In this document: positions 1 through 64,000 of the stretch, in pieces | How the letters are laid out: each line of letters starts with the position of its first letter | Numbering within the stretch: position 1 is the stretch's first letter | Source of the DNA: an uncultured Elusimicrobia bacterium | GTDB lineage: Bacteria; Elusimicrobiota; Elusimicrobia; UBA1565; UBA9628 | NCBI GenBank assembly: GCA_903830945.1 | Contig: CAIKVT010000026.1 | Coordinates: forward strand, 83,823 to 147,822 | DNA: 64,000 bases | Reading direction: 5' to 3' | Position numbers and translations under genes: made by a program | The notes under the pieces: generated by a model | Databases searched by the model: none | What the model was told of the DNA's origin: nothing | The model's input: only the letters and a program-made list of their open reading frames with translations

Positions 1-240
1 GGCCTGGGCTCGCTGCGCAGCACCTTGTTCCTCTTCACACCGGAGTTCGGCCCGGACGGCAAGCCGGAAGCCATGCTCTTAACGGGAGGCGGCTGGGGCC
101 ATGCGGTGGGCATGTGCCAGTCCGGCGCCATGGGTCGGGCAGAGGCCGGGCAGGACTTTCCAATGATCATCCTTTCCTATTATGCCGGCACAGCCCTCGG
201 GCGCTCGGACTATGCGCCTGAAAGTTCCGGACTCCATTGA
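1..240 (+). CDS. SpoIID/LytB-domain protein, C-terminal part (5' end outside window)
   Basis: The reading frame is open from base 1 and ends in TGA at 238-240, so only the last 79 residues are present. They carry GGGWGHAVGMCQSGAMG followed by ILSYYAGT, the C-terminal signature of the SpoIID/LytB family (usually G-W-G-H-G-V-G-M-S-Q-x-G-A, then YYPGT). In sporulating bacteria SpoIID is a septal peptidoglycan lytic transglycosylase; relatives in non-sporulating Gram-negative bacteria are probably secreted cell-wall enzymes. The catalytic region lies upstream of the window, so activity cannot be judged. The end of this frame runs to within 35 bases of the next start. Family call is firm, exact role is not. 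Confidence 0.85.
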   Translation, partial: GLGSLRSTLFLFTPEFGPDGKPEAMLLTGGGWGHAVGMCQSGAMGRAEAGQDFPMIILSYYAGTALGRSDYAPESSGLH

Positions 241-274
241 AATGAGCCCACGGCAAAGGTATGATGACAGGCAT

Positions 275-940
275 ATGCGTCATTCTCATGCGTGGCTGAT
301 CTGCGCCGCAGCGGCGTCGCTGAGCGCCGGCTGCTCCGGCTCCGTCCCCCTGCGTGGCGGCCACCCCGATCAAGGCATCGCGGCTATCATCCTGGGCGCG
401 CGCTTCATCACTCCCTCCGGGGAGACGCAGTCCGGCCGATTTTATATCAACCTCGAAGGAGAGGAGGGAAGACGAGCGGAGATATACCGCGTGCCCATCG
501 TGCCGCATCAGACCCTGCTCTACCAAATCGAGCCTGACATCTATCGCCTCAGCGTCACACGCAACTGGCTGGGCTTCCCCCAGCCGACGCTCAAGGTGCG
601 CATCGCGGGCCGAACCTACCGCATGCCCTTCCCGCGCGAAGTCCTGCGCAAGGCGCCATGCAACATCAAGGGAAAGAAAGTCGTCCCCATCGGCGTCTTC
701 GAGGTCCAGCTTCAACAGGCTCTGCCCGGCCAAGCCCCAAAAGTCCAAATATACATCGACGACTCCATCCCGACCCGCCGGCAGCTCGTGCAGTCCATCA
801 TCCACCAGATGATGGACCCCAACGTCTCCGCGGAAGACCGCGAGAGAGCCATCGCCTGGTCGCGCGCCCTGCAGAACGCTCTCCTGGACATCCTCGCCGA
901 GGCAGAGACCGAGCGCGCTCCGCTCTTCAAGACGCCGTGA
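275..940 (+). CDS. Putative lipoprotein of unknown function
   Basis: 221 residues from the ATG at 275. This start was chosen over earlier in-frame starts (182, 242) because it places a clean lipoprotein signal at the N-terminus: MRHSHAWLICAAAASL then the lipobox LSAGC, giving a lipidated cysteine near residue 20. The mature part is a soluble, mixed alpha/beta sequence with no family I recognise; it has a beta-rich first half and a charged helical C-terminus (residues about 165-215). It follows the SpoIID-like gene closely and may share its transcript, which would fit an envelope role, but that is inference. Confidence 0.7.
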   Translation: MRHSHAWLICAAAASLSAGCSGSVPLRGGHPDQGIAAIILGARFITPSGETQSGRFYINLEGEEGRRAEIYRVPIVPHQTLLYQIEPDIYRLSVTRNWLGFPQPTLKVRIAGRTYRMPFPREVLRKAPCNIKGKKVVPIGVFEVQLQQALPGQAPKVQIYIDDSIPTRRQLVQSIIHQMMDPNVSAEDRERAIAWSRALQNALLDILAEAETERAPLFKTP

Positions 941-951
941 AAAATCCGACC

Positions 952-1014
952 GCGTCGCCGAAGGCGATGCGGAACCGACGCCCGCCTAAGAGAAGAGCGT
1001 CGGTTCCATTAGGG
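952..1014. repeat. Double-hairpin palindromic element, copy A
   Basis: Two stem-loops in a row: 952-959 pairs with 963-970 (8 bp, one G-U), and 971-981 pairs perfectly with 997-1007 (11 bp). They are followed by TTCCATTAGGG. The same plan (hairpin, hairpin, then TTCCGTTRGGGGG) recurs at 43533-43603 in miaB and 45513-45579 in miaA. Read in the frame of the downstream gene it gives ASPKAM and ASVPLG, close to ASPQAM and AGIPLGG of the miaB copy. It lies between the lipoprotein stop and the kinase start. Confidence 0.6.
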
Positions 1015-1860
1015 ATGACAAGCCGCAGCCTCTCCCTCGGCATCGACCTCGGCCGCACCTGGCTGCAAGCCTGCTTAGCCGACCAGGCAGGACGCGTCCT
1101 GCGCCGCTGCCGCTTGCCCTCCGTCCCCTGGATGCATCTGCCCGACGTCCTGCCCCACTTGCGCCGGCTTCTTCGATTCCGCACTCTGCGCCGACTGACC
1201 CTCGGCTCCACCGGACTCTGGACGCCGAAAAGCCTCGCAGCCGCCCGACGTCTATTGCGACCCTGGGCCGACCGGATCACCGCGATCTCTGACGTAGAAC
1301 TAGCGCACGCGGCCGCGTTCAGCGGAGGTCCAGGGATCCTGGTCATAGCCGGAACAGGCTCCATCGCGATCGCGCGGGACCGGCGCGGCCGCTGGCGACG
1401 CGCCGGAGGCTGGGGACAACTGTTGGGGGACGAAGGCTCAGGATTTTGGATCGGACGGGCCGCTCTACGCAATCCGCTCCTGCGGCGCCGACTAAGACAG
1501 GGGCCGTACGACGACGTTTTCCTGACGCACGGCCTGCCGCCCACGCCGGAAAGCGTACGCATCATCGCCAGCCTGGCCCCTCGGGTGCTGCGGCTGGCCC
1601 GCACGGACCCCCAGGCGCGCCACATACGAGACGAAGCGGCGCGGCACCTGAGAGCGCTCGCCCGGCAGGCCGGCCGGAGCCTGCATTGGGAGCGGCTTAT
1701 CCCGGTTTGCTGCTGGGGCGGAGTGTTCCGAGACCGGGCTCTAAACGTAGAATTCCAGCGCGAACTGGGGCAGCAACATTATCGGATACTGCGGCCGCGG
1801 ATGGCAGCCGACATCGCGGCGGCCATGCTGCCCATTGACCGCGTCTCAACGAGGGGGTAG
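1015..1860 (+). CDS. BadF/BadG/BcrA/BcrD-type ATPase, N-acetylglucosamine kinase-like
   Basis: 281 residues from the ATG at 1015. The sugar-kinase/ASKHA fold is shown by the phosphate-1 loop GIDLGRT at residues 9-15, the phosphate-2 loop IAGTGSIAIA near residue 110 and the GDEGSGFWIG segment near residue 140, an order typical of BadF-type ATPases and eukaryotic N-acetylglucosamine kinase. It probably phosphorylates an amino sugar or a related small metabolite in the cytoplasm; substrate is unknown. The frame stays open far upstream (to 658), but that part overlaps the lipoprotein gene and the palindromic element, so 1015 is preferred. The start codon sits at the distal edge of that element. 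rpiB follows with its own promoter inside the 3' end of this gene. Confidence 0.75.
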   Translation: MTSRSLSLGIDLGRTWLQACLADQAGRVLRRCRLPSVPWMHLPDVLPHLRRLLRFRTLRRLTLGSTGLWTPKSLAAARRLLRPWADRITAISDVELAHAAAFSGGPGILVIAGTGSIAIARDRRGRWRRAGGWGQLLGDEGSGFWIGRAALRNPLLRRRLRQGPYDDVFLTHGLPPTPESVRIIASLAPRVLRLARTDPQARHIRDEAARHLRALARQAGRSLHWERLIPVCCWGGVFRDRALNVEFQRELGQQHYRILRPRMAADIAAAMLPIDRVSTRG

Positions 1861-1863
1861 AAT
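1835..1863 (+). promoter_or_regulatory. Promoter of rpiB, leaderless type
   Basis: TTGACC at 1835-1840, a 17-bp spacer, TAGAAT at 1858-1863, then 5 bases to the rpiB ATG at 1869. Transcription would begin at or next to the A of the start codon. Both hexamers match the sigma-70 consensus well. Confidence 0.7.
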
Positions 1864-1868
1864 CAATC

Positions 1869-2330
1869 ATGCGTATAGCTTTAGGCGCCGACCACGGAGG
1901 ATTCGAACTCAAGGGGCTCCTGCACCGTTTTCTGGAGCGCGAAGGCCACACGATCGTCAACGTCGGGGTGGACGCCCCGGACCCAGTGGACTATCCTGAC
2001 TACACTCGCAAGGTCGCAGACTCCGTCCTGCGCGGCCAAGCCGAGCGCGGCATCATGGTCTGCGGCAGCGGGGTCGGAGCCTGCATGGCCGCCAACAAGA
2101 TCCCCGGCATCCGCGCGGGCCTCTGTCACGACACGTACTCCGCGCACCAAGGCGTGGAACACGACGATATCAACGTCCTATGCCTGGGCGGCCGGATCAT
2201 CGGCTCAGAGCTGGCCTGTGAACTCGTCCGGGCCTTCCTGGCCGCCCGGTTCTCGGACGCCGAACGCCACATCCGCCGGCGCGACAAGGTGACCGCGCTG
2301 GAAAAGGAATCCCGGGAGAAAAGACCATGA
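1869..2330 (+). CDS. rpiB: Ribose-5-phosphate isomerase B
   Basis: 153 residues, full length for the RpiB/LacAB family. It interconverts ribulose-5-phosphate and ribose-5-phosphate in the non-oxidative pentose phosphate pathway. The N-terminal GADHGGFELK, the catalytic-loop region GIMVCGSGVGACMAANK (Cys in the CGSG loop) and the VLCLGGRIIG segment are all family hallmarks. Its 3' end overlaps the start of tal-pgi by 4 bp (ATGA), so both are co-transcribed and probably translationally coupled. Together they cover the non-oxidative pentose pathway and its link to glycolysis. Confidence 0.95.
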   Translation: MRIALGADHGGFELKGLLHRFLEREGHTIVNVGVDAPDPVDYPDYTRKVADSVLRGQAERGIMVCGSGVGACMAANKIPGIRAGLCHDTYSAHQGVEHDDINVLCLGGRIIGSELACELVRAFLAARFSDAERHIRRRDKVTALEKESREKRP

Positions 2331-5221
2331 GCAGGACCAACCCCCTCAAGGAACTGTCCCGCTTCGGAGTGAGCGTCTGGCTTGACTCCATCAGCCGGGA
2401 ACTCCTCGAATCCGGGGAGCTCGCACGCCTCATCCGCGAGGACGGAGTCAGCGGCCTGACCTCCAACCCCACGATATTCGCCAACGCCTTGTCTTCCTCT
2501 CAGGACTACGATGAAGCCATCCGCCGCCTCGCCGCGCGGCACCCTGAGCCGCAAGCGCTCTTCGAGGCCCTGGCCACGGAGGACATCCGCGCCGCTGCCG
2601 ATGCGTTGCGGGGAGTGTACGACGAAACCGAAGGACGCGACGGCTTCGCCAGCATCGAGCTGCCGCCGGAGCTGTCCCAGAACGCCACAGCCAGCCACGC
2701 CGAGGCCCTCCGGCTGCACAAGCTCGTGGGACGGCCCAACGTGATGATCAAGATCCCGGGCACGGCCGCGGCCCTGCCCGCCATCACCGAGGTCGTAGCC
2801 GAGGGAGTCCCGGTCAACGTGACGCTGCTGTTCTCGCAGGAGCGCTACGCGCGGGTCATCGACGCCTATCTGCAGGGGCTCGAACTGCGCGCGCGCCAGG
2901 GCAAAGACCTCTCCGTCTGCGCCTCCGTGGCCAGCTTCTTCGTCAGCCGGGTCGACACGAGCATCGACCAAGACCTCCAAGCTCTCGCCGCCCGCGGCGG
3001 CGCCTCGGGCCAGGAGGCCCGTCAACTCCTGGGGCACTGCGCCGTGGCCAACGCCAAACTGGCGTACCAGATATTCAAGAAAGAGTTCTCCGGCCCGCGA
3101 TTCGAGACCCTGCGGCGCAAGGGGGCCAGGCCCCAGCGCTTGCTCTGGGCCTCCACGGGCACCAAGAACCCGGACTACAAGGACACGCTCTACGTCTGCG
3201 AGCTCATCGGGACCGACACGGTCAACACCATGCCGCCGGCCACCCTCAGGGCCTTCCGGGACCACGGGACCTGCCGCCCAAGCATCGAGGATGATATCGC
3301 CGACTCGCGCGCCGTCTGGGAGCGCCTCAAGGCCCTGGGGCTCGACCTCGGTGCGACAATGCGCCGGCTGGAAGACGAGGGCCTCTGGGCCTTCGAGAAG
3401 TCCACCGACGCGATCCTAGAGACCGTAACCGCGAGGAAGTCCTCCGTTCTGGCGCTCGAAGGGCAGGTCGCGGCCGGCCTCCTGGAACTCGCCAGCGCGC
3501 GCTTTTCCCAGCGCCTCTGGAGCAAGGACCCGACGCTCTGGAAATCCGAGCCCGCGCACCAGAAGATCATCCGCAACAGCCTAGGATGGCTCGGCCTGCC
3601 CGATGCCATGGCCTTAAGCCTGGGGCCGGTACGCAACTTCGCCGCCGAGATCCGCGCCGAAGGCTTCACGCACGCCGTGGTGCTGGGGATGGGGGGATCG
3701 AGCCTCGTCTGCGAGGTCTTCCGCCGGGTCTTCGAACCGGCGCCCGACGCCTGCGGCATCGGAAGTTCCGCAGGTGCCGGACGGACGGATTTCCTTACGG
3801 CCGGCGCCCCGGTGCTCGAGGTCCTCGATTCGACCAACCCGGCCACGGTCGCAGCCCTGGAATCGCGCATCACGCTTGAGCATACGCTCTTCTTCGTGTC
3901 GAGCAAGTCCGGCGGAACCGTAGAACCCAACTGCCTGATGAACTACTTCTTCGACAAGGTCTCCCGACGGGCCGGCAGCAAGGCTGGACAGCAGTTCGTG
4001 GCCATAACGGACCCCGGCACCGCCATGGAAAAAGCGGCCATCTCCAGGGGTTTCCGGAAGGTCTTCCTCAACCCATCAGATGTGGGCGGCCGCTTCTCCG
4101 CCCTGTCGCTCTTCGGCCTGGTGCCCGCCGCGGTCATGGGCGTGGACGTAGGCCGGCTGCTCAACTGCGCCCGCGCCATGGCCCGCGCCTGCGCTGACGA
4201 CACCGCCACAGGCGCGGACAACCCGGCTCTGCGCCTGGGCGCCTCTCTAGGGCTGCGCGCCAGAGCAGGCCGCGACAAACTAACCTTGTCTTTATCGCCA
4301 GCCCTGGAGCCCTTAGGCCTCTGGATAGAGCAGCTCATCGCCGAGTCCACCGGAAAAGAGGGCCGCGGCATCCTGCCGGTGCACGGCGAGTCCCTGGGCG
4401 CACCGCAGTCCTACGCGGCGGACCGCGTCTTCGTACGCATAACCCTGCGGCAGCAGCCCGAGCACGACGCTGAGGAACGGCTCGCGGCTCTGGAGAGAGC
4501 CGGGCATCCGGTCCTGCGCTTCTCCTTAGCCGACCGCTATGAACTGGGGGCGCAGTTCTTCCTCTGGGAAGCGGCCACGGCCGTGGCGGGCTTCCTGCTG
4601 AAAGTCGACCCCTTCGACCAGCCCGACGTGCAAAGCGCCAAGGACAAGACCAAGCGTCTGCTCGCCGGCCTGGGGGGGGGAACACTGCCCAAGGAGACGG
4701 CGGACCTACGCGCCGGAGGCCTAGCCGCCTTCGCAGACCAGGCACTGCTCTCGTCCTTGGGCGCCAACCGCGGCCTGGACCTCCCCTTAAGCCGCGTCCT
4801 GGGCGCGCATCTGGCGCGACTCAAGCCCGGAGACTACACGGCCGTGCTCGCCTACGTGCATCCAGACGAAGGCGCCCGGCTGCAGCTGGAAGCCCTCCAG
4901 CGGCACCTGCGCCGGATATCCACGGCGGCGGTGACCGTGCAGTACGGCCCCCGCTACCTGCACTCCACCGGACAACTCTATAAGGGAGGCGCGGCCAACG
5001 GCGTCTTCCTGGAGCTGGTCCAACCCGATGCAGTGGCCTTGCCCGTGCCGGGACAGGACTTCAGCTTCGGGACCCTGCACCGAGCCCAGGCCCGCGGTGA
5101 CTACGCGGCCATGCTGGAAGGGGGGAGGCGCATCCTGCGCCTGGAGTTGGGGACCGCTGTCGAGGAATCGCTGCGGGCCGTAGTCAACGCGGCGGCGGAG
5201 CTGACAGCATGCCCAAGCTAA
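2327..5221 (+). CDS. tal-pgi: Bifunctional transaldolase / glucose-6-phosphate isomerase fusion
   Basis: 964 residues in one frame. Residues 1 to about 365 are a class I transaldolase: NPLKELSRFGVSVWLDSISR, the TSNPTIF motif and MIKIPGTAAALPAI carrying the Schiff-base lysine. Residues about 390-960 are a glucose-6-phosphate isomerase: VVLGMGGSSLVCEVF, FVSSKSGGTVEPN and STGKEGRGILPV are sugar-isomerase landmarks. The fusion links sedoheptulose/fructose exchange directly to fructose-6-phosphate isomerisation. Known as a natural fusion in several phyla. ATGA overlap with rpiB upstream and a 13-bp overlap with kdsC downstream indicate an operon. Confidence 0.95.
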   Translation: MSRTNPLKELSRFGVSVWLDSISRELLESGELARLIREDGVSGLTSNPTIFANALSSSQDYDEAIRRLAARHPEPQALFEALATEDIRAAADALRGVYDETEGRDGFASIELPPELSQNATASHAEALRLHKLVGRPNVMIKIPGTAAALPAITEVVAEGVPVNVTLLFSQERYARVIDAYLQGLELRARQGKDLSVCASVASFFVSRVDTSIDQDLQALAARGGASGQEARQLLGHCAVANAKLAYQIFKKEFSGPRFETLRRKGARPQRLLWASTGTKNPDYKDTLYVCELIGTDTVNTMPPATLRAFRDHGTCRPSIEDDIADSRAVWERLKALGLDLGATMRRLEDEGLWAFEKSTDAILETVTARKSSVLALEGQVAAGLLELASARFSQRLWSKDPTLWKSEPAHQKIIRNSLGWLGLPDAMALSLGPVRNFAAEIRAEGFTHAVVLGMGGSSLVCEVFRRVFEPAPDACGIGSSAGAGRTDFLTAGAPVLEVLDSTNPATVAALESRITLEHTLFFVSSKSGGTVEPNCLMNYFFDKVSRRAGSKAGQQFVAITDPGTAMEKAAISRGFRKVFLNPSDVGGRFSALSLFGLVPAAVMGVDVGRLLNCARAMARACADDTATGADNPALRLGASLGLRARAGRDKLTLSLSPALEPLGLWIEQLIAESTGKEGRGILPVHGESLGAPQSYAADRVFVRITLRQQPEHDAEERLAALERAGHPVLRFSLADRYELGAQFFLWEAATAVAGFLLKVDPFDQPDVQSAKDKTKRLLAGLGGGTLPKETADLRAGGLAAFADQALLSSLGANRGLDLPLSRVLGAHLARLKPGDYTAVLAYVHPDEGARLQLEALQRHLRRISTAAVTVQYGPRYLHSTGQLYKGGAANGVFLELVQPDAVALPVPGQDFSFGTLHRAQARGDYAAMLEGGRRILRLELGTAVEESLRAVVNAAAELTACPS

Positions 5222-5757
5222 CGCCTCGCGCCTTGCAAGACCGGCTGCGCCGCGTGCGCCTGGTGCTCATGGACGTCGACGGAGTGCTCACCGACGGCCG
5301 CATCTTCCACCTCGTGGACACCAAGGGCGGCCTCGTCGAGTTCAAGGGCATCCACTCCCAGGACTCCATCGGCCTGAGCTGGCTGGCCCAGTCGGGGCTC
5401 AAGACCGGGGTCATCAGCGGACGCATGTCCCGGGGCGTGGCCGAGCGCATGAAGATCCTGCAGATGTCCTACGTCTACCAGCACAGGCTCGACAAAAAAT
5501 CGGTCTTCGATGAGATCTGCCGGAACGCCCGGGCCGACCCGAAAGAAACGCTCTATATCGGCGACGACCTCCCCGACATCCCCGTCCTGCGCGCGGCCGG
5601 AGTAGGCGTAGCCGTGGCCAACGCCCGGCCTGAGGTGCGCCGCGCCGCCCGATGGGTCACTCGACGAGCCGGGGGCGACGGGGCCGTGCGCGAAGTCGCC
5701 GAGGCCCTGCTCAAGTCCCAAGGGCTCTGGGAAAAAATCCTGGCGAAATTCCGTTGA
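5209..5757 (+). CDS. kdsC: 3-deoxy-D-manno-octulosonate 8-phosphate phosphatase (HAD family, KdsC-like)
   Basis: 182 residues, normal size for the KdsC subfamily of small HAD phosphatases without a cap domain. Visible motifs are MDVDGVLTDG (motif I, nucleophile Asp), VISGR (motif II) and YIGDDLPDIPVL (motif IV, metal-binding acids). It would release Kdo from Kdo-8-phosphate for lipopolysaccharide synthesis, acting as a tetramer in the cytoplasm. The start overlaps the end of tal-pgi by 13 bp; the link is logical because Kdo-8-phosphate is made from arabinose-5-phosphate, itself derived from ribulose-5-phosphate. A related HAD phosphatase activity cannot be excluded. Confidence 0.88.
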   Translation: MPKLTPRALQDRLRRVRLVLMDVDGVLTDGRIFHLVDTKGGLVEFKGIHSQDSIGLSWLAQSGLKTGVISGRMSRGVAERMKILQMSYVYQHRLDKKSVFDEICRNARADPKETLYIGDDLPDIPVLRAAGVGVAVANARPEVRRAARWVTRRAGGDGAVREVAEALLKSQGLWEKILAKFR

Positions 5758-5783
5758 CACGAGCGCGGCATAGACGGTAGAAT
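5754..5783 (+). promoter_or_regulatory. Strong sigma-70 promoter, leaderless type
   Basis: TTGACA at 5754-5759, an 18-bp spacer, TAGAAT at 5778-5783, and only 7 bases to the ATG at 5791. No Shine-Dalgarno sequence is present in those 7 bases. The -35 box overlaps the kdsC stop codon. Confidence 0.75.
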
Positions 5784-5790
5784 CTCGTCA

Positions 5791-6552
5791 ATGGTAGACA
5801 TTTTCGGGATCAAGAAAGAAGCGGAACCCGTCACCCTTTCCGGGAGCGGTGCCTTACCCGCCGCCGACGCCGCCCCCGGCTCGCGCACGCGTCCGACGCT
5901 CTGGGGCGCGCTGTTGGTGGTCGACTCCGTCCTGGTCATCGTCTTCGGCGGAGCGATGGCCGCCAAGCTCTACCAACATCTCAACTCTCCCGTGAGCGTG
6001 GCCCCGGCCGCTCGCCGCAAACCCGGCCGACCGGCCGCGCCTCCCACCGAGGCGCCCAAGCCGGTCGAGGTCTCGGCGGCGCCCCTGACGGCCGGCGCTC
6101 TTCCTTCCGCGCCTGGCCGGCAGGACGGAGGAACTGGGGCGCCTCCGCCAGCGTCCACGGCAGGTCCCAAAGCCGCCAAGCCCTCACTCCTGGCCGAACC
6201 CATAAGGAGCCGGGAAGCGCCCAGGCCCCATCAAGCCGCGGGCAGGACCGCGGAGACGCAGCCTCCCGTCACGCCAGCGACGTCCATGCCCGTCGAAAAG
6301 CGCCATTCCATCCCGGTCGAATTCAAGCTCAAGGCGCCCCATGCCCGCAGCGTCCAATTGATCGGCGCCTTCATCGTGCGCGGCGGCGGCCGACGCGAGA
6401 TGGTCCGGCAGGACGAAGGGATCTGGACCCTGACCCTCTACCTGCTGCCTGGGGACGGCTATCGCTACTGGTTCCTTGTCAACGGCAAGAAGACCCTGGA
6501 CCCGGAAAACAGGCAAATGCAGAGAGGCGCCTCGGTCCTGGTCCTGCCCTAG
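5791..6552 (+). CDS. Membrane-anchored protein with C-terminal glycogen-binding-like (E-set/CBM48) domain
   Basis: 253 residues. Residues 1-30 are cytoplasmic, one transmembrane helix follows at about 31-56 (LWGALLVVDSVLVIVFGGAMAA), then a Pro/Ala-rich disordered linker (about 65-170), then a compact domain from IPVEFKLKAPHARSVQLIGAF to the end. That domain has the features of the AMPK-type glycogen-binding fold: beta strands, a WTLTLYLLPGDGYRYWFLVNG segment and a terminal LDPENRQ. The family binds alpha-glucans or acts as an interaction module. Here it would sit outside the membrane, so it is probably an interaction or scaffold domain. Expressed from its own promoter. Confidence 0.65.
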   Translation: MVDIFGIKKEAEPVTLSGSGALPAADAAPGSRTRPTLWGALLVVDSVLVIVFGGAMAAKLYQHLNSPVSVAPAARRKPGRPAAPPTEAPKPVEVSAAPLTAGALPSAPGRQDGGTGAPPPASTAGPKAAKPSLLAEPIRSREAPRPHQAAGRTAETQPPVTPATSMPVEKRHSIPVEFKLKAPHARSVQLIGAFIVRGGGRREMVRQDEGIWTLTLYLLPGDGYRYWFLVNGKKTLDPENRQMQRGASVLVLP

Positions 6553-6568
6553 CATTTACCAAACGTTA

Positions 6569-6597
6569 TTGTTTTTGTAACAAGGCGATGCTAACCT
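6569..6597 (+). promoter_or_regulatory. Possible promoter of the Kelch-repeat giant
   Basis: TTGTTT at 6569-6574 and TAACCT at 6592-6597 with a 17-bp spacer, 35 bases ahead of the ATG at 6633. The -10 is a moderate match only. Confidence 0.4.
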
Positions 6598-6632
6598 AAG
6601 CGCACGACCAGGCAGAGCATGCCCGTTCGCCT

Positions 6633-9600
6633 ATGCCACGCTATAGATTCGGATTGATTGCCGGGCTCCTCGCCTTGATGGGCGGCTTGCTGTGCATCGG
6701 ACCGGCCGCCGCCGTCAGCATCACTCCTCGCTACGCGCACACCGCGACCCTCATGCCCGACCGCACCATCCTCATCGTTGGCGGAGTGATCGACGGCGTG
6801 GGCACTATCACGACCAACGTTCAGCTCGAAGCCGCCACCGTGGGATCCAACCTGACGGGGCTCTACGTGGCGCGGGCCTCGCACACCGCGACCCTCCTGC
6901 CCAACGGCGAGGTCCTGGTAGCCGGAGGCAGGTGCGACGGCAGCAGCAACGCCAACTGCGTCCGAGCCGATGGCATCACTGCCTGCGGCGGCAGCGCCAC
7001 CTGCTTCGCGAAAACCGTCGAGGTCTACAATCCGATGCTCAACTGCTGGCACCTCGACAACACCAACACGATGTCCTCGGTGCGCTACGACCACACGGCG
7101 ACTCTGCTTCGGACCGGACAATATGCGGGGGAGGTACTGATCTGCGGCGGCCTCGACGGAAGCGGGGCCTCGCTGACATCCTGCGACATATTCAAACCAA
7201 ATGCCGCGCCTTCGGCCTGCGGCAGCGCTCCGGGAAGCTTCGAGTCGGCGCCTCCAGCCCTCACGACGGGCCGCGCCATACATACCGCGACCATGCTGCG
7301 GGACGGGCGCGTCTTTTTGGCCGGAGGCTACAACAGCAGCGTCTCGCCGGCCTATACCAACACCACCGAGATATACGATCCCGAAAAAAAACGAATGACG
7401 CCCGGCCCCGCCCTCGGCCAGGGCCGGGCCTATCACACGGCCACGATGATGGGAGATGGGAGTGTCTTCATCATCGGTGGATTCGACGGCAACGACGTCA
7501 AGGACAACATCGAAGTCTACGACGAACCCTTTCCCTCAAAGACCGGTGGTTTCCTGAGGGGCACCGAGATCGTCAACCCGAGCGGCTCCGCCATACCCTA
7601 CGCCCCCACGATGCCCGTGCGCAAGATGATGCACGCGATCACGCTCCAGGAAGAGGGCACGGTCCTCTCCTGGGGCGGCCTGGGGAACTTCAGCAATTCC
7701 TACCGCGGCCTCAGCGACCCGATCCAAGCGCCGACAGGCTCGATCACCGACACGGTCTCGCTGGGCAGTTGCGACAGCGCTTCGGTATGCACGATCACCA
7801 GCTCGAACTTCGCCACTCAATCGGCGTACCAGCTTAACGATTACGCCGGCAACCTCCACAACGTGTCGGGCGTCATCGCCAGCGGTTGGTCCTCCTACAC
7901 ATCCAATCCCGACAGCCTCACTCCCGCCCCACCTACCATCAAATTCACCGGCGGCACGATCAACTTCACCAACGGCAATCCAGCAGCTGGAACCGGCATC
8001 CACGCGGATCTGGCAGGCAGCACGGTGCAATGCCTCTCCACGGACAGCTGCGGTTATGTGAACCGTACGCTGGACATCGTCGGCGGAAGCGGCACAGCCT
8101 CTCTCACCGTCCCTGCATCTGTGACGGTCACTGCCGCCATTAACAGCGGCACCGCGCTTCACTTCAACGCGTTCGCAAGCGGCCTTTGCATCACGCAACC
8201 CGCAGAAACCATGAACTCGAGCTCCCTCATTCTCACGCTCCAAGTCGGTGGCCTGTCTCCCAATCTCCAAGGCGCGACCTTGAGCAATGTTTACATGACA
8301 TTGACAGGCGGTTCGATCGTCTGGTACGACACCAAGATGGCGCCGATGTACCAATTCACCATCGGATCCGCCCAGAACTCCGTCGCGCTGACCCCCGGCG
8401 GGACGGTGGGCGCAGACGGGACAGTCTCCTTGACCGGCACCTTCAACGTACCCGCCACCCCCGACGTCAACACCGTGGCCCTCACTTCGGCGACGTGCAC
8501 TCCCCCTATCGATACCGCGGTCAATAACCCGGTCTTTAATAGCGTCACGAACCCGTATCCATGGGGCACCTGGCCCAACAATACCATGACGGGAGCGGCA
8601 GGCAACATCACCCAATACGGCGCCAACAAAATCTATGTAGGGCCGATAAACGGCACTCCCCTGACCTTCACCGCGGATTATGCCGTGTCGGTCGTCAAGA
8701 GCATGGTCTTCAGCGACGTCGAGCAGTTCACGCCGGGCGGGCAGTCGCCCATGACCTGGCGCTACGGGACCCACTCCTTCGGCTGGCAGCGCTATGGGCA
8801 CACCATGATCGGGACCTCGGGAGGGGACGCCCAGTTCGTGGGGGGGAAGTCCTGCGACCCCAATTACTGGGACGGCTCTTGCCCGATGGTGCCCGTGCCG
8901 AACCAGGCGACCCCCGCCGCATCTTCCATCGGATCGATAACCATATTCACGCTGAATCCCTTCGTCCAGGTGAGCAACAACCTGAAATTCAATCACGCCA
9001 ACCACACGACCACGCTCCTGCCCAGCGGCAAGATGCTCGTCGCTGGAGGGACCGACGGGCCCGCGATCAGCTCGACCACCGAGATATTCGACCCCGTGGC
9101 CCAGACCTTCACGCTGACGCCCGGCGCCATGCTCGTGCCGCACGCCAATCACACGGCCACCTTGCTGCCCGACGGCCGCGTGCTCGTGGCCGGCGGCGAC
9201 TCCGTCCTCAACACATCGGCGAGCACCCTCGCCGACGCCGAAATCTTCTATCCGGACACGGGCTATTGGCGATCCTACAGCGCCATGAACTCCTCGCGCA
9301 CCTACCATACGGCCACGCTCCTGCCCGACGGGAACGTGCTGGTCGCGGGAGGCTCCGCCAGCGGAAACTACCTGAACTCCACGGAAATTTACTACTCCAC
9401 CGCCATGGCCTGGCGGTCCGTCGGCAGCATGGCCCACCCCCGCAAGCAGCACACCTCCACTTTGCTGCAGAACGGCAAAGTCCTGGTCTTCGGCGGCCAG
9501 GCATCCGGGCCGTTGAACTTTTCCGAACTTTACGACCCCAACACTGGGGGATGGACCGCGGGCGCGAGCGCGCCAAGCTCCGTCTACCTCCATACGGCCA

Positions 9601-12600
9601 CCCTCCTGCCCAACGGCAAGGTCCTCATCGCAGGCGGGAACAACGGCTCCGGAGAGACCGACGCCTGCTGGTTCTACGACCCGACCTTGAACAGCTGGAG
9701 TGCGGCCCCCTCCCTCCCGGTGGCCCGGCAAAACCACACGGCGACCCTCCTGCCCAACGGGAACGTCGCGGTCATCGGCGGGACCCAGTACGACGGCCAC
9801 GCCGGAAAGCCCATCGCCTCGGTGGAAATCTACGATCCGAACACGGGGATATGGTCCGAGTGGCAGGGGGGCCTCACGATCAACGGCGCCCAATACAGCC
9901 TCCCCGGCGAACGGGCCTACCACACCACGACTTTGGCCAACGACGGCACGCTCTACGCCATCGGCGGCTACGATGGCGTCAACTATCTCAACACCGCGGT
10001 CAGCCATTTCCACATGGCCGGGGCGTACGACGCCAACAGCGTGGGCGGGCTGCCCAGCGCCCGCCTCTCCAGCGTGACCGCGACGGACCTCTCTCCCTTC
10101 AACCGCGGCGAAACGCTGACCGTCAAAGGACAAAATTTCCTTAACGTGACCGAGGCCTCGGGCGGCGGGGCGGGCAGCGCCAACTCCGATCAGCGCCATC
10201 CCATATGGATACTGCAGTCCATGGACGGCTCCGGGGGAGGCTCCTCGCAGGGAAACAGCGGCTTCATAATCGACCTGACTTCGAACATCTACCAGAACAG
10301 CGCCGTGAACAGTTGGGCCAAGATCGACTCTTCCATAACCATCACGCTTCCCACCCTTCCCAGCGCCTTGCCCTACGGCTGGTACAGCCTGCGCGTCGGC
10401 GCCAACGACCAATTATCCCCAGCCTACGCGGTCCAAGCCGGCCCACACCTGCCCCGCGCGCCAGTGACCTTCACCGCTTACCCCATCAACGTGAGCACGA
10501 ACTCCATGACCTTCACATGGGCTGCTCCCGCGGGCCTGGCCCCGGGCAGTGACTTCGACGGCTACAACGTCTACATAGCGACCTCCCATGTCTGGACATC
10601 GACCGTGGACTACAACTCGACCTCCTTCACCCTCAATCACCTGACCCCAAGCTCCACCCAACAGATCATGGTGATGCCCTACAATATCTCCGGCGACTAC
10701 CCCGTCCTGACCTTCTCCGCGACGGCCTACACCCTGCCCGTGGCGCCCGCGAACGTGGCCATCGCCACCGGGCCCGGCAACACCTTCTTCGTGCAATGGA
10801 GCACTGCGGATCCCAACACGGGATCGCCCTACGACGGCCAAGGCACGCTCTACGAGCTCAGCGAATCCTTAGACGGATTTGCGACCGTCCTGACGACCTT
10901 CAGCCCGACTACGGCCAATTTCGCCCCGAACCAGCCTCTCTCACTTATTCCCTACAAAACATATTCCTTCCGCGTGCGGGCCTGCAACCTCCACGGCAAC
11001 CCCTACGGCGAATGTTCGGACTTCAGCCCCTACGTCTCCACACAGACCGCAGCCATCGTGTACAACGTTTCCGGCATAGGGTACGCCACGGACACCGTAA
11101 AATGGACCTGGGACACGATCTCGGGGGCGACATACACCATAGTCAATGCCACCGCCACCGACAATATCATCGCCTCGGGCCTGACGACCAACCTCTATTA
11201 CCAGGCCTTGCCGCAGAACGCCCGCAGCGTCATCCAGGTCCAAGCGATGCTCGGAGGTTCCGTAGGCCCTCTGTCGAATTCGGCCACGGCCTACAGCCTG
11301 GCGGCCGCGCCCGTCTTCACCGCGCTGAGCTGCCCCAACACGGGCGCCGGCATCACGACCGGCAGCGTCGTGACGTCCTGGAACACTCACCCGGGCGGGC
11401 CCGGCCCGGAGAGCAACCCCGTCACCTACCAAGTCGAATACGCCACGGGCAACTGGAATCGCGCCACAGGCAACTGGAACCCCGGCATCGTCCCCTCATC
11501 CGCGACCGTCGTCGATGCCGACAAGTCCATCCCCACCGAGAGCGCGGTGCTCGGAAACCTCAACCCCGCCGTGCCGGTCTATATCCGGGCTCGCGCGCTC
11601 AACACCTTCGGCCAGTTCCTAGATCCCCAGATCAACCTCAACTACAAATACACGGATGAATGGGTGGACTTGGTATCGTCCTACGACTTCACCGATAAGA
11701 CCGGATTCACCTCCACCCTGCCGCAGGCGCCGACCAACTTCATTTCCACCCAGCCATGGACTCCGACAAGCGTGACCCTGTCGTGGAACAACGCGCGTCC
11801 CGACCCGACGCGCGCCGGCTACCCCCAAAGCAGCTTCCAGGTCATGCAGACCACCTGCACCGGGCTTATAGGCGGCGTGCTCACACCCTTATTCGACACA
11901 TCGACCGGACCGGCCTGCGGCGTGCCTCACCCAGGCCTCGACTTCATGGACCTGCCGTTCCCATCGCACACCGCGCTGGTCACCAACCTCAGCACCTGGG
12001 TCACCTATTATTTCATGCTCAACTACAGGAATCCGCCGCATTGGGAAGGCACCCAGCCTAATTCCGTGGACACGTCCACCGTCAACGGTATCTGGCCGAT
12101 CTATTACGCTTCCCAGCCCGGCGTCGTCCCAGGCTCGCTGGCCATCAACGTCAGCGCCAAATACGGCGGCTCTGTCAGCGGGGCCATCGTGGGCCTCCCA
12201 ACCCCGCCGCAAGAACAGCACCACGTGTCGTTCAGCGCGCCGGGGGGATCATTTCCCTCCGACACCGTCGTGACCATCTCGACCTTCGACGCCTCACTCA
12301 GCCAATGCCCGGGACACACGCTCTGCGGCGGCGACCCCAACCTGACTTTCGAGATCACGGCGAACCCGCCGCTGCAGCCCACGCTGCCGCTGTATTTCAC
12401 CGTGACTTACAACGACGGAGAACCGCCCAATGTCGCCGGCATGACGGACCCCAAGCAGGCCGTCATGCTGCGCTTCGACCCCACCACCTGCCAGTGCGTG
12501 CCCGTGCGCAACCCGGCGTCGCCCGACAGCAAGACGATCACCGGAGAGCTCAACCATCTCTCGATCTTCCAGGTCGGGACCGTCCAGCCCTCCACGTCTC

Positions 12601-12863
12601 CCGAAGGGATGCGCATCTACCCGAACCCCTACTACACCGCCCGCGACGGCTGGCTGACCATCGACGGGCTCCCCGCCGCATCCCGGGTGCGGATATTCAC
12701 GCTGCGCGGCGAGCTGGTCCTAAACAGCAGCGCTGACAGCCACGGCATATTCACCTGGCAAGGCGCCAACCGCGGCGGCCGCGCCGTGGCCAGCGGCGTC
12801 TACCTAGTGGTCGTCGAGGGCAACGGGATCAAGGCGATCCGAAAACTGGCAGTGATCCGATGA
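6633..12863 (+). CDS. Giant secreted surface protein: two Kelch propellers, TIG, Fn3, ZU5-like and FlgD-like C-terminal domains
   Basis: 2,076 residues. A signal peptide (RFGLIAGLLALMGGLLCIG, cleaved after AAA near residue 29) is followed by six Kelch motifs of the form HTATLLPDGRVLVAGG (residues about 34-345), a beta-rich insert (350-715), and eight more Kelch motifs (about 720-1130). A TIG/IPT-type domain (about 1145-1270), several fibronectin-III-like domains (1277-1815) and a ZU5-like domain (about 1833-1985) come next. The last 85 residues, from IYPNPYY to the terminal KAIRKLAVIR, resemble the FlgD Ig-like fold and type IX secretion sorting domains. It probably acts at or outside the outer membrane in adhesion or glycan binding. 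It overlaps the PorV-like gene by 4 bp. Confidence 0.85.
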   Translation: MPRYRFGLIAGLLALMGGLLCIGPAAAVSITPRYAHTATLMPDRTILIVGGVIDGVGTITTNVQLEAATVGSNLTGLYVARASHTATLLPNGEVLVAGGRCDGSSNANCVRADGITACGGSATCFAKTVEVYNPMLNCWHLDNTNTMSSVRYDHTATLLRTGQYAGEVLICGGLDGSGASLTSCDIFKPNAAPSACGSAPGSFESAPPALTTGRAIHTATMLRDGRVFLAGGYNSSVSPAYTNTTEIYDPEKKRMTPGPALGQGRAYHTATMMGDGSVFIIGGFDGNDVKDNIEVYDEPFPSKTGGFLRGTEIVNPSGSAIPYAPTMPVRKMMHAITLQEEGTVLSWGGLGNFSNSYRGLSDPIQAPTGSITDTVSLGSCDSASVCTITSSNFATQSAYQLNDYAGNLHNVSGVIASGWSSYTSNPDSLTPAPPTIKFTGGTINFTNGNPAAGTGIHADLAGSTVQCLSTDSCGYVNRTLDIVGGSGTASLTVPASVTVTAAINSGTALHFNAFASGLCITQPAETMNSSSLILTLQVGGLSPNLQGATLSNVYMTLTGGSIVWYDTKMAPMYQFTIGSAQNSVALTPGGTVGADGTVSLTGTFNVPATPDVNTVALTSATCTPPIDTAVNNPVFNSVTNPYPWGTWPNNTMTGAAGNITQYGANKIYVGPINGTPLTFTADYAVSVVKSMVFSDVEQFTPGGQSPMTWRYGTHSFGWQRYGHTMIGTSGGDAQFVGGKSCDPNYWDGSCPMVPVPNQATPAASSIGSITIFTLNPFVQVSNNLKFNHANHTTTLLPSGKMLVAGGTDGPAISSTTEIFDPVAQTFTLTPGAMLVPHANHTATLLPDGRVLVAGGDSVLNTSASTLADAEIFYPDTGYWRSYSAMNSSRTYHTATLLPDGNVLVAGGSASGNYLNSTEIYYSTAMAWRSVGSMAHPRKQHTSTLLQNGKVLVFGGQASGPLNFSELYDPNTGGWTAGASAPSSVYLHTATLLPNGKVLIAGGNNGSGETDACWFYDPTLNSWSAAPSLPVARQNHTATLLPNGNVAVIGGTQYDGHAGKPIASVEIYDPNTGIWSEWQGGLTINGAQYSLPGERAYHTTTLANDGTLYAIGGYDGVNYLNTAVSHFHMAGAYDANSVGGLPSARLSSVTATDLSPFNRGETLTVKGQNFLNVTEASGGGAGSANSDQRHPIWILQSMDGSGGGSSQGNSGFIIDLTSNIYQNSAVNSWAKIDSSITITLPTLPSALPYGWYSLRVGANDQLSPAYAVQAGPHLPRAPVTFTAYPINVSTNSMTFTWAAPAGLAPGSDFDGYNVYIATSHVWTSTVDYNSTSFTLNHLTPSSTQQIMVMPYNISGDYPVLTFSATAYTLPVAPANVAIATGPGNTFFVQWSTADPNTGSPYDGQGTLYELSESLDGFATVLTTFSPTTANFAPNQPLSLIPYKTYSFRVRACNLHGNPYGECSDFSPYVSTQTAAIVYNVSGIGYATDTVKWTWDTISGATYTIVNATATDNIIASGLTTNLYYQALPQNARSVIQVQAMLGGSVGPLSNSATAYSLAAAPVFTALSCPNTGAGITTGSVVTSWNTHPGGPGPESNPVTYQVEYATGNWNRATGNWNPGIVPSSATVVDADKSIPTESAVLGNLNPAVPVYIRARALNTFGQFLDPQINLNYKYTDEWVDLVSSYDFTDKTGFTSTLPQAPTNFISTQPWTPTSVTLSWNNARPDPTRAGYPQSSFQVMQTTCTGLIGGVLTPLFDTSTGPACGVPHPGLDFMDLPFPSHTALVTNLSTWVTYYFMLNYRNPPHWEGTQPNSVDTSTVNGIWPIYYASQPGVVPGSLAINVSAKYGGSVSGAIVGLPTPPQEQHHVSFSAPGGSFPSDTVVTISTFDASLSQCPGHTLCGGDPNLTFEITANPPLQPTLPLYFTVTYNDGEPPNVAGMTDPKQAVMLRFDPTTCQCVPVRNPASPDSKTITGELNHLSIFQVGTVQPSTSPEGMRIYPNPYYTARDGWLTIDGLPAASRVRIFTLRGELVLNSSADSHGIFTWQGANRGGRAVASGVYLVVVEGNGIKAIRKLAVIR

Positions 12864-13924
12864 GCGAGACAAACACTGGACGGCGAAGGCCTGGGCCCGG
12901 CCGCAGGCTCCCCCGAAGCCTCCGGCTGACGCTCGCAGTCCTGGCGGCCGGCGCGGCGTCGGGACTCTGGGCGACGCCCGTCCGCGCCACTAGCGATTTT
13001 ACGCCCTCGGCCATCGGGACCTCCGGCTCCGAATTCCTGCTCTTCGACATCGGCGCGCGCGGCATCGGCATGGGCGGCGCCTACACCGCCGTGACCGACG
13101 ACGCCTATTCACTCTACTGGAACCCCGCCGGCCTAGCCAAGATCCCGCGGCTCTCCCTGGCCACGATGTACTCCATGTACGTCCAGGACATCAGCTACCA
13201 GTCAGCGTCCTACGCCCAGCGCATCGACGACAACTCCGTGGTGGCCGCGGGTTTCCGCTACCAGGACCTCGGCGCCATCGGCCGGACCGACATCACCGCC
13301 AACCCGGTCGGCATCGGCACCTTCCATCCCCGCAACTACGTCGCCGAGCTGGGCTGGGGCCAAACGATCTACGACCTTTCAGACAGCGAAATGGACATCG
13401 ACATGGGAGTGACCGGACGGTGGATCCATTCCGAGATGGTCGAGCATGCCAACGGCTACGGTGGAGACCTCGGCTTCCAAGCCCATTTCTACAACAATTA
13501 TTTACCCTATGACCTGGCCGCCGTGGTCCAGAACATGGGCGCGGGCCAGAAATTCAACCAGACCCGGGACACCCTGCCCACGCGGGCCAGGCTCGGCGGC
13601 GCCGTCCGCCCCGTGCAAGGACTCACCGTATCCCTGGAGGCCATCGTGCCCGTCACAAACTCCCCGGCCGGAGCCATAGGCGGCGAGTACGTCTGGGAGG
13701 TAGACAAGGAGGTCAAAGCGATGCTGCGCGGCGGCTTCAACAGCCAGAACATCATCGACCTCGATGTCATGGCCGGCCTGAGCCTGGGACTGGGCTTGAC
13801 CGTCGCTGATTTCACATTCGACTACGCCTTTGTGCCCATGGGAGTGCTGGGTGATGCCACTCACCGATTCTCGGTCAGCTTCAATCTGCCGGCCAAACTG
13901 TCCCACCGGTCCCGCGAACGCTAA
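12860..13924 (+). CDS. PorV/PorQ-like outer-membrane beta-barrel protein (UPF0164-type)
   Basis: 354 residues. An arginine-rich N-terminus and hydrophobic stretch (LTLAVLAAGAASGLWA) form a signal peptide ending near ARA/TSD. The mature start, with FLLFDIGARGIGMGGAYTAV and then DDAYSLYWNPAGL, is the signature of the PorV/UPF0164 family of 14-stranded FadL-like barrels. In Bacteroidetes PorV carries type IX cargo from the translocon to the attachment complex. Here the gene overlaps the stop of the giant Kelch protein by 4 bp (ATGA), so the two are co-expressed, consistent with a barrel dedicated to that cargo. The paralogue at 29592 has the same arrangement. Confidence 0.85.
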   Translation: MSETNTGRRRPGPGRRLPRSLRLTLAVLAAGAASGLWATPVRATSDFTPSAIGTSGSEFLLFDIGARGIGMGGAYTAVTDDAYSLYWNPAGLAKIPRLSLATMYSMYVQDISYQSASYAQRIDDNSVVAAGFRYQDLGAIGRTDITANPVGIGTFHPRNYVAELGWGQTIYDLSDSEMDIDMGVTGRWIHSEMVEHANGYGGDLGFQAHFYNNYLPYDLAAVVQNMGAGQKFNQTRDTLPTRARLGGAVRPVQGLTVSLEAIVPVTNSPAGAIGGEYVWEVDKEVKAMLRGGFNSQNIIDLDVMAGLSLGLGLTVADFTFDYAFVPMGVLGDATHRFSVSFNLPAKLSHRSRER

Positions 13925-14221
13925 GGATCTCAAGAGCCCTCTCATAAGCCAGAACGCACCGAACCGCGAGCCATCGCCGCCCGCACCGCCAGCCTCGGAG
14001 TGAAGTCCTCCTCTTCTCCCACAGGAAGCACCTCTCCCGCCGAAGCCGCGACGGCCCAGCTCAAGGAAGAGTTCGGCCGCATCTGCTCGCGGCTCAACAC
14101 CTCGCCAAAGGCCAAGGACGAACTGGCCGTAGAGCTAGAGCTGCAGGACAAGAACGCGAATGATTGCATTGCCGGCGCTCCAAGCGTCGGGACCTCCACA
14201 CAAAATTGTAGACTCTCCGCC
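13925..14221. other. 297-base gap with coding-like plus-strand composition
   Basis: From about 14000 the glycosyltransferase frame is already open and shows strongly GC-ending codons (14055-14160), reading like a helical, charged peptide (AQLKEEFGRICSRLN). No good ribosome-binding site or ATG precedes it. On the minus strand a frame from 14171 down to 13942 has a GGAG eight bases before its ATG but gives a poor, serine-rich protein. It may be a remnant or a small gene; I could not resolve it. Confidence 0.35.
14209..14214 (+). promoter_or_regulatory. -10 hexamer TAGACT ahead of the glycosyltransferase
   Basis: TAGACT at 14209-14214 lies 7 bases before the GTG at 14222, the same layout as the leaderless promoters at 1858, 5778, 16669 and 16844. 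No clear -35 box is visible. Confidence 0.45.
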
Positions 14222-15823
14222 GTGCCCCGCTGGTTCTGGCTGCTCCTGGCCCTGACCGCCACGGCCCCTTTCTGGGACCTGGGCCGCCCCTTGCTCGAGG
14301 TAGACGACGCGCGCTACGCCGAGGTGCCGCGCGAGATGGCGCTGGGGGGGGACTGGGCCACTCCCCATCTCAATGGACTGGACTACGTCGAAAAGCCGCC
14401 CCTCTGGTATTGGCTTTGCGCCGCTTCTTATAAGGTCTACGGCGTCAGCGAGGCCGCCGCGCACCTGCCTTTGGCGTTCTTGGCCCTGCTGACGCTGCTG
14501 GGCACGGCTTGGCTAGGCTCCTGGATCTACGCGCCGCGCCAGGGCTGGACCGCGGCGCTGATCCTGGGAAGCTCCCTGCTGTTCTTCGCTCTGGCCCATT
14601 TCATCACCCCGGACATGGGGCTCACGGTCTGGCTGCTGTGGTGCACGGCATTTCTGCTGCGCTGCCTGCTGAAGCCCGAGGACTCGGGCTGGGCCGGGCC
14701 GGCCGCCTGGGTCTGTGCCGGACTGGCCTTCCTGAGCAAGGGCCTCGTCGGCCTGGTCTTTCCGCTGGCCTGGGCCGCGTCCCTATGGCTGCTCTGCGCC
14801 GAGTGGCGTCCGCGCCTGCGCGCCCTGCTGCGGCCTGCCGGGCCCGCGCTTTTCCTGCTCCTGGTCGCGCCCTGGTTCGTCCTGATGGAACGGCGCCATC
14901 CGGGCTTCCTGCGCTTCTTCTTCTACGAGCACCACGTCCTGCGCTTCGCCACGCAAAAGTTCAACCGCTACAACCCATGGTACTTCTTCCTGCTCGTGCT
15001 GCCCGCAGGTCTCATGCCCTGGACACCGGCCGTGGCGGCGGGCTTGGGCCGCGCATGGGCCGATCGACGCCGAGGCGACAAGCGCGGGATCGCCCTGGCG
15101 GCCTGGGCCGCGCTGGTCACGGTCTTCTTCTCATGCTCGCGCTCCAAGCTCATCACCTACATCCTGCCAGTCTTCCCACACTTGGCCATACTCGGAGCGG
15201 CCGCAGTCGAAGAAAATCCGCGCTGGGCCAGACGCCTTGGGACCGCAGCCGCCATCATCATGCTCGTCACCGCGGCAGCGGCCCTGCCCATCTCCCGCTT
15301 CATCCCGACGGGAGAACTCCCCTTCCCCGCCGCACCGGCTTTGGCTGCGGCCGCCCTCGCGGTGCTGGCAGGTGCGCTGCTCTGCTGGAGCGCGGCCGTC
15401 CAGCCCCTCATGACCGGCTGCGCCGCGGGGCTCCTGGCGAGCGGCCTGGGAATCTTCGCGATGCGGGCGACGACAGCGACGCTGAGCGCGCGCGATCTGG
15501 GCGCCGCCATCGTCAGCCGCCGCGGCCCGGCCGACCTCGTCTACGTCTACGGCGCATATCCGCACGGCCTGCCGTTCTACACCGGCCGGCGGGTGGACCG
15601 CATGATCGATTGGGAAGGAGAACTGGAGTACGCCGCCCGGGATGAACGCGTGCGCGCCGAGCGCTTCGGAGGGACCGACCTCATCGCAAAGCTGCCTTTG
15701 CCGGACCGCCGCGTCTTCGTGGTCTGCCGGCGCAGCGATGCGGCCTTCGTCTTAAGCTTGGTCCCTGCCAAGAAGGTCATGCTGGCCCAGGCCTTCGGAC
15801 GTTGGGTCCTGCTGGAGTACTAG
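14222..15823 (+). CDS. ArnT/PMT-type glycosyltransferase (GT39/GT83 family), integral membrane
   Basis: 533 residues from the GTG at 14222, chosen because the first hydrophobic helix (WFWLLLALTATAPFW) then begins at once and a -10 box lies 7 bases upstream; the frame itself remains open to 14000. The motif LLEVDDARYAEVPREMALGG holds the acidic catalytic pair in the first periplasmic loop, and LDYVEKPPLWYWL is a family hallmark. About 11-12 transmembrane helices follow, to about residue 430, then a soluble periplasmic C-terminal domain. Such enzymes move a sugar from a polyprenyl-phosphate donor to lipid A or protein on the periplasmic side. Acceptor unknown. Converges on the RDD gene with 2 bases between stops. 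Confidence 0.85.
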   Translation: MPRWFWLLLALTATAPFWDLGRPLLEVDDARYAEVPREMALGGDWATPHLNGLDYVEKPPLWYWLCAASYKVYGVSEAAAHLPLAFLALLTLLGTAWLGSWIYAPRQGWTAALILGSSLLFFALAHFITPDMGLTVWLLWCTAFLLRCLLKPEDSGWAGPAAWVCAGLAFLSKGLVGLVFPLAWAASLWLLCAEWRPRLRALLRPAGPALFLLLVAPWFVLMERRHPGFLRFFFYEHHVLRFATQKFNRYNPWYFFLLVLPAGLMPWTPAVAAGLGRAWADRRRGDKRGIALAAWAALVTVFFSCSRSKLITYILPVFPHLAILGAAAVEENPRWARRLGTAAAIIMLVTAAAALPISRFIPTGELPFPAAPALAAAALAVLAGALLCWSAAVQPLMTGCAAGLLASGLGIFAMRATTATLSARDLGAAIVSRRGPADLVYVYGAYPHGLPFYTGRRVDRMIDWEGELEYAARDERVRAERFGGTDLIAKLPLPDRRVFVVCRRSDAAFVLSLVPAKKVMLAQAFGRWVLLEY

Positions 15824-15825
15824 AA

Positions 15826-16662
15826 CTACCGGGCGGAAGCTGGCCGGGGGCCCTCGATGCGGACCCGGGTCTTGGCCCGGTCCTTGGCCACGCCAGAGAT
15901 GCGGTACTTGCCCACTCCCAGCTCGATGTGGAAGAGGTTGGGGTCGAATATCTCCGACATGGCCTTCCTGAATTCGACGGGATCGCCGCTGGACTCCACC
16001 AGGTCGGGCAAGGCGCTGGTATAGGAGCCGTTCTTGGCCTGGTAAGCCTCCTCGATCTGGGCCATGATCCCCAGCCCCTCCCGGGCTTTCTGCACGGCGA
16101 GCAGATCGGAGGGCAGCGGCTTGTGCAGATCGTAGTAGATGTTGCCGAAGAAAAGCGCGCAGATCGCGCAAACCGCGGCCAGAAACAGGATGAACGCCTC
16201 AGCCGGGTTCTTGGCGCGGGTCTCCACCACCAAAGCGCCGGAGAGAAGATCGTGCAGAGTCCGCGAATCCGGATGCACGAATGCGATGAGAAACCCTAGA
16301 TTGCACAGCGGCATGCTGAATAGATAGACGACGGCGCGCACCAAGCTGCGCCCCAGGCCCAAAGGCCTGCCGTCGAGCCGCACCGCCTTGATCCCCATGA
16401 GCCTCTTTCCCACGGTCCCGCCGGTCAAGTTTCCGACGAACTGGTACGCCAGGAGCAGACCGGCCCAGAGCGCGCCCGTATGAAGAAAGATCCCGGGAAG
16501 AGGAAGCGCAGGGGGAAGCTTGAACTGGACGAAGGATGTACTGGCAATGAAACCGCCCAGAAACGGCGCCAGGTCGAGAAGAAAGGCGACGAAACGGTCA
16601 CTGACCTTGGCTGGTGCTATCTCCAGGCCTTCGGGAACGGGGAGGGGAGAAGTCTCATGCAT
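15826..16662 (-). CDS. RDD-family membrane protein fused to a type II/pilin-like (GspG-like) C-terminal domain
   Basis: 278 residues from the ATG at 16662 (first residues MHETSPLPVPEG). Residues about 15-155 are an RDD domain: SDRFVAFLLDLAPFLGGF, then GGTVGKRLMGIKAVRLDG and HPDSRTLHDLLSG. A further transmembrane helix (AFILFLAAVCAICALFFG) is followed by a periplasmic segment, AREGLGIMAQIEEAYQAKNGSY plus SALPDLV, that looks like the globular part of GspG/type IV pilin proteins. RDD proteins are poorly understood; some are transporters. The fusion suggests an envelope sensor or assembly factor. It has its own promoter with TATACT 6 bases from the start codon, and no ribosome-binding site. Confidence 0.75.
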   Translation of the reverse strand: MHETSPLPVPEGLEIAPAKVSDRFVAFLLDLAPFLGGFIASTSFVQFKLPPALPLPGIFLHTGALWAGLLLAYQFVGNLTGGTVGKRLMGIKAVRLDGRPLGLGRSLVRAVVYLFSMPLCNLGFLIAFVHPDSRTLHDLLSGALVVETRAKNPAEAFILFLAAVCAICALFFGNIYYDLHKPLPSDLLAVQKAREGLGIMAQIEEAYQAKNGSYTSALPDLVESSGDPVEFRKAMSEIFDPNLFHIELGVGKYRISGVAKDRAKTRVRIEGPRPASAR

Positions 16663-16668
16663 GGGAAG

Positions 16669-16698
16669 AGTATAGACTCTGCGCGGGGGGATAATCAA
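16669..16698 (-). promoter_or_regulatory. Promoter of the RDD-pilin gene, leaderless type
   Basis: On the minus strand TTGATT (16698-16693), an 18-bp spacer and TATACT (16674-16669), then 6 bases to the ATG at 16662. Confidence 0.65.
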
Positions 16699-16843
16699 GC
16701 GGATTTCCCTCCCCTGAGAATGCGGGTGAGCGCCATCGGGATGCCGCCGTTTTCACAGCAGGCCCTCAGTCCCACCTCCACCTAGGCCGATTGTCCGCCG
16801 GCGCCGGGCCCACAAGACCCTCTGAAAACCCACGGTAAAGGCC

Positions 16844-16849
16844 TATAAT
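16844..16849 (+). promoter_or_regulatory. Perfect -10 hexamer TATAAT, leaderless type
   Basis: TATAAT at 16844-16849, then AATTTC and the ATG at 16856. There is no purine-rich ribosome-binding site in the six intervening bases. The -35 region is weak. Confidence 0.6.
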
Positions 16850-16855
16850 AATTTC

Positions 16856-18955
16856 ATGAGCACCAAACCCCAATTGACCACAAGACTGCTCTCATCTATC
16901 CTCTGCGGCGCCCTGCTCCTGACCTGCCCCGGCCCCAACGCCTACGCGGCCGCCGGCCAGATCGTCTCAGCCCAGGTCAACGTCCCCGTCGGCATCCCGA
17001 TTGGCGCCGGCCTCGCCAGAACCTCCTTCTCCGGCACGCTCGACGCGCGGCAGACAAGATTGACCGCCAACCTCTCCGGAGTCCTCACCCCGACGCCGGC
17101 AGCCCCCACAATATTCGCCCAGGACATGACCGCGCCGCTAGCCCCGATGACACTGGCCGCTCCGGCGCAGGCCGCAGCGGCGGTCGACGCTCAAAAAAAC
17201 ACTCCCACCGAAATCCAAGACGACGGGGCCGTCGCGCAAGCCGAGACCATCACGTCCCAGCCCGGGCGCCTTGCGGCCCCGGCCTCCCGAGTCCGCACCG
17301 GCATCATCGGCACACTCCAGTCCCTCTTCTCTGCGCGCCAAGACGCCGGAGCACTCCCTGGTGCCGTAGACGCCTCGTCTCTCAGATCCACGCGGAATCC
17401 CGACAAGCCCGCCGCGACCCTGACGCCCAACGTCCCGACCCAAACCGCCGCTGAAAAGGATGGACAGCCCCCGGCTCCCTCGACGCAGGCCGCCGCTGAT
17501 GAAAAGGTCGGCGGCAAACCCTGGTTCGGCCTCGGCAAGTCCGCGGTCATGTTCATCGGCGCACTCCTCGTTGGCCAGATCGGTGTAGAGGCGCTGGGCG
17601 CCTCGATGCCGGCCCTGGTGCAGAAGACCTTCGGCGATTTCACCGTGGTCGCCCAGCTCGGAATATTCGCCTCCATTGCAGGAATCATCGGCCGAACGCT
17701 GGGGCCGATGGCCGTGACCAAGTTCGGCCTCAAAAAAACCTATATTGCGGCGACCATCACGCGCCTGGTCTCCATCACAGCGCTGTGCGCCCTGCTGGCG
17801 ACAGGGCACATGACCCTGCCCCTCATGATGGTGTTCTACTCCATCAACGGCCTGCTCCAGGGCGTGGCCCTGACCGCCGAGACCAGCATCCCGCCGGCTT
17901 TGGTCGGCCAGAACCCGGCCGCGCTCGAGCGATTCTGGACCTGGGAACAGACGCTTCTGGAAACCATCGGCGTGACCGGCCCCATCGCGACCGGCGCCGT
18001 GGTCGCGAGCTTCGGCTTCCTGCCAGCCCTTATCGCCTTCCCGGTCTCCTTCGCGGTCGCCATCGCCATCCTCGCCCTGACTCTCAAGATCCCGCAGAAG
18101 GTCGAGGCCATGCGCCTGGCGGACCTTCAGAAGAAGACGGTGCAAGGCAAGAAGATGACGCTTGGCTCGGTCTTCAAGGAGTTCTTCCGCAAAATCGGGC
18201 ATGGCGCCCAAATCGTATGGAAAGACCCTGTCCTGCGCACCTCGTTCCTGGGCTTCACGGTCTACATGATGATCAACCCTTTCCTTTACAGCATGCTTGC
18301 CCCGGCCTACGGCATGCGCCTGGTGGGGATCGCGCATCCGGAGCTCTCCGCCGGCATCTACGGCACCATGACCGGCCTCTACAGCCTGGGCGGCCTTCTG
18401 GGAGGCCTGCTCATGATGCTGGAACAGAAGAAAATCAAGGCGCTCAAAGATGGCAAAAACGGCAAGACCCCCATCACGGACGCCCAAGAGAACGAGATCC
18501 TGCGCAAATCCATGCTGCGCTGGATGCTCTGGGGCACTGCGGGCCTGGCGGCCATCGCGACTTTGGCCGTCCCTCTGCCCGCCTTAGGCACCCTCGTGGC
18601 CCTGCCCTCGCTGCTCTCCTGGGCCGGAAGCCTGACCCTGCCGGCCCTGGCCCTCATCCCCTTCGGCATCGCCCAGGTCGTCAGCTATCTAAAGCTACGC
18701 AGCTTCTTCCAATCCAAGGTCCCGGAGCAGGAGATGGCCGACGCCATGGGCTTCTTTGGATCGGCTTCCTTAGCCGCGAGCACGGCCGGGCTGCTGGCAC
18801 TCAAATACCTCTTCCAGGGCATGGCGGGATTTACGCCCTTCACTTACATCGCCCTGGCCATGATCCCGCTGGCCGCCTACTATCTCTACCTGTGCAAGCA
18901 TCTCGGGAAGGTCTCGGCGCCGCAGCCGAGTGAGCCTCCCATAAGTAGGCCCTAA
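16856..18955 (+). CDS. Major facilitator superfamily transporter with a secreted-type N-terminal extension
   Basis: 699 residues, about 250 longer than a usual MFS protein. The N-terminus is a signal-peptide-like stretch (TRLLSSILCGALLLTCPG, then NAYAAA), followed by about 190 Ala/Pro/Thr-rich residues with no membrane segments. The transporter begins near residue 222 (WFGLGKSAVMFIGALLVG) and has some 12 helices, with GIIGRTLGPMAVTKFGLKKTY as the conserved loop between helices 2 and 3 and a long charged central loop (about 420-450). Substrate cannot be told. The extension would lie in the periplasm, and its function is unknown. A possible terminator follows the gene. Confidence 0.8.
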   Translation: MSTKPQLTTRLLSSILCGALLLTCPGPNAYAAAGQIVSAQVNVPVGIPIGAGLARTSFSGTLDARQTRLTANLSGVLTPTPAAPTIFAQDMTAPLAPMTLAAPAQAAAAVDAQKNTPTEIQDDGAVAQAETITSQPGRLAAPASRVRTGIIGTLQSLFSARQDAGALPGAVDASSLRSTRNPDKPAATLTPNVPTQTAAEKDGQPPAPSTQAAADEKVGGKPWFGLGKSAVMFIGALLVGQIGVEALGASMPALVQKTFGDFTVVAQLGIFASIAGIIGRTLGPMAVTKFGLKKTYIAATITRLVSITALCALLATGHMTLPLMMVFYSINGLLQGVALTAETSIPPALVGQNPAALERFWTWEQTLLETIGVTGPIATGAVVASFGFLPALIAFPVSFAVAIAILALTLKIPQKVEAMRLADLQKKTVQGKKMTLGSVFKEFFRKIGHGAQIVWKDPVLRTSFLGFTVYMMINPFLYSMLAPAYGMRLVGIAHPELSAGIYGTMTGLYSLGGLLGGLLMMLEQKKIKALKDGKNGKTPITDAQENEILRKSMLRWMLWGTAGLAAIATLAVPLPALGTLVALPSLLSWAGSLTLPALALIPFGIAQVVSYLKLRSFFQSKVPEQEMADAMGFFGSASLAASTAGLLALKYLFQGMAGFTPFTYIALAMIPLAAYYLYLCKHLGKVSAPQPSEPPISRP

Positions 18956-18978
18956 GTCCTAAGCTGACCTAGGCCCAT

Positions 18979-19006
18979 GGGCCCTCACGTCTATGGGCCC
19001 TTGTGT
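18979..19006 (+). terminator. Possible weak terminator after the MFS gene
   Basis: GGGCCC at 18979-18984 and again at 18995-19000 can pair around a 10-base loop and are followed by TTGTGTT. A 12-bp palindrome (GGCCCATGGGCC) overlaps the left arm. The U tract is poor. Confidence 0.35.
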
Positions 19007-19012
19007 TACAAT
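19007..19012 (+). promoter_or_regulatory. -10 box for the 268-residue secreted protein
   Basis: TACAAT at 19007-19012 gives a leader of about 65 bases that ends in GGAGG at about 19077-19081, next to the ATG at 19086. This is one of the few starts here with a conventional leader and ribosome-binding site. Confidence 0.4.
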
Positions 19013-19085
19013 CAGCATAGGTCCCATGGTCTTCCAAAGACACCCCAACGTCCTGCCCTGAAGTCTCGAGCCCACGGAGGTCCCA

Positions 19086-19892
19086 ATGTCAATGTTGCGC
19101 CGAAAAGCGGCTTTGGCCGCTCTGCTGATGGTCGCCGTCACCGCCGCTTACACCCAGAATAAGCCCGAGGCCAAGCCGTTCACGGATCTGATGATCCAAG
19201 CAGCCCAAAACGATCCCAAGACCTACACCATAGACGAGGACTCGATCCGCATCCAGAACCTTGGCCCCGCGATCGACCTGCCCAAGCCTAAGAACCCCGT
19301 GAGTCCTGACGGGAACGACCCGTTCGTGATCATCGACCAGATCATCAACCTGGGGCAGAAGATATGGGCCATCGTCGAGGCAAACAAGCCCGTGGTCAAC
19401 ATCCAGACCCAGTACGGCACCGCCACGCCCCAGGGCGCCACGCACTGGAGCCAGCTCGCGGGCTGGAGGCCGCCCGAAGGCACGATCTACGGGTTCACCG
19501 CCAAGAACGCCTACGGCGGCAAGGTGGTCGACGTGAAGTACCAGGTGCTGCGAACCTGCGGCGGCAACTATAACGGGAAGGGCAAGTACCTCACGGCCGT
19601 GACCATCCAGCCCCTGACCGTCGACGTCCTGTGGGGCTATAAGTTCAACCTCAGCGTAGAGATACCGGACTCCAGCGTGGTCAACGTGGGGACCACCCAA
19701 GACCCCGTGGCGGCCATGCAACCCGTGGTCAAGTGGACCATCGCCACCGTCATCAAATCGTCGGACGGCCGGAGCGCGTACTATCTGCAGGGCGACGGCC
19801 TCTTCAAGGAATTAAGCGGCCCCTTCGCTCATAATTACCAGGACGGCGTTGCCAAGGCCATCAATAACGCGGTAAAATACAACTTCCAGTGA
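19086..19892 (+). CDS. Secreted protein of unknown function
   Basis: 268 residues. The N-terminus MSMLRRKAALAALLMVAVTA is a signal peptide with likely cleavage near AAYTQ. The mature protein is mostly beta-strand, with a WSQLAGWRPPEGTIYGFTAKN segment and a C-terminal helix, and has two possible cysteines. I do not recognise the family. A good ribosome-binding site (GGAGG) supports the start; the second ATG at 19092 is an alternative. It ends 80 bases before the ACT-domain gene. Probably periplasmic or outer-membrane associated. Confidence 0.7.
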   Translation: MSMLRRKAALAALLMVAVTAAYTQNKPEAKPFTDLMIQAAQNDPKTYTIDEDSIRIQNLGPAIDLPKPKNPVSPDGNDPFVIIDQIINLGQKIWAIVEANKPVVNIQTQYGTATPQGATHWSQLAGWRPPEGTIYGFTAKNAYGGKVVDVKYQVLRTCGGNYNGKGKYLTAVTIQPLTVDVLWGYKFNLSVEIPDSSVVNVGTTQDPVAAMQPVVKWTIATVIKSSDGRSAYYLQGDGLFKELSGPFAHNYQDGVAKAINNAVKYNFQ

Positions 19893-19917
19893 CCGGGCGG
19901 CATCGCTCGGAAGAACC

Positions 19918-19964
19918 GCCACGGCGCCCGCGCGGGTATCGTGGCGAGATTTCCTCATGAGGAG
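19918..19964 (+). promoter_or_regulatory. Structured leader of the ACT-domain gene
   Basis: GCCACG (19918-19923) pairs with CGTGGC (19940-19945), enclosing the palindrome CCCGCGCGGG. A second palindrome, CCTCATGAGG (about 19953-19962), includes the GGAG that serves the TTG start at 19973 and could hide it. No U tract follows, so this looks more like a translational than a transcriptional control element, if it is one. Confidence 0.4.
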
Positions 19965-19972
19965 AACAACGA

Positions 19973-20413
19973 TTGAAAGTCGAGATACTCAAACAATTCA
20001 GCGTCTTCATGCCCAACCGACCCGGAGCCCTGAGCAACCTGGCCAGGATCTTCTCTGAAAAAGGCATCGACATCAAGGGGTTGGCCTCCGAGGTGCGCGA
20101 TGATTCCGGGGTGGTCCGCATCACCGTGGCCGCCGACGCCGACGTCTCGGCCATCCTCTCCCAGGGAGGCTTCTCCAGCGTGGAGACCAACCTGCTATCC
20201 GTAGAGCTCGAAGGGACCCCCGGCGAACTGCACCGCATCGCCAAAACCCTAGCCGACGGCAAGATCAACATCACAACCGTCTACGGCAGCTCCGGCCATA
20301 GCGGCGGGATCGCTCGCATCCTCATCGCAGTCGAGAACGTCCAGAAGGCTCGGGGCCTTCTGGAGAGCCTCTCTACCGATTCAACCATCCCCAGAGGAAT
20401 GTCAGCGTCATAA
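19973..20413 (+). CDS. Tandem ACT-domain amino-acid-binding protein
   Basis: 146 residues from a TTG start with GGAG 8 bases upstream. Two ACT domains: residues 5-70 (QFSVFMPNRPGALSNLARIF, then GIDIKGLASEV) and 72-135 (LLSVELEGTPGELHRIAKTL, then KINITTVYG). Stand-alone double ACT proteins are usually small-molecule sensors, often for branched-chain or aromatic amino acids, and act by binding partner enzymes. No amino-acid biosynthesis gene is adjacent, so its ligand cannot be inferred from context. The first line of the family's ACT fold (PNRPGAL) is intact. Confidence 0.85.
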   Translation: MKVEILKQFSVFMPNRPGALSNLARIFSEKGIDIKGLASEVRDDSGVVRITVAADADVSAILSQGGFSSVETNLLSVELEGTPGELHRIAKTLADGKINITTVYGSSGHSGGIARILIAVENVQKARGLLESLSTDSTIPRGMSAS

Positions 20414-20446
20414 AAAAAGTTACTCATCTTCCGGGTGAGGATATCC

Positions 20447-20452
20447 TATAAT
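20447..20452 (+). promoter_or_regulatory. Perfect -10 hexamer TATAAT before the beta-helix giant
   Basis: TATAAT at 20447-20452 lies 2 bases before an ATG at 20455 and 8 before the in-frame ATG at 20461. Transcription starting about 7 bases after the hexamer would exclude the first ATG, so 20461 is the likelier start, on a nearly leaderless mRNA. Confidence 0.55.
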
Positions 20453-20460
20453 TCATGACG

Positions 20461-23400
20461 ATGCTTGGTGACGCACGAGGGATTATAGCGAGCGCCACCC
20501 TCAGCAACCGCAGCCTCTCCCTCCAGCCGTCAGCGACGGACGTATTTTTTTATCGCGCGCGCGTTCTAAGGCTCGTCGGAGTCCTGGCCCTGGCCGGCAG
20601 CGCCCTCTTGCTGGCCGCGCCCGAGCTGCAGGCCGACTGCTCCGCCATAGGGTCTAACCCCGTCACCATCAACGTCAAGAAAGGCGGCTCCGGCTGCACC
20701 ACCATCACCGCCGCGGTCGCCCTCATCACGAGCCCTCTCACCGACGACTACCAAATACTCATCGACAGTCAAACCTACAGCGAGCAGGTGACCATCCAGG
20801 GCAAGGACACCGCGACCCACAACAAGACCATCACCATCAAGTCCGACCCCATCATGGTCGCCACCGCGACCGTGGTCAATCCGCCGGCATCTTCCATTGC
20901 GGCTTTTCGCGTATTGAACGCCAGCGTGACCATCGCTGGGATCGACATCGTCAGCACCAACAGCGTATCGTACGGCGTGCTGGTCTCCTCGGCCTATGCG
21001 ACCATTTCCAACGTCAACGTCCAGGACGCGGCGGGCCATATCTCGGTCGCGGGCATCGCCGTCTCTTCAAACTGGGCGTCGATCTCGTATTCCAGCGTCA
21101 CGGCCAACAACGCCTACGGCCTCTACCTCACCGGCGCCAACTACAACTCAGTCAGCCACAGCACCATGACCAGCCTCAATGCCGGCCTCTACCTCACCGG
21201 CGCCTCGTCGAACACCGTCAGCGAGAGCTATATGAACGGATCCGGAGGCAGCGGATACGGCGCTTATCTGCGCTCCAACTCAAACGCCAACTCCATAAGC
21301 CAGAGCACCATGACCGGCTTGTACTCCGGTCTCGACCTCGTCGGAGCCTCGTCCAACTCAGTCACCGAGAGCTATATCTACAGCGCCAACCAGTACGGCC
21401 TGCGGCTCGAGTCCGGATCCAACTCCAACTCCATAAGCCGGAGCACCATGACCGGCTACTCCTACGGCCTCTACCTTCCCCAATCCTCGTCCAACTCAGT
21501 CACCGGGAGCTATATGTCCAGCGCCAACGGAAACGGCGCCACTCTATCCGGCTCCAACTCAAACACCATCAGCCAGAACACCATGACCGGCCACAACGCC
21601 GGCCTCTACCTGACCAACAGCTCATCCTCCAACTTAGTCACTGGGAACTACATGTACGGAGCCAACCAGTACGGCGCCAACATATCCTACTCCAACTACA
21701 ACTCGATAAACCAGAGCACCATGACCAGCGTATTATACTACGGACTCCAGCTCATCGGAGCCTCGTCCAACTCAATCACCGGGAGCTATCTCTACGGCAC
21801 CAACGAAGGCGCGGATCTAGTATCGGGCTCCAACTCCAACTCGATAAGCCAGAGCACCATGACCGGAAACTTCAACGGCCTCTTCCTCGACAGCTCCTCG
21901 TCCAACTCAGTCACCGGGAGCTCTATGTACGGATCGCACGGCGCGCATCTGGAATTCGGCTGCAACTCCAATAAAATAAATCAGAGCACCATGACCGGCA
22001 GAGCCGTCGGCCTCTACCTCTTCCAATCCTCGTCCAACACGGCCGCCGGCTGCTACATCCAGGGCTCGACTGCGGCCTTCATCTTCGGCTCTACAAGCAC
22101 GATCATCGCTTACAGCACGCTCGTGAGCACTTGGACGGGCGGCATCGGCCTGCAGATGAGCAACGGCAGCGTCAACCTGACCCTATCATCCTCCACCGTG
22201 CTGGGCGGCGTAGGCGGCGCGGCCGTATTCCTAGACCGGGGCAACACCGGCGTCATCACCCTCTCCTCCGACACCATCACCAGCACCGCGACCGTGGGCT
22301 CGCCCTACTACGGACTGCTCATCGCCACGCAGGGCGCCAGCGGCGTTTTCACGAGACTCTCGATTACCAGCATGACTTTCATGGACCCATTGCCCGCGGG
22401 CACCACGGCCATCGACTTCCTGGGCGGGACCTTCCTTTCCACCTTCACTTCAGTCGGATTCTACAGCTCCAACATCGGCGCCAACATCAACGCCAGCCCC
22501 CTGGCGGTCAACAGCACGATCTGGATGCTCCTCTCGGCCGGGGCGAAAGCCGGGCCCTCTGACGCGGACGACCCCAAACACATCGTGAATTGGCCCTTCT
22601 TCAATCCTCCCCCTGGCTGCGGCGCCGGCTACAACGTGGGTCAGAACGGGTTTTGGGACTTCAGCTCCATCAAAATCGCGGTCAACGCCCTCAGCGGAAC
22701 CACACTATCGACCACCACCTGCATCGTGGTGCGCGACACGCAGACCTATTCTGAACAGGTGACGGTCCAAAGGATCACCAACAACGGCTACCGACTCCAG
22801 ATCATCTCCGACCCGAGCTTCATCAGCTCCGCGCCCGCGATCAATCCGCCCACCAAGTCCACGGCCGCCTTCCAGATCGCCAACGCCAGCGTCACCATCA
22901 CCGGGATCAACATCATCAGCACCAACACCGTGCAATGGGGCGTTCTGGCCTCCTCGCCGCTCATCACCATCACCGACGTCAACGTCCAGGACGCGGCGGG
23001 CAAGATCTGGGGTGCGGGCATGTCCTTGGGAAGCTACAACACGGTGAACTACTCGAGCGTGACCGTAGCCGTCTCCTCCTACGCCTTCTACTTGAATGGC
23101 TCCAGCATGACAGTGGTGTCCTACAGCTCGGCCCAGGCCAACAGCTCTTGCTCCTCCTGCGCCGCCCTATACCTGGCCAACGCCTCATCCAACACCTTTA
23201 CGGTGTTTTTGGCCAGCAACCCGGCCGGAAGCGGCATAACGCTCAGCACCGGCTCCAATTCAAACACAATCAGCCAAAGCGTCATAACCGGAAAAAACTT
23301 CGGCCTCTACCTCCAGAGAAACTCGTCCAACTCCGCGGCAGGCTGCTACATCCAGGGTTCCACCGCGGTCTTCATCTCCGGCTCCACAGGCACGGTCATC

Positions 23401-26400
23401 GCTTACAGCACGCTGATAAGCCCCTGGACGGGCGGCATCGGCTTGCAGCTGAGCGGCGGCAGCGTCAACCTGACCCTGTCGTCTTCCACCATCCAGGGCG
23501 GCGTCGGCGGCGAAGCCGTGTTCCTCGACCAAGGCAATACCGGCGCCATCAACCTCTCATCCGACACCATCACCAGCACCGCGACCGTGGGCTCGCCCTA
23601 CTACGGACTGCTCATCGCCACGCAGGGCGCGGGGGGAGTGTTCACTGGCCTGTCCATCGCCAGCATGACCTTCACGGACCCCTTGCCTGCGGGCACCACG
23701 GCCATCGACTTCCTAGGCGGCACCTTCCGCTCCACCTTCACCGCGGTCGCCTTCAACAGCACGAACATCGGTGCCAACATCAACACCCGCCCCCTAGCGG
23801 TCAACAGCACGACCTGGATGATCTTCTCCGCCGGGCCCAGGACAGGCCGCGCCTACTCGGACGACCCCAATCATGTCGCGCATTGGACCTTCATCAATCC
23901 GCTCCCGGGCTGCGACGCCGGCTGCAACGTGGGCCAAGACGGCAGCTGGGACTACACATCCATACAGCCGGCTGTCAGCGCCCTCAGCGGCACGACTCTG
24001 AGCGCCACCACCTGTATCGTGGTGCGCGACACGCAGACCTATTGCGAAGCTGTGACGGTCCAGAACATCGTGAACAACGGCTATCGATTCATCATCATGT
24101 CCGACCCGAGCTTCATCAGCTCCGCGCCCGCGGTCAATCCGCCGACAAAATCCACGGCCGCCTTCCAAGTCATGAACGCCAGCGTGACCATCACCGGGAT
24201 CAACATCATCAGCACCAACACCATGCAGTGGGGCGTGCTGGCCTCCTCACCGCTCGTCACCATCACCGACGTCAACGTCCAGGACGCGGCGGGCAAGATC
24301 TGGGGCGCCGGCATGTCCTTAGGCAGCTACGACACGGTGAACTACTCGAGCGTGACCGTGGCCAACGCCTACGGTTTCTACTTGAACGGCTCCAGCATGA
24401 CGGCTGTGTCCTACAGCTCGGCCCAGGCCGACAATTCGAACTATGGAGCCCTCTATCTGATCGGCGCATCCTCCAACACGATCGCCAACAGCTTCATGGC
24501 GAATTCAAGCGCGGATGGCGCGACTCTCGACACCGGCTCCAACTCCAACACAATTAGCCGAAGCACCATGACCAGCTTATACTATGCCCTCCACCTCAGC
24601 GGCGCCTCGTCCAACTCGATCATCGCAAGCTGCATGTACGGGACCAATGGGACCGGCGCGATCCTCGAGCCCGGCTCCAACTCCAACATAATAAGCCAAA
24701 GCACCGTGACCGGAAAAAACTTCGGCCTCTACCTCACCGGCGCCTCGTCCAACTCGGTCAGCGGAAGCTATATGTACGGATCCGGCGGCTACGGCGCGGA
24801 ACTCTTGAACGGCTCCAACTCCAACTCGATAAGCCTGAGCGCCATGGCCGGCTTATACGGCCTCAAGCTCCAGGGCACCTCGGCCAACACGGCCGCCGGC
24901 TGCTACGTGCAAGGCTCAACGGCGGTCTGGATTTCCAACTCCATTGACACGATCATCGCCTACAGCACGTTGGTCAGCACCTGGACGGGCGGCATCGGCC
25001 TGCAAATGAGCCAGGGCAGCGTCAACCTGACCATCTCCTCCTCCACCGTCAAAGGCGGCATCAGCGGCGCGGCCGTATTCCTTGACCGAGGGAACTCAGG
25101 CTCGATTACCCTTTCTTCCAACACCATCACCAGCACCGCCACCGCAGGCTCACCTTACTACGGCCTGCTCATCGCCGCGCAGGGCGCGGGGGGAGTGTTC
25201 ACCGGCCTGTCCATCACCAGCATGACCTTCGCGGACCCCTTGCCCGCTGGCACCACGGCCATCGACTTCCTGGGCGGGACCTTTCTCTCCACCTTCGCCG
25301 CGGTCGCTTTCAACAGCACGAACATCGGCACCAACATCAACGTCAGCCCCCTGACGCTCAACAGCACGGTCTGGATGCTCCTCTCCGCCGGGCCCAGGAC
25401 CGGCCGCGCCTACGCGGATGACCCCGATCATGTCGCGCATTGGACCCTCATCGATCCGCCCCTGGGCTGCGGCGCCGGCTACAACGTTGCCCAAGACGGC
25501 AGTTGGGACTACGCGTCCATACAGCAGGCTGTCAACGCCATCAACGGCATGACCCTGGGCGCCAACACCTGCGTAGTGGTGCGCGACACGCAGACCTATT
25601 GCGAAGCTGTCACGGTGCAGAACATCAACAATAACGGCTACCAGCTCCAAATCATGTCCGACCCGAGCTTCGTGAGCTCCGCGCCTGTAGTCAACCCCCC
25701 CGCGGGCTCCACGGCCGCCTTCCAGATCATGAATGCCGGCGTGACCCTCATCAACCTCACCGTGATCAGCACCAACAGCGTGCAATACGGCGTACTGGCC
25801 TCCTCGCCGCTCATCACCATCACCAGCATCAACGTCCAAGACGCAGCGGGCAAGATCTGGGGCGCGGGCATGTCCTTGGGCAGTTACGACACGGTGAGCT
25901 ACTCGAGCGTGACCGTGGCCAACGCCTACGGCTTCTACTTGAGCGGCGCCAGCATGACGGCTGTGTCCTACAGCTCGGCCCAGGCCGACAACTTGAACTA
26001 TGGCGCCCTCTATCTGACCGGCGCCTCCTCCAACACGATTGCCAGCAGCTTCCTGTCGAATTCGAGCGGAGACGGCGCGACTCTCGATACCGGCTCCAAC
26101 TCCAACACCATCAGCCAAAGCGCCGTGACCGGGAAAAACTTCGGCCTTTACCTCCAGAGAAACTCGTCGAACTCCGCGGCGGGCTGCTACATCCAGGGTT
26201 CAACCGCGGTGTTCATCTCCGGCTCCACAGGCACGGTCATCGCTTACAGCACGCTGATGAGCCCCTGGCCAGGCGGCATCGGCTTGCAGCTGAGCGGCGG
26301 CAGCGTCAACCTGACCCTGTCGTCTTCCACCGTCCAGGGCGGCATCGGCGGCGAAGCCATGTTCCTCGACCGAGGCAACACTGGCTCGATAGTCCTCTGC

Positions 26401-29400
26401 GCCAACACCATCACCAGCACGGCCACTGTAGGCTTGCCCTACTACGGCCTGCTCATCGCCCCGCAGGGCGCAGGCGGCGCATTCACCAGCCTCTCGATAG
26501 CCAGCATGACCTTCACGGACCCCTTGCCCGCCGGCACCACGGCCATCGACTTCCTGGGCGGGACATTCCTATCCACCTTCACCTCCCTGGGCTTCAACAG
26601 CGCGAACCTCGGGACGAACATCAACGCCGGGGCCCTCAACACCGATGCCAGCATCTACTTGGTCGCCCCGACCGGGATCAGGACCGGCCGCCGCTACTCG
26701 GACGACCCCTTCTTCTACGTGCACTGGCCCGTGATACTTCCGCCGGGCTGCGGCGCGGGATTTAATGTGGGCCAAAACGGAGACTGGGAGCACACCTCTA
26801 TCAATGCCGCGGTCAAAGCGCTCAACGGAACAACCCTCTCCACGGCCACCTGCATCGTGGTGAGGGATACCCAGACCTACTCCGAGCAGGTCACGGTGCA
26901 GGGCATCACGAACAACGGCTACCGGCTCCAAATCATGGCCGACCCCAGCTTCATCAGCTCCGCGCCCGCGGTCAACCCTCCTGCGAATATCGCCACGGCC
27001 GCCTTTCAAATCCTCAATGCCAGCGTGACCATCGCCAATATCGCCGTCATAACCACCAATACGGTCAGCTACGGCATCGTCGCCTCCTCGGTCGATGTGG
27101 TTTTATCGAGCGTGAGCGTCCAGGACTCCAACGGGAACATCACGGTCGCGGGCATCGCCATCTCAGCAAGCCGAGCCTTGATCTCATATTCCAGCGTCAC
27201 GGTCCAAAGCGCCTACGGCCTCTATCTCGACAAAGCCTCGTCCAACACGGCGGCGGGGTGTTACATCCAGGGCTCCACCGCCGTCTTAGTCTCCGGCTCC
27301 ACAGGCACGGTCATCACTTACAGCACGCTGGTGAGTACCTGGGCCAGAGGCATCGGCCTGCAAATGGGCGGCGGCAGCGTGAACCTGGCGTTATCATCCT
27401 CCAGCATCAAGGGAGGCATCGGCGGCGCGGCCGTAGTCCTCGACCAGGGCAATACAGGCTCGATCGACCTCTCCTCCGACACCATCACCGGGCCCGTGGG
27501 CTCGCCCTACTATGGCCTGCTCATCGCCACGCAGGGAGCCTCCGGCGCAGCCTTCCAGGGGCTCTCCATCACCAGCATGACGTTTTTTGACATGGCGTCG
27601 GGAGCCATCGGGATTTCTTTCGGAGGAGGCAGGCTCCTGGCCACATTCAGCTATGTGGATTTCGCGGCCCCGGGAATCATCTACAACGTCGATGCATCCG
27701 CCCTGGACCCGTCCGCTAATATCACGATGTTTGAATCCAGCGGCCCCCGCAAAGGCGCCGTTCATGCCAATGACCCCAGCAACGTCATCTCCTGGGTCTA
27801 CAGCTACGAACGTCCGCCGAATTCTCCCGTTGCTTCCGATATCGAGATATCCAGCTTCATTGTTTCCTACGGCCTGGTGGGGGCGGATGGATACGAGCTC
27901 AAGGCTTCCACGGCTTTAAATCTCAGCGGGACCGTCTTCGTCTCATCGACCAGCAACCCGGCCATGGATCATCTGGCGCTGCAGGACCTGAGAGCCAACA
28001 CCACTTATTTTGTGAAAGCAGGCGCCCTGTGGAGCGGCACCACTATTTACGCCAGCGCATTTCCGGTCGTGACCCTGGCTCTGCCGCCGACAGGCTCAGT
28101 ACTCACGGGCATGGCCCGCGGCTCGGCCATGCTGTCCTGGTCCGCCAACGGCAATCCAGACGGCACGATCTACGACGTCCTCTCTTGGACGACTGGAGGG
28201 TCCACGATCACCTTCTCCACGCAATCGGTCAACGCGACGATCAGCAATCTGCCTTCCGGGACCACGGTCTATTGCGCGGTGCAGGCGCTCAACAATGCCT
28301 CGCCGCCGGTCCCGACAGCCCTGGATATCACCCTTTCGACCTATATCCCGCCCCCGCCGCTGGCGCCCACGTTGTCGGCTGTCGCACTCGGCGTTTCTTC
28401 CATCACCTGGACCTGGACGCTCAGCACGGGGGCCGTCGAATATCAGCTATTGACCAGCACCGGAGGCGCGGTGTCCGGCGTATTGTCGCCGACCTCATCA
28501 TCGTTCACGGAAACGGGTTTATCGACCAATACCGCGATGACCCGGACCGTTCAAGCCTTCAACATCACCGGATCGTCGGATTCGGCGCTCATCAGTCGGT
28601 TTACGCTCGCCAGTCCCCCGGATAGTTTTGCTCTGCTGGGCTCAAACGGGAACAGCGCGTCGGTCTCTTGGTCCGGCTTCAACCCGACCGGCACGACGTA
28701 TGCTCTGCAGTGGTGGACGGCCGGAGGATCCACGGTCACGATATCCACGCAGTCGACAGGATACCTGTCCTACGGGGCCCTTTCCAATCTGACCGGCAGC
28801 ACCACGGTCTACCTGACGATCAAGGCGCTCAACGGCGACGGCATCTCGACCGCTTATTATGATGTCGTGCTGTCCACCTTCATCCTCGGAGCCATAGCCG
28901 TCGCCATACCGCCCGGCGGAGGGTCCGCCTTTTTTCAGACCTCTTACGGCTATGTGAACGTCATCGCACCGCCGCAAGCCTTCCCGTCCGGGGCCACACT
29001 CACCATCCAATATCCGACCTCGATCGTTCCCGCAGCGACCGGGAACCTACAGGAGCTGACGACCCCCTTCGACTTCATGATCACCGCCGCGGACACCCTC
29101 GGAAATCCACTCCAGCCGGCCCTGCCCTTGACGATCATCTCCGGATATAGCGGAGCGACGCTGGGCGTCAACGAGAGCAATCTGGTCATCGCCCGTTTCG
29201 ACACGATCCATGACGCTTGGGTGCCGCTGCTCACCGCGCGCGACAGTGCGGGCAAGACACTGACCGCCCAAACCGACCATTTATCTCTCTTCCAGATCCT
29301 AGGAACGGGGGCCACGGCCGGTGATCTCTCGCAGGTCACGGTCGGACCCATCCCTCTGCGGCCGTCGCTGACCCCCGGCGGGGTCATGACGTTCCGCTAC

Positions 29401-29595
29401 CTACCCGCCGGTGCACGCCTAAGGATCCATACGGTGCTGGGGACGCTTGTCGCCGACTTCAACGCCGACGCTTCCGGACTGGCCGCCTGGGACGGACGGA
29501 ACATGGCCGGCCGCCCGGCGGCCAGCGGCGTCTACTTCGTATTCATGACAAACGGCGGCCAGAACAAAACGATCCGGGTGGTCATCCAGAGATGA
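20461..29595 (+). CDS. Giant secreted right-handed beta-helix protein with Fn3, ZU5-like and FlgD-like C-terminal domains
   Basis: About 3,044 residues. A late hydrophobic signal (LRLVGVLALAGSALLLAA) ends near residue 60. Five parallel beta-helix modules follow (residues about 60-718, 719-1149, 1150-1668, 1669-2095 and 2096-2440); modules 2-5 open with a GCGAGYNVGQNG-like stretch and CIVVRDTQTY, and each is built of Ser/Asn-rich coils (SNSISQSTMTG, SSNSVTGSYM) as in NosD/pectate-lyase folds. Fn3-like domains (about 2450-2815), a ZU5-like domain and an FlgD-like domain (about 2960-3044; WDGRNMAGRPAASGVYF) end the protein, in the same order as the Kelch giant. Probably a surface adhesin or glycan-binding protein. 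It overlaps a PorV-like gene by 4 bp. Confidence 0.85.
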   Translation: MLGDARGIIASATLSNRSLSLQPSATDVFFYRARVLRLVGVLALAGSALLLAAPELQADCSAIGSNPVTINVKKGGSGCTTITAAVALITSPLTDDYQILIDSQTYSEQVTIQGKDTATHNKTITIKSDPIMVATATVVNPPASSIAAFRVLNASVTIAGIDIVSTNSVSYGVLVSSAYATISNVNVQDAAGHISVAGIAVSSNWASISYSSVTANNAYGLYLTGANYNSVSHSTMTSLNAGLYLTGASSNTVSESYMNGSGGSGYGAYLRSNSNANSISQSTMTGLYSGLDLVGASSNSVTESYIYSANQYGLRLESGSNSNSISRSTMTGYSYGLYLPQSSSNSVTGSYMSSANGNGATLSGSNSNTISQNTMTGHNAGLYLTNSSSSNLVTGNYMYGANQYGANISYSNYNSINQSTMTSVLYYGLQLIGASSNSITGSYLYGTNEGADLVSGSNSNSISQSTMTGNFNGLFLDSSSSNSVTGSSMYGSHGAHLEFGCNSNKINQSTMTGRAVGLYLFQSSSNTAAGCYIQGSTAAFIFGSTSTIIAYSTLVSTWTGGIGLQMSNGSVNLTLSSSTVLGGVGGAAVFLDRGNTGVITLSSDTITSTATVGSPYYGLLIATQGASGVFTRLSITSMTFMDPLPAGTTAIDFLGGTFLSTFTSVGFYSSNIGANINASPLAVNSTIWMLLSAGAKAGPSDADDPKHIVNWPFFNPPPGCGAGYNVGQNGFWDFSSIKIAVNALSGTTLSTTTCIVVRDTQTYSEQVTVQRITNNGYRLQIISDPSFISSAPAINPPTKSTAAFQIANASVTITGINIISTNTVQWGVLASSPLITITDVNVQDAAGKIWGAGMSLGSYNTVNYSSVTVAVSSYAFYLNGSSMTVVSYSSAQANSSCSSCAALYLANASSNTFTVFLASNPAGSGITLSTGSNSNTISQSVITGKNFGLYLQRNSSNSAAGCYIQGSTAVFISGSTGTVIAYSTLISPWTGGIGLQLSGGSVNLTLSSSTIQGGVGGEAVFLDQGNTGAINLSSDTITSTATVGSPYYGLLIATQGAGGVFTGLSIASMTFTDPLPAGTTAIDFLGGTFRSTFTAVAFNSTNIGANINTRPLAVNSTTWMIFSAGPRTGRAYSDDPNHVAHWTFINPLPGCDAGCNVGQDGSWDYTSIQPAVSALSGTTLSATTCIVVRDTQTYCEAVTVQNIVNNGYRFIIMSDPSFISSAPAVNPPTKSTAAFQVMNASVTITGINIISTNTMQWGVLASSPLVTITDVNVQDAAGKIWGAGMSLGSYDTVNYSSVTVANAYGFYLNGSSMTAVSYSSAQADNSNYGALYLIGASSNTIANSFMANSSADGATLDTGSNSNTISRSTMTSLYYALHLSGASSNSIIASCMYGTNGTGAILEPGSNSNIISQSTVTGKNFGLYLTGASSNSVSGSYMYGSGGYGAELLNGSNSNSISLSAMAGLYGLKLQGTSANTAAGCYVQGSTAVWISNSIDTIIAYSTLVSTWTGGIGLQMSQGSVNLTISSSTVKGGISGAAVFLDRGNSGSITLSSNTITSTATAGSPYYGLLIAAQGAGGVFTGLSITSMTFADPLPAGTTAIDFLGGTFLSTFAAVAFNSTNIGTNINVSPLTLNSTVWMLLSAGPRTGRAYADDPDHVAHWTLIDPPLGCGAGYNVAQDGSWDYASIQQAVNAINGMTLGANTCVVVRDTQTYCEAVTVQNINNNGYQLQIMSDPSFVSSAPVVNPPAGSTAAFQIMNAGVTLINLTVISTNSVQYGVLASSPLITITSINVQDAAGKIWGAGMSLGSYDTVSYSSVTVANAYGFYLSGASMTAVSYSSAQADNLNYGALYLTGASSNTIASSFLSNSSGDGATLDTGSNSNTISQSAVTGKNFGLYLQRNSSNSAAGCYIQGSTAVFISGSTGTVIAYSTLMSPWPGGIGLQLSGGSVNLTLSSSTVQGGIGGEAMFLDRGNTGSIVLCANTITSTATVGLPYYGLLIAPQGAGGAFTSLSIASMTFTDPLPAGTTAIDFLGGTFLSTFTSLGFNSANLGTNINAGALNTDASIYLVAPTGIRTGRRYSDDPFFYVHWPVILPPGCGAGFNVGQNGDWEHTSINAAVKALNGTTLSTATCIVVRDTQTYSEQVTVQGITNNGYRLQIMADPSFISSAPAVNPPANIATAAFQILNASVTIANIAVITTNTVSYGIVASSVDVVLSSVSVQDSNGNITVAGIAISASRALISYSSVTVQSAYGLYLDKASSNTAAGCYIQGSTAVLVSGSTGTVITYSTLVSTWARGIGLQMGGGSVNLALSSSSIKGGIGGAAVVLDQGNTGSIDLSSDTITGPVGSPYYGLLIATQGASGAAFQGLSITSMTFFDMASGAIGISFGGGRLLATFSYVDFAAPGIIYNVDASALDPSANITMFESSGPRKGAVHANDPSNVISWVYSYERPPNSPVASDIEISSFIVSYGLVGADGYELKASTALNLSGTVFVSSTSNPAMDHLALQDLRANTTYFVKAGALWSGTTIYASAFPVVTLALPPTGSVLTGMARGSAMLSWSANGNPDGTIYDVLSWTTGGSTITFSTQSVNATISNLPSGTTVYCAVQALNNASPPVPTALDITLSTYIPPPPLAPTLSAVALGVSSITWTWTLSTGAVEYQLLTSTGGAVSGVLSPTSSSFTETGLSTNTAMTRTVQAFNITGSSDSALISRFTLASPPDSFALLGSNGNSASVSWSGFNPTGTTYALQWWTAGGSTVTISTQSTGYLSYGALSNLTGSTTVYLTIKALNGDGISTAYYDVVLSTFILGAIAVAIPPGGGSAFFQTSYGYVNVIAPPQAFPSGATLTIQYPTSIVPAATGNLQELTTPFDFMITAADTLGNPLQPALPLTIISGYSGATLGVNESNLVIARFDTIHDAWVPLLTARDSAGKTLTAQTDHLSLFQILGTGATAGDLSQVTVGPIPLRPSLTPGGVMTFRYLPAGARLRIHTVLGTLVADFNADASGLAAWDGRNMAGRPAASGVYFVFMTNGGQNKTIRVVIQR
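22615..27780 (+). repeat. Four long in-frame repeats inside the beta-helix giant
   Basis: Near-identical blocks begin at about 22615, 23908, 25465 and 26746 (units about 1.29, 1.56, 1.28 and 1.0 kb). Stretches such as the coding for SSDTITSTATVGSPYYGLLI and DPLPAGTTAIDFLGGTF are almost identical in DNA, so these arose by recent duplication or are kept alike by gene conversion. The units differ mainly by how many short coil repeats they hold. Confidence 0.85.
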
Positions 29596-31013
29596 GAGCC
29601 CTGCTTCTGGTCCTGCTGTTCCTGCCGCCCACCATACGCGCTGCTGATTTTTCTTCCGCCGCGCGCGGCACCACGGCGGCTGATTTCCTGAGCGTGGGAG
29701 TGGGCGCCCGTGCCATGGCCTTGGGCGGAGCCTATTCGGCCGTGGTCGATGATGCGGGAGCCATGTATTGGAACCCTGCCGCCTTGACGCTGATCCCCGG
29801 GAAAAGCGTCACGCTCATGCATGCGGCGTATTTCAGTTCGAGTTTTTTCGACTACGCCTCCTACGGCCACAACTTGGGAAGGACCGGAGCCGTTGGTGTC
29901 AGTTTGCAGTATTTTTCCGCGGGATCCATCGCCCAAACGGACAGCGGCGGCTATGGGACTGGCGAGAGCCTCTCTCCCCACGACTTGGCGCTCTCGCTGG
30001 GCTACGCATACGGAGGCAAGGACTGGGGCGGATTTTCCGCGGGCTTGGCCGGGAAATATATCCAATCCCAGGTCGTCGACTCCGCGCAAACCATGGCCGT
30101 GGATTGGGGCGTGATGTCGCCTTCGCTGTGGGGGGACAGACTACGGCTGGCTTTGACCGCATCGAATCTCGGCGGCGCCCTGCATTTCGACCAGGCGCGG
30201 GAGGCCTTGCCGATCCTGATCAAATCGGGAGCCGCCTACCGGATTCCAGGGCATTGGACGTTTAGCCTGGACGAGGGATTCCCGCGCGATGATTCTCCTT
30301 ACACAGCGCTGGGCGCGGAATATCTGCTCACGATGAAAGACGGCTTGAGCTTCGCCGCGCGCGGCGGGTTCAACACCCAGACGCTGGCGCAGATCGGCGG
30401 CATCTCCGGCGTCGCGATGGGCTGGGGCGCCAACTTCGGCGCCTGCAGCGTGGATTATGCCTTCGTCCCCTACGGCTCCATTGGGATCGCCCATCGCTTG
30501 TCACTGAGCTGGAGCTGGGGGCCGACGAAAGAGAAGCGCTTGAGCGACGACACGCATTGGCTGGCGCCGCCGAGCGACTCCTCTTCGAAAATCGTCCCCA
30601 AAGACGGGCAGGAGCGGCTGCGCGCATTAGTCCAAGGTCTGAAGACCGGCGACAACAAGACCCGCGCGGAGGCAGCCGTCCAGCTAGGCAAACTGCACAA
30701 CGACGACGCGGTCGATGCCTTGATCACGGCTTTAAGCGATGAATCGATCGCCGTGCGCGGAGCGGCTGCGGATGCTCTGGGGAAAATCGGGAATCGCAAG
30801 GCGGGAACCCCTCTGGCGGACCTCCTGCGGGATCTTAACCCCAAGGTTCGGGCTTTGGCGGCGCGTGCGCTGGGCACGCTGGGCGATCCCAAGGCCCTGC
30901 CCTTATTGAATGTCGCCGCCGCTCATGACCCCGACCCGATGGTCAGGAAGATGGCGAGCGCGGCCTTCCAGCAATTGCGGCCCGCGGCCAATCTAGACGA
31001 ACTGCTCCGTTGA
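29592..31013 (+). CDS. PorV-like outer-membrane barrel with C-terminal HEAT repeats
   Basis: 473 residues. A signal peptide (MRALLLVLLFLPPTIRA) precedes the PorV/UPF0164 signature FLSVGVGARAMALGGAYSAV and DDAGAMYWNPAAL. The barrel spans about residues 25-315 and ends with LSLSWSWGP. Residues about 340-470 form three to four HEAT repeats (AEAAVQLGKLHNDDAVDALI, VRGAAADALGKIG, VRALAARALGTLG). The first PorV-like protein (12860) lacks this tail. HEAT repeats bind proteins, so the tail, presumably periplasmic, may recruit partners or cargo. The ATGA overlap with the beta-helix giant indicates co-translation. Confidence 0.85.
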   Translation: MRALLLVLLFLPPTIRAADFSSAARGTTAADFLSVGVGARAMALGGAYSAVVDDAGAMYWNPAALTLIPGKSVTLMHAAYFSSSFFDYASYGHNLGRTGAVGVSLQYFSAGSIAQTDSGGYGTGESLSPHDLALSLGYAYGGKDWGGFSAGLAGKYIQSQVVDSAQTMAVDWGVMSPSLWGDRLRLALTASNLGGALHFDQAREALPILIKSGAAYRIPGHWTFSLDEGFPRDDSPYTALGAEYLLTMKDGLSFAARGGFNTQTLAQIGGISGVAMGWGANFGACSVDYAFVPYGSIGIAHRLSLSWSWGPTKEKRLSDDTHWLAPPSDSSSKIVPKDGQERLRALVQGLKTGDNKTRAEAAVQLGKLHNDDAVDALITALSDESIAVRGAAADALGKIGNRKAGTPLADLLRDLNPKVRALAARALGTLGDPKALPLLNVAAAHDPDPMVRKMASAAFQQLRPAANLDELLR

Positions 31014-31048
31014 TCGGGGACCGGGATGACTAGCGCGCCACCGCGCGC

Positions 31049-31086
31049 TTGAACGTCGTGCATCTTTATGTTTTAATCCAGAGGAG
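31049..31086 (+). promoter_or_regulatory. Promoter and ribosome-binding site of the HEAT-repeat lipoprotein-like gene
   Basis: TTGAAC at 31049-31054, 17-bp spacer, TTTAAT at 31072-31077, then GAGGAG at 31081-31086, 11 bases before the ATG at 31098. The -35 overlaps a GC-rich hairpin (AGCGCGC / GCGCGCT, from about 31032) that may end the upstream transcript. Confidence 0.5.
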
Positions 31087-31097
31087 ACATAACCCGG

Positions 31098-31778
31098 ATG
31101 AGATATCTATTGATGATCGTCGTCCTCTCTGTGGCGGGATACTTCGCCTGCCAGCAGTTCAAACCCAAGCCGTCATTGCCCCCGCTGCCCCCGCCGCCGG
31201 CCATCCTGACCGAGCCCGCCCCGATCATCAACCCGGAAGAACAGGCCAAGATCATCAAATCCGCCAGCGACCAGGACCCCGACGTCCGCTGGCAGGCCAT
31301 CATATTCCTCGACAAGATGAAGGTGCCGTCCGCCTACGACGTCATGTTCGATAAGATGCACAAGGACCAGGACGTCGAGCTGCGCATCAAGGTCATCACG
31401 CTGCTCGGCCAACGCGGCGCCCAAAAGATCATCATGCAGTCAAGTCCCAATGACCCGCTGACCCAGGCCATCACCGCGGACCCCACATCACGAGAACAGC
31501 GCATCGCGGAGATCTCGCAGCACCTGGTCGCCGCGGCCAAGGACCCCTTGCCGGAGATCCGCATCACGGCTCTGCAGGCCCTCGACGTCCTCGGCGACTA
31601 TTCCGTCGGATCCGCCGTCACTGATTGTCTCAAGGACCCGGACGAGAAGGTCCGCCTGCAAGCCCTCAAGACCCTCAACAGCCTGCAGGACAAGAAGGCG
31701 GCCTTGATCGAGGCCGAAAGGAAACACCAAGAAGATTTACGGCGCAAGGCCGAGGAAGCCGCCAAAAACGGTCATTGA
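31098..31778 (+). CDS. Membrane-anchored HEAT-repeat protein
   Basis: 226 residues. One N-terminal hydrophobic segment (YLLMIVVLSVAGYFACQQF) could be a signal anchor or, less well, a lipoprotein signal (Cys 18 lacks a classic lipobox). A proline-rich linker leads to HEAT repeats at about residues 45-205 (DVRWQAIIFLDKM, VELRIKVITLLGQRG, LPEIRITALQALDVLG, EKVRLQALKTLNSL), then a charged coiled-coil tail. It follows the HEAT-tailed PorV-like protein and precedes the moxR operon, so it may serve either group as a periplasmic scaffold. Function inferred from fold only. Confidence 0.7.
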   Translation: MRYLLMIVVLSVAGYFACQQFKPKPSLPPLPPPPAILTEPAPIINPEEQAKIIKSASDQDPDVRWQAIIFLDKMKVPSAYDVMFDKMHKDQDVELRIKVITLLGQRGAQKIIMQSSPNDPLTQAITADPTSREQRIAEISQHLVAAAKDPLPEIRITALQALDVLGDYSVGSAVTDCLKDPDEKVRLQALKTLNSLQDKKAALIEAERKHQEDLRRKAEEAAKNGH

Positions 31779-31863
31779 TCCCGTGATGAGAATAGCCCCG
31801 GCCCCGCGAGGGCAGCCTGCCGATCTGAAGTGATCCCGAATCCAAAAAGAGAGGACACCCCCC

Positions 31864-32853
31864 ATGGAACCCGGCATCAAGGAGATCAATAAGAAGGTTT
31901 CCGAGGAAAGCTTCTTCGTGGCCGAACTCAAGCGAGAGATCGCTCGCGTCATCGTCGGTCAAGATGAAGTCATCGACCGCATCCTGACCGGCCTGCTGGC
32001 CAACGGACACATCCTCATTGAGGGCGTCCCCGGCCTGGCCAAGACCCTCACCATCAAAACGCTGGCCCACTGCGTCGACTGCGGATTCTCCCGCATCCAA
32101 TTCACACCGGACCTGCTGCCGGCCGACCTGACCGGAACCCTCATCTTCAACCCGAAGAGCTCGGATTTCTCAGTGCACCAGGGGCCTCTGTTCTCCAATA
32201 TCATCCTTGCCGATGAGATCAACCGCGCCCCGGCCAAGGTGCAGAGCGCGCTTCTCGAAGCGATGCAGGAGCGGCACGTCACCATCGGAAACCACACCTA
32301 TCCCCTGCCCGAGCCGTTCGTCGTCCTGGCCACCCAAAACCCCATCGAGCAAGAAGGGACCTACCCACTACCCGAAGCCCAGTTGGACCGGTTCATGTTC
32401 AAGATCCGCATCACCTACCCGTCGAAGACCGAGGAACGATCGATCCTGGAGCGCATGACCGCGCTGGCCGAGCCGCAGGCCTCAAAGGTGGCCAAACCGG
32501 AGCAGCTCAACCGCGCGCGGCAGATCGTCTCCGAGATATATCTCGACGAGAAGATCAAGACCTACATCCTGGACCTCGTCTTCGCGACCCGGGAGCCGGA
32601 GGCGCACAAGCTCGCCAAGCTCAAGCCGCTCATCACCTACGGGGCCAGTCCCCGGGCCACCATCTACCTCGCTCAGGCGGCGAAGGCCTACGCCTTCCTC
32701 AACGGCCGCGGCTATGTCACTCCCGAAGACGTCAAATCCATCGGCGCCGACGTGCTGCGTCACCGCATCCTCGTAAGCTACGAGGCCGAGGCCGAGAACG
32801 TCTCTTCCGAAGAGATCATCCGGACCCTCTTCGAAAGCGTCGAAGTCCCCTGA
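31864..32853 (+). CDS. MoxR-family AAA+ ATPase
   Basis: 329 residues, normal length. Walker A is GVPGLAKT, Walker B is NIILADEINRAP, followed by the family's sensor region LATQNPIEQEGTYPLPEAQLDRF, and a C-terminal lid with GASPRATIYLAQAAKAYAF. MoxR ATPases act as chaperones that remodel partner proteins with VWA domains; here the partners are encoded directly downstream (DUF58, BatA, BatB). AGAGGA 9 bases before the ATG supports the start. First gene of the Bat operon. Confidence 0.95.
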   Translation: MEPGIKEINKKVSEESFFVAELKREIARVIVGQDEVIDRILTGLLANGHILIEGVPGLAKTLTIKTLAHCVDCGFSRIQFTPDLLPADLTGTLIFNPKSSDFSVHQGPLFSNIILADEINRAPAKVQSALLEAMQERHVTIGNHTYPLPEPFVVLATQNPIEQEGTYPLPEAQLDRFMFKIRITYPSKTEERSILERMTALAEPQASKVAKPEQLNRARQIVSEIYLDEKIKTYILDLVFATREPEAHKLAKLKPLITYGASPRATIYLAQAAKAYAFLNGRGYVTPEDVKSIGADVLRHRILVSYEAEAENVSSEEIIRTLFESVEVP

Positions 32854-32887
32854 CCGCGGGCCGCGCAGCCAGGCAGAAAAGAGACCC

Positions 32888-33772
32888 ATGATCGCCCCCG
32901 AGCTACTCGCCCAGGTCCGGCGCATCGAGATCATGACCGGGCGCCTCGTGACCGAGACGCTGGCCGGAGAGTACCTCAGCGTCTTCAAGGGCCGGGGCAT
33001 GGAGTTCGCCGAAGTGCGCGAGTACGTGCCCGGCGACGACGTGCGCGCCATCGATTGGAACGTGACGGCCCGCACCGGGCGCCCCCACGTCCGCCAGTAC
33101 GCGGAGGAGCGCGAGCTCACCGTAGCCATCGCCTGCGACCTTTCGAGGTCGCAGTTCTTCGGGACCGCGACGCGCCTCAAAAAAGAGGTCGCCGCAGAGC
33201 TGTCCGCGGTCCTGGCCCTCTCCGCTCTGCACAACAACGACAAGGCCGGACTTTTCGTCTTTACCGAGGACGTGGAGGAATACATCCCACCCAAGAAGGG
33301 ACGCCGTCACGTCCTGCACCTCATCCGCGAGGTCCTGGCCTACCAACCCCGCCGCCGCGGGACCAGGATCGGCCGGAGTCTCGAGACCATGGTCAAGGTC
33401 CTCAAGCGGCGCTGCATCCTGTTCCTCATCTCGGACTTCCGTGATACCGACTTCGAAGGTCCGTTGCGCTTGGCCGCCCTCAAGCACGACGTCATCCCGG
33501 TCGTGGTCTCGGACCCGCGGGAGACCACGCTTCCCGCGCTAGGCGCCTTCCTCGACCTGGAAGACCCGGAATCCGGCCGCCGCTTCCTAATAGACGCGGG
33601 GTCGCCGGCGCTCCTGGAACAGCACCAGCACAAGGAGAGCGAGCGCTTGCGCCGACTGGAGGATTTCTTCGGGCGCTGCGGCCTGGATTTCATCCGCATC
33701 AGCACGGACCGCCCTTACCTGGACCCCATCATCCGCTTCTTCCGACAGCGCGCCCGGAGGCTGCGCAGATGA
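32888..33772 (+). CDS. DUF58 protein of the MoxR/Bat operon
   Basis: 294 residues. The signature GRGMEFAEVREYVPGDDVRAIDWNVTARTG region is diagnostic for DUF58 (split here by position, residues about 37-66), and a degenerate VWA-like domain follows (IACDLSRSQFF, LFLISDFRD). In Bat operons this protein partners MoxR in the cytoplasm. ATGA overlap with the next gene. Function of the family remains unclear; role in envelope stress or oxygen tolerance is proposed in Bacteroides. Confidence 0.92.
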   Translation: MIAPELLAQVRRIEIMTGRLVTETLAGEYLSVFKGRGMEFAEVREYVPGDDVRAIDWNVTARTGRPHVRQYAEERELTVAIACDLSRSQFFGTATRLKKEVAAELSAVLALSALHNNDKAGLFVFTEDVEEYIPPKKGRRHVLHLIREVLAYQPRRRGTRIGRSLETMVKVLKRRCILFLISDFRDTDFEGPLRLAALKHDVIPVVVSDPRETTLPALGAFLDLEDPESGRRFLIDAGSPALLEQHQHKESERLRRLEDFFGRCGLDFIRISTDRPYLDPIIRFFRQRARRLRR

Positions 33773-34686
33773 ACGTCCTCGCGGCGTTGGGCCTGGCCGC
33801 GGTCTGCGGCTGGGGGGCGGCCCCGTCCTCCCCTCAACAAAGATCAAGCGTGGAGTTGGCCGCGCCCAGCTCTTCGGTCGTTTTGGGGGAGCCGGTCACG
33901 GTGCAGGCGACAGCGGAGCTGGGGCCCGGCGAGGCGATCACCCTGGACCTACAGCGCTCCACGACGGAAAGCTTCGCCATCACCGGAGTCCGCGAGCTCC
34001 AGCCGACAGGACGCCGCTTCGAGCTCCAGATCATACCCTTGGACATAGGCCCGCGCGCCTTCCCTTTATATTGGACCCTGACCAGCGCCGGCTCCACGCG
34101 CACGCTGGCTGGCGAACTCCATCTCGATGTGCACGAGCCGCCCGAGGCCGCCAAAGCCCAGGACGTCAAGGACATCAAGGAACCCCGCAGCGCCGGCCCG
34201 CTGCTCTGGCCGTTCCTGCTCATGGCCGCGCTCATCGTGGCGGCATGGTACTGGGGCACCTGGCGCAAGCGGAGCCGGCGCGAACTGGCGGCAGCGGCCG
34301 GCCTGCCGTCAGACACCCGGTCCCCCGAAGAGATCGCGGAGAGCGAATTAGCCGCTTTGGAAGCCTCCCAGACTTGGTCGGAGGGCCGACATAAGGAATT
34401 CTACGGCGTCTTGACGGAGATCCTCCGGCGGTACCTGGAGCGGCGTTTCACCTTCCCGGCGACGCGGGAGACCACGACCGAGATCCACCGCCGGCTGCGG
34501 CAGCTGGAGCTCGACCGCCAGCTCCTGACGGTCTTCAAGGACCTCTTCGACCGGGCCGACTTGGTGAAGTTCGCGAAGATTCCAGCGCAGGCCCGCTGGG
34601 GAGACTCGGACCTGATGGCGGCACGACGTCTTGTGCGCGAGATGTACCCCAAGGATCTGGCCGCGACAGGCGGTGCTCAGCCATGA
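33769..34686 (+). CDS. Bat-operon membrane protein (DUF4381/BatX-like)
   Basis: 305 residues. N-terminal signal sequence, a beta-sandwich extracytoplasmic domain (residues about 25-125), one transmembrane helix at about 143-165 (LLWPFLLMAALIVAAWYWG), then a cytoplasmic helical part with HKEFYGVLTEILRRYLERRF and DLVKFAKIPAQARWGDSDL. This topology and the position between the DUF58 and VWA genes match the small membrane protein found in many MoxR operons. Overlaps both neighbours by 4 bp. Family assignment is by context and topology. Confidence 0.75.
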   Translation: MNVLAALGLAAVCGWGAAPSSPQQRSSVELAAPSSSVVLGEPVTVQATAELGPGEAITLDLQRSTTESFAITGVRELQPTGRRFELQIIPLDIGPRAFPLYWTLTSAGSTRTLAGELHLDVHEPPEAAKAQDVKDIKEPRSAGPLLWPFLLMAALIVAAWYWGTWRKRSRRELAAAAGLPSDTRSPEEIAESELAALEASQTWSEGRHKEFYGVLTEILRRYLERRFTFPATRETTTEIHRRLRQLELDRQLLTVFKDLFDRADLVKFAKIPAQARWGDSDLMAARRLVREMYPKDLAATGGAQP

Positions 34687-35675
34687 GGCTCGCCCATCCC
34701 TGGATGCTGCTAGCCATCCTCCCGGCTCTGGCCGCGGCCTGGTGGACGGCGACGCGCCTGGAGGACGGCCACCGGCCCACGCTCCCCTTCCCGGCGCTCG
34801 ACGCCTTCTCCGGAGAGCCGACGCTGCGCTCCAGACTGGCGCGCTGGCTGCCCCTGTCCCTGCGGCTTCTGGCCCTTCTCCTGATCTGCGCTGGCCTCAG
34901 CAGGCCCCAGAAAGTGACTCGCCGGCTGCAGGGCTACGGCGAAGGCATCGACATCATGATAGCCCTCGACACCTCGCTGTCCATGAACGCTCTCGACTTC
35001 CAGCCCCTCAGCCGGGTCGAAGCGGCCAAAGACACGGCCGCGCGCTTCGTGCGCGGACGCGTCGAGGACCACATCGGAATGGTGGTCTTCGGCGGCGGGC
35101 CCATGCTGGCCTGCCCCCTGACGCTCGATTATGACGCCCTCATCGGGCGCATCGAAAGCCTGAACGCGGGCATGACCGGCGTCGACGGTACGGCCCTGGG
35201 AGAGGGCATCATATCTACGCTCAACCACCTCAAGGCCGGCACGGCCAAGACCAAGATCATCATCCTGCTGACCGACGGCCGCGGCAACGTGGGCCTCGAC
35301 GCGGTGACCGCGGCCAAGACGGCGGCGGCCCTGGGCGTCAAGATCTACGCCATCGGCACGGCCAAACGGGGGGAAAGCCTCATGCCGGTGGACGACCCGA
35401 ACCTCGGCCGGGTCATGGTCCGCGTCGCGGAGGACCTCGACGAAGACGGCCTGCTCGAGGTGGCGCGCATCACCAACGGGAAGTACTGGCGCGCCACCAG
35501 CCTCGCCGAACTGCGCTCCATCTATGCCGAGATCGACAGACTGGAGAAGACCAAGGTCAAGCTGCCCGAGATCGTCTCCCGCGCGGACCTCTACGGATTA
35601 CCGGTGCTGGCCGCGGCGCTCATCCTCCTGCTTGAAGCCGTCCTGTCGCAAGGCCTGCTCCTGAGGTGGCCGTAA
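34683..35675 (+). CDS. batA: BatA-like VWA-domain membrane protein
   Basis: 330 residues. Two N-terminal membrane helices (residues 7-22 and about 56-75), a von Willebrand A domain with the metal-binding MIDAS motif DTSLSMN (about residues 97-103), TGVDGTALGEGI and LLTDGRGNVG, and a C-terminal helix (VLAAALILLLEAVL). The VWA domain would face the periplasm and bind partner proteins through its metal ion. Co-translated with batX. Confidence 0.92.
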   Translation: MRLAHPWMLLAILPALAAAWWTATRLEDGHRPTLPFPALDAFSGEPTLRSRLARWLPLSLRLLALLLICAGLSRPQKVTRRLQGYGEGIDIMIALDTSLSMNALDFQPLSRVEAAKDTAARFVRGRVEDHIGMVVFGGGPMLACPLTLDYDALIGRIESLNAGMTGVDGTALGEGIISTLNHLKAGTAKTKIIILLTDGRGNVGLDAVTAAKTAAALGVKIYAIGTAKRGESLMPVDDPNLGRVMVRVAEDLDEDGLLEVARITNGKYWRATSLAELRSIYAEIDRLEKTKVKLPEIVSRADLYGLPVLAAALILLLEAVLSQGLLLRWP

Positions 35676-35726
35676 ATCCGGCATGATACCGGCATGAGAG
35701 ATTTTCTAGACTATGAATAAGATTAC

Positions 35727-37412
35727 ATGCTAAGAAATCCGCTGTATCTGCTTGGGCTGGTGCTCGCGGTGGCAACGGCGGCGTGCCTTCACTTCTGGGC
35801 CGCGGCCCGCCGCCGGGGCATAGCCAAGGACCTGGGCGATCCGGGGATGCTCGCGCGCATGGTCCCGCCCGAGATAGAAGCTCGGCGGCGGCTCAAGGCC
35901 GCGCTGCTGCTCTCGGGCCTGGCCCTGGTCTTCCTGGCCCTGGCCGGTCCGCAATGGGGGGTGGAGCTGCTCACCACCCGGTCCGACGCGCGGCAGGTCT
36001 TCATCGCCGTGGACACGTCCTTATCCATGACCGCGGAAGATGTTTCGCCCAACCGCCTGGAAAAAGCCAAACGGGAGCTCGCGCAGCTGCTGGCCGCGCT
36101 CAAGGGGGACCGCGTCGGGGTCATCGCCTTCGCGGGCGAAGCCGGCATACTCTGCCCGCTGACCACTGACGTGGAGGCGGCCAAGCAGATCCTCGCCGGG
36201 GTCTCCCCGGGATCCATCCCAGTCCCAGGCACAGCCATCGGGACCGCGGTGCGCCTGGCCGCAGGCGTCCTGCAGCGCTATCCCGGCGGCAAGGCCCTGG
36301 TCCTGCTGACCGACGGCGAGGACCACCACACCGACCCCGCGGGAGCCGCGGCCGAGGCGACGGCCGCGGGCGTGAAGATCTACGCCATCGGCATCGGCAC
36401 GGCCGAAGGCAATCCCCTGCCCATCAAGGAGGACGGCAGCGGGGCGCTCACCGGCTACAAGAAGGACCGAAAGGGTTCAACCGTCATCAGCCGCCTCGGC
36501 GAAAAGACCCTCGTCGACATGGCGGCGAGCACCGGAGGCGCTTACTACCGCTCCAGCCCCGCCGAGGACGAGGTCGCAGATATCGTCCGCCGCATCGAAG
36601 GCCTGGAAAGATCTCAAGGTGTGGCGGGCGCCTCCCAGCAGTACCGCAACCGCTTCCTGTTCCCTCTGACCGCGGCCTTCCTGCTGCTCCTGGCCGAGAT
36701 GCTGGTCCCTCTGCGCGGCTCACTGGCCGCCAAAAAATCGGCGACGCTCCTGCTCCTGTGCCTGTGCCTGCTGCCCGCCTCCGCGCAAGCCGCCGGCAGC
36801 GAGTCCGACCTGCGCTCCGGAAACAAATTCTACCATAAGCGGCGATTCGAGGAGGCCCTGCAGCGCTACCGGGCGGCCCAACGTCCGGGGGACCCACGGC
36901 CGGACTTCAACTCCGGGGACGCCCTCTACCGGCTCGAGGATTTTGACGAGGCGGCCCAGAAGTTCCATCGCCTGGCCGAGGACCCCAAGGCCCCGCCAGA
37001 AGCGCGGGCCGCCGCCTACTACAACCTGGGAGACGTCCTGGTGCGCAAGCAGGACTATACCGGCGCCGTGGCCGCATTCCGCAGGGCCGTCGTCCTGGCT
37101 CCCCAGGACCGGGACTCCAGAGAGAACCTCGGCGTGGCCTTGCGCATGCTTAAGCACCCGCCGCCGCCAAAAAAGAAATGCGACAAGCCCAATCCAGACA
37201 AAAAGGACGACAAGAAAGACCAGAAGGACAAGAGCGGAGGGGGGAAAAACGACTCCCCGCCGCCGCCTTCGGCGCCCCGGCCCCAGGACCAGATGTCCAA
37301 GGATGATGCGCAGCGCATCATGCGCTCCGTCGCGGAGAAAGAAAAGGCCGCCCAAAACAGGATGCAGCAGATCACGCCGCAGAAACGTCCGCCGTCCGAG
37401 GAGGATTGGTGA
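35727..37412 (+). CDS. batB: BatB-BatC fusion: VWA domain plus TPR domain
   Basis: 561 residues. Residues 1-320 are BatB: two N-terminal helices, MIDAS motif DTSLSMT (about residues 94-100), PGTAIGTAVRLA, LLTDGEDHH, and a membrane helix. A second hydrophobic stretch (SATLLLLCLCLLPASAQA, about residues 337-354) looks like the signal peptide of an originally separate BatC and leads into TPR repeats (RSGNKFYHKRRFEEALQRY, AYYNLGDVLVRKQDYTGAVAAF) and a Lys/Asp/Pro-rich tail. In Bacteroides, batB and batC are separate genes. The fused internal signal now probably acts as a transmembrane segment. Upstream, a 6-codon frame (35713-35733) overlaps the ATG. Confidence 0.88.
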   Translation: MLRNPLYLLGLVLAVATAACLHFWAAARRRGIAKDLGDPGMLARMVPPEIEARRRLKAALLLSGLALVFLALAGPQWGVELLTTRSDARQVFIAVDTSLSMTAEDVSPNRLEKAKRELAQLLAALKGDRVGVIAFAGEAGILCPLTTDVEAAKQILAGVSPGSIPVPGTAIGTAVRLAAGVLQRYPGGKALVLLTDGEDHHTDPAGAAAEATAAGVKIYAIGIGTAEGNPLPIKEDGSGALTGYKKDRKGSTVISRLGEKTLVDMAASTGGAYYRSSPAEDEVADIVRRIEGLERSQGVAGASQQYRNRFLFPLTAAFLLLLAEMLVPLRGSLAAKKSATLLLLCLCLLPASAQAAGSESDLRSGNKFYHKRRFEEALQRYRAAQRPGDPRPDFNSGDALYRLEDFDEAAQKFHRLAEDPKAPPEARAAAYYNLGDVLVRKQDYTGAVAAFRRAVVLAPQDRDSRENLGVALRMLKHPPPPKKKCDKPNPDKKDDKKDQKDKSGGGKNDSPPPPSAPRPQDQMSKDDAQRIMRSVAEKEKAAQNRMQQITPQKRPPSEEDW

Positions 37413-39274
37413 GACTCTGGCTCGGCCTCGCCCTGGCTCTCGGCCCGGCGTCCCAAGCCCTGGGGCAGCTCTCCGTTACGGCCGAAGTCAACAAGACCCA
37501 GGTCGCCCTCGACGATCAGGTAGTCCTGGCCGTCACCATCTCGGGCGGCCAAGCCTCGCTGCCGGACCCGCAGCTGCCGCCCCTGCCGAACTTCAGCGTG
37601 TATTCCTCCGGCCGCAGCCAGAACATATCCTTCGTCAACGGCCGGGTCTCCAGCTCAGTCACCCACACATTCGTCCTGGTCCCGAGAGCCGTTGGCAAAG
37701 GACTGATCCCGCCCATCACCGCGACCACCCAGGGTGCGACGGCGCATACCAACCCTATCGAAATACAGATCATGCCGCCGTCCAGCGCCGTCCCGGCTGC
37801 GCCGCCTCAGCCGGGCCAAGCACAGCCTGGGCCGGCCCCGGGCCGCCCGGCCCCCCGCCAGCATTCCCCGAGCCCCGCCGCGGCCGGAGGGGCCCCCGAC
37901 GTCCTGGTGACCGCGGAACTCGACAAATCAAAAGCCTTCGTCAACGAGCAGGTGACGCTCTCCGTGAAGTTCCACACCGCTGTCCCCTTGATGGGCAATC
38001 CGGAGTACGTGCCGCCGAAACTGGAGGGCGTTCTGAGCGAAGACCTGCCGCCTCTGCGGCACTACAACGTGGTCATCAAAGGCCGGCCTTATGATGTGAC
38101 CGAGATCAAGACCGCGCTATTCCCCCTACAGGCCGGACGGCTCAAGATCGGCAACGCCGTCGTGCGCTGCCAGGTCCAGCAGGGCTTCAACACCGATCCC
38201 TTCTCTCCCGATTTCTTCGAAAGGTTCTTCTCCCAGGGCGTCACGGCGTCCCAGACCCGGACCATCACTTCCCAGCCCCTGGTCCTGGAAGTGTCCCCGC
38301 TGCCCACGACCGGTAGACCGGCCGATTTCACCGGCGCCATTGGCCGCTTCTCTCTGACCGCAAGCGTCGACAAAAATCACTCCAAGGTCGGAGATGCCGT
38401 CAACCTCACCCTCACCGTCCAGGGAACCGGGAACCTTAAGGCCATCGGAGAGCCGGCTCTGCCCAACCTGCCCTCATGGAGGGTATTCGACCCGGTGACC
38501 TCGGTAAACCTGGAAAAGAAAGGCGACCTGGTGCAGGGCTCCAAGATCATCCGCACCGTCCTGGTCCCGCGCGTCTCGGGGGATCTGACCATCCCGCCGA
38601 TCCGCTTCTCCTATTTCGACCCGACGCGCCGGGAATACGTCGGGGTCGTCACTGCGCCCCTGACCGTCTCCGTCGCGCCTGGAGAACCCAACGCGACTCC
38701 GGCCGTAGGCTACGTGGCTCAAGCCGCTGCCATGGCCCCTGGCCTCACCCGGGTCAACGAGGACATCTCCTACCTCCAGACCCGGATGCAATCACCTCTT
38801 TTGACCCAGGCCTTGGAAGCCGTGGCCTCGGCCGGGCCGGTCCATGCCGTGCCGCTGCTCTTCTTCTTCTGGACCCTGGGATTGGCCTTCCTCCGTGGAC
38901 TCTCAGCCTCCGACCCCAAGGGAGCCCAGTTCCGCGGCGCCTGGAAGTCCGCCTCGATCCGGCTCCGGGCCGCCCAGAAAGCGGCCGACTCCCGGGAGGC
39001 GGCCGGCCTTCTGACCGAGGCCTTGACGGGCTTTCTCGCCGACAAGCTAAGCGAGCCGGCTTCGGGCCTGACCATGCGCCGCGTCTCAGAGCTATTGCAG
39101 ATGCGCCAACCTCAAATCCCAGCCCAGGCCATCAAGCGCATCCGCGCTCTCTGGGAAGATCTTGATTCACGACGCTTCGCCCCTGCTTCAGGTGGCGCCG
39201 AGGAGGATGGCGCCGTCTTGCGCCAGGAACTCAGCGATCTGCTCCACAGCCTGGATAAGGAGTTCAAACGATGA
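37409..39274 (+). CDS. batD: BatD-like oxygen-tolerance protein
   Basis: 621 residues from the GTG at 37409, whose GTGA overlaps the batBC stop; GAGGAGG lies just upstream (a TTG one codon earlier is an alternative). Signal peptide (LWLGLALALGPASQA), then repeated beta-sandwich domains typical of BatD: VTAEVNKTQVALDDQVVLAV, VTAELDKSKAFVNEQVTLSV and LTASVDKNHSKVGDAVNLTL mark three related units. A Pro/Gln-rich linker lies at about 130-155. A membrane helix (VPLLFFFWTLGLAFL, about residue 485) and a cytoplasmic helical C-terminus follow. Likely periplasmic part of the MoxR/Bat complex. Confidence 0.92.
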   Translation: MRLWLGLALALGPASQALGQLSVTAEVNKTQVALDDQVVLAVTISGGQASLPDPQLPPLPNFSVYSSGRSQNISFVNGRVSSSVTHTFVLVPRAVGKGLIPPITATTQGATAHTNPIEIQIMPPSSAVPAAPPQPGQAQPGPAPGRPAPRQHSPSPAAAGGAPDVLVTAELDKSKAFVNEQVTLSVKFHTAVPLMGNPEYVPPKLEGVLSEDLPPLRHYNVVIKGRPYDVTEIKTALFPLQAGRLKIGNAVVRCQVQQGFNTDPFSPDFFERFFSQGVTASQTRTITSQPLVLEVSPLPTTGRPADFTGAIGRFSLTASVDKNHSKVGDAVNLTLTVQGTGNLKAIGEPALPNLPSWRVFDPVTSVNLEKKGDLVQGSKIIRTVLVPRVSGDLTIPPIRFSYFDPTRREYVGVVTAPLTVSVAPGEPNATPAVGYVAQAAAMAPGLTRVNEDISYLQTRMQSPLLTQALEAVASAGPVHAVPLLFFFWTLGLAFLRGLSASDPKGAQFRGAWKSASIRLRAAQKAADSREAAGLLTEALTGFLADKLSEPASGLTMRRVSELLQMRQPQIPAQAIKRIRALWEDLDSRRFAPASGGAEEDGAVLRQELSDLLHSLDKEFKR

Positions 39275-39996
39275 CTTCCGCGCTCCTCGCCGCAGCCATG
39301 CTGGCCGCGCCGCTATGGGGGGGTGCCGCCCGATCGGAGGGCCAGCGGTTCTACGACCTCGGGGATTACCCAGCCGCAGCCGACTGGTATCTTCAGGCCG
39401 TCCGCGCCGAACCCCGCAACGCAAGCCTACATTACAACCTGGGTGATTCCCTGTTCAAGAGCGGCAAGACCGGACGAGCCATCGCCGCCTATGAGCGGGC
39501 TTTCCTCATCCGGCCGCGGGACGCGGACATCCGCCAGAACCTGGATTACACGCTGCGGCGGGCCGGCGAAGAACTGACGCCGGCCGGCGTGCCGCCGCTG
39601 TTGTTCCAGACCTTCCATCTCTTCAGCGAACGTGAGCTGGCCGGCCTGCAATGGCTGGCATGCTGGCTGATGCTCGTGCTGTCAGGTCTATGCCTCTGGC
39701 GGCAGGCCCTGCGCCCGCGCCTGCTGTCCTGGACGGGAGCGGCTGCGACCCTCTGGCTCGTCCTAGGCGGCTGGTGGCTAGCCGTCCGGGGAGTCACTCC
39801 GCAACGGCGCGGGGTCATCGTGACCCCTGCCGCGGAGTTGCGCAGCGGCCCGGGCGAAAATTTCAACGTCAGCTTCACCATCCCCGAAGGCCGGCGGGTG
39901 CAGGTCCTTTCAGCCGACGGGACCTGGCTGGAGGTCGGGGTCTTGAAGGAAGGCGCAAAAGGTTGGCTCCCGGCTGCCGCAGTCGAAGAACTCTAA
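39271..39996 (+). CDS. batE: BatE-like TPR and SH3 protein
   Basis: 241 residues. Signal peptide, two TPR units (FYDLGDYPAAADWYLQAVRA, ASLHYNLGDSLFKSGKTGRA), two membrane helices (about 120-140 and 147-167), then a bacterial SH3-like domain (VIVTPAAELRSGPGENFNVSF to the end). This matches BatE, the last member of the Bat operon. ATGA overlap with batD. The gene converges on the Ala/Glu-rich minus-strand gene with 14 bases between them. Confidence 0.88.
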   Translation: MTSALLAAAMLAAPLWGGAARSEGQRFYDLGDYPAAADWYLQAVRAEPRNASLHYNLGDSLFKSGKTGRAIAAYERAFLIRPRDADIRQNLDYTLRRAGEELTPAGVPPLLFQTFHLFSERELAGLQWLACWLMLVLSGLCLWRQALRPRLLSWTGAAATLWLVLGGWWLAVRGVTPQRRGVIVTPAAELRSGPGENFNVSFTIPEGRRVQVLSADGTWLEVGVLKEGAKGWLPAAAVEEL

Positions 39997-40010
39997 CGCG
40001 CTACCGCGCC

Positions 40011-40625
40011 CTAGGGGTTGAAGGGCTCCACCGGGGTGACCGGCACAAGCGAGAGGGGCTGTGGAGCGGCTGGTTTCTCGCCAGACGGAACGCCCACAGC
40101 CGCGACAGCCGTGCTCTTAGCCCCGGGATGCTCCGCAGCCGCCTTGGCGACCGCTGGTTTTCTCTTCCCCGCGAGCTTCTTCTTGCCTTTTCTATCAGCC
40201 TTTCCTACGGCCAGCGCCTTCTTCCCGCGGGCCGGCTTGACGGCGGAGGAAGTCTTCTTGGCTTGGCCGCGCTCCTTGCCCGAACCCGCGCTTTCCGCCT
40301 CTGCCGCAGGGGCGGAGAGCTCATCTGCCGTATAGCTGTCACCGCCCTCTGGGGCGACCGACGACTCCGACGCAGGCTCAGCGGCTGTTGGTTTCGCATC
40401 GGCGGACTGCTCTTTCACCTCGGCCGATGCCGTTGATCCCTCTGCGGCGAGAGGTTCTTTCACATCGGAAGACTGCGCCGATTCCCCTGCGGCGGACGAC
40501 TCCTCGGAAGCGGCCTGTTCTCCGGATCCCGCAGCCGGCGCGGACTGAGATGCGGCGGGCTCATCCTTTCCCTGGCCCCGCGCGGGAACGACCGCCAGAA
40601 GCAACGACAGCATCAGCCAAAACAT
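40011..40625 (-). CDS. Secreted, disordered Ala/Glu/Ser-rich then Lys-rich protein
   Basis: 204 residues from the ATG at 40625. An ATG 7 codons earlier (40646) was rejected because a perfect TATAAT lies inside those codons and because the later start gives a clean signal peptide (MFWLMLSLLLAVVPARG). The mature chain is low complexity: an acidic half rich in Ala, Ser and Glu (about 20-115), then a basic half rich in Lys and Ala (RGKKALAVGKADRKGKKKL), and a Pro-rich end. No fold is recognisable. It may be a periplasmic linker or nucleoid-like basic peptide; function unknown. Confidence 0.6.
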   Translation of the reverse strand: MFWLMLSLLLAVVPARGQGKDEPAASQSAPAAGSGEQAASEESSAAGESAQSSDVKEPLAAEGSTASAEVKEQSADAKPTAAEPASESSVAPEGGDSYTADELSAPAAEAESAGSGKERGQAKKTSSAVKPARGKKALAVGKADRKGKKKLAGKRKPAVAKAAAEHPGAKSTAVAAVGVPSGEKPAAPQPLSLVPVTPVEPFNP

Positions 40626-40633
40626 TTCCGTAA

Positions 40634-40640
40634 GATTATA
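40634..40640 (-). promoter_or_regulatory. -10 box of the Ala/Glu-rich gene
   Basis: A minus-strand TATAAT at about 40635-40640, 9 bases before the ATG at 40625. TTGAAA lies upstream but with a spacer too long (23) to be a normal -35. Confidence 0.5.
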
Positions 40641-40696
40641 TCCCATTTCATGCTACGAAAATATTTCAAGAAAAATGTTAGAATCCAAACGGTTTC

Positions 40697-42628
40697 ATGG
40701 CACCTTCGAATATCCTCGCCCTTTTCGGGAAAGAAGAACGCACGCCCTCCAAGGACGGCGGGCCCTTGCCCATCGCCTTGATGTGGGCCGGGTTTGGGAT
40801 GATGGGAACTGCCGCCGCCGCCCTCATCCTGCGGCAGGGAGGAGGTGTCGTCACCGGCGCGGCTCTCCTGAGCGGAATCTTCCTGGCGGCTCTGGGCGGG
40901 AGATGCCGCTTCATAGCCGAACTCCCGCGACGGCCTCTGCCGGCCCTAGCAGCACCCGCGGCAGTCCTGTTCTCCGCGGCGGTCCTGATGCCCCTTATCG
41001 GCCTGCGCGCCACAGGCCTGGCCGGCGCGGCCTTGGGCTTGACCGGCTGGATAAAAATCCGCGCCGGCCAGGCCCACGGCGTCGCAGCCGAGCCGCCGCC
41101 GGCATGGCTGCTGGCTTTGGCCGGAGCCGCGGCCGTGGCCTGGGCGCGCTGCCTGGGACTGCTCTGGGGACATTCCTTCTACGCTTTTTGCGGCCTCTGT
41201 ATCGGAGCCGGCGCAGGGACCGCCTGCGGCCTCTGGCTGAAAGGACGCTGCGCTCCGATCCTCGATGCCGCCGGGCTGCCGCGCCGCCTCTTCGTATTCG
41301 TCTCGGCACTGGCCGGCCTGCTGGGCCTTTGCTGGCTGCGGTTCATCGGCATCAACGCCGGCGCCGCCGAATACCTCTTCTGCGGACTGCAGGGACCGGG
41401 AGACCTGCTGTTCATCGTCGGCCAGTCCACCCTGGCTCTGATGCTCTGGAGCGCCCTGCTGACCATGGCCTGGCCAGCGCCGCCGAGCGCCGTAGGGACG
41501 TCCTCAGGATGGACGCGGGCATCCGGCGCGCTCCTGGCCGCGGCCGGTCCCTTAGCCGCCTGGGCCCTCATCCCACGCCTGGGCGCGGCCGAGACAGCAG
41601 CACTCTGCCATCTGGCCCTTGCCGCGCTGAGCCTCGCCGCCGACCGCCAGCCCCTCCTGCGCAGGCCGGTCCTTTCCCGGATCGCGCTCGTGGGTTTAGC
41701 TTTCGCCCCGCTCATGGCCTGGCAGTGCCGCGATCTCTTCGCCGACGTCTGGCTCAATCGCCTCAACGCCGCCTGGGCCGGCGGCCGATATCTCGCCCGC
41801 GCCGAGGACGGGCGGGAACTGCTGGCCGTCTACCGGTTCTCATCCGGAGTCCCAGTCCTACTGCGCGACGGCGCCGCCTGGGTCAACGCCCCGACAGAGG
41901 CCAGGCGCGAGGCGCACCTGCCGCTCCTGTTGCAAGGCTCCCCGCGCCGCATCCTAATGCTGGACGTGCGCAATCCCCTGGCCATCATATCCGCCATGGC
42001 CCATGGGGCGGAGATACTGGCCGTCGACTCCCACCCCGGCGCCAAAATCATCCTGCGCTCCCTGTCCCCGATGCCCTGGCCACCGGAGTCACCATCAGTC
42101 AACGGCGGGCGCCTGAGCTGGACTCGAGCGGACCCGCGCCGCTATCTGCGCGCCGCCGGCCCCTCCTTCGACGCCATCATCGAAGAACTCCCGTTCCCGG
42201 CACCCGGATGGAGCCGCCTCACCACGCGTGAGGCCTTCCAAGAGTTACGCGGACGTCTGACCCCGGCGGGCTTGGCGGCCCTGCGCCTACCCGCGCCGTA
42301 TCCGCCGCGCGACCTTGCCAAGACCTTGCGCACCGCGCGCAGCGTCTTCGCCCATGTCGGGGGCTATGAACTGCCGGGGGGCTACCTCCTGATATGCTCC
42401 GCCCAACCCCTAATGGCACAACCCGCTGCGCTGCTGGCCCGGCGCAACGTATTCGTCCAAGCCGACGACCTCCGACTGGAGGAAGACCTGCCGCGGCTGC
42501 GCTGGGACGATTTCTCCGATATGACTCCAGCGTTAGCGGCCCTGAAGCCAGGCAGCGACGATCGGTTCTCCGACTTTTTTCAACTTCCAGGACTCCCGCG
42601 CCCCCAGCAGATATCAGAAGAACCCTGA
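40697..42628 (+). CDS. Polytopic membrane protein with spermidine-synthase-like C-terminal domain
   Basis: 643 residues. Residues about 20-345 hold 10-12 hydrophobic helices rich in Ala, Leu and Trp. Residues about 380-600 resemble the Rossmann part of spermidine synthases/methyltransferases: RRILMLDVRNPLAIISAMAHG, then ILAVDSHPGAKIIL (acidic residue at the end of beta-2) and a DAIIEELPFP segment. The usual aminopropyltransferase active-site Asp motif is not obvious. Membrane-fused spermidine-synthase-like proteins are common in environmental bacteria with unknown role. TAGAAT lies 12 bases before the ATG. Divergent from the Ala/Glu-rich gene. Confidence 0.7.
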   Translation: MAPSNILALFGKEERTPSKDGGPLPIALMWAGFGMMGTAAAALILRQGGGVVTGAALLSGIFLAALGGRCRFIAELPRRPLPALAAPAAVLFSAAVLMPLIGLRATGLAGAALGLTGWIKIRAGQAHGVAAEPPPAWLLALAGAAAVAWARCLGLLWGHSFYAFCGLCIGAGAGTACGLWLKGRCAPILDAAGLPRRLFVFVSALAGLLGLCWLRFIGINAGAAEYLFCGLQGPGDLLFIVGQSTLALMLWSALLTMAWPAPPSAVGTSSGWTRASGALLAAAGPLAAWALIPRLGAAETAALCHLALAALSLAADRQPLLRRPVLSRIALVGLAFAPLMAWQCRDLFADVWLNRLNAAWAGGRYLARAEDGRELLAVYRFSSGVPVLLRDGAAWVNAPTEARREAHLPLLLQGSPRRILMLDVRNPLAIISAMAHGAEILAVDSHPGAKIILRSLSPMPWPPESPSVNGGRLSWTRADPRRYLRAAGPSFDAIIEELPFPAPGWSRLTTREAFQELRGRLTPAGLAALRLPAPYPPRDLAKTLRTARSVFAHVGGYELPGGYLLICSAQPLMAQPAALLARRNVFVQADDLRLEEDLPRLRWDDFSDMTPALAALKPGSDDRFSDFFQLPGLPRPQQISEEP

Positions 42629-42649
42629 CTCACAGCTGATAGGTCGAGA

Positions 42650-43165
42650 ATGAAAAACGCATCGATAAACTTCGTCGCGATTGATTTCGAGACCGCGGAC
42701 CAAGGCCGAGACAGCGCCTGCGCCGTGGGCTTGGTCACGGTATGCAACGGCAAGATCGTCAAACGAGAAAGTCATCTGATCAGACCGCCAAGACGGACTT
42801 TCATCTTCTCCCACATTCACGGCATCGAATGGTCTCACGTGGAAAACCAGCCGACCTTCGCTGCGCTGTGGCCTCAGCTGAAGCAGAGTCTGGCCGGCGC
42901 GGACTATCTCGCGGCGCATAACGCCGGTTTCGACAGCGGAGTCCTTAACGCCTGTTGCTCGGCGGCAGGCGTTGAGACGCCCGCCGTGCCATTCCTGTGC
43001 ACCGTCAAGCTTGCCCGCAGAGCCTGGTCTATCCGCCCCACGAAACTTCCCGACGTCTGCCGGCATTTAGGCCTCAAGCTCAACCATCATGATGCCCTTT
43101 CAGACGCCGAAGCCTGCGCAAGCATCGTCCTCGCGGCAGCCAAAGACGGGGTTTCCCTGCTATAA
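42650..43165 (+). CDS. DnaQ-like 3'-5' exonuclease (DEDDh family)
   Basis: 171 residues, a stand-alone exonuclease domain. The DEDDh residues are visible: Asp and Glu in FVAIDFETAD (Exo I), Asp in AAHNAGFDSGVL (Exo II), and His/Asp in HHDALSDAEACA (Exo III). The spacing is that of polymerase III epsilon-like exonucleases and RNase T relatives. It may proofread or process nucleic acid ends; no polymerase gene is adjacent. Start supported by position; no strong ribosome-binding site. Confidence 0.88.
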   Translation: MKNASINFVAIDFETADQGRDSACAVGLVTVCNGKIVKRESHLIRPPRRTFIFSHIHGIEWSHVENQPTFAALWPQLKQSLAGADYLAAHNAGFDSGVLNACCSAAGVETPAVPFLCTVKLARRAWSIRPTKLPDVCRHLGLKLNHHDALSDAEACASIVLAAAKDGVSLL

Positions 43166-43170
43166 TGGAG
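43161..43170 (+). promoter_or_regulatory. -10 hexamer and ribosome-binding site of miaB
   Basis: TATAAT at 43161-43166 overlaps the end of the exonuclease gene and is followed directly by GGAG (43167-43170), five bases before the miaB ATG at 43175. If the TATAAT is used the mRNA would begin at or near the ATG, making the GGAG useful only on read-through transcripts. Confidence 0.45.
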
Positions 43171-43174
43171 AAAG

Positions 43175-44464
43175 ATGAAGTTTCATGTCATCACGCTCGG
43201 CTGTCAGATGTCCGCCGCCGACGGGGCTGAGACCGCAGCCGATTTCCGCCGACGCGGCTGGCAGGCCACAGCGGTCCCCGCGCAAGCCGACGCGATATTC
43301 CTGACCACATGCTCGGTGCGCCGCCACGCCGAAGAGCGCGCCCTCTCGCTTATCGGGCGGCTGCGCGAATGGAAGGCACAGGACCCTCGGCGTCTGCTGG
43401 TCGTGGCCGGCTGCGTGGCGCAGCGCCTGGGTTCGCGCCTGACAAAACGTTTCCCGCACATCGACTGCGTCGTCGGCGCCCGACACGCCGGACACTACGC
43501 CGAGATCGTCGCCGAAGCCTTGAAGGATCGGATTTCGGCATCGCCGCAGGCGATGCCGAAACCGCTTGCCACCCCGCGAGGGGCGGGCATTCCGTTAGGG
43601 GGGCCGGTCCAACACCTCACCATCATACGCGGCTGCTCCTGCGCCTGTTCCTACTGCATCGTGCCCTCGGTCCGCGGCTCCGAATCCTGCCGCCCGGTCG
43701 AAGAGATACTCGACGAAGCCCACGCCCGCATCCAGAACGGCGCCCGCGAGCTGACTCTATTGGGCCAGCGCGTCAACGCGTACCGCAGCGACGGCATGGA
43801 CTTTCCCGATCTATTGCGCGCGCTCGACGCCTTACCGGGCCTGCGACGCCTGCGCTTCATGAGCCCGCACCCCACCCTCTGCACCGACCGACTCGCGGCC
43901 GCCATCCGAGAGTGCCGCACGGTATGCGAGTGGGTCCACCTGCCGGCGCAGTCCGGCTGCGACCGGATACTCGGACTGATGCGCCGCGGCTACAGCCGAC
44001 AACAGTTCCTAGACACGGCCGAGCGACTGCGCGCGACGGTCCCCGACGTTGTGATTTCCACCGACATTATAGTAGGATTTCCTTCAGAGACGGAGACGGA
44101 TTTCACGCAGACACTGACGATGCTCGAGGAACTCCGCCCCGCGACGGCTTTCTGCTTCAAGTATTCCGCGAGAGAGACAACGCCGGCCGCCGCACTCGCA
44201 GACGACGTACCCGCGCCAGTGAAAGAAAAACGCCTCGCCGCCGTCAACGCCGCAGTCGAACGTCTTACGAGACAAGCTTTAGATGCACAGGTCGGCGGCA
44301 TCGTCGAGGTCTTAGCCGAGACTTCGACCTTCGGCCGGACGAGGACGGGCTTTAAGACGAGATGGCAGAGTCCGGCCGCAGCCGGCGACCTCATTTCAAT
44401 ACGCGTAAATTCCGCGACGCGCCGCACTTTGCTAGGAGACATCAATGAACCAAACACCCCATAA
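43175..44464 (+). CDS. miaB: tRNA-2-methylthio-N6-dimethylallyladenosine synthase
   Basis: 429 residues. Radical SAM enzyme that adds a methylthio group to i6A37 of tRNAs reading codons that begin with U. The N-terminal domain has the three cluster cysteines (Cys10 in TLGCQMS, Cys46 in TTCSVRR, Cys80 in VAGCVAQ); the radical SAM cysteines are Cys154, Cys158 and Cys161 (RGCSCACSYC); a TRAM domain ends the protein. Related MtaB-type methylthiotransferases remain possible, but the presence of miaA nearby supports MiaB. Between the two domains, residues about 120-143 are an insertion encoded by a palindromic element. The 3' end overlaps pilZ by 20 bases. Confidence 0.9.
   Translation: MKFHVITLGCQMSAADGAETAADFRRRGWQATAVPAQADAIFLTTCSVRRHAEERALSLIGRLREWKAQDPRRLLVVAGCVAQRLGSRLTKRFPHIDCVVGARHAGHYAEIVAEALKDRISASPQAMPKPLATPRGAGIPLGGPVQHLTIIRGCSCACSYCIVPSVRGSESCRPVEEILDEAHARIQNGARELTLLGQRVNAYRSDGMDFPDLLRALDALPGLRRLRFMSPHPTLCTDRLAAAIRECRTVCEWVHLPAQSGCDRILGLMRRGYSRQQFLDTAERLRATVPDVVISTDIIVGFPSETETDFTQTLTMLEELRPATAFCFKYSARETTPAAALADDVPAPVKEKRLAAVNAAVERLTRQALDAQVGGIVEVLAETSTFGRTRTGFKTRWQSPAAAGDLISIRVNSATRRTLLGDINEPNTP
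43533..43603. repeat. Double-hairpin palindromic element, copy B, in frame inside miaB
   Basis: A perfect 13-bp stem (43533-43545 with 43549-43561, loop GCA), a second GC-rich stem (about 43566-43592), then TTCCGTTAGGGGGG. It adds ASPQAMPK, then ATPRGAGIPLGG to the protein at the linker between the N-terminal and radical SAM domains, with no frameshift. It shares plan and 3' end with copies at 952 and 45513. Confidence 0.75.
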
Positions 44465-44942
44465 GCATGAGAAGGCCGGCACGGAAAGGCGCGCGCACGC
44501 CCGTCTGCCCGTGGTGGAAGGGATGATCGAACCAATCACCGTCCAGTTCGGGCCGGGCGACGGGACCAGCGCCCCGACCGCCGCCACCGGTCAGCCGGCA
44601 ATCCTCACCAATCTCTCCGCGGGGGGGATGTCTTTGCTCATGTTCCTCGAGCCGCCGCATACCCGGAGCCTGGACATGGTGCTCAGTATCCCGGGCCTGG
44701 AGCACGTAGCCATCACGGGCCGGGTCGTGCGCGTCCACCAGAGAGGGCCCACCTACAACGTGGGCATCGCCTTCACGCAGATCAGCAAGAAGCATCAGGA
44801 CCAGATCAGCAAGATGGCCCTGGACCACGGCGATTGCGAGACCCGCATCTCCCTGAAGCTCCTGGAAGTCTGCGTAAAACCCTGCACCTTCCACTCCCTT
44901 TGCGCCAATCCGCAGAAGATGCCCTTCTGGCCGAAGAAATAG
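44445..44942 (+). CDS. PilZ-domain protein, possible cyclic-di-GMP receptor
   Basis: 165 residues. The N-terminal GTERRAHARLPV matches the RxxxR part of the PilZ ligand motif, and LTNLSAGGMSLLMF matches its second part (N/D-x-S-x-x-G). The barrel continues through ITGRVVRVHQRG and YNVGIAFTQIS. The C-terminal 50 residues carry three cysteines. It may sense cyclic-di-GMP and control surface functions. Sits between miaB and miaA, overlapping miaB by 20 bases; TAGGAG upstream of the ATG gives a good ribosome-binding site. Confidence 0.85.
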   Translation: MNQTPHKHEKAGTERRAHARLPVVEGMIEPITVQFGPGDGTSAPTAATGQPAILTNLSAGGMSLLMFLEPPHTRSLDMVLSIPGLEHVAITGRVVRVHQRGPTYNVGIAFTQISKKHQDQISKMALDHGDCETRISLKLLEVCVKPCTFHSLCANPQKMPFWPKK

Positions 44943-45949
44943 CTTCCGCCCGGCTCTCGCCCGTCGTTCTCGTCGGACCGACGGCTTCCGGCAAGACCGA
45001 ACTGGCCCTGGCCCTGGCGCGCGCCCTAGGCGGCGAGGTCGTGTCGGCCGACTCGCGCCAGATCTACCGCGAACTCTGCGCCGGGACGGCCAAGCCCCCG
45101 CGCGACGGCCAGGGCCGCGTAGAGGGCATTGCCTACCATCTCATCGACTGCGTCCCGATCTCCGAGCCATTCGACGCGGGCCGCTTCGCCGAACTGGCCC
45201 GCGCCAAAGTGGCCGAAGTTCAGCGCCAAGGCCGAGTCCCGATCGTCGCCGGCGGCACCGGCCTCTACATCCGAGCCCTGCTGGAAGGACTCTGCGCCCT
45301 ACCTCCCCGCGACGAGGCCCTGCGGCGCCGCCTGGATGAAGAAGCGCGCGCGCAGGGCCGAGACAGCCTCCATAAACGGCTCGCCCGCGTCGACCCTGAA
45401 GCCGCCGCGGCCATCCCTCCCAACAACATCCAGCGCGTGGTGCGCGCGCTGGAAGTCTTTGAACTCACCGGCCGCCCCATCTCCGAACTTTGGCGGGAGG
45501 ATCAACAAACGAGGTGCCGCGCCGACAGGCGCGGCACCCCCGCCGCCGCCCCGCGGGGGGCGGCGGTTCCGTTGGGGGGACGAATCGTCCCTTCCGTTAT
45601 CCTCCGCATCGACTGGCCTCCCGAAATCCTGCGCCGCCGCATCGCCGAGCGCGCCGGACTCATGTGGCCGCGGATGCTTGATGAAGTCCGCATCCTTCTG
45701 CGCCGCTTCAGCGCAGAGGAGCCGGGCTTCCATAGCCTCGGCTACCCGGATGCAATCGCCTGCGCGCAAGACCGGCTCGCCCCTGATGATGGGCTGGCGC
45801 GCTTGGTGAGCTCCACCTGCGCCTACGCCCGGCGCCAGCGAACCTGGTTCCGTCACCAGCTCAACGCCCAGGCCGTGGCGGGAGGCAGCCTGGAAAGCAT
45901 GCTCACGCAAGCGTTGCATCTCATCTTGAGCCACCGCGTTAGCCCATGA
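44900..45949 (+). CDS. miaA: tRNA dimethylallyltransferase
   Basis: About 349 residues from a TTG at 44900; the start is uncertain (another TTG at 44834 overlaps pilZ by 109 bases, and no ATG is in a suitable place). The P-loop VLVGPTASGKTELALALARA, the substrate motif SADSRQIYRELCAGTAKP and the GGTGLYIRALLEG segment identify MiaA, which transfers the dimethylallyl group to A37, the step before MiaB. About residues 205-227 (from this start) are an insertion encoded by a palindromic element. The C-terminal tRNA-binding part (YARRQRTWFRHQ) is intact. Overlaps hflX by 4 bases, as in many genomes where miaA and hflX are linked. Confidence 0.88.
   Translation: MRQSAEDALLAEEIASARLSPVVLVGPTASGKTELALALARALGGEVVSADSRQIYRELCAGTAKPPRDGQGRVEGIAYHLIDCVPISEPFDAGRFAELARAKVAEVQRQGRVPIVAGGTGLYIRALLEGLCALPPRDEALRRRLDEEARAQGRDSLHKRLARVDPEAAAAIPPNNIQRVVRALEVFELTGRPISELWREDQQTRCRADRRGTPAAAPRGAAVPLGGRIVPSVILRIDWPPEILRRRIAERAGLMWPRMLDEVRILLRRFSAEEPGFHSLGYPDAIACAQDRLAPDDGLARLVSSTCAYARRQRTWFRHQLNAQAVAGGSLESMLTQALHLILSHRVSP
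45513..45579. repeat. Double-hairpin palindromic element, copy C, in frame inside miaA
   Basis: A perfect 11-bp stem (45513-45523 with 45528-45538, loop GACA), a perfect 10-bp stem (45543-45552 with 45557-45566), then TTCCGTTGGGGGG. It encodes RADRRGTP, then AAAPRGAAVPLGG, in the same reading frame as the miaB copy (ATPRGAGIPLGG). It lies between the conserved WRED(Q) helix and the ILRIDWP strand, outside the known catalytic motifs. Confidence 0.75.
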
Positions 45950-47211
45950 CAGAAAAAGTCATCCTCGTCGGCGTAGGCTTAAAATCCGAGGCCGCGGTCA
46001 TGGCCGCGAGCCTCTCGGAGCTGCACCGGCTGGTGGAGACCGCGGGCGGCGAGGTGGTGGGTGCGTTATCCCAGACACTCTCGCGCTACCACCCCGGCAC
46101 GCTCATCGGCGCCGGCAAAGTCACGGAAATCGGCGACGAAGTCCGCGCCCGGCATGCCGTGACGGTCGTCTTCGACCGGGAGATCTCACCCGCCCAGCAG
46201 AAGAATCTGGAATCCGCCATCCAAGCCAAGATCGTCGACCGCACGCGCCTCATCCTCGACATCTTCGCCAAGCGCGCCCGCACCAGCGAAGGACGCCTGC
46301 AAGTGGAGCTGGCGCAGCTTTCCTACATGCTGCCGCGCCTCACCGGCGCCTGGCGCGGCTTCTCCCAGCAGGTCGGCGGCATCGGCACGCGCGGGCCAGG
46401 AGAACGCAAACTCGAGTACGAACGGCGCCACATCTCCTACCGCATCTCGCACCTGCGCCGCCAACTCGAAGACATCCGCTCAGCGCGCCTGCTGCGCCGG
46501 GAGCGGCGCCTCGCCGTACCCGTGCCCCAGGTGGCGCTCATCGGCTACACCAACGTGGGCAAGTCCTCTTTGCTCAACGCCTTCACACGAGGAGCGGCCG
46601 GCGTGTATGCCGATGACAAACTCTTCGCCACCCTCGACCCCACGTCGCGGCGCGTGCGCCTGCCCGAGGGATCCTGGGCCGTGATCACTGACACGGTCGG
46701 CTTCATCCGCCGCCTGCCCACCACCCTGATCGCCGCCTTCCGCGCCACTCTGGAGGAGGCCGTCATGGCCGACTGCCTGCTCGTGGTGGCTGATGCCTCC
46801 TCAAGCGAGGCCGAAGCGCAGCAGGCCGCTGTGGCCGAGACCCTGCGCGAATTGGGCGCCGAAGGTCTGCCGCAGGTAGTGCTCTTCAATAAGGTCGACC
46901 TGCTCGACGGCCCAGGACGGCGAGACTTAGAGGGCCGCCATCCGGACGCCGTCTTCGTATCCGCTGCCTCTGGCGAGGGCCTCTGCGCGGCCTTGACCGC
47001 GGTCCAGGACACCCTCTCCAGACGCTGGCTGCTGCGCGAGATCGAGTTGCCGGCAGCCCGGGCCTTCAGCCTGGCGTCCTGGGTCCGACAATCAAGCCAA
47101 GTACTTTCCCAGAACGCGGTCCAAGACCGCATCCGGATGCGTTTGAGGCTGACCCAAGAGAACTGGGAGCGTCTTCAAAAAAAGCTCGCCTCCACAAAGA
47201 GAAACTCCTAG
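45946..47211 (+). CDS. hflX: GTPase HflX
   Basis: 421 residues, full length. N-terminal HflX domain (residues 1-195, with RYHPGTLIGAGKVTEI and VGGIGTRGPGERKLE), G domain with Walker A GYTNVGKSSLLNAF, G3 DTVGFIRRLPTTL and G4 FNKVD, then a short C-terminal domain. HflX binds 50S subunits and splits stalled ribosomes under stress. ATGA overlap with miaA. Confidence 0.95.
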   Translation: MTEKVILVGVGLKSEAAVMAASLSELHRLVETAGGEVVGALSQTLSRYHPGTLIGAGKVTEIGDEVRARHAVTVVFDREISPAQQKNLESAIQAKIVDRTRLILDIFAKRARTSEGRLQVELAQLSYMLPRLTGAWRGFSQQVGGIGTRGPGERKLEYERRHISYRISHLRRQLEDIRSARLLRRERRLAVPVPQVALIGYTNVGKSSLLNAFTRGAAGVYADDKLFATLDPTSRRVRLPEGSWAVITDTVGFIRRLPTTLIAAFRATLEEAVMADCLLVVADASSSEAEAQQAAVAETLRELGAEGLPQVVLFNKVDLLDGPGRRDLEGRHPDAVFVSAASGEGLCAALTAVQDTLSRRWLLREIELPAARAFSLASWVRQSSQVLSQNAVQDRIRMRLRLTQENWERLQKKLASTKRNS

Positions 47212-47231
47212 AAAAGCCGGACTAGTTTTGC

Positions 47232-47237
47232 TACACT
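47232..47237 (+). promoter_or_regulatory. Possible -10 box of plsY
   Basis: TACACT at 47232-47237, 24 bases before the plsY ATG at 47262. The -35 region is weak. Confidence 0.3.
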
Positions 47238-47261
47238 TCTTCGCTCATCGTTGACCGCCCC

Positions 47262-47879
47262 ATGAGAATCGACATCTGGGCCCCAGCCGGACTCGTCGCG
47301 CTCAGCTATCTGGCGGGGGGAATCCCCACCGGCTACCTGGTGGTGCGCCGGCTCATGAACATCGACATCCGCAAACATGGCTCCGGCAATCCTGGCACGG
47401 CCAACGTTTACCGCGTCGCCGGCGCGCAGGCCGGCGCCGTCACTCTACTCGTCGACGCGCTCAAGGGTTTCATACCGGCGCTCATCGCGCACCGCCTCTA
47501 TCCGGACCAGCCCTGGTTCGTCGTCCTCTGCGGCGCCGCGGCCATCATCGGACACGACTGGACCGTGTTCCTGGGGTTCAAGGGCGGCAAGGGAGTGGCC
47601 ACCTCGGCGGGCGTCTTCGCCGCGCTGACCCCGCAACCCATGGCCCTGGCGCTCATGTCCTTCCTCGGCGGGATGTGGGGCAGCGGGCACATCTCTATGG
47701 GCTCGCTCTGCGCCGCCGCGGTCTTGCCTGTGCTCTGCCTTCTGCTCGGCGCACCCCATTCCTACACCGTCGCGGCGCTGGCCGCCTCCCTGCTCATCGT
47801 CTATAAGCACATCCCGAACATCAAGCGCCTGCGCCAAGAGCACGGTCTCGCCTTCCGTGCCGAGGACAAGCGGAGCTGA
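47262..47879 (+). CDS. plsY: Acyl-phosphate:glycerol-3-phosphate acyltransferase
   Basis: 205 residues, polytopic (about five to seven helices). GIPTGYLVVRR, then KHGSGNPGTANVYR and GHDWTVFLGFKGGKGVATS are the three conserved PlsY motifs for glycerol-phosphate and acyl-phosphate binding. Makes lysophosphatidic acid in the inner membrane, the first step of phospholipid synthesis. Starts a run of small genes extending to the MerR-type regulator. Confidence 0.95.
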   Translation: MRIDIWAPAGLVALSYLAGGIPTGYLVVRRLMNIDIRKHGSGNPGTANVYRVAGAQAGAVTLLVDALKGFIPALIAHRLYPDQPWFVVLCGAAAIIGHDWTVFLGFKGGKGVATSAGVFAALTPQPMALALMSFLGGMWGSGHISMGSLCAAAVLPVLCLLLGAPHSYTVAALAASLLIVYKHIPNIKRLRQEHGLAFRAEDKRS

Positions 47880-47884
47880 GCCCC

Positions 47885-48508
47885 ATGGCCAAAAACGAAA
47901 GCGGCGGCTCCCAAGGCCCGGCGCAGCCCTCCGTGGAAAAAGAAGTCCACATCTACTCCTTGGCCACGACGGCCACCGAATGCATAATCTTCCTGGAAGA
48001 GCTCTCCGGCAACCGCCTCCTGCCGATCTGGATCGGCATCACCGAAGGTCAAGCCATCGCCATCCGCTTCTCCGGCATCGTCTTGCCCAGGCCCCTGACT
48101 CACGATCTGCTTTTAGGAACCATCACGCAACTGGGCTATACGGCACAGAAGGTGGTGGTCTGCGACATAAAGGACAACACCTTCTATGCCCGCATCCGCG
48201 TAATCAAGGACGGTCAAACCGTGGACCTCGACAGCCGGCCCTCCGACGCCATCGCCGTGGCCGTGCGCGCCGGCTGCCCGATCTATGTAGAGGAGAAGGT
48301 CTTTGCCAACTGTCAGACTCTGAGCAAGCCGATCACCGAGGACGAAGTCGGCAAATTCAAGGCCGACCTCAAGAACCTCAAGCCCGAGGACATCTTCAAG
48401 GACCTCAAAAAGAACGTCAAGCCAAAAAAGAAACCAGCCCAGGAAAAAGAGGCTCCCGGGCCCGGGGCCGAAGGCCCCGAGCCAGAAGGAGAAAACAACG
48501 ATGAATAG
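47885..48508 (+). CDS. Bifunctional nuclease family protein (DUF151)
   Basis: 207 residues. Residues about 18-150 are a DUF151/BFN domain: LPIWIGITEGQAIAIRF, then RPLTHDLLLGTI and RPSDAIAVAVRAGCPIYV are characteristic. The rest is a Lys/Glu/Pro-rich tail. Plant and bacterial members have reported DNase/RNase activity; many are poorly characterised. The stop overlaps the HU gene by 8 bases. Confidence 0.88.
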   Translation: MAKNESGGSQGPAQPSVEKEVHIYSLATTATECIIFLEELSGNRLLPIWIGITEGQAIAIRFSGIVLPRPLTHDLLLGTITQLGYTAQKVVVCDIKDNTFYARIRVIKDGQTVDLDSRPSDAIAVAVRAGCPIYVEEKVFANCQTLSKPITEDEVGKFKADLKNLKPEDIFKDLKKNVKPKKKPAQEKEAPGPGAEGPEPEGENNDE

Positions 48509-48764
48509 ACTAGACATCATCAAAGCCGTAGCCAAAGTGCTGACCACGAAAGGGGAAGCCGCCCGAGCCGTGGAGACGACGTTCGAGACCATCCGCGCGG
48601 CCCTCGGCCGCGAGGAAAAGGTGGTGATCTCCAACTTCGGAACCTTCCGCGTCAAGCACCGCCAGCAGCGCCAAGGGCGCAACCCCAAGACCGGACAGCA
48701 GGTGACGGTGCCGCCGCGCAAGGGCGTGCGCTTCAAGGCGTCGAAGAACCTCCTGCAGCCGTGA
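48501..48764 (+). CDS. HU/IHF-family nucleoid protein
   Basis: 87 residues, full length. Helices IIKAVAKVLTTKGEAARAVETTF, then VVISNFGTFRVKHR and the DNA-binding arm GRNPKTGQQVTVPPRKGVRFK with the intercalating proline are clear. Binds and bends DNA; a histone-like role in nucleoid packaging. Followed by a GTGA overlap with the MerR-type gene. Confidence 0.92.
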   Translation: MNRLDIIKAVAKVLTTKGEAARAVETTFETIRAALGREEKVVISNFGTFRVKHRQQRQGRNPKTGQQVTVPPRKGVRFKASKNLLQP

Positions 48765-49129
48765 ACCCGGGGACGCCCCTCATCCCGGACCAGGACTTCT
48801 TCACCATGGGCGAAGCGTGCCGCATCGCCCAGGTAGCTTCATACACCCTGCGCTACTGGGAATCGCGACTGGGCTGGCCCCGGCCGGCCCGCAGGCCCAG
48901 CGGCCACCGCCGCTACGGCCGCGCCGATCTAGATACCATCTTCGAGATCAAGCGCCTGCTCGTCGGCCGCCGCATGACCATGGCTGGAACGCGCAAGGCC
49001 CTCCTGGAGAGACTCCGAGGCATCAGAGGCGCAGATGCCGGAGAGCCCGCGGCCGCTCCGGCCGCGATGCAGCTGCTGCGCGAGGTCCGGACCGAACTGC
49101 GGGAACTAGCGTCGGAGCTTGCGAAGTGA
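48761..49129 (+). CDS. MerR-family transcriptional regulator
   Basis: 122 residues from GTG at 48761, which overlaps the HU stop. The winged-helix N-terminus (FTMGEACRIAQVASYTLRYWE, then RPSGHRRYGRADLDTIFEIKRL) is the MerR DNA-binding motif, and the C-terminal coil (about 75-120) dimerises. No ligand-binding cysteines. This HU-MerR pairing is common in deltaproteobacteria-like genomes, where the regulator probably acts on neighbouring genes. Confidence 0.88.
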   Translation: MNPGTPLIPDQDFFTMGEACRIAQVASYTLRYWESRLGWPRPARRPSGHRRYGRADLDTIFEIKRLLVGRRMTMAGTRKALLERLRGIRGADAGEPAAAPAAMQLLREVRTELRELASELAK

Positions 49130-49172
49130 TAGGATTTATACCGTCGCCAGGGGTTGACAAGACGCTCTCGGC

Positions 49173-49247
49173 CGGGGACTGGCTCAATGGTAGAGCGTTC
49201 GCTTGGGGTGCGAAAGGTTCCGGGTTCGATTCCCGGGTCCCCGACCA
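49173..49247 (+). tRNA. tRNA-Pro(GGG), CCA encoded
   Basis: A 75-base cloverleaf: acceptor CGGGGAC/GTCCCCG, D stem GCTC/GAGC, anticodon stem TTCGC/GCGAA with loop TTGGGGT (anticodon GGG), T arm CCGGG-TTCGATT-CCCGG, discriminator A and encoded CCA. Lies 43 bases after the MerR-type gene. Confidence 0.9.
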
Positions 49248-49298
49248 AGGGTGTCTTGTCGGCCTATGTCATTCTTTCTTAATATATAAGCGTTAAGA

Positions 49299-49371
<73 letters not shown>

Positions 49372-49439
49372 AGTTTTATTCGCGCAGCGCTGGGCCGATA
49401 GGCTCGGCCTGCATACCGTAGAGGTCCGGGGAGCTGGTC

Positions 49440-50474
49440 ATGGCAAACGAAGCACCGAGCACTGACACCGTCAGCCAGTACTTCAAGGGCATCCAGAAAC
49501 TGGCCCCAATAGACCGCGAAGAGGTCCACAAGCTCTGGAAGAAGGCCAAGCGGGGCGACCGCCAGGCCAAGCTGCGCATCATGGAGACCAATCTGCGCCT
49601 CGTGGTGCCCATCGCCCGGAAGTACCATCGGCAGGGCATCGAATTCATGGACTTGATCGAGGAGGGCAACCTGGGCCTGATGCATTCCATCGACAAGTTC
49701 GAGCCGAAGAAAGGCTACCGGTTCTCCACCTACGCCTCCTATTGGATCGAGCAGTCCATCCGCCGCGCTGTCGAAGAGCAGTCCAAGACCATCCGCATCC
49801 CGCCGCATGCATGGGAAGCTCTGCGCAAATGGCTCAAGATGTGGGAAAAGCTCCACGCCAAGCTGGGCCGCGACCCGTCCTTGGCCGAGATGGCGCGCAC
49901 CATGCACTGGACGGCCCGCCAGGTCCGCGGAGTCCTCGACGCCGCGGAGGCGGCGCGCGGCATAGGCTCCTTGGAAGCGCCGGTGGATTCCGAGGACAAC
50001 AACATCACTGTCGAGGACATGCTCCCCGAAAACGACAACCAGTCCCCGGAGAACCTCATATCGGTCCTCAAGCTCCACGACGAACTCAACCAAGCCATGC
50101 AGGAGATCGGCGACCGCGAGCGGATGATCCTCGAGTTCCGCCATGGCCTCACGGGCCAGGCGCCGATGACGCTCGAGGATGTGGGCAAGCGCCTAAAGCT
50201 CTCACGCGAGCGCATCCGCCAAATCGAAGAGCGCGCCCTGCTGCGCCTGCGCCGCGTGTCCAACCGCATGGGCCTCATCGATGTGGGCGAAAGCCGCTCC
50301 GCGGCCACGCCCAACCTGCAGCCCGGCTGGTTTGCCCCGAAGGTGAGGACCGACATCCTCGGCCAGACCATCCCCAAAGGCCGCACCACCGCGCCCACGG
50401 CGCCGCACGCCGTCCGCCGCGCCCCCCGCAACCTCATCCTCAACCGCGCCGCGGCCAAGGGCAAGGAGAAATGA
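49440..50474 (+). CDS. Sigma-70 family RNA polymerase sigma factor (group 1/2)
   Basis: 344 residues. Regions 1.2-2.4 at about 10-115 (LRLVVPIARKYHRQGIEFMD, YRFSTYASYWIEQSIRRAV), region 3 (RDPSLAEMARTMHWTARQV), region 4 (LEDVGKRLKLSRERIRQIEE) with an intact helix-turn-helix. This is RpoD/RpoS-like rather than ECF or sigma-54. There is no long acidic region 1.1, so it is probably a secondary or RpoS-type factor. About 75 residues after region 4 are Pro/Arg/Ala-rich with no known counterpart. GGGAG 7 bases before the ATG. ATGA overlap with apt. Confidence 0.92.
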   Translation: MANEAPSTDTVSQYFKGIQKLAPIDREEVHKLWKKAKRGDRQAKLRIMETNLRLVVPIARKYHRQGIEFMDLIEEGNLGLMHSIDKFEPKKGYRFSTYASYWIEQSIRRAVEEQSKTIRIPPHAWEALRKWLKMWEKLHAKLGRDPSLAEMARTMHWTARQVRGVLDAAEAARGIGSLEAPVDSEDNNITVEDMLPENDNQSPENLISVLKLHDELNQAMQEIGDRERMILEFRHGLTGQAPMTLEDVGKRLKLSRERIRQIEERALLRLRRVSNRMGLIDVGESRSAATPNLQPGWFAPKVRTDILGQTIPKGRTTAPTAPHAVRRAPRNLILNRAAAKGKEK

Positions 50475-51001
50475 TGCCCGCGACTTCTCTTGACCCGGCC
50501 GCGTTCATCAAGGACGTACCGGATTTCCCCAAGAAGGGGATCGTATTCAAGGACATCACGCCCCTGCTGGGCAACCCGGCCGCCTTCACCGCGGCCATTG
50601 ACCGGATGGCGGAGCCGTTTAAGGACGCGGGCATAAGCTATGTGGCCGGCATCGAGTCGCGTGGTTTTTTGTTGGCCGCGCCTCTGGCCTGCCTCCTGAA
50701 AGCCGGCCTGGTCCCCATCCGCAAGAAGGGCAAACTCCCGCGCAAAACCAAGTCCGCCTCCTACGCCCTGGAGTACGGCCAGGACTGCATCGAAGCACAC
50801 GAAGACGCCTTTCCGGCCGGGGCCAAGGTCCTGCTGGTCGACGACGTGCTGGCCACGGGCGGCACGGCCAAAGCGGCCTGCGAGCTCATCGAGGCCATCG
50901 GCGGCCAGGTGGTCGGCGTCTCTTTGCTCATCGAGCTTGACTTTTTGAACGGCCGCGCTAATCTGGCGGGGCGAGACGTAAGGGCCCTGGTCAAGTACTG
51001 A
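50471..51001 (+). CDS. apt: Adenine phosphoribosyltransferase
   Basis: 176 residues from the ATG at 50471 (the next codon, at 50474, is also ATG); the overlap with the sigma-factor stop and an upstream AAGGAGA support it. FIKDVPDFPKKGIVFKDITP, then YVAGIESRGFLLAAPLA and the PRPP motif VLLVDDVLATGGTAKA are intact. Converts adenine and PRPP to AMP in purine salvage. Confidence 0.95.
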   Translation: MMPATSLDPAAFIKDVPDFPKKGIVFKDITPLLGNPAAFTAAIDRMAEPFKDAGISYVAGIESRGFLLAAPLACLLKAGLVPIRKKGKLPRKTKSASYALEYGQDCIEAHEDAFPAGAKVLLVDDVLATGGTAKAACELIEAIGGQVVGVSLLIELDFLNGRANLAGRDVRALVKY

Positions 51002-51028
51002 CAGCCAGAGGAAGAACCCGCTAGCGCT

Positions 51029-51577
51029 ATGGACTTCCCAAGCGTGCTCGACCGCCTGCTCGAATCATTCTCCCAGGAGGGCATCCGCTGGGCCTTGACC
51101 GGCGGCTTCGCCATGGGGACGCTGGGCGCCGCGCGCGCCACGGCGGACCTGGACTTCCTCGTGCATCGCGACGACATGCCGCGCGTCCACGCCCGCCTCG
51201 AATGCCTGGGGTATCGCCGGATACACCACAGCGAGAACGTCTCGCAGTACGACCACCCCGAGGCCGCCTGGGGCTCCCTGGATTTCATACACGCCTTCCG
51301 GCCGCTGGCCCTGGAAATGCTTGGCCGCGCGCTCGACAAACCGCGGCTTGAAGGCCGCCGCATGCTGCGGGTCTTGAGGCCGGAGGACGTCATCGGGATG
51401 AAGGTCCAGGCCATGGCCAACAATCCAGCCCGGCGGCTGCGCGAGTTGGCCGACATCGAATCGCTGATCGAGGCGAACCGTGACGGCCTGGACTGGGACC
51501 TTATGAAGATATATTTCAATCTCTTCGGTCTGCAAGTCTCGTATGAGGACTTGAAGGAGCGCTTTGGACATGCCTAA
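51029..51577 (+). CDS. Nucleotidyltransferase-superfamily protein (AbiEii/MNT-like)
   Basis: 182 residues. WALTGGFAMGTLGAARATADLDFLVHRDD holds the GG-x-A and D-x-D-F elements of minimal nucleotidyltransferases, and VIGMKVQAMANNPARRLRELADIESLIE is the helical part found in AbiEii-type antitoxin/toxin pairs and in DUF6036-like proteins. It is followed at an 8-base overlap by a 62-residue partner, an arrangement typical of toxin-antitoxin or nucleotidyltransferase/substrate-binding pairs. Function inferred only. Confidence 0.7.
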   Translation: MDFPSVLDRLLESFSQEGIRWALTGGFAMGTLGAARATADLDFLVHRDDMPRVHARLECLGYRRIHHSENVSQYDHPEAAWGSLDFIHAFRPLALEMLGRALDKPRLEGRRMLRVLRPEDVIGMKVQAMANNPARRLRELADIESLIEANRDGLDWDLMKIYFNLFGLQVSYEDLKERFGHA

Positions 51578-51758
51578 CCAGGAAAACGCTCAAGAATCGT
51601 CGGCCCTGCGCCGAGACTTCGAAGCGATGCGCAGGAATACCGCCTCCCGCGCCCCGAAAAATGTAGACGAGTTTATCGCTTTCCTTGCTTTCGCCGGGTC
51701 ATTCGGAGCATCAGCCGTGCGGCACCGGCCCATAGATGCTGGCCGATGCAGGATCTAG
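51570..51758 (+). CDS. Small partner of the nucleotidyltransferase-like protein
   Basis: 62 residues from the ATG at 51570 (AAGGAG 10 bases upstream; a TTG at 51564 is an alternative). The helical core NVDEFIAFLAFAGSFG followed by a short Arg/Pro-rich end resembles the small proteins often encoded after this nucleotidyltransferase type. No domain database match can be claimed. Confidence 0.55.
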   Translation: MPNQENAQESSALRRDFEAMRRNTASRAPKNVDEFIAFLAFAGSFGASAVRHRPIDAGRCRI

Positions 51759-51792
51759 GGCCTCGAATTCTTTGTAGAATACGTGAGTTTTC

Positions 51793-51864
51793 GCCCCGAT
51801 AGCTCAATGGATAGAGCTAGCGCGTCCTAAGCGTTAGATGGGGGTTCGATTCCCTCTCGGGGCA
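51793..51864 (+). tRNA. tRNA-Arg(CCT)
   Basis: A 72-base cloverleaf: acceptor GCCCCGA/TCGGGGC, D stem GCTC/GAGC, anticodon stem AGCGC/GCGTT with loop GTCCTAA (anticodon CCT), T arm GGGGG-TTCGATT-CCCTC, discriminator A; CCA not encoded. A TAGAAT near 51773 may be its -10 box. Confidence 0.88.
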
Positions 51865-51889
51865 TTTTTGATGATCAGAGGTTAAAAAC

Positions 51890-52558
51890 ATGAGCAAACA
51901 GTGGGTCAGGGCGCAGGTCAAGAAGAACGAGCTCCAGGACACGGTGGACCGCGGCCTGCGCTGGGCGATGGAGAACCGTCAGACCGCGGGTATCGGCGCG
52001 GGGGCGATCGCGCTGGTACTCCTGTTAGCTGGACTTTTCCTTTATAGTCATCACTCCAGGCAGACCGCGGCCTGGGATGACTTGTCCCTGGCCAATGGTC
52101 TGGCCTACTCCGGCCAAACGGACGCGGCGCTCAAGAAGGTCGATGAGATCACCGCCGCCTACTCAGGGACCTCGGCCGCGGGCTACAGCCTGCTCTTTGC
52201 AGGGGATATGCTTTTCCATAAAGACCGCTTCGCGGATAGCGAGAAGTACTACAAGCAGCTGGTGGACCGCGGCCAGCCGCAGGTCCTGCTACCTTTAGCC
52301 TTGGGCGGCCTGGCCTTGGCCCAGGAGACGGGGGGGCAATGCGCGGAAGCAGTGAAGACCGGAGAGCGGTTCCTGGGCACCTATCCGGAGCATTTCCTGG
52401 CGGCCCAAGTGCACGCCTCATTAGCCCGTTGCGAAATGACATTAGGACAAAGAGATACCGCTAAGGCGACATTACAGAAGATCGCCCTGCAGTACCCGGA
52501 GACCTCCTGGGCGACCTGGGCCCAGGAGCAGTTGAAGGCCCTGGGAGGGGGGGTGTAG
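51890..52558 (+). CDS. Membrane-anchored TPR protein, YfgM-like
   Basis: 222 residues. Cytoplasmic N-terminus of about 30 residues, one helix (IGAGAIALVLLLAGLFLY, about 36-55), then TPR-like helical repeats (AWDDLSLANGLAYSGQTDAA, AAGYSLLFAGDMLF, AAQVHASLARCEMTLGQ) in the periplasm. Same plan as YfgM, a periplasmic chaperone partner of the Sec translocon and of outer-membrane protein biogenesis. AGAGG 8 bases before the ATG. Next to two porin-like genes, which fits an envelope role. Confidence 0.75.
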   Translation: MSKQWVRAQVKKNELQDTVDRGLRWAMENRQTAGIGAGAIALVLLLAGLFLYSHHSRQTAAWDDLSLANGLAYSGQTDAALKKVDEITAAYSGTSAAGYSLLFAGDMLFHKDRFADSEKYYKQLVDRGQPQVLLPLALGGLALAQETGGQCAEAVKTGERFLGTYPEHFLAAQVHASLARCEMTLGQRDTAKATLQKIALQYPETSWATWAQEQLKALGGGV

Positions 52559-52586
52559 AAATGGCACGCCCTGGCAGATTTAGCTA

Positions 52587-52616
52587 TTGACAGGAATTCT
52601 TAGGCTTTGTTAGAAT
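52587..52616 (+). promoter_or_regulatory. Strong promoter of the major porin gene
   Basis: TTGACA at 52587-52592, an 18-bp spacer and TAGAAT at 52611-52616. The predicted leader is about 165 bases, unusually long for this window. Confidence 0.75.
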
Positions 52617-52704
52617 CCTTTCGCTTGTGATTAGGGAGACTCGGCCCTCAAAGGTCGAGGCCGCGGCCAGAAGCCTACGGCACGCTCCTGAAGAAGGGAA
52701 AAAC

Positions 52705-52764
52705 GTAGGCCCCGCGCAAGCGGGGTTGATGAGTAAAATAGATCCCCGCAATAGCGGGGCTTAC
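52705..52764 (+). promoter_or_regulatory. Twin-hairpin element in the porin leader
   Basis: Two small hairpins with the same stem, CCCCGC/GCGGGG, at 52710-52725 (loop GCAA) and 52744-52759 (loop AATA). The outer flanks GTAGGCCCCGC (52705-52715) and GCGGGGCTTAC (52754-52764) also pair, so an alternative single long hairpin is possible. AGGAGG follows at 52771-52776. A switch or mRNA-stabilising role is possible. Confidence 0.5.
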
Positions 52765-52786
52765 GAAGTAAGGAGGAATAGTGCAA

Positions 52787-54136
52787 ATGAAGAAGCTCCT
52801 GGGAGCGGTTTTGGCCCTGGCTTTCGTGGTTGTTACCAGCCAGGCTAATGCCGAGTTGCTGAAGAACTTCAAGTTAGGTGGGTCGGTGGAGTTGGATGCT
52901 GTGTCCGCGCGCAATGTCGTGACATTCGCCAAGGGCGCCACCGGCGTGCCGACGGACCACGTAGGCACGGCGCAGACCCGGATCATGTTGAACATGGACT
53001 GGGACCTGCTCGATGACGTCCACTCGAAGGTAACCCTGACCAAGAACAACCGCGTCTATGGCGCCGCCGGATCCGAGAACGTGAACGGAGTCCAGATCGC
53101 CACGCTCCTTGATCAGGCCTACTTCAAGATCGACAAGGTGTTCGGCTTCGTGGACTCGACCTTCGGCCGCCAGTTCTACGGCGAAGCCGGCGAACTCATC
53201 GCCTACTACGGCCCGCGCAACAGCTACGGCATGACCGTCACGGCCATCGACGGCGCGCGGTTCGACTGGACCGGCGAGAAAGCCTATGCGACCGTGGTCA
53301 TGTACGAGCCGGCCGGCCACCCGGGATTGGGCGCTTCCAACTACGCTGGAGTCAACGACGTCCGCGGCTTCATCGTTGGCAACAAGGGCAACGAGAACAT
53401 CGATGCCAAGGTCTATGTCTGGAACCAGGCGACACACGGTGTAGCAGTTGGTGGCGAGTTAAAGAACACCAACCTATACATCCCTGGCTTCAAGGTCAAG
53501 GGCAAGTTCGGCGGGCTCTACGGCTCTCTCGAAGCTGCGTTCAACTTCGGCGAGGACCGCTCGAACTCCGGCGGCTTCTCTGGCAAGGCCCTCATCGCTG
53601 ACGTTGGCATGAAGGCTGATGTGGAGCGGATCGGAACCTTCAACCCCTGGGCCCAGTTCGGCTATGGCTCGGGCAATGGCACCGCTGCCGGCGTCAACCA
53701 GCAGCACAACATGGACTTCCATGCCATCGCCACGGACTATCGGCCCGGCGCCATTTACGGCCGGTTCGACCAGACTGACCTCACGGCTGGCACTCAGCTC
53801 TATGGTGGAGTAGCAGCTGGCAATGGCCTGCAGAACCGCATCATCTGGGGCTTGGGCGTCAAGGCGACCCCGTCCGCTCTCAACAAGCTGACCGCGGGCC
53901 TGGCCTACTACGACTTCAACTTCCAGAACCTGGGGAAGGGAACCGCAGCCAATGCGGGCAACCGCCACATCGGTTCTGAAGTCGATGTCACTGCTGAGTG
54001 GAAGCACTCCGAGAACGTGTCCCTCAAGGGCACCCTCGGCGACTTCCAACCCGGCGGCTTCATCGTGAACCAGGTCGTCGGCAAGCACGCAAGCCCGGCG
54101 CTCCTGTCCGCGTTCGACGTCTGCGTCAAGTTCTAA
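52787..54136 (+). CDS. Major outer-membrane porin-like beta-barrel
   Basis: 449 residues from the ATG at 52787 with AGGAGG 10 bases upstream (GTG at 52781 is an alternative). Signal peptide MKKLLGAVLALAFVVVTSQANA. The mature protein alternates polar and hydrophobic residues and is aromatic- and Gly-rich throughout (TFGRQFYGEAG, GLAYYDFNFQN), ending in KF, a C-terminal aromatic suited to BAM recognition. Codons look smoothed for high expression (many GTC, AAG, TTC). It resembles alginate-export/porin families. A strong promoter, long leader and strong terminator suggest an abundant protein. Confidence 0.8.
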   Translation: MKKLLGAVLALAFVVVTSQANAELLKNFKLGGSVELDAVSARNVVTFAKGATGVPTDHVGTAQTRIMLNMDWDLLDDVHSKVTLTKNNRVYGAAGSENVNGVQIATLLDQAYFKIDKVFGFVDSTFGRQFYGEAGELIAYYGPRNSYGMTVTAIDGARFDWTGEKAYATVVMYEPAGHPGLGASNYAGVNDVRGFIVGNKGNENIDAKVYVWNQATHGVAVGGELKNTNLYIPGFKVKGKFGGLYGSLEAAFNFGEDRSNSGGFSGKALIADVGMKADVERIGTFNPWAQFGYGSGNGTAAGVNQQHNMDFHAIATDYRPGAIYGRFDQTDLTAGTQLYGGVAAGNGLQNRIIWGLGVKATPSALNKLTAGLAYYDFNFQNLGKGTAANAGNRHIGSEVDVTAEWKHSENVSLKGTLGDFQPGGFIVNQVVGKHASPALLSAFDVCVKF

Positions 54137-54156
54137 ACTGAACTAGATCCAAAGCA

Positions 54157-54199
54157 CAAAGCCCCCTGCGGCATGCCGCAGGGGGCTTTGATTTATAGA
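54157..54199 (+). terminator. Rho-independent terminator after the porin gene
   Basis: A 34-bp perfect palindrome at 54157-54190, whose 11-bp GC core GCCCCCTGCGG/CCGCAGGGGGC encloses CATG and is flanked by AAA and TTT, followed by TTTGATTTAT. Being symmetrical it may act on both strands. Confidence 0.85.
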
Positions 54200-54261
54200 G
54201 AGTCAGGTCTTAAATTTCACATCCGACCGGAAAAGCCCCCAATTTGCTAGGATTAACACGC

Positions 54262-55674
54262 ATGCTCAGACGGATTTGCACTGCCTCGTTCCTCCTGCTG
54301 ACCGCGCTCCCGGCCCGAGCCGCCAACCTCGACGTCACCGCCTCCTACAAGATGCGGGCGCTCTCCTACCAGAACCTCAACCTCGCCAGCGACAAGAACG
54401 CGCAGGACCGCCACTCCTTCATCGCCAACGACGCCAGACTCGGCATCGCCGTGCGCAAGATCGAACTCGAGCCCAAAGGCGGCGAAATGATGACCATGGA
54501 CGTCGCCGTCACCTTTCGCGCCCTCGGCGTCACCGGCTCCAGCACAGCCATGCAGGGAGAGCCCTACCGCCGCATCGCCAACAACTACCCCTCCGCCGAC
54601 TTCACGCCATTCCTGGAGAACGCATACCTCCGAGTCAACCACTTCCTCGGCTACCCCCTGGAGGCCACCATCGGCCGCCAGAACTACCGCCTAGGCTCCG
54701 GCCTCCTGCTCGATGACGACGGAGCCGGCCTCACCGGCGTTACCATAAGAGGGGACATCCCCTGGTGGGGGATGAAGGCCGAAGGCTTCGTCTTCGCGGA
54801 CCGCGACTCCCGGATGGCCTCCCAGGACGCCCCGGAGAACTCCCTGGCCCTCTTCGGCTTCGCCATTGACCTGCCCACCGAAGGCGTCTGGCAGCTCAAC
54901 CAACTCTTTGAACGCGACCGGGCCCCCCAACAGGTATTCGGATGCTCATACCCCAGCGGAGGCTCTCAATACGCCTGCTATGCCTCCAAGACCCTGAAAA
55001 GCTTCACCAGCGTGCGCTACGCCCTCAACTACGGCCCTATCGTCTTCGACGGCGAAGCCGCCTTCGAGAAAGGCCTGGCCGCCCCCATCGGCAACCCTAG
55101 CGACACCACGACCAACACACCGCCAGGCCGCATCACCTATAACAGCAACGCCCAGGTGGGCCGGGCCAAGTGGAAGATGCCCCTGCCACGCCTTGGAGAG
55201 GGCATTGCGCGCCTGAGCCTGGCCCGCGGCTCCGGAGACAAGGCTGACACCCCCACGCGCGACGAAGCCTTCTTCCCGGCCCACGGCCACCAGTTCAACG
55301 GCCTGGACCGCTCCGGGTTCGGCGATTTCTTCGGCGCCACCCCCTACAACGCCTTCGGCGGCAACTACGGCTCCACCACCACGGCCAGCGGCCTGCAGCA
55401 GGGCAACTCCGGCATCGTGGTCATCGGCATCGGCTACACGCCGCCCGCCTACAAGGGCTACATCCTCGACGTGGACTACTTCCTGTTCCAAAGCGAGCGC
55501 GCCGTCAACGACAGCCACGCCCTTGGCGGCGAATGGGACTTCCGCCTGCGCTACAACGTACAAGACCGCTTCGGGATCTCACTCTCCGCCGCTCTGTTCA
55601 AAGCCGGCAGCGCAAGCGCTGCCAAAGGCATCAGCGCAAAGAAGTACGCCCTAGAAGCCTTCGGCAAGTTCTAA
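54262..55674 (+). CDS. Alginate-export-type outer-membrane porin
   Basis: 470 residues from the ATG at 54262; an in-frame TTG at 54244 was set aside because the later start gives a clean signal (MLRRICTASFLLLTALPARA). The chain is beta-barrel like, with LRVNHFLGYPLEATIGRQNY and RLGSGLLLDDDGAGLTGVTI, the latter typical of AlgE-type export porins. It ends in KF. TAGGAT lies 8 bases before the ATG, so the mRNA may be leaderless. Substrate unknown. Confidence 0.78.
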   Translation: MLRRICTASFLLLTALPARAANLDVTASYKMRALSYQNLNLASDKNAQDRHSFIANDARLGIAVRKIELEPKGGEMMTMDVAVTFRALGVTGSSTAMQGEPYRRIANNYPSADFTPFLENAYLRVNHFLGYPLEATIGRQNYRLGSGLLLDDDGAGLTGVTIRGDIPWWGMKAEGFVFADRDSRMASQDAPENSLALFGFAIDLPTEGVWQLNQLFERDRAPQQVFGCSYPSGGSQYACYASKTLKSFTSVRYALNYGPIVFDGEAAFEKGLAAPIGNPSDTTTNTPPGRITYNSNAQVGRAKWKMPLPRLGEGIARLSLARGSGDKADTPTRDEAFFPAHGHQFNGLDRSGFGDFFGATPYNAFGGNYGSTTTASGLQQGNSGIVVIGIGYTPPAYKGYILDVDYFLFQSERAVNDSHALGGEWDFRLRYNVQDRFGISLSAALFKAGSASAAKGISAKKYALEAFGKF

Positions 55675-55996
55675 CCTTTCCCGAAGCCTAAAGAAGCCCT
55701 CAAAACACCCATTATAGCCGCCTTAAATTGTATTTCTGCCTATCCCAGAGGCCTCCCTAAAGACCTGCCAAAACGCCCCAGAATAAGGCTTCTAGGTAGG
55801 GGGCGACATTCCATCCTTATCCACAAGGCTATCCACAGGCCTCTGTCTTAAATATGGCATTAATATTATATTTAACTACTATATGACATGATTTGTGACA
55901 TATAATAAGCAGCTGAGAATTCTTAAATAAGTTTACACAAACAATCCACAGCCATTTGACATATACCATAACAATTGCCACAATAAGGACATTCCC
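55675..55996. other. AT-rich gap with DnaA-box-like sites and a promoter
   Basis: 322 bases without a convincing gene. It contains an exact DnaA box TTATCCACA (55817-55825), a one-mismatch copy CTATCCACA 12 bases on (55829-55837) and a weaker CAATCCACA (55942-55950); an inverted repeat TTAAATAT/ATATTTAA around 55849-55877; and a promoter TTGACA (55956-55961), 17-bp spacer, CACAAT (55979-55984) ahead of the next gene. The terminus-like site at 56834 makes a chromosomal origin unlikely here. Confidence 0.55.
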
Positions 55997-56518
55997 ATGG
56001 AAGACCGACAAAGACTGCGCCTCAAGCTGCCGGACGGCGCAGAATTCGAAGCTGAGGGAACGCCCGATTTCGTGCGCTCGGAGAGACAGGAATTCCTAGC
56101 CGGCCTACAGCCAAAATCTGAAATATCTAAAACGCCCCAGACCCCGACAAGAACCATCCAGGAGCCCACGATCGCCTGGGAAACCATCATCGAACACAAG
56201 GGCCATGGCATCCATCTAAGGGCCAAGCTGGCAGGAGACAGGCCACTAAAAGACGCCTGTCTCGTCCTCCTGGCAGCCTCCCAGAAGCTCCTGAACCAGC
56301 CGAAACCCACCGCAGCCCAATTAGCCAAATGGCTCAGGGTTTCCGGATATCCAGTGCAACGCATGGATCGCGCCTTGCAGGAAGGCATTACCAACGGCGA
56401 ACTTTTGGCGTCAGGATCCAGACGAGCCAGACGCTACGAACCCACCAACCCAGGCCGCATCAAGGCCTTCCTGCTGGCGCACCAGCTAGCCACGAGCATA
56501 TCCGGGGCCGCCAGCTAA
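55997..56518 (+). CDS. Hypothetical protein, possible DNA-binding C-terminus
   Basis: 173 residues. N-terminal strand-rich segment RLRLKLPDGAEFEAEGTPDF, then a linker, then a helical domain (about 100-165) with TAAQLAKWLRVSGYP and RMDRALQEGITNGELL, which could be a winged helix. It has its own promoter, an AAGGA ribosome-binding site and DnaA-box-like sites upstream, and lies about 320 bases before the dif-like site. Less GC-rich than neighbours. I do not recognise the family; a role in replication or chromosome handling is a guess from context only. Confidence 0.6.
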   Translation: MEDRQRLRLKLPDGAEFEAEGTPDFVRSERQEFLAGLQPKSEISKTPQTPTRTIQEPTIAWETIIEHKGHGIHLRAKLAGDRPLKDACLVLLAASQKLLNQPKPTAAQLAKWLRVSGYPVQRMDRALQEGITNGELLASGSRRARRYEPTNPGRIKAFLLAHQLATSISGAAS

Positions 56519-56833
56519 GTCCGCACGGCTCCAACCAGCGCCTGCGACGGGCCAAACTCACAATCGGCAATCTCTGTAACGATTTTTTACAAATCCACCA
56601 TCAGCGTTGAATATAAAACGCGAAAAAGTCATTTTATTCAAGCAGAATAAATAATCAGGCCAGCCATCATGCTCGAAAGATATCTGGCAGAAGCGCAAAG
56701 CGTCAGCTCGATTATAAAATAAAAATCCCCGACAACCGCCGACCGCCGCTCTAAAATCCGATTCGCCCGACGAAGATCGAACAATAAATACTCGCGCGGA
56801 CACAGAGGGGGATTACATCACAATTCTAATACA

Positions 56834-56861
56834 ACTTACGATAAGATATATTATGTTACAT
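56834..56861. other. dif-like XerCD recombination site
   Basis: A 28-bp site of 11+6+11 form: XerC-side arm ACTTACGATAA, centre GATATA, XerD-side arm TTATGTTACAT. The right arm differs from the common TTATGTTAAAT at one base, and the left arm and spacer length fit known dif sites. It lies where genes flip from plus (left) to minus (right), as expected at a replication terminus. XerCD would resolve chromosome dimers here with FtsK. Confidence 0.8.
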
Positions 56862-57054
56862 AGAACATAGCAAGCGATTGCACGTGTTAACCAACAATAT
56901 ATATAACAAATTTACAAATAATGCTTTAATTATAATGATAATATTTAAATATATAATACTGTTTGATAGATATTCAAAGTTAGCAGTCTCTGTAAATGCA
57001 ATATTTCAGTTGTGATCTCTTCAAAACCAAAAATCAAGGAAGCAGAGAATCAAA

Positions 57055-57440
57055 ATGAAGCCAAAAAGTTGGCAGCATCCTGGACTGGCATGGTTTGAAA
57101 ATCACCTGTTAAAAAGACCATCAAAGCTGACCTGGTCCCCTGGATTAGGGACAATGGAAATTCCAAAAAAGTTGGCAGCTGCCCAGACTGAGATACTTGG
57201 ACAATCCACCACTTCAAAAAACGATGAGAGTAGGCCGGATCCTAATGAGCCAGGGACCATGAAAATACAAAAAAATTTGGCAACTTCCCAGACTTGAAGT
57301 TCTAAAAAACCTGCCGCTTAAAAAACCATGAAAGCGAGCCTGGTTTTGATGGGTCCAAGAACTATGGAAAAGCCAAAAAGTTGGCAACCTGGAAAAAACC
57401 ACCAGAAGCAAGGGGGTCTTAAGCCCGGGGAATTGACCAG
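57055..57440 (+). repeat. Decayed tandem repeat, about 105 bp, four units
   Basis: Related units start at ATGs at 57055, 57154, 57259 and 57364 (steps 99, 105, 105 bp). Each opens with ATG-RAA then CCAAAAAGTTGGCA and shares a second half with a CCATGAAAGC-like stretch. The step is 35 codons, and the first units read in one frame (PKSWQ, PKKLAAAQTE, QKNLATSQT), but stops interrupt later ones. Lies about 190 bases past the dif-like site. Confidence 0.65.
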
Positions 57441-57718
57441 AAAAACAAAAAACCAGGCAAGTCTAAAAAAACCAAGTAAAGAAAAAGAGGCAAAAACCAG
57501 CCAAGGATCCTAAGAAGCGGGGGACTAAAAAACACCATATAAGGGCCCAATCGGATGAACGAGGGGGAAAACCATCAAGATGACCCTGCTAAAAAAACAA
57601 GGAAAGCTTTAGATGGTCTATTTCGAGCCGGAAAAACATTCAGTAGGAGCGAATATCCCGAACCCCACGAGGATGTACCCCCCCCCACGGATCAGGATCA
57701 GCTCTTTTCCCGATGCTG

Positions 57719-58942
57719 TCAGCGCTCGGCGAACACGATATCCGCCACCGTCTCACGTCGGCGCACAAGCCGAGCATGCCCCCCCGCCATAAGGACCTCC
57801 GCAGCGCGCGGCCGGGAGTTGTATTGCGAGCTCATGGCGAATCCATAAGCACCGGCCATGCCAACGACGAGGATGTCTCCGGGCTCCACCGGCGCCAAAA
57901 GCCTCTGCCGGGCCAGAAAGTCACCCGATTCACAGATCGGACCGACCACGTCCACCCGGTGAGAAGGTCCGCTCCTCGGCCGTGCCGGCGCGATGGGATG
58001 GAAGGCTCCATAGAGAGCCGGTCGGGCCAGGTCGTTCATGGCCGCGTCGACGATCACGAAGCGGCGCCGGGACGTCTGCTTGCGGTAAAGCACGCGGGTC
58101 AGCAGAGATCCAGCGTCAGCCACGAGATAGCGCCCCGGCTCGACGAGCAGGCGCGCAGCCGGCCAGGGCGAGAACTCCCGCTCCAAGGTCTCGGCGAGCT
58201 GCGCGCAGTCCAGCTCCGGCTCTGCGCCATAACGCACGCCCAGGCCGCCTCCCATATCCACGAGCGAGAACGGGATGCCCTCTGCCTGCAGCCGCCGCAG
58301 CATGCGCGCCACGGCCTCCGCTGCCCGCTTAAAAGGCCCCAGCTCCCGGATCTGCGAGCCGATGTGGCAATGCAGACCCTTAAAGTCCAACCAGCGGCTG
58401 CGGTGGCCGCGCCGCGCCAATTCCAGCACCAGAGCGGCCTCCACCCCGAACTTTTCCTCGGCCCGCCCAGTGGTCACATGAGGATGCGTGCGCGCCTTGA
58501 CGTCCGGATTAAGCCGCACAGAAAAGGGCGCGACGCGGCGCCGGCGTCGGGCGACGCGCTCCAAGGCTCCCAGCTCTTCGGCGGACTCCACGTTGAAGGT
58601 CAGCACGGCGCGGCGCAGGCCCAGGTCCATCTCGTCGGCGGTCTTGCCCACGCCGGAGAACACGATGCTCCCCGGCGCAAATCCCGCGGCCAGGGCCCGC
58701 ACAAGCTCGCCGCCCGAAACAACCTCGGCTCCGAGCCCGGCCTCGGAGAGCACGCGGCACACGGCCCGGTTCGGATTGGCCTTAAGCGCGTAGCAGATCG
58801 ACGTCCCCAGCCTGGAGAAGGCTCGGCGCAGGCGCTCGAGCCTTGCAAGGATCGCCGCCCGAGAGTAGATGAAGACCGGCGTGCCGAAGCGGCGGGCCAG
58901 CGCTGCGGCGGGGACGCCCTCGATCCTCAGCTCTGCGGGCAT
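57719..58942 (-). CDS. lysA: Diaminopimelate decarboxylase
   Basis: 407 residues, full length. PLP lysine in YALKANPN, then HCHIGSQI, the GGGLGVRY glycine loop, EPGRYLVADAG and CESGDFLA are the standard motifs. It makes lysine from meso-diaminopimelate, last step of the pathway, in the cytoplasm. The ATG is 3 bases after the stop of the upstream protease/barrel gene, so both are on one minus-strand transcript. Confidence 0.95.
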   Translation of the reverse strand: MPAELRIEGVPAAALARRFGTPVFIYSRAAILARLERLRRAFSRLGTSICYALKANPNRAVCRVLSEAGLGAEVVSGGELVRALAAGFAPGSIVFSGVGKTADEMDLGLRRAVLTFNVESAEELGALERVARRRRRVAPFSVRLNPDVKARTHPHVTTGRAEEKFGVEAALVLELARRGHRSRWLDFKGLHCHIGSQIRELGPFKRAAEAVARMLRRLQAEGIPFSLVDMGGGLGVRYGAEPELDCAQLAETLEREFSPWPAARLLVEPGRYLVADAGSLLTRVLYRKQTSRRRFVIVDAAMNDLARPALYGAFHPIAPARPRSGPSHRVDVVGPICESGDFLARQRLLAPVEPGDILVVGMAGAYGFAMSSQYNSRPRAAEVLMAGGHARLVRRRETVADIVFAER

Positions 58943-58944
58943 GC

Positions 58945-61884
58945 TCAGAAGATCCGCCCCAGATAAATATAGAAAGCGCCGCCCGGGCTCGTGGTTCGGC
59001 GGGCATAATCCATAGAGATGACCAGCGGAAACTGCTGGAGGATGAAGGTATAGACGGTCAAACCCGCTCCCACGGAATTTCGGACGTCATGCCAGTGGCT
59101 GCCTTCGACCTGGCCCGCCGAGTTCCAGACCGAACCCGCGTCGGTGAAGATGCTGCCGAAGACGGCCTTAAAGTAAAAATCAGGAAACAGATACCACATA
59201 TGGTAGTCGAGATTCGGCAAGACAGGGAAGCGCCATTCCGCGTTAAGGCCGGCCAGGCGGCCGCCGGTATCCGGCGCGTTGAAGCGGCGATAGCCCCGAA
59301 CCCCGCCACGCAAGCCGCCCACGCCGCCCACGCCGCCGTCCACTCCTCCCAGGACCAAGCCCCCGCTGTCACGGCCCAGGCTCTGCTCTGCGTAGACGCG
59401 CAGAGCCGCGGTGGTCTGACCGCCGGTCGGCACGAACTGATGCCCCTCGGCCACGGCATCAGAATAGCGCACGTTGCCGCCCAGCGTGTCGGCCGCCTGG
59501 GTGTAGGCCAGGCGCACGCGGTCGCCCGCCAGAGGCACCAGGTAGCGTCCCGTGGCCGCATCACGGATGAACGCCACCGAGCCCAGCCGGCTCTGCCTGG
59601 CGTAGTTCTCGTTCAGGTCGGTGTAGCGGAAAGTCTCAACGCTGGAAGCCAAGCTCGCGGCGAAGGCGTGGTGACGATCAAGAGGGTAGAGCACCGTCGC
59701 ATATTCATTGTACTGCGTCTGGTCGTAGTTGAGGTCGCGGGCAGGATCGTAAAGGCCCTGGTAGCCCACCCCGGAAGCCCCGAAGAAAACCCTGGGCCGA
59801 TAGCGGTTATATTGGTAGTCGACCTGATAGGCGAAACTCTGGGCGGAATGGAGTTCGACCGTAGCCGCGGCCTGATGGATGTTCAGGAGATCGGAGCCCT
59901 GCCAATAGCTGGCCCAGTAGAACCCCCCCTGTGAGGAGTAGAAGAAAAGCGGCAGAAAAAGGTCGGTCGAAGCCGTGAATCTATAAGGACGCTCGGCGGA
60001 CAGGGCCACCGGCGCGCTGGAAACCCCAACGCCGCCCATGCCGGGCTTCTCCGCCGGGGGCCAGGATCGGCGCTGCACGGGCAGATCCGCAGCCTCCAGG
60101 TCGGTGCGTTTGGCCTTATGGATGTGCACGCTGCCGCCGCGCAGGGCCGCGAAGGCGATGTCCCCGTCCGGGGTGTAAGTCGGAGTAAAGCTGCCCCCGA
60201 TGGAACGGGTCAACTGCGTGACCCGATGGGCGGCCAGGTCGAGCTCGCAGACCTCGGTGGATCGGTCGTCGTCGCGCACAAAAAGGACACGCCGGCCATC
60301 CGCCGATACCACCGGGTCGCGCGCCCCCCCTCCCACGTCCTCAAGCTGGGCCACGGAGCGGTCTCGGAGATCGACGCGGTAGAGTCGCCGCCCCCGGCGC
60401 GCGGAGCCAAGGACATCCCGCCCTTCGCTCGAGTAGACCACGGCGCGGCCGTCCGGGGTAAAAGTGGGCATCTCGTCATCCTCAGGATCCGCGGTGATCT
60501 GGGTGATCTTGCCGCCGGCCAGGTCGTAGAGATAGATGTCCGTGAAGGAATCCTTCATGCCGGAGAAGGCCAACTGCCGGCCGTCCGGGGAGAAAGCCGG
60601 CTGGGCCACGTTCTGGAAGCCCGGCAGCTCACGACGCTCCAGACGCCGCGTGCGTGTGTCGTAAAGATAGAGGCCGTCGCGGTGGTTGCGGGTGCCCGCG
60701 AATACCAAGCGCGAGCCGTCCCGAGAGAGGTCCAGGACGCGGGAGAGGTACGCGAAGTTTCCCATGGGGATGTTCTCGATAGCCGTCCGATCGAGGCTCC
60801 AGAGTCTCCGACAACGGCGGGTGCCCAGGTCCATCGCATAGACGGCGGGCGGGTATCCCTGGCGAGTGGAGAGATAATACATCGTCTTGCCGTCGGGGGA
60901 AAATAGAGGGGCCGTGTTGAACTGCGGAATGTCCGGCGTCGGCTGCGTCAATCGAGGACCATAATCCAACGGCTCGCGTCGCCTCTCCAGGCGCACCTCG
61001 CGCTGGTACTTGGTCTGCTCAAACTCCCGGAACTTGCTGTCGAACTCGAAGACGTCAAGGCCCACAAGCTCGCCGAGAACGGCCGAGGCCTCGAATCGAG
61101 TGGCGAAGAGCTTGAGCAAGCGTCCGACCTTGCGCCGGCCGAACTGCGCAGCGAGGAAGTCGATGGCCGCGCCCCCTTCCTTGTAAGCCAGGGTGATCTG
61201 ATGCGGCTTCAGGTGGCCGAAATGCTCCAGGTGAACCAGCGGGATGAGGCCGCCCGAGGTCGCCGCATCCCGTATGGTCATCTCCTCGATGGTCGACTCG
61301 ATGACGTGGGTCACCTGGCTCGGCATGCCCTCCATCATCCAAAGAGGATAGATCACGCTCTTGATGATCGCGCCGGTCCGCCAGGGGCCGTTGATGAGCA
61401 CCTGGAACTGCATTATGTGGGTGAACTCGTGAGTAATGACCTCTTCGAGCCAACGATCGGTGCCGTCGCTGTAAACCATGAAGCGGTTCTTGAAAGGTTC
61501 CGTGATGCCGCCGGTCCCGTCGCCTGTATCGGCAAAGGTGGACTGCTCGAAGTCATTTGGGCAAGCGTAAAGGAAAAACGGGCGCCGGTACCACTGGTCC
61601 CGCTTCTTGGCGTTGCCCTTGGCCCAGACCGAAGGTTTCGCCGGGATCTCCAACTCGCGCGACACCCGCGCGAAGGCCTTTTCCAGGATCGCCGCGGCCT
61701 GCGCCACTCTGGGCATGGAGCCCTCATAATAATAGATGTCGAAATGCTCGGTGGAGCGCACCTTCCAGTGAAAATCCTTAAGGATGACCTGGTTCTGGCC
61801 GAAACCCTGGGCCCCGACAGAGGCCGCAGCCAGAATCAGAAAGGACGCGGCCAAAAACGCCGAAAGAAGGGTGTTAGGCTTCAC
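58945..61884 (-). CDS. Secreted zinc-metalloprotease-like protein with TolB-type propeller and outer-membrane barrel
   Basis: 979 residues. Signal peptide (LLSAFLAASFLILAAASVGA). Residues about 45-310 resemble a peptidase MA-type domain with the zinc motif HEFTH (about residue 152) and a downstream Glu-rich helix. Residues about 325-640 are a TolB/WD40-like propeller (FSPDGKTMYY, FSPDGRQLAF, FTPDGRAVVY, YTPDGDIAF). The remainder (about 655-979) is a beta-barrel with a Gly-rich strand region and a terminal RIF, as in Omp85/surface-antigen barrels. A protease, propeller and barrel in one chain suggest an outer-membrane processing or sensing enzyme. Substrate unknown. Confidence 0.78.
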   Translation of the reverse strand: MKPNTLLSAFLAASFLILAAASVGAQGFGQNQVILKDFHWKVRSTEHFDIYYYEGSMPRVAQAAAILEKAFARVSRELEIPAKPSVWAKGNAKKRDQWYRRPFFLYACPNDFEQSTFADTGDGTGGITEPFKNRFMVYSDGTDRWLEEVITHEFTHIMQFQVLINGPWRTGAIIKSVIYPLWMMEGMPSQVTHVIESTIEEMTIRDAATSGGLIPLVHLEHFGHLKPHQITLAYKEGGAAIDFLAAQFGRRKVGRLLKLFATRFEASAVLGELVGLDVFEFDSKFREFEQTKYQREVRLERRREPLDYGPRLTQPTPDIPQFNTAPLFSPDGKTMYYLSTRQGYPPAVYAMDLGTRRCRRLWSLDRTAIENIPMGNFAYLSRVLDLSRDGSRLVFAGTRNHRDGLYLYDTRTRRLERRELPGFQNVAQPAFSPDGRQLAFSGMKDSFTDIYLYDLAGGKITQITADPEDDEMPTFTPDGRAVVYSSEGRDVLGSARRGRRLYRVDLRDRSVAQLEDVGGGARDPVVSADGRRVLFVRDDDRSTEVCELDLAAHRVTQLTRSIGGSFTPTYTPDGDIAFAALRGGSVHIHKAKRTDLEAADLPVQRRSWPPAEKPGMGGVGVSSAPVALSAERPYRFTASTDLFLPLFFYSSQGGFYWASYWQGSDLLNIHQAAATVELHSAQSFAYQVDYQYNRYRPRVFFGASGVGYQGLYDPARDLNYDQTQYNEYATVLYPLDRHHAFAASLASSVETFRYTDLNENYARQSRLGSVAFIRDAATGRYLVPLAGDRVRLAYTQAADTLGGNVRYSDAVAEGHQFVPTGGQTTAALRVYAEQSLGRDSGGLVLGGVDGGVGGVGGLRGGVRGYRRFNAPDTGGRLAGLNAEWRFPVLPNLDYHMWYLFPDFYFKAVFGSIFTDAGSVWNSAGQVEGSHWHDVRNSVGAGLTVYTFILQQFPLVISMDYARRTTSPGGAFYIYLGRIF

Positions 61885-61929
61885 GGGAATCGGCCGAATA
61901 CGGTGAAGCCTGGCCCATTACCGGCACCA

Positions 61930-62928
61930 TTACCGCTTCTTGGATCTCTTCTGCGGGGAACGGCGGTTGAGGTCCCGCAGCGCCGCCAGCGCCTTGGCGT
62001 CGTTAGGCACGAGCTTCAAAACCCGCTGCCAGGCATCGCGAGCCTCGACCGGATGGTTGAGCTTCTGCCAAGCCATGGCCACGGCCGCGTGCATGCGATC
62101 CTTGGGGATGCCGAAATCGGGCTGGTCATCGGCGGGAAGACCGCGCTGCATGAGCGCAAGCGCTTCCTGGAACCGGCCCGCCTCGAAAGCCATCTGCCCC
62201 AAGTAAAACTGCGCCCGGCGGGACGGCAGGCCTCCCGCGACCTTGAGGGCCTCAAAGCATTCCATGGCTCGTTCGGTGAGCTTGGCTCCCCAGAGGCTCA
62301 AGCCAAGATTCTCAATGATCAACGGGTCGTTGGGATCATGATACCGGAGCCTCTCATACTCCTTGACCGCCGCCTCATAATCGCCCTGATGATAGCAGAG
62401 TTTCGCGGCGAGCATGCGCACCTCCTTATCGTCGGGAAAACTGCGCAGGTGCTTCTGGTACTCCTCCAGAGCGAAAGGGTAGAGGCCGAGTTCCTGATAC
62501 ATCACCCCGAGGCAGTAGAAGAGGCGGGAGTCGAGCGAACCCAAACGGCGCGCCTCCTCGAGCTCGTTGACGGCGTCCGGGTAGGTCTGCACGCCATTGG
62601 CGAAATGCAGCATGCCCAGATCGACTAGGGCCGTGAAATCCTGCGGGTTAGCCGCAAGCCGCACCTGGGCGGAGGCGATGGCGGACTCGATCTGGGGGCG
62701 AACTGGGAAATCAGCGCGCGGCCGGAATGGCCGGGGGAGCCGCATGAATCCGAAATAGAGCAGCGCGCAGAGCAGAACCAAAAACGCCAACCATGCCCAG
62801 GGCGATTCCAGCCATCCGATCAAGGAGTGCCAGACCGACCGCGATGGGTGGATGCGGACAGTGGGCCGCGCACCATGGGGACCGGCTTGCAAGCCGTCCG
62901 CGCCCGCCGGAGTGGACTGTCCCGTCAA
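61930..62928 (-). CDS. Membrane-anchored TPR protein
   Basis: 332 residues. One helix (SPWAWLAFLVLLCALLYFGFM, about 42-63), then tetratricopeptide repeats to about residue 310 (ALVDLGMLHFANGVQTYPDA, LFYCLGVMYQELGLYPFALE, AQFYLGQMAFEAGRFQEALA), and a Lys/Arg end. Its start overlaps the S1-domain gene by 4 bases. Probably a scaffold for an envelope or RNA-related complex; unknown partner. Confidence 0.78.
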   Translation of the reverse strand: MTGQSTPAGADGLQAGPHGARPTVRIHPSRSVWHSLIGWLESPWAWLAFLVLLCALLYFGFMRLPRPFRPRADFPVRPQIESAIASAQVRLAANPQDFTALVDLGMLHFANGVQTYPDAVNELEEARRLGSLDSRLFYCLGVMYQELGLYPFALEEYQKHLRSFPDDKEVRMLAAKLCYHQGDYEAAVKEYERLRYHDPNDPLIIENLGLSLWGAKLTERAMECFEALKVAGGLPSRRAQFYLGQMAFEAGRFQEALALMQRGLPADDQPDFGIPKDRMHAAVAMAWQKLNHPVEARDAWQRVLKLVPNDAKALAALRDLNRRSPQKRSKKR

Positions 62929-64000
62929 TCGTTCTTCTCTGGTGAAAGGAGTTGGCCGAGGGTCAGCGGCGGAGGCGCCTTGAGGTACTGGGCCATGCGC
63001 TTGCGGTCCTTGATCTCCTCGAACTTATTGAAGGAGACCAGGACTTCGAAAGTATTGGTGTTGACGGACAGGACGACGGCGGAGAACGGGGCGCCCGCCT
63101 TGTAGCCGGGAACCGGATCGCAGTCCGCCGCCGCGCAGAAAGCGAGCGTCCCCCCCTCCAAGACGAGCTTCAGGCCCGTCGCCGAGGACTCGACGACCTG
63201 ACCCTTGACCACGGTCTTGGGCGGGAACTTGCGGCGTAGGGCATCCGCCGGGTTGGGCATGAGCTGCTTCATTCCCAGCAGGACGGGGTCGGCTGATTTT
63301 TCGTCCGCTGGCTTGGAGAGTACCTTGACCTTCACCTTAAAACCGCGCTCCACGCCGGAGGGCAGCTTGGGCAGGCCCCAGGAGACGTCGCTCATGCGCA
63401 CGGTGCCCTCGACGCCGCCGATGTCCACGGTCACACCGTTGGCGCCGACATGCAGGATGCGGCCGATGCGCACCTCTCCGACGCGCAGTTCGGCCATGAG
63501 CTGCACCCGCCGCTTGGCGGCCTCCTCCTCGAGCACGGCCTTGCGCGAAAGCACGAGCTGGCGCTTGGCCTCGTTGACCTCGATGATGTAGCAGCGCACG
63601 CCTGTGTTGACCATACGGGCCGGAGTGCGCACCGGATGAAGGTCGGCCAAGGAGGCCGGCAAAAACGCCGTCACGCCGTTGACGTTGACGAGATAGCCGC
63701 CCTTGATAGCGGCCATGACCCGGCCGCGCACCCGGCCCTTCTCCTGAAAGACCTTAAGCGCGGCCACCCAACCGGTCTCGGCCCGCGCCCGCTTGTACGA
63801 AAGGAGCGTGTGGCCGTCGCGCCGACCGGGACCCGCGCGCAGGACCGGGATGCGCTGGCCCACGGCCGGCAATTTGCGCTCGCCGCGGTCGCCTTCGTCG
63901 TCGAATTCAGAAACCGGGACCGCGCCCTCGTTCTTCTCCCCCACATCCACCAGAACGTAATCCTTTGTCATGGAGATGACCTTGACCCAAGCCACCTGCT
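62925..64000 (-). CDS. S1-domain RNA-binding protein (5' end outside window)
   Basis: At least 358 residues; the frame is open to the window edge, and the apparent GTG start (63995) lies in the middle of an S1 domain (KVISMTKDYVLVDVGEKNEG), so the true start is beyond the window. Three or four S1 modules are visible (YVLVDVGEKNEGAVPVSEF, GGYLVNVNGVTAFLP, GVTVDIGGVEGTVRMSDVSW). It resembles ribosomal protein S1 or a related translation/RNA factor. Followed by the TPR gene. Confidence 0.82.
   Translation of the reverse strand, partial: QVAWVKVISMTKDYVLVDVGEKNEGAVPVSEFDDEGDRGERKLPAVGQRIPVLRAGPGRRDGHTLLSYKRARAETGWVAALKVFQEKGRVRGRVMAAIKGGYLVNVNGVTAFLPASLADLHPVRTPARMVNTGVRCYIIEVNEAKRQLVLSRKAVLEEEAAKRRVQLMAELRVGEVRIGRILHVGANGVTVDIGGVEGTVRMSDVSWGLPKLPSGVERGFKVKVKVLSKPADEKSADPVLLGMKQLMPNPADALRRKFPPKTVVKGQVVESSATGLKLVLEGGTLAFCAAADCDPVPGYKAGAPFSAVVLSVNTNTFEVLVSFNKFEEIKDRKRMAQYLKAPPPLTLGQLLSPEKND

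Follow-up and report, generated by a model that had tools for sequence, protein, structure and literature searches.

A predicted N-terminal leader shared by an MFS transporter and unrelated proteins of Elusimicrobiota, with a probable role in sorting

Introduction

Signal peptides with a lineage-specific motif mark special export routes. The YSIRK/GXXS signal peptides of staphylococcal and streptococcal surface proteins are, in the accounts consulted, a motif-bearing signal of this type, carried by a subset of exported proteins. A second layout is that of the chromatophore transit peptide (crTP) of Paulinella, which is about 200 residues long and is found on many different proteins; its first part is of secretory type and its second part contains conserved elements (PMC12176269). 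Within the open-licence PMC literature, nothing was recognised as the leader described below.

The window analysed here is a stretch of 64,000 nucleotides from an uncultured Elusimicrobia bacterium. One of its genes encodes an MFS transporter with an N-terminal extension in front of the membrane core. This extension is probably a copy of a so far undescribed N-terminal leader of Elusimicrobiota that is lineage-specific, of Sec type and active in sorting. Sequence comparison shows that the leader is conserved coding sequence, that it is confined to part of the phylum and that unrelated proteins have it in common.

The window gene and its product

The open reading frame at 16856-18955 is intact, begins with ATG and encodes 699 residues. 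Its only Pfam match is MFS_1 (PF07690) at aa 237-644 (E 2.3e-12), where the score of 47 bits lies above the curated cut-off of 33.4 and places the protein in the MFS. No Pfam match of any kind was found within aa 1-221, and the NCBIfam search of the frame gave no entry near its cut-off. The MFS core extends over aa 222-699 and the stop codon (17519..18955, + strand), with 12 helices, which are also seen by hydropathy, and an N-inside charge pattern by K+R counts. An AlphaFold2 model built from an input of 9 sequences has a helical core and a mean pLDDT of only 52. With this low-confidence model, Foldseek returned MFS structures (G6PT, MdfA, GLUT1 and PepTSt; best E 1.9e-7).

The extension is made up of several parts, all on the + strand. 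A TATAAT sequence (16844..16849), resembling the -10 box of a leaderless-type start and matched by boxes in homologues, ends 6 nt 5′ of the start codon. The first part of the protein, aa 1-33 (16856..16954), is a signal-peptide-like segment with a PG-x3-[YWF]-x-A motif (CPGPNAYAAA), identified with profile A4 and from alignments. The linker that follows, aa 34-221, consists of 19.7% Ala, 10.1% Pro and 11.2% Thr and contains no Cys. Its Ala/Pro/Thr-rich portion, aa 34-125 (16955..17230), is the fastest-evolving part, with a pN/pS of 0.44-0.72. A conserved basic element that is predicted to be helical occupies aa 126-165 (17231..17350; QAExI...PGRLAAPAxRVRTGIIGTLxSLFSxR) and is common to the SPase II-like, C1 and ABC leaders; short helices are predicted here at low confidence (140-148 and 150-159). 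A Pro-rich segment recognised in the alignment, aa 166-221 (17351..17518), leads up to helix 1. Residues 16-223, with both the Ala/Pro/Thr-rich and the Pro-rich segments, fall below pLDDT 50, and the linker is predicted to be disordered. The earlier note had described a signal-peptide-like start and a long Ala/Pro/Thr-rich linker before 12 helices, and both are real and are kept in homologues.

Other frames of the window were also recorded on the + strand. Two very long repetitive ORFs, 20455-29595 (3046 aa) and 6633-12863 (2076 aa), resemble each other by eye at their C-terminal ends (ASGVYxV...), as would fit a common sorting or structural domain at the C-terminus. A 964-aa ORF at 2327-5221 looks by eye like a transaldolase fused to a glucose-6-phosphate isomerase.

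Conservation of the extension and position of the start codon

The search for MFS proteins with the same extension, and for their phyla, was carried out as the earlier note had proposed. A single scan of genome contigs, which reaches close relatives only, gave nine named MFS loci, all titled Elusimicrobia. Eight of these retain their 5′ end and all eight have an extension; the ninth (L096) is cut. A homologue of the MFS core at E 1e-10 is present in 39 of the 56 genomes of the order. Thirty MFS loci were fetched, from which three at contig ends (L147, L162 and L164) and one with an unreadable frame (L168) were left out. A hydrophobic segment preceded by K/R lies 159-339 residues before the core in 26/26 readable loci, the window included; the script takes the best segment by design, and the printed segments were checked by eye. 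The PG is present in 16 of the 26 and absent in 10, where the hydrophobic segment is kept. By simple patterns, the traits of a Sec signal peptide of SPase I type are found throughout: a basic N-region and a hydrophobic core in 26/26, and an AxA-type end in 25/26, the last by a loose pattern that is readily matched in Ala-rich chains.

A TATAAT or TATACT box 6-9 nt 5′ of the start is found in six of the eight named homologues (L094, L095, L097, L098, L101 and L102), and no such box occurs at this distance in the other two (L099 and L100). In a set of 70 leader genes that includes the homologues and whose starts were chosen by script, 27 have TATHHT no more than 25 nt from the start, compared with 3.8 in shuffles; of the 30 occurrences, 15 have their end 6 or 7 nt ahead of the start. 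Such a box is found within 30 nt of 4 of 36 other starts in the window, and the remaining 32 have none in this range. TATAAT also ends 2 nt before the window start at 20455 and 8 nt before that at 43175.

In three ortholog pairs, the pN/pS of the extension (aa 1-221) is 0.45-0.59 and that of the core 0.20-0.22. By this measure, with a ratio below 1, the extension evolves as coding sequence, under looser constraint than the core. An annotated start that is wrong, or an extension that is untranslated, with the MFS protein beginning near residue 215, is scarcely credible. The core alone does match the whole MFS domain, as such a start would predict; the window leader is akin to the leaders of other proteins, which speaks against it. 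A true start near residue 215, the point on which the earlier note had staked the extension, is contradicted by the TATAAT at the ATG, by the pN/pS ratio below 1 and by the presence of the extension in all 26 readable MFS loci, and a mis-called start was rejected on the upstream boxes and these same grounds.

Spread of the signal segment across Elusimicrobiota

With the extension as query, three more ORFs were found in the same genome: one SPase II-like and one C1-type peptidase, both by Pfam, and one that is subtilase-like by eye. The same query matches 14 of 57 relatives at E 0.01. At E 0.01, a 15-row profile of the signal segment (A1) matched 12 times in the genome of the window; it also matched 9 of 149 genomes in the phylum draw. 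The searches with a 30-row profile (A4) covered genomes within the phylum Elusimicrobiota. Within the order it finds 1-19 matches per genome in 55 of 56 genomes at E 0.01, and at E 0.001 it matches 62 of 196 genomes of the class. These 62 belong to families f1-f5, f10 and f11, plus a single f12 genome (E 5.3e-4); none belongs to families f6-f9, and four f1 genomes have no A4 match at E 1e-3. Both profiles include rows from several of the searched genomes, so that some matches are built in, and the weight rests on the many further matches and on the silence of the sister families.

The profile is specific within the window. After removal of the window row and three related rows, A4 recovers the window gene at E 1.9e-13 as the sole match among 639 window frames. 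The motif is missing from twelve other secreted-looking starts in the window, whose best E is 0.11. With A4, 61 of the 69 candidate proteins reach E 1e-3 or better, many of them being A4 rows themselves; the non-matches include L142, for which the script picked a wrong start. Two further proteins, ClpB-like L132 and LonB-like L128, scored 6.2e-4 and 0.005 with the earlier profile A1 and were not counted as leader proteins at A4 values of 2.9 and 0.19. Weak A4 scores mark L082 (0.06) and L127 (0.022) as doubtful leader proteins, and L083 is a false match inside a protein.

The leader does not have the conserved Cys after a lipobox of a lipoprotein signal peptide. A Cys stands before the PG in the MFS group of the window (LTC or LAC), but across the A4 alignment this position is mainly occupied by S, T or A. 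The YSIRK/GXXS motif is absent from the A1 and A4 consensus.

Passenger proteins and the shared linker

A Pfam search of 39 passengers, with L130 omitted for its size, showed the proteins behind the leader to be diverse. Scores over the Pfam cut-off were obtained for MFS (L076, L078 and L120), ABC exporter (L140) and PHO4/PiT (L092) domains. The peptidases over the cut-off are SPase II (L002), C1 (L004), M48 (L074 and L129), S8 (L081 and L123), M50 (L123 and L125) and Rce1-type (L106 and L121). The remaining matches over the cut-off are alpha-amylase (L110), animal haem peroxidase (L133), HAD (L134), a UbiB/ABC1-type kinase (L077) and a PRK/uridine-kinase-like protein (L122). Thirteen passengers have no Pfam family at E 0.01 (L075, L080, L088, L103, L105, L107, L108, L109, L112, L114, L118, L119 and L139). 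The earlier note had regarded the extension as unusual for MFS proteins. The extension is not particular to one transporter and is common to unrelated proteins of the lineage.

Several passengers show individual features. Leader-bearing ABC exporters are found at L140 (G002:C6, 365-2767) and L011/L024 (G036:C126). A Walker A pattern is matched by L122 and not by L140. By eye the G036 relative resembles L140, and the ATPase may therefore be inactive. L133 (G020:C24, 405-3857) joins the leader to an animal haem peroxidase domain and has a caleosin match under the cut-off. L078 (1231-4488) is a fused passenger in which a part that is HAD-like by eye precedes the MFS domain, and L123 (513-3752) contains M50 and S8 domains in a single leader-bearing protein. 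M48-like and S8-like leader genes are paired in three genomes at spacings of about 13 kb (G000:C29, 235-249 kb), 26 kb (G002:C40, 100-126 kb) and 3 kb (G014:C31, 111-114 kb), where L074 alone is confirmed by Pfam and the others were assigned by eye. The genome of the window also contains an ordinary SPase II, as a 180-aa open frame.

The likeness between leaders extends beyond the signal peptide in part of this set. Without its signal peptide, the window linker matches the leader of an ABC exporter (2.9e-27), SPase II-like leaders (4.9e-15 and 6.9e-11) and C1 peptidase leaders (2.9e-10 and 1.5e-5). None of 2400 shuffled linkers fell below 1e-3, and chance low-complexity likeness is thereby ruled out for the leaders of the MFS, ABC exporter, SPase II-like and C1 proteins. 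Once the signal peptide is omitted, the window linker does not match seven further leaders from the same genome (L074-L080), so that outside the close group the likeness shown is that of the signal segment.

Topology of the leader and the core

The K+R counts in 24 aligned MFS cores, whose 12 helices were placed by the authors from hydropathy and the model, are 751 in cytoplasmic-type loops and 45 in periplasmic-type loops. The N-inside pattern is found in all 24 cores, and an inverted MFS core receives no support from the charges. A mechanical hydropathy count over all passengers missed helices and gave a mixed orientation, and therefore only the aligned MFS set was used.

If the signal peptide works and no further span follows, the residues leading up to helix 1 would lie outside. 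The linker of the window protein has one other hydrophobic segment, aa 36-54, with a hydropathy of 1.44, but this segment scores poorly for membrane insertion. The charge pattern indicates that the residues just before helix 1 are in the cytoplasm, and the two topology rules thus contradict each other. As read from the sequences, an exported N-terminus clashes with the N-inside core, and the contradiction is systematic in the clade. The earlier note had put the linker in the periplasm, which follows from the signal peptide taken alone; for the residues before helix 1 the charge pattern of the 24 cores indicates the opposite side. The balance tips slightly towards a linker that is translocated at least in part. 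For the MFS set, the clash with the positive-inside rule poses a sharp question on how membrane proteins acquire their topology.

In a rival reading the leader would stay in the cytoplasm, its hydrophobic start acting as a membrane-surface or hairpin anchor with the PG as a turn, and the linker and MFS N-terminus inside. This is a possible though doubtful explanation. It fits the charges of the core, the basic residues directly before helix 1 and passengers of a cytosolic kind such as L077 and L122. The start, however, is built like a Sec signal peptide (K/R, a hydrophobic run and, by the loose pattern, the AxA-type end) and is kept where the PG is lost, and the peptidase and glycosidase passengers suit export.

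Alternatively, the product may be a precursor that is cut, perhaps near the basic element, the signal peptide and linker then being separated from the MFS protein and having separate fates. A cut before insertion would remove the topology conflict, and the aligned homologues have kept the basic element at a distance of some 60 residues from helix 1. This course of events is judged unlikely.

A probable sorting leader

The reading of the extension as a sorting leader draws on the copies in the same genome, the linker matches, the spread and window specificity of A4, the pN/pS, the segments in 26/26 loci and named relatives that are exclusively Elusimicrobia. Against it stand the N-inside core in 24/24, the seven leaders without a linker match, the 10 of 26 loci without PG, the four matchless f1 genomes and the passengers of cytosolic kind (the UbiB-type and PRK/uridine-kinase-like proteins). 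The leader would begin with a signal peptide of Sec type, in many cases carrying PG-x3-[YWF]-x-A, followed by a flexible Ala/Pro-rich chain. Next would come the short basic helical element, which is clear in the group of MFS, ABC, SPase II-like and C1 leaders, and then the working protein. As a presequence, the leader would direct a selected set of proteins, comprising transporters, peptidases and other enzymes, to the Sec translocon and to a shared site in the envelope, and the signal peptide is probably removed. To function, the MFS core should nevertheless be N-inside; candidate ways of reconciling this with the leader are a late re-orientation, a cut that removes the leader or a lack of export.

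A broader proposal is that this branch of Elusimicrobiota may have its own sorting route. In each cell, a bipartite leader of about 200 residues would direct roughly ten to twenty different proteins, namely transporters, peptidases, kinases and hydrolases, to a single destination, either a specialised membrane domain or an internal compartment. The route would include a means of installing an N-inside core led by a signal peptide. This proposal is rather improbable. The leader itself occurs on unrelated proteins, often polytopic ones, in almost all of the genomes examined from this order of uncultured bacteria.

Comparison with known systems

The window protein is like other members of the MFS (PF07690) in its core domain, its 12 helices and its N-inside charge pattern, and unlike them in having about 220 residues of leader, headed by a signal peptide, ahead of the core. 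The likeness to the YSIRK/GXXS signal peptides lies in the use for a subset of exports and is not claimed as kinship. In contrast to those signals, as far as the accounts consulted describe them, the Elusimicrobia leader does not have that motif, belongs to another phylum, has a shared linker after the signal and is found on many polytopic passengers. The layout of the leader resembles that of the crTP, a works-like comparison of layout in which no kinship is claimed; the crTP differs in being encoded by a eukaryote and in targeting an organelle (PMC12176269).

What the first reader, a model, noticed from the sequence alone, without database searches (positions are those of the whole stretch)
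56834..56861. dif-like site at the gene-orientation switch
The 28-bp 11+6+11 site nearly matches known dif sequences, and lies between a run of mostly plus-strand genes and a run of minus-strand genes. Both point to the replication terminus. This would fix the map position of the terminus in this genome from sequence alone.
Basis: partly seen in the sequence, partly recalled or inferred. Interest (0 to 1): 0.7.

Follow-up and report, generated by a model that had tools for sequence, protein, structure and literature searches.

The report
Elusimicrobiota dif site with converging G-tracts
The 28-base site is the real chromosome-separation site (dif) of a bacterium of the phylum Elusimicrobiota; runs of six or more Gs point at it from both sides like road signs, yet the base bias left by DNA replication does not change there, so it probably marks where the chromosome is sorted out at division but not necessarily where copying ends.

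Summary
The site is real: ACTTACGATAAGATATATTATGTTACAT at 56834-56861, one copy in the genome, found in 30 of 56 genomes of the order (own included). It is conserved over exactly 28 bp (1.5-1.8 bits/base against 0.2 in the flanks). The genome encodes XerC-like, XerD-like and FtsK proteins. It is dif.

The gene-orientation switch is real but is inherited synteny, so weak evidence for a terminus. Gene-corrected strand composition switches sharply at dnaA but not at dif in 6 of 7 order genomes; in G198 one state persists along a 551-kb contig with dif near its middle. So dif does not fix the fork-meeting point.

What converges at dif is a polar motif: G-runs of 6 or more point to dif from both sides whatever the gene direction (odds ratio 20); the flip lies within about 5 kb of dif in all 7 genomes and at dif in distant G034. 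GGGNAGGG shows no flip; in E. coli the reverse holds. This is a candidate Elusimicrobiota FtsK-guiding motif, matched by a diverged FtsK-gamma recognition helix. FtsK reading the G-runs is inferred, not shown.

The parts
56834..56861 (+). dif site, 28 bp
   Evidence: Single copy in genome; conserved in 29 order relatives with flanks at background
56834..56844 (+). putative XerC arm ACTTACGATAA
   Evidence: Assigned by alignment with the known dif layout; GATAA invariant in 30 genomes
56845..56850 (+). central 6-bp spacer GATATA
   Evidence: Variable at spacer positions 1 and 3 among relatives
56851..56861 (+). putative XerD arm TTATGTTACAT
   Evidence: Most conserved arm, 1.81 bits per position
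55997..56518 (+). conserved ORF of 173 aa next to dif, no Pfam match
   Evidence: orthologue on the same side of dif in all six order relatives compared
54244..55674 (+). alginate-export-like protein, syntenic neighbour
   Evidence: Pfam PF13372; synteny
57719..58942 (-). lysA-like PLP-dependent decarboxylase, first gene right of dif
   Evidence: Pfam PF02784/PF00278; 71% identical in L010, where dif lies in the same place
3691..52552 (+). 24 runs of G>=6 pointing right toward dif (5 opposed C runs) left of dif
   Evidence: stratified tests
57678..63155 (-). 5 runs of C>=6 (minus-strand G-runs pointing left toward dif), none opposed, right of dif

Best explanation
The site is the chromosomal dif of this Elusimicrobiota lineage. 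XerC and XerD bind the left and right 11-bp arms and resolve chromosome dimers. The septum-bound DNA pump FtsK brings dif to the septum by moving along DNA in the direction set by polar guide motifs, which in this phylum are runs of six or more G (also GGAGGGGG) rather than GGGNAGGG. These tracts point toward dif on both sides. Shown here: the site, its uniqueness and conservation, the presence of the enzymes, the G-tract polarity, and the changed FtsK-gamma recognition helix. Inferred: XerCD recombination at the site, FtsK reading the G-tracts, and forks usually meeting elsewhere (beyond the XerC arm), because strand composition does not switch at dif.
For: Uniqueness. Conservation of exactly 28 bp in 30 genomes; same gene neighbours across the order. 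XerC-like protein beside topA and XerD-like protein beside recA, best models TIGR02224 329.8 bits and TIGR02225 326.1 bits. FtsK motor with alpha domain and a weak gamma match. G-tracts: GGGGGG coding/template 561/113 in genes pointing to dif, 38/159 in genes pointing away, intergenic 67:18, top of 1950 hexamers. The polarity peak lies within about 5 kb of dif in all seven order genomes. It is length-specific: exact G2 and G3 odds ratio 1.0, G6 9.8, G7 59. In G034, G6 against C6 is 38:0 left and 4:26 right of dif. E. coli control behaves as known, GGGNAGGG 10:0 and 0:3, while Elusimicrobiota GGGNAGGG shows no flip. Recognition helix SSARATN(I/L)LS replaces E. coli GYNRAARIIE, R1300 to N and E1303 to S; those residues are needed for full KOPS recognition (PMC2680272).
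Against: No binding or recombination data exist for this organism. The FtsK-gamma match is below Pfam's cut-off in all 12 Elusimicrobiota genomes where one was seen. Both Xer proteins score just under the NCBIfam equivalog cut-offs. G-tract counts in the seven order genomes are not fully independent, because the region is syntenic. Right of dif the own-genome contig holds only 46 kb and 17 tracts. Dif away from the compositional terminus is unusual for dif.
Confidence: 0.8

Rival explanations
1. The site is dif and also the point where replication forks normally meet. The missing composition switch is a relic of an older chromosome layout.
For: Gene directions and G-tracts both converge at dif. 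In relative G208 the composition switch lies about 6 kb from dif.
Against: A switch at dif is rejected in G000 (scaled log-likelihood -44.5), G198 (-56.2), G204, G099, G113 and G228. The same state is kept across genera whose proteins are often only about 50% identical, which is old for a relic. In single-contig genome G034 the best switch is about 119 kb from dif, near the point opposite dnaA.
Confidence: 0.15
2. G-tract polarity is a by-product of replication or transcription bias and does not guide FtsK.
For: G-runs could follow leading strands passively. Tracts also point away from dnaA in the own genome, 14:40 left and 8:2 right.
Against: Polarity flips at dif where mononucleotide composition does not, and holds whichever way the gene points. 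Threshold between G5 and G6. In G034 the tracts follow dif, not the composition switch.
Confidence: 0.25
3. The site is an attachment site of a Xer-dependent mobile element or plasmid, not the chromosomal dif.
For: Dif-like sites with GC-rich spacers do occur elsewhere in relatives.
Against: Single copy; same neighbours in the same place across the order; AT-rich spacer as in other chromosomal dif sites; G-tracts converge on it.
Confidence: 0.02
4. The skew minimum in the window marks a replication origin.
For: Raw cumulative GC skew bottoms near 57-60 kb.
Against: The minimum follows gene direction; the direction-corrected signal is unchanged across the site. The origin-type switch lies at dnaA on contig C69.
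Confidence: 0.01

Closest known systems
Chromosomal dif/XerCD systems (E. coli, B. subtilis; Kono et al. 2011, PMC3025954, predicted dif for one Elusimicrobia genome)
   Same: 11+6+11 layout, one copy, near-identical XerD arm, XerC and XerD present
   Different: Not at the strand-composition switch in six of seven order genomes, whereas Kono et al. report outliers of no more than 3% of genome size; here at least 140 kb (4.3%) toward the XerC-arm side in the own genome and at least 255 kb (9%) in G198
KOPS / SRS / AIMS polar guide motifs
   Same: Strand-polar short motif pointing to dif on both sides and away from dnaA, density highest within 5 kb of dif
   Different: A G-run of at least 6 instead of GGGNAGGG; the latter shows no polarity here. 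FtsK-gamma recognition residues differ
Atypical L. lactis KOPS (Nolivos et al. 2012, as summarised in PMC5357621)
   Same: Lineage-specific guide motif with a diverged FtsK-gamma
   Different: That motif is A-rich and works with XerS; this one is pure G with a two-recombinase system

Membership tests
dif (XerCD chromosome dimer resolution site) | 28 bp with two 11-bp arms of inverted symmetry and a 6-bp centre | tested here: met
   Left arm reverse complement TTATCGTAAGT against right arm TTATGTTACAT; conservation edges at exactly 28 bp
dif (XerCD chromosome dimer resolution site) | One copy per chromosome | tested here: met
dif (XerCD chromosome dimer resolution site) | Genome encodes XerC and XerD | tested here: met
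   each is a few bits under the equivalog cut-off but has that model as its best match
dif (XerCD chromosome dimer resolution site) | Lies near the strand-composition (GC-skew) terminus | tested here: not met
   This is a usual property, not part of the definition of the site
dif (XerCD chromosome dimer resolution site) | XerCD binding and FtsK-dependent recombination | not testable with these tools
   Needs biochemistry
KOPS (FtsK orienting polar sequence) | Strand-polar motif whose polarity flips at dif | tested here: met
KOPS (FtsK orienting polar sequence) | Consensus GGGNAGGG | tested here: not met
   90:111 left, 81:126 right, no flip
KOPS (FtsK orienting polar sequence) | Bound by FtsK-gamma and directs translocation | not testable with these tools
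   Only the diverged recognition helix is shown
AIMS | Leading-strand bias with abundance rising toward the terminus | tested here: inconclusive
   Bias strong and toward-dif density 0.87/kb within 5 kb against 0.34-0.45/kb further out, but the leading strand by composition and by dif disagree

The most novel reading that the evidence does not exclude
Throughout much of Elusimicrobiota, FtsK is guided by G-runs of six or more through a rewired gamma recognition helix, and the end point of FtsK translocation (dif) is stably separated by 100-250 kb or more from the place where replication forks meet, always on the same side.
Probability: 0.45. Interest if true: 0.7.

Novelty: new variant of a known kind. 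Interest (0 to 1): 0.5.

Why it matters
Dif itself is ordinary. The value lies in a natural separation of two signals that usually coincide: strand composition (where forks meet) and polar guide motifs plus dif (where FtsK ends). It would let one test whether replication terminates at dif, a question discussed in PMC3025954, and adds a new candidate guide-motif/FtsK-gamma pair for studying how the two co-evolve. It also gives a way to place dif and arm orientation in fragmented genomes of uncultured bacteria.

Tried and rejected
Raw GC skew suggested an origin here; rejected because it follows gene direction. Gene-orientation switch as independent evidence: rejected, conserved synteny. GGGNAGGG as the guide motif: no polarity. 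Palindrome-like repeats GCCAAAAAGTTGGCA at +217 to +530 bp from dif: three copies, absent from the dnaA contig, one near-copy at +220 in G099; no function proposed. A first alignment of the sites without orienting strands understated conservation and was redone. Paper PMC3384302 is not held. Searches for a reported G-run guide motif found none in the held library; that is not proof of absence.

Full report
What was checked. The 28-mer ACTTACGATAAGATATATTATGTTACAT is at 56834-56861 on the + strand. The window is contig C26:83823-147822 of an 84-contig, 3.24-Mb genome, 99% complete. The best match of the neighbouring lysA-like protein is to an Elusimicrobia MAG (71% in nzgw215), so the organism is taken to be an Elusimicrobiota bacterium. 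The core pattern occurs once in the genome, and chance expectation in the window is 0.01.

It is dif. Searching 56 genomes of the order with up to 3 mismatches finds it in 30, mostly as a single strong match. Aligned, the 30 sites are conserved over exactly 28 bp: 1.64, 1.50 and 1.81 bits per position in left arm, centre and right arm, against 0.23 and 0.21 in the 30 bp on either side. In the close relative L010, 27 of 28 bases agree while the surrounding non-coding DNA has diverged. A weight matrix from 29 relatives gives the own site 56.2 bits, with nothing else near it on either contig examined. The genome encodes a XerC-like protein beside topA, a XerD-like protein beside recA (topA and recA recognised by eye from the translations), and an FtsK with motor and alpha domains and a weak gamma match. 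Kono et al. (PMC3025954) already predicted dif in one Elusimicrobia genome, so a dif here is expected.

The gene-orientation switch. Genes run toward dif on both sides in the order genomes examined, but one search shows that the same genes lie in the same order on both sides of dif (for example the 173-aa protein on the left and lysA on the right). It is therefore one inherited arrangement, not repeated evidence for a terminus.

Strand composition. I called genes by codon usage and compared third-position bases of plus and minus genes, which removes the effect of gene direction. At dnaA (C69, about 161 kb) the state switches sharply from lagging to leading (scaled log-likelihood gain 76, best point 0.6 kb from dnaA). 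On C26 the plus strand is in the lagging state from 1 to about 160 kb, on both sides of dif, and neutral beyond. A switch at dif is worse than no switch in G000 (-44.5), G198 (-56.2), G204 (-9.3), G099 (-12.4), G113 (-5.3) and G228 (-4.2); only G208 favours one, best at -6 kb. In G198 every testable 20-kb bin of the 551-kb contig keeps the same T/A sign, with dif near the middle. In dif orientation all six share the same state, so forks would arrive from the XerD-arm side and meet beyond the XerC arm.

What converges at dif. A screen of all 6- to 8-mers, stratified by gene direction, puts G-runs on top: GGGGGG 561/113 (coding/template) in genes pointing to dif and 38/159 in genes pointing away, odds ratio 20, z 14.6; intergenic 67 toward, 18 away. 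The best flip point of G6 polarity lies within about 5 kb of dif in all seven genomes and within about 1.4 kb in five, including -1.4 to -0.8 kb within 551 kb in G198. The effect depends on run length: odds ratios 0.99, 1.03, 1.2, 1.8, 9.8 and 59 for exact runs of 2 to 7. Density toward dif is highest within 5 kb, 0.87 per kb. In G034, G6 against C6 is 38:0 to the left and 4:26 to the right of dif, holding through the zone between dif and the composition switch. In the own genome alone the contrast is 46:14 left and 4:13 right (Fisher p 1e-4). Around dnaA the tracts point outward, 14:40 left and 8:2 right. As a control, E. coli within 50 kb of dif shows GGGNAGGG 10:0 and 0:3 and no clear G6 pattern, while the Elusimicrobiota show no flip for GGGNAGGG.

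FtsK. The gamma-like domain scores below Pfam's cut-off in every Elusimicrobiota genome tested, and its recognition helix reads SSARATN(I/L)LS in ten genomes, aligned with GYNRAARIIE of E. coli FtsK (PDB 2j5p). The E. coli residues R1300 and E1303, whose replacement impairs KOPS recognition (PMC2680272), are N and S here; residue numbers were assigned by my own count from the E. coli C-terminus, recalled from memory. This fits a different guide sequence but does not prove it.

Conclusion. The site is dif, with good confidence. The terminus claim must be split: dif is the convergence point of G-tracts and so, by inference, of FtsK; strand composition gives no sign that forks meet there. Whether the G-tracts are read by FtsK is inferred (about 0.7 in my judgement).

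Limits. Draft MAGs; simple gene calling; seven order genomes sharing synteny; the composition terminus of G000 was not located; the whole genome was not available as a file.

Noticed in passing
L307 (G209 C106, 4923 bp), site near 88-113: Contig with a 66-bp identical overlap of its two ends, so possibly a 4.86-kb circle, carrying one dif-like site with GC-rich spacer (GGTTACGATAACGGCTATTACGTTACAT) and metabolic-looking genes (aminotransferase-like, PhzF-like, by eye), no obvious replication gene. Possibly an excised Xer-dependent cassette.
   Followed up: partly
L304 near 227-252 and L305 near 7459-7484 (G085): Two dif-like sites with identical sequence GCTTACGATAAGGCCCATTCTGTTGCAT inside a repeat of about 240 bp (88% identical), one near a contig end.
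   Followed up: partly
L306 (G225 C108) near 8118-8143: Dif-like site ACTTACGATAACGCCCATTGTGTTACAT about 145 bp after an ORF that looks like an IS91-type transposase (by eye), close to the contig end.
   Followed up: partly
window 57060-57386: Three copies of a GCCAAAAAGTTGGCA-like inverted repeat just right of dif in AT-rich non-coding DNA (41% GC); one near-copy at the same distance from dif in relative G099, none on the dnaA contig.
   Followed up: partly
contig C26 160-186 kb (beyond the window): Strand composition becomes neutral from about 20 kb right of dif to the contig end, unlike the rest of the contig.
   Followed up: no
window 2327-5221 (+): 964-aa ORF with a transaldolase match and a partial phosphoglucose isomerase match, apparently a fused enzyme.
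   Followed up: no
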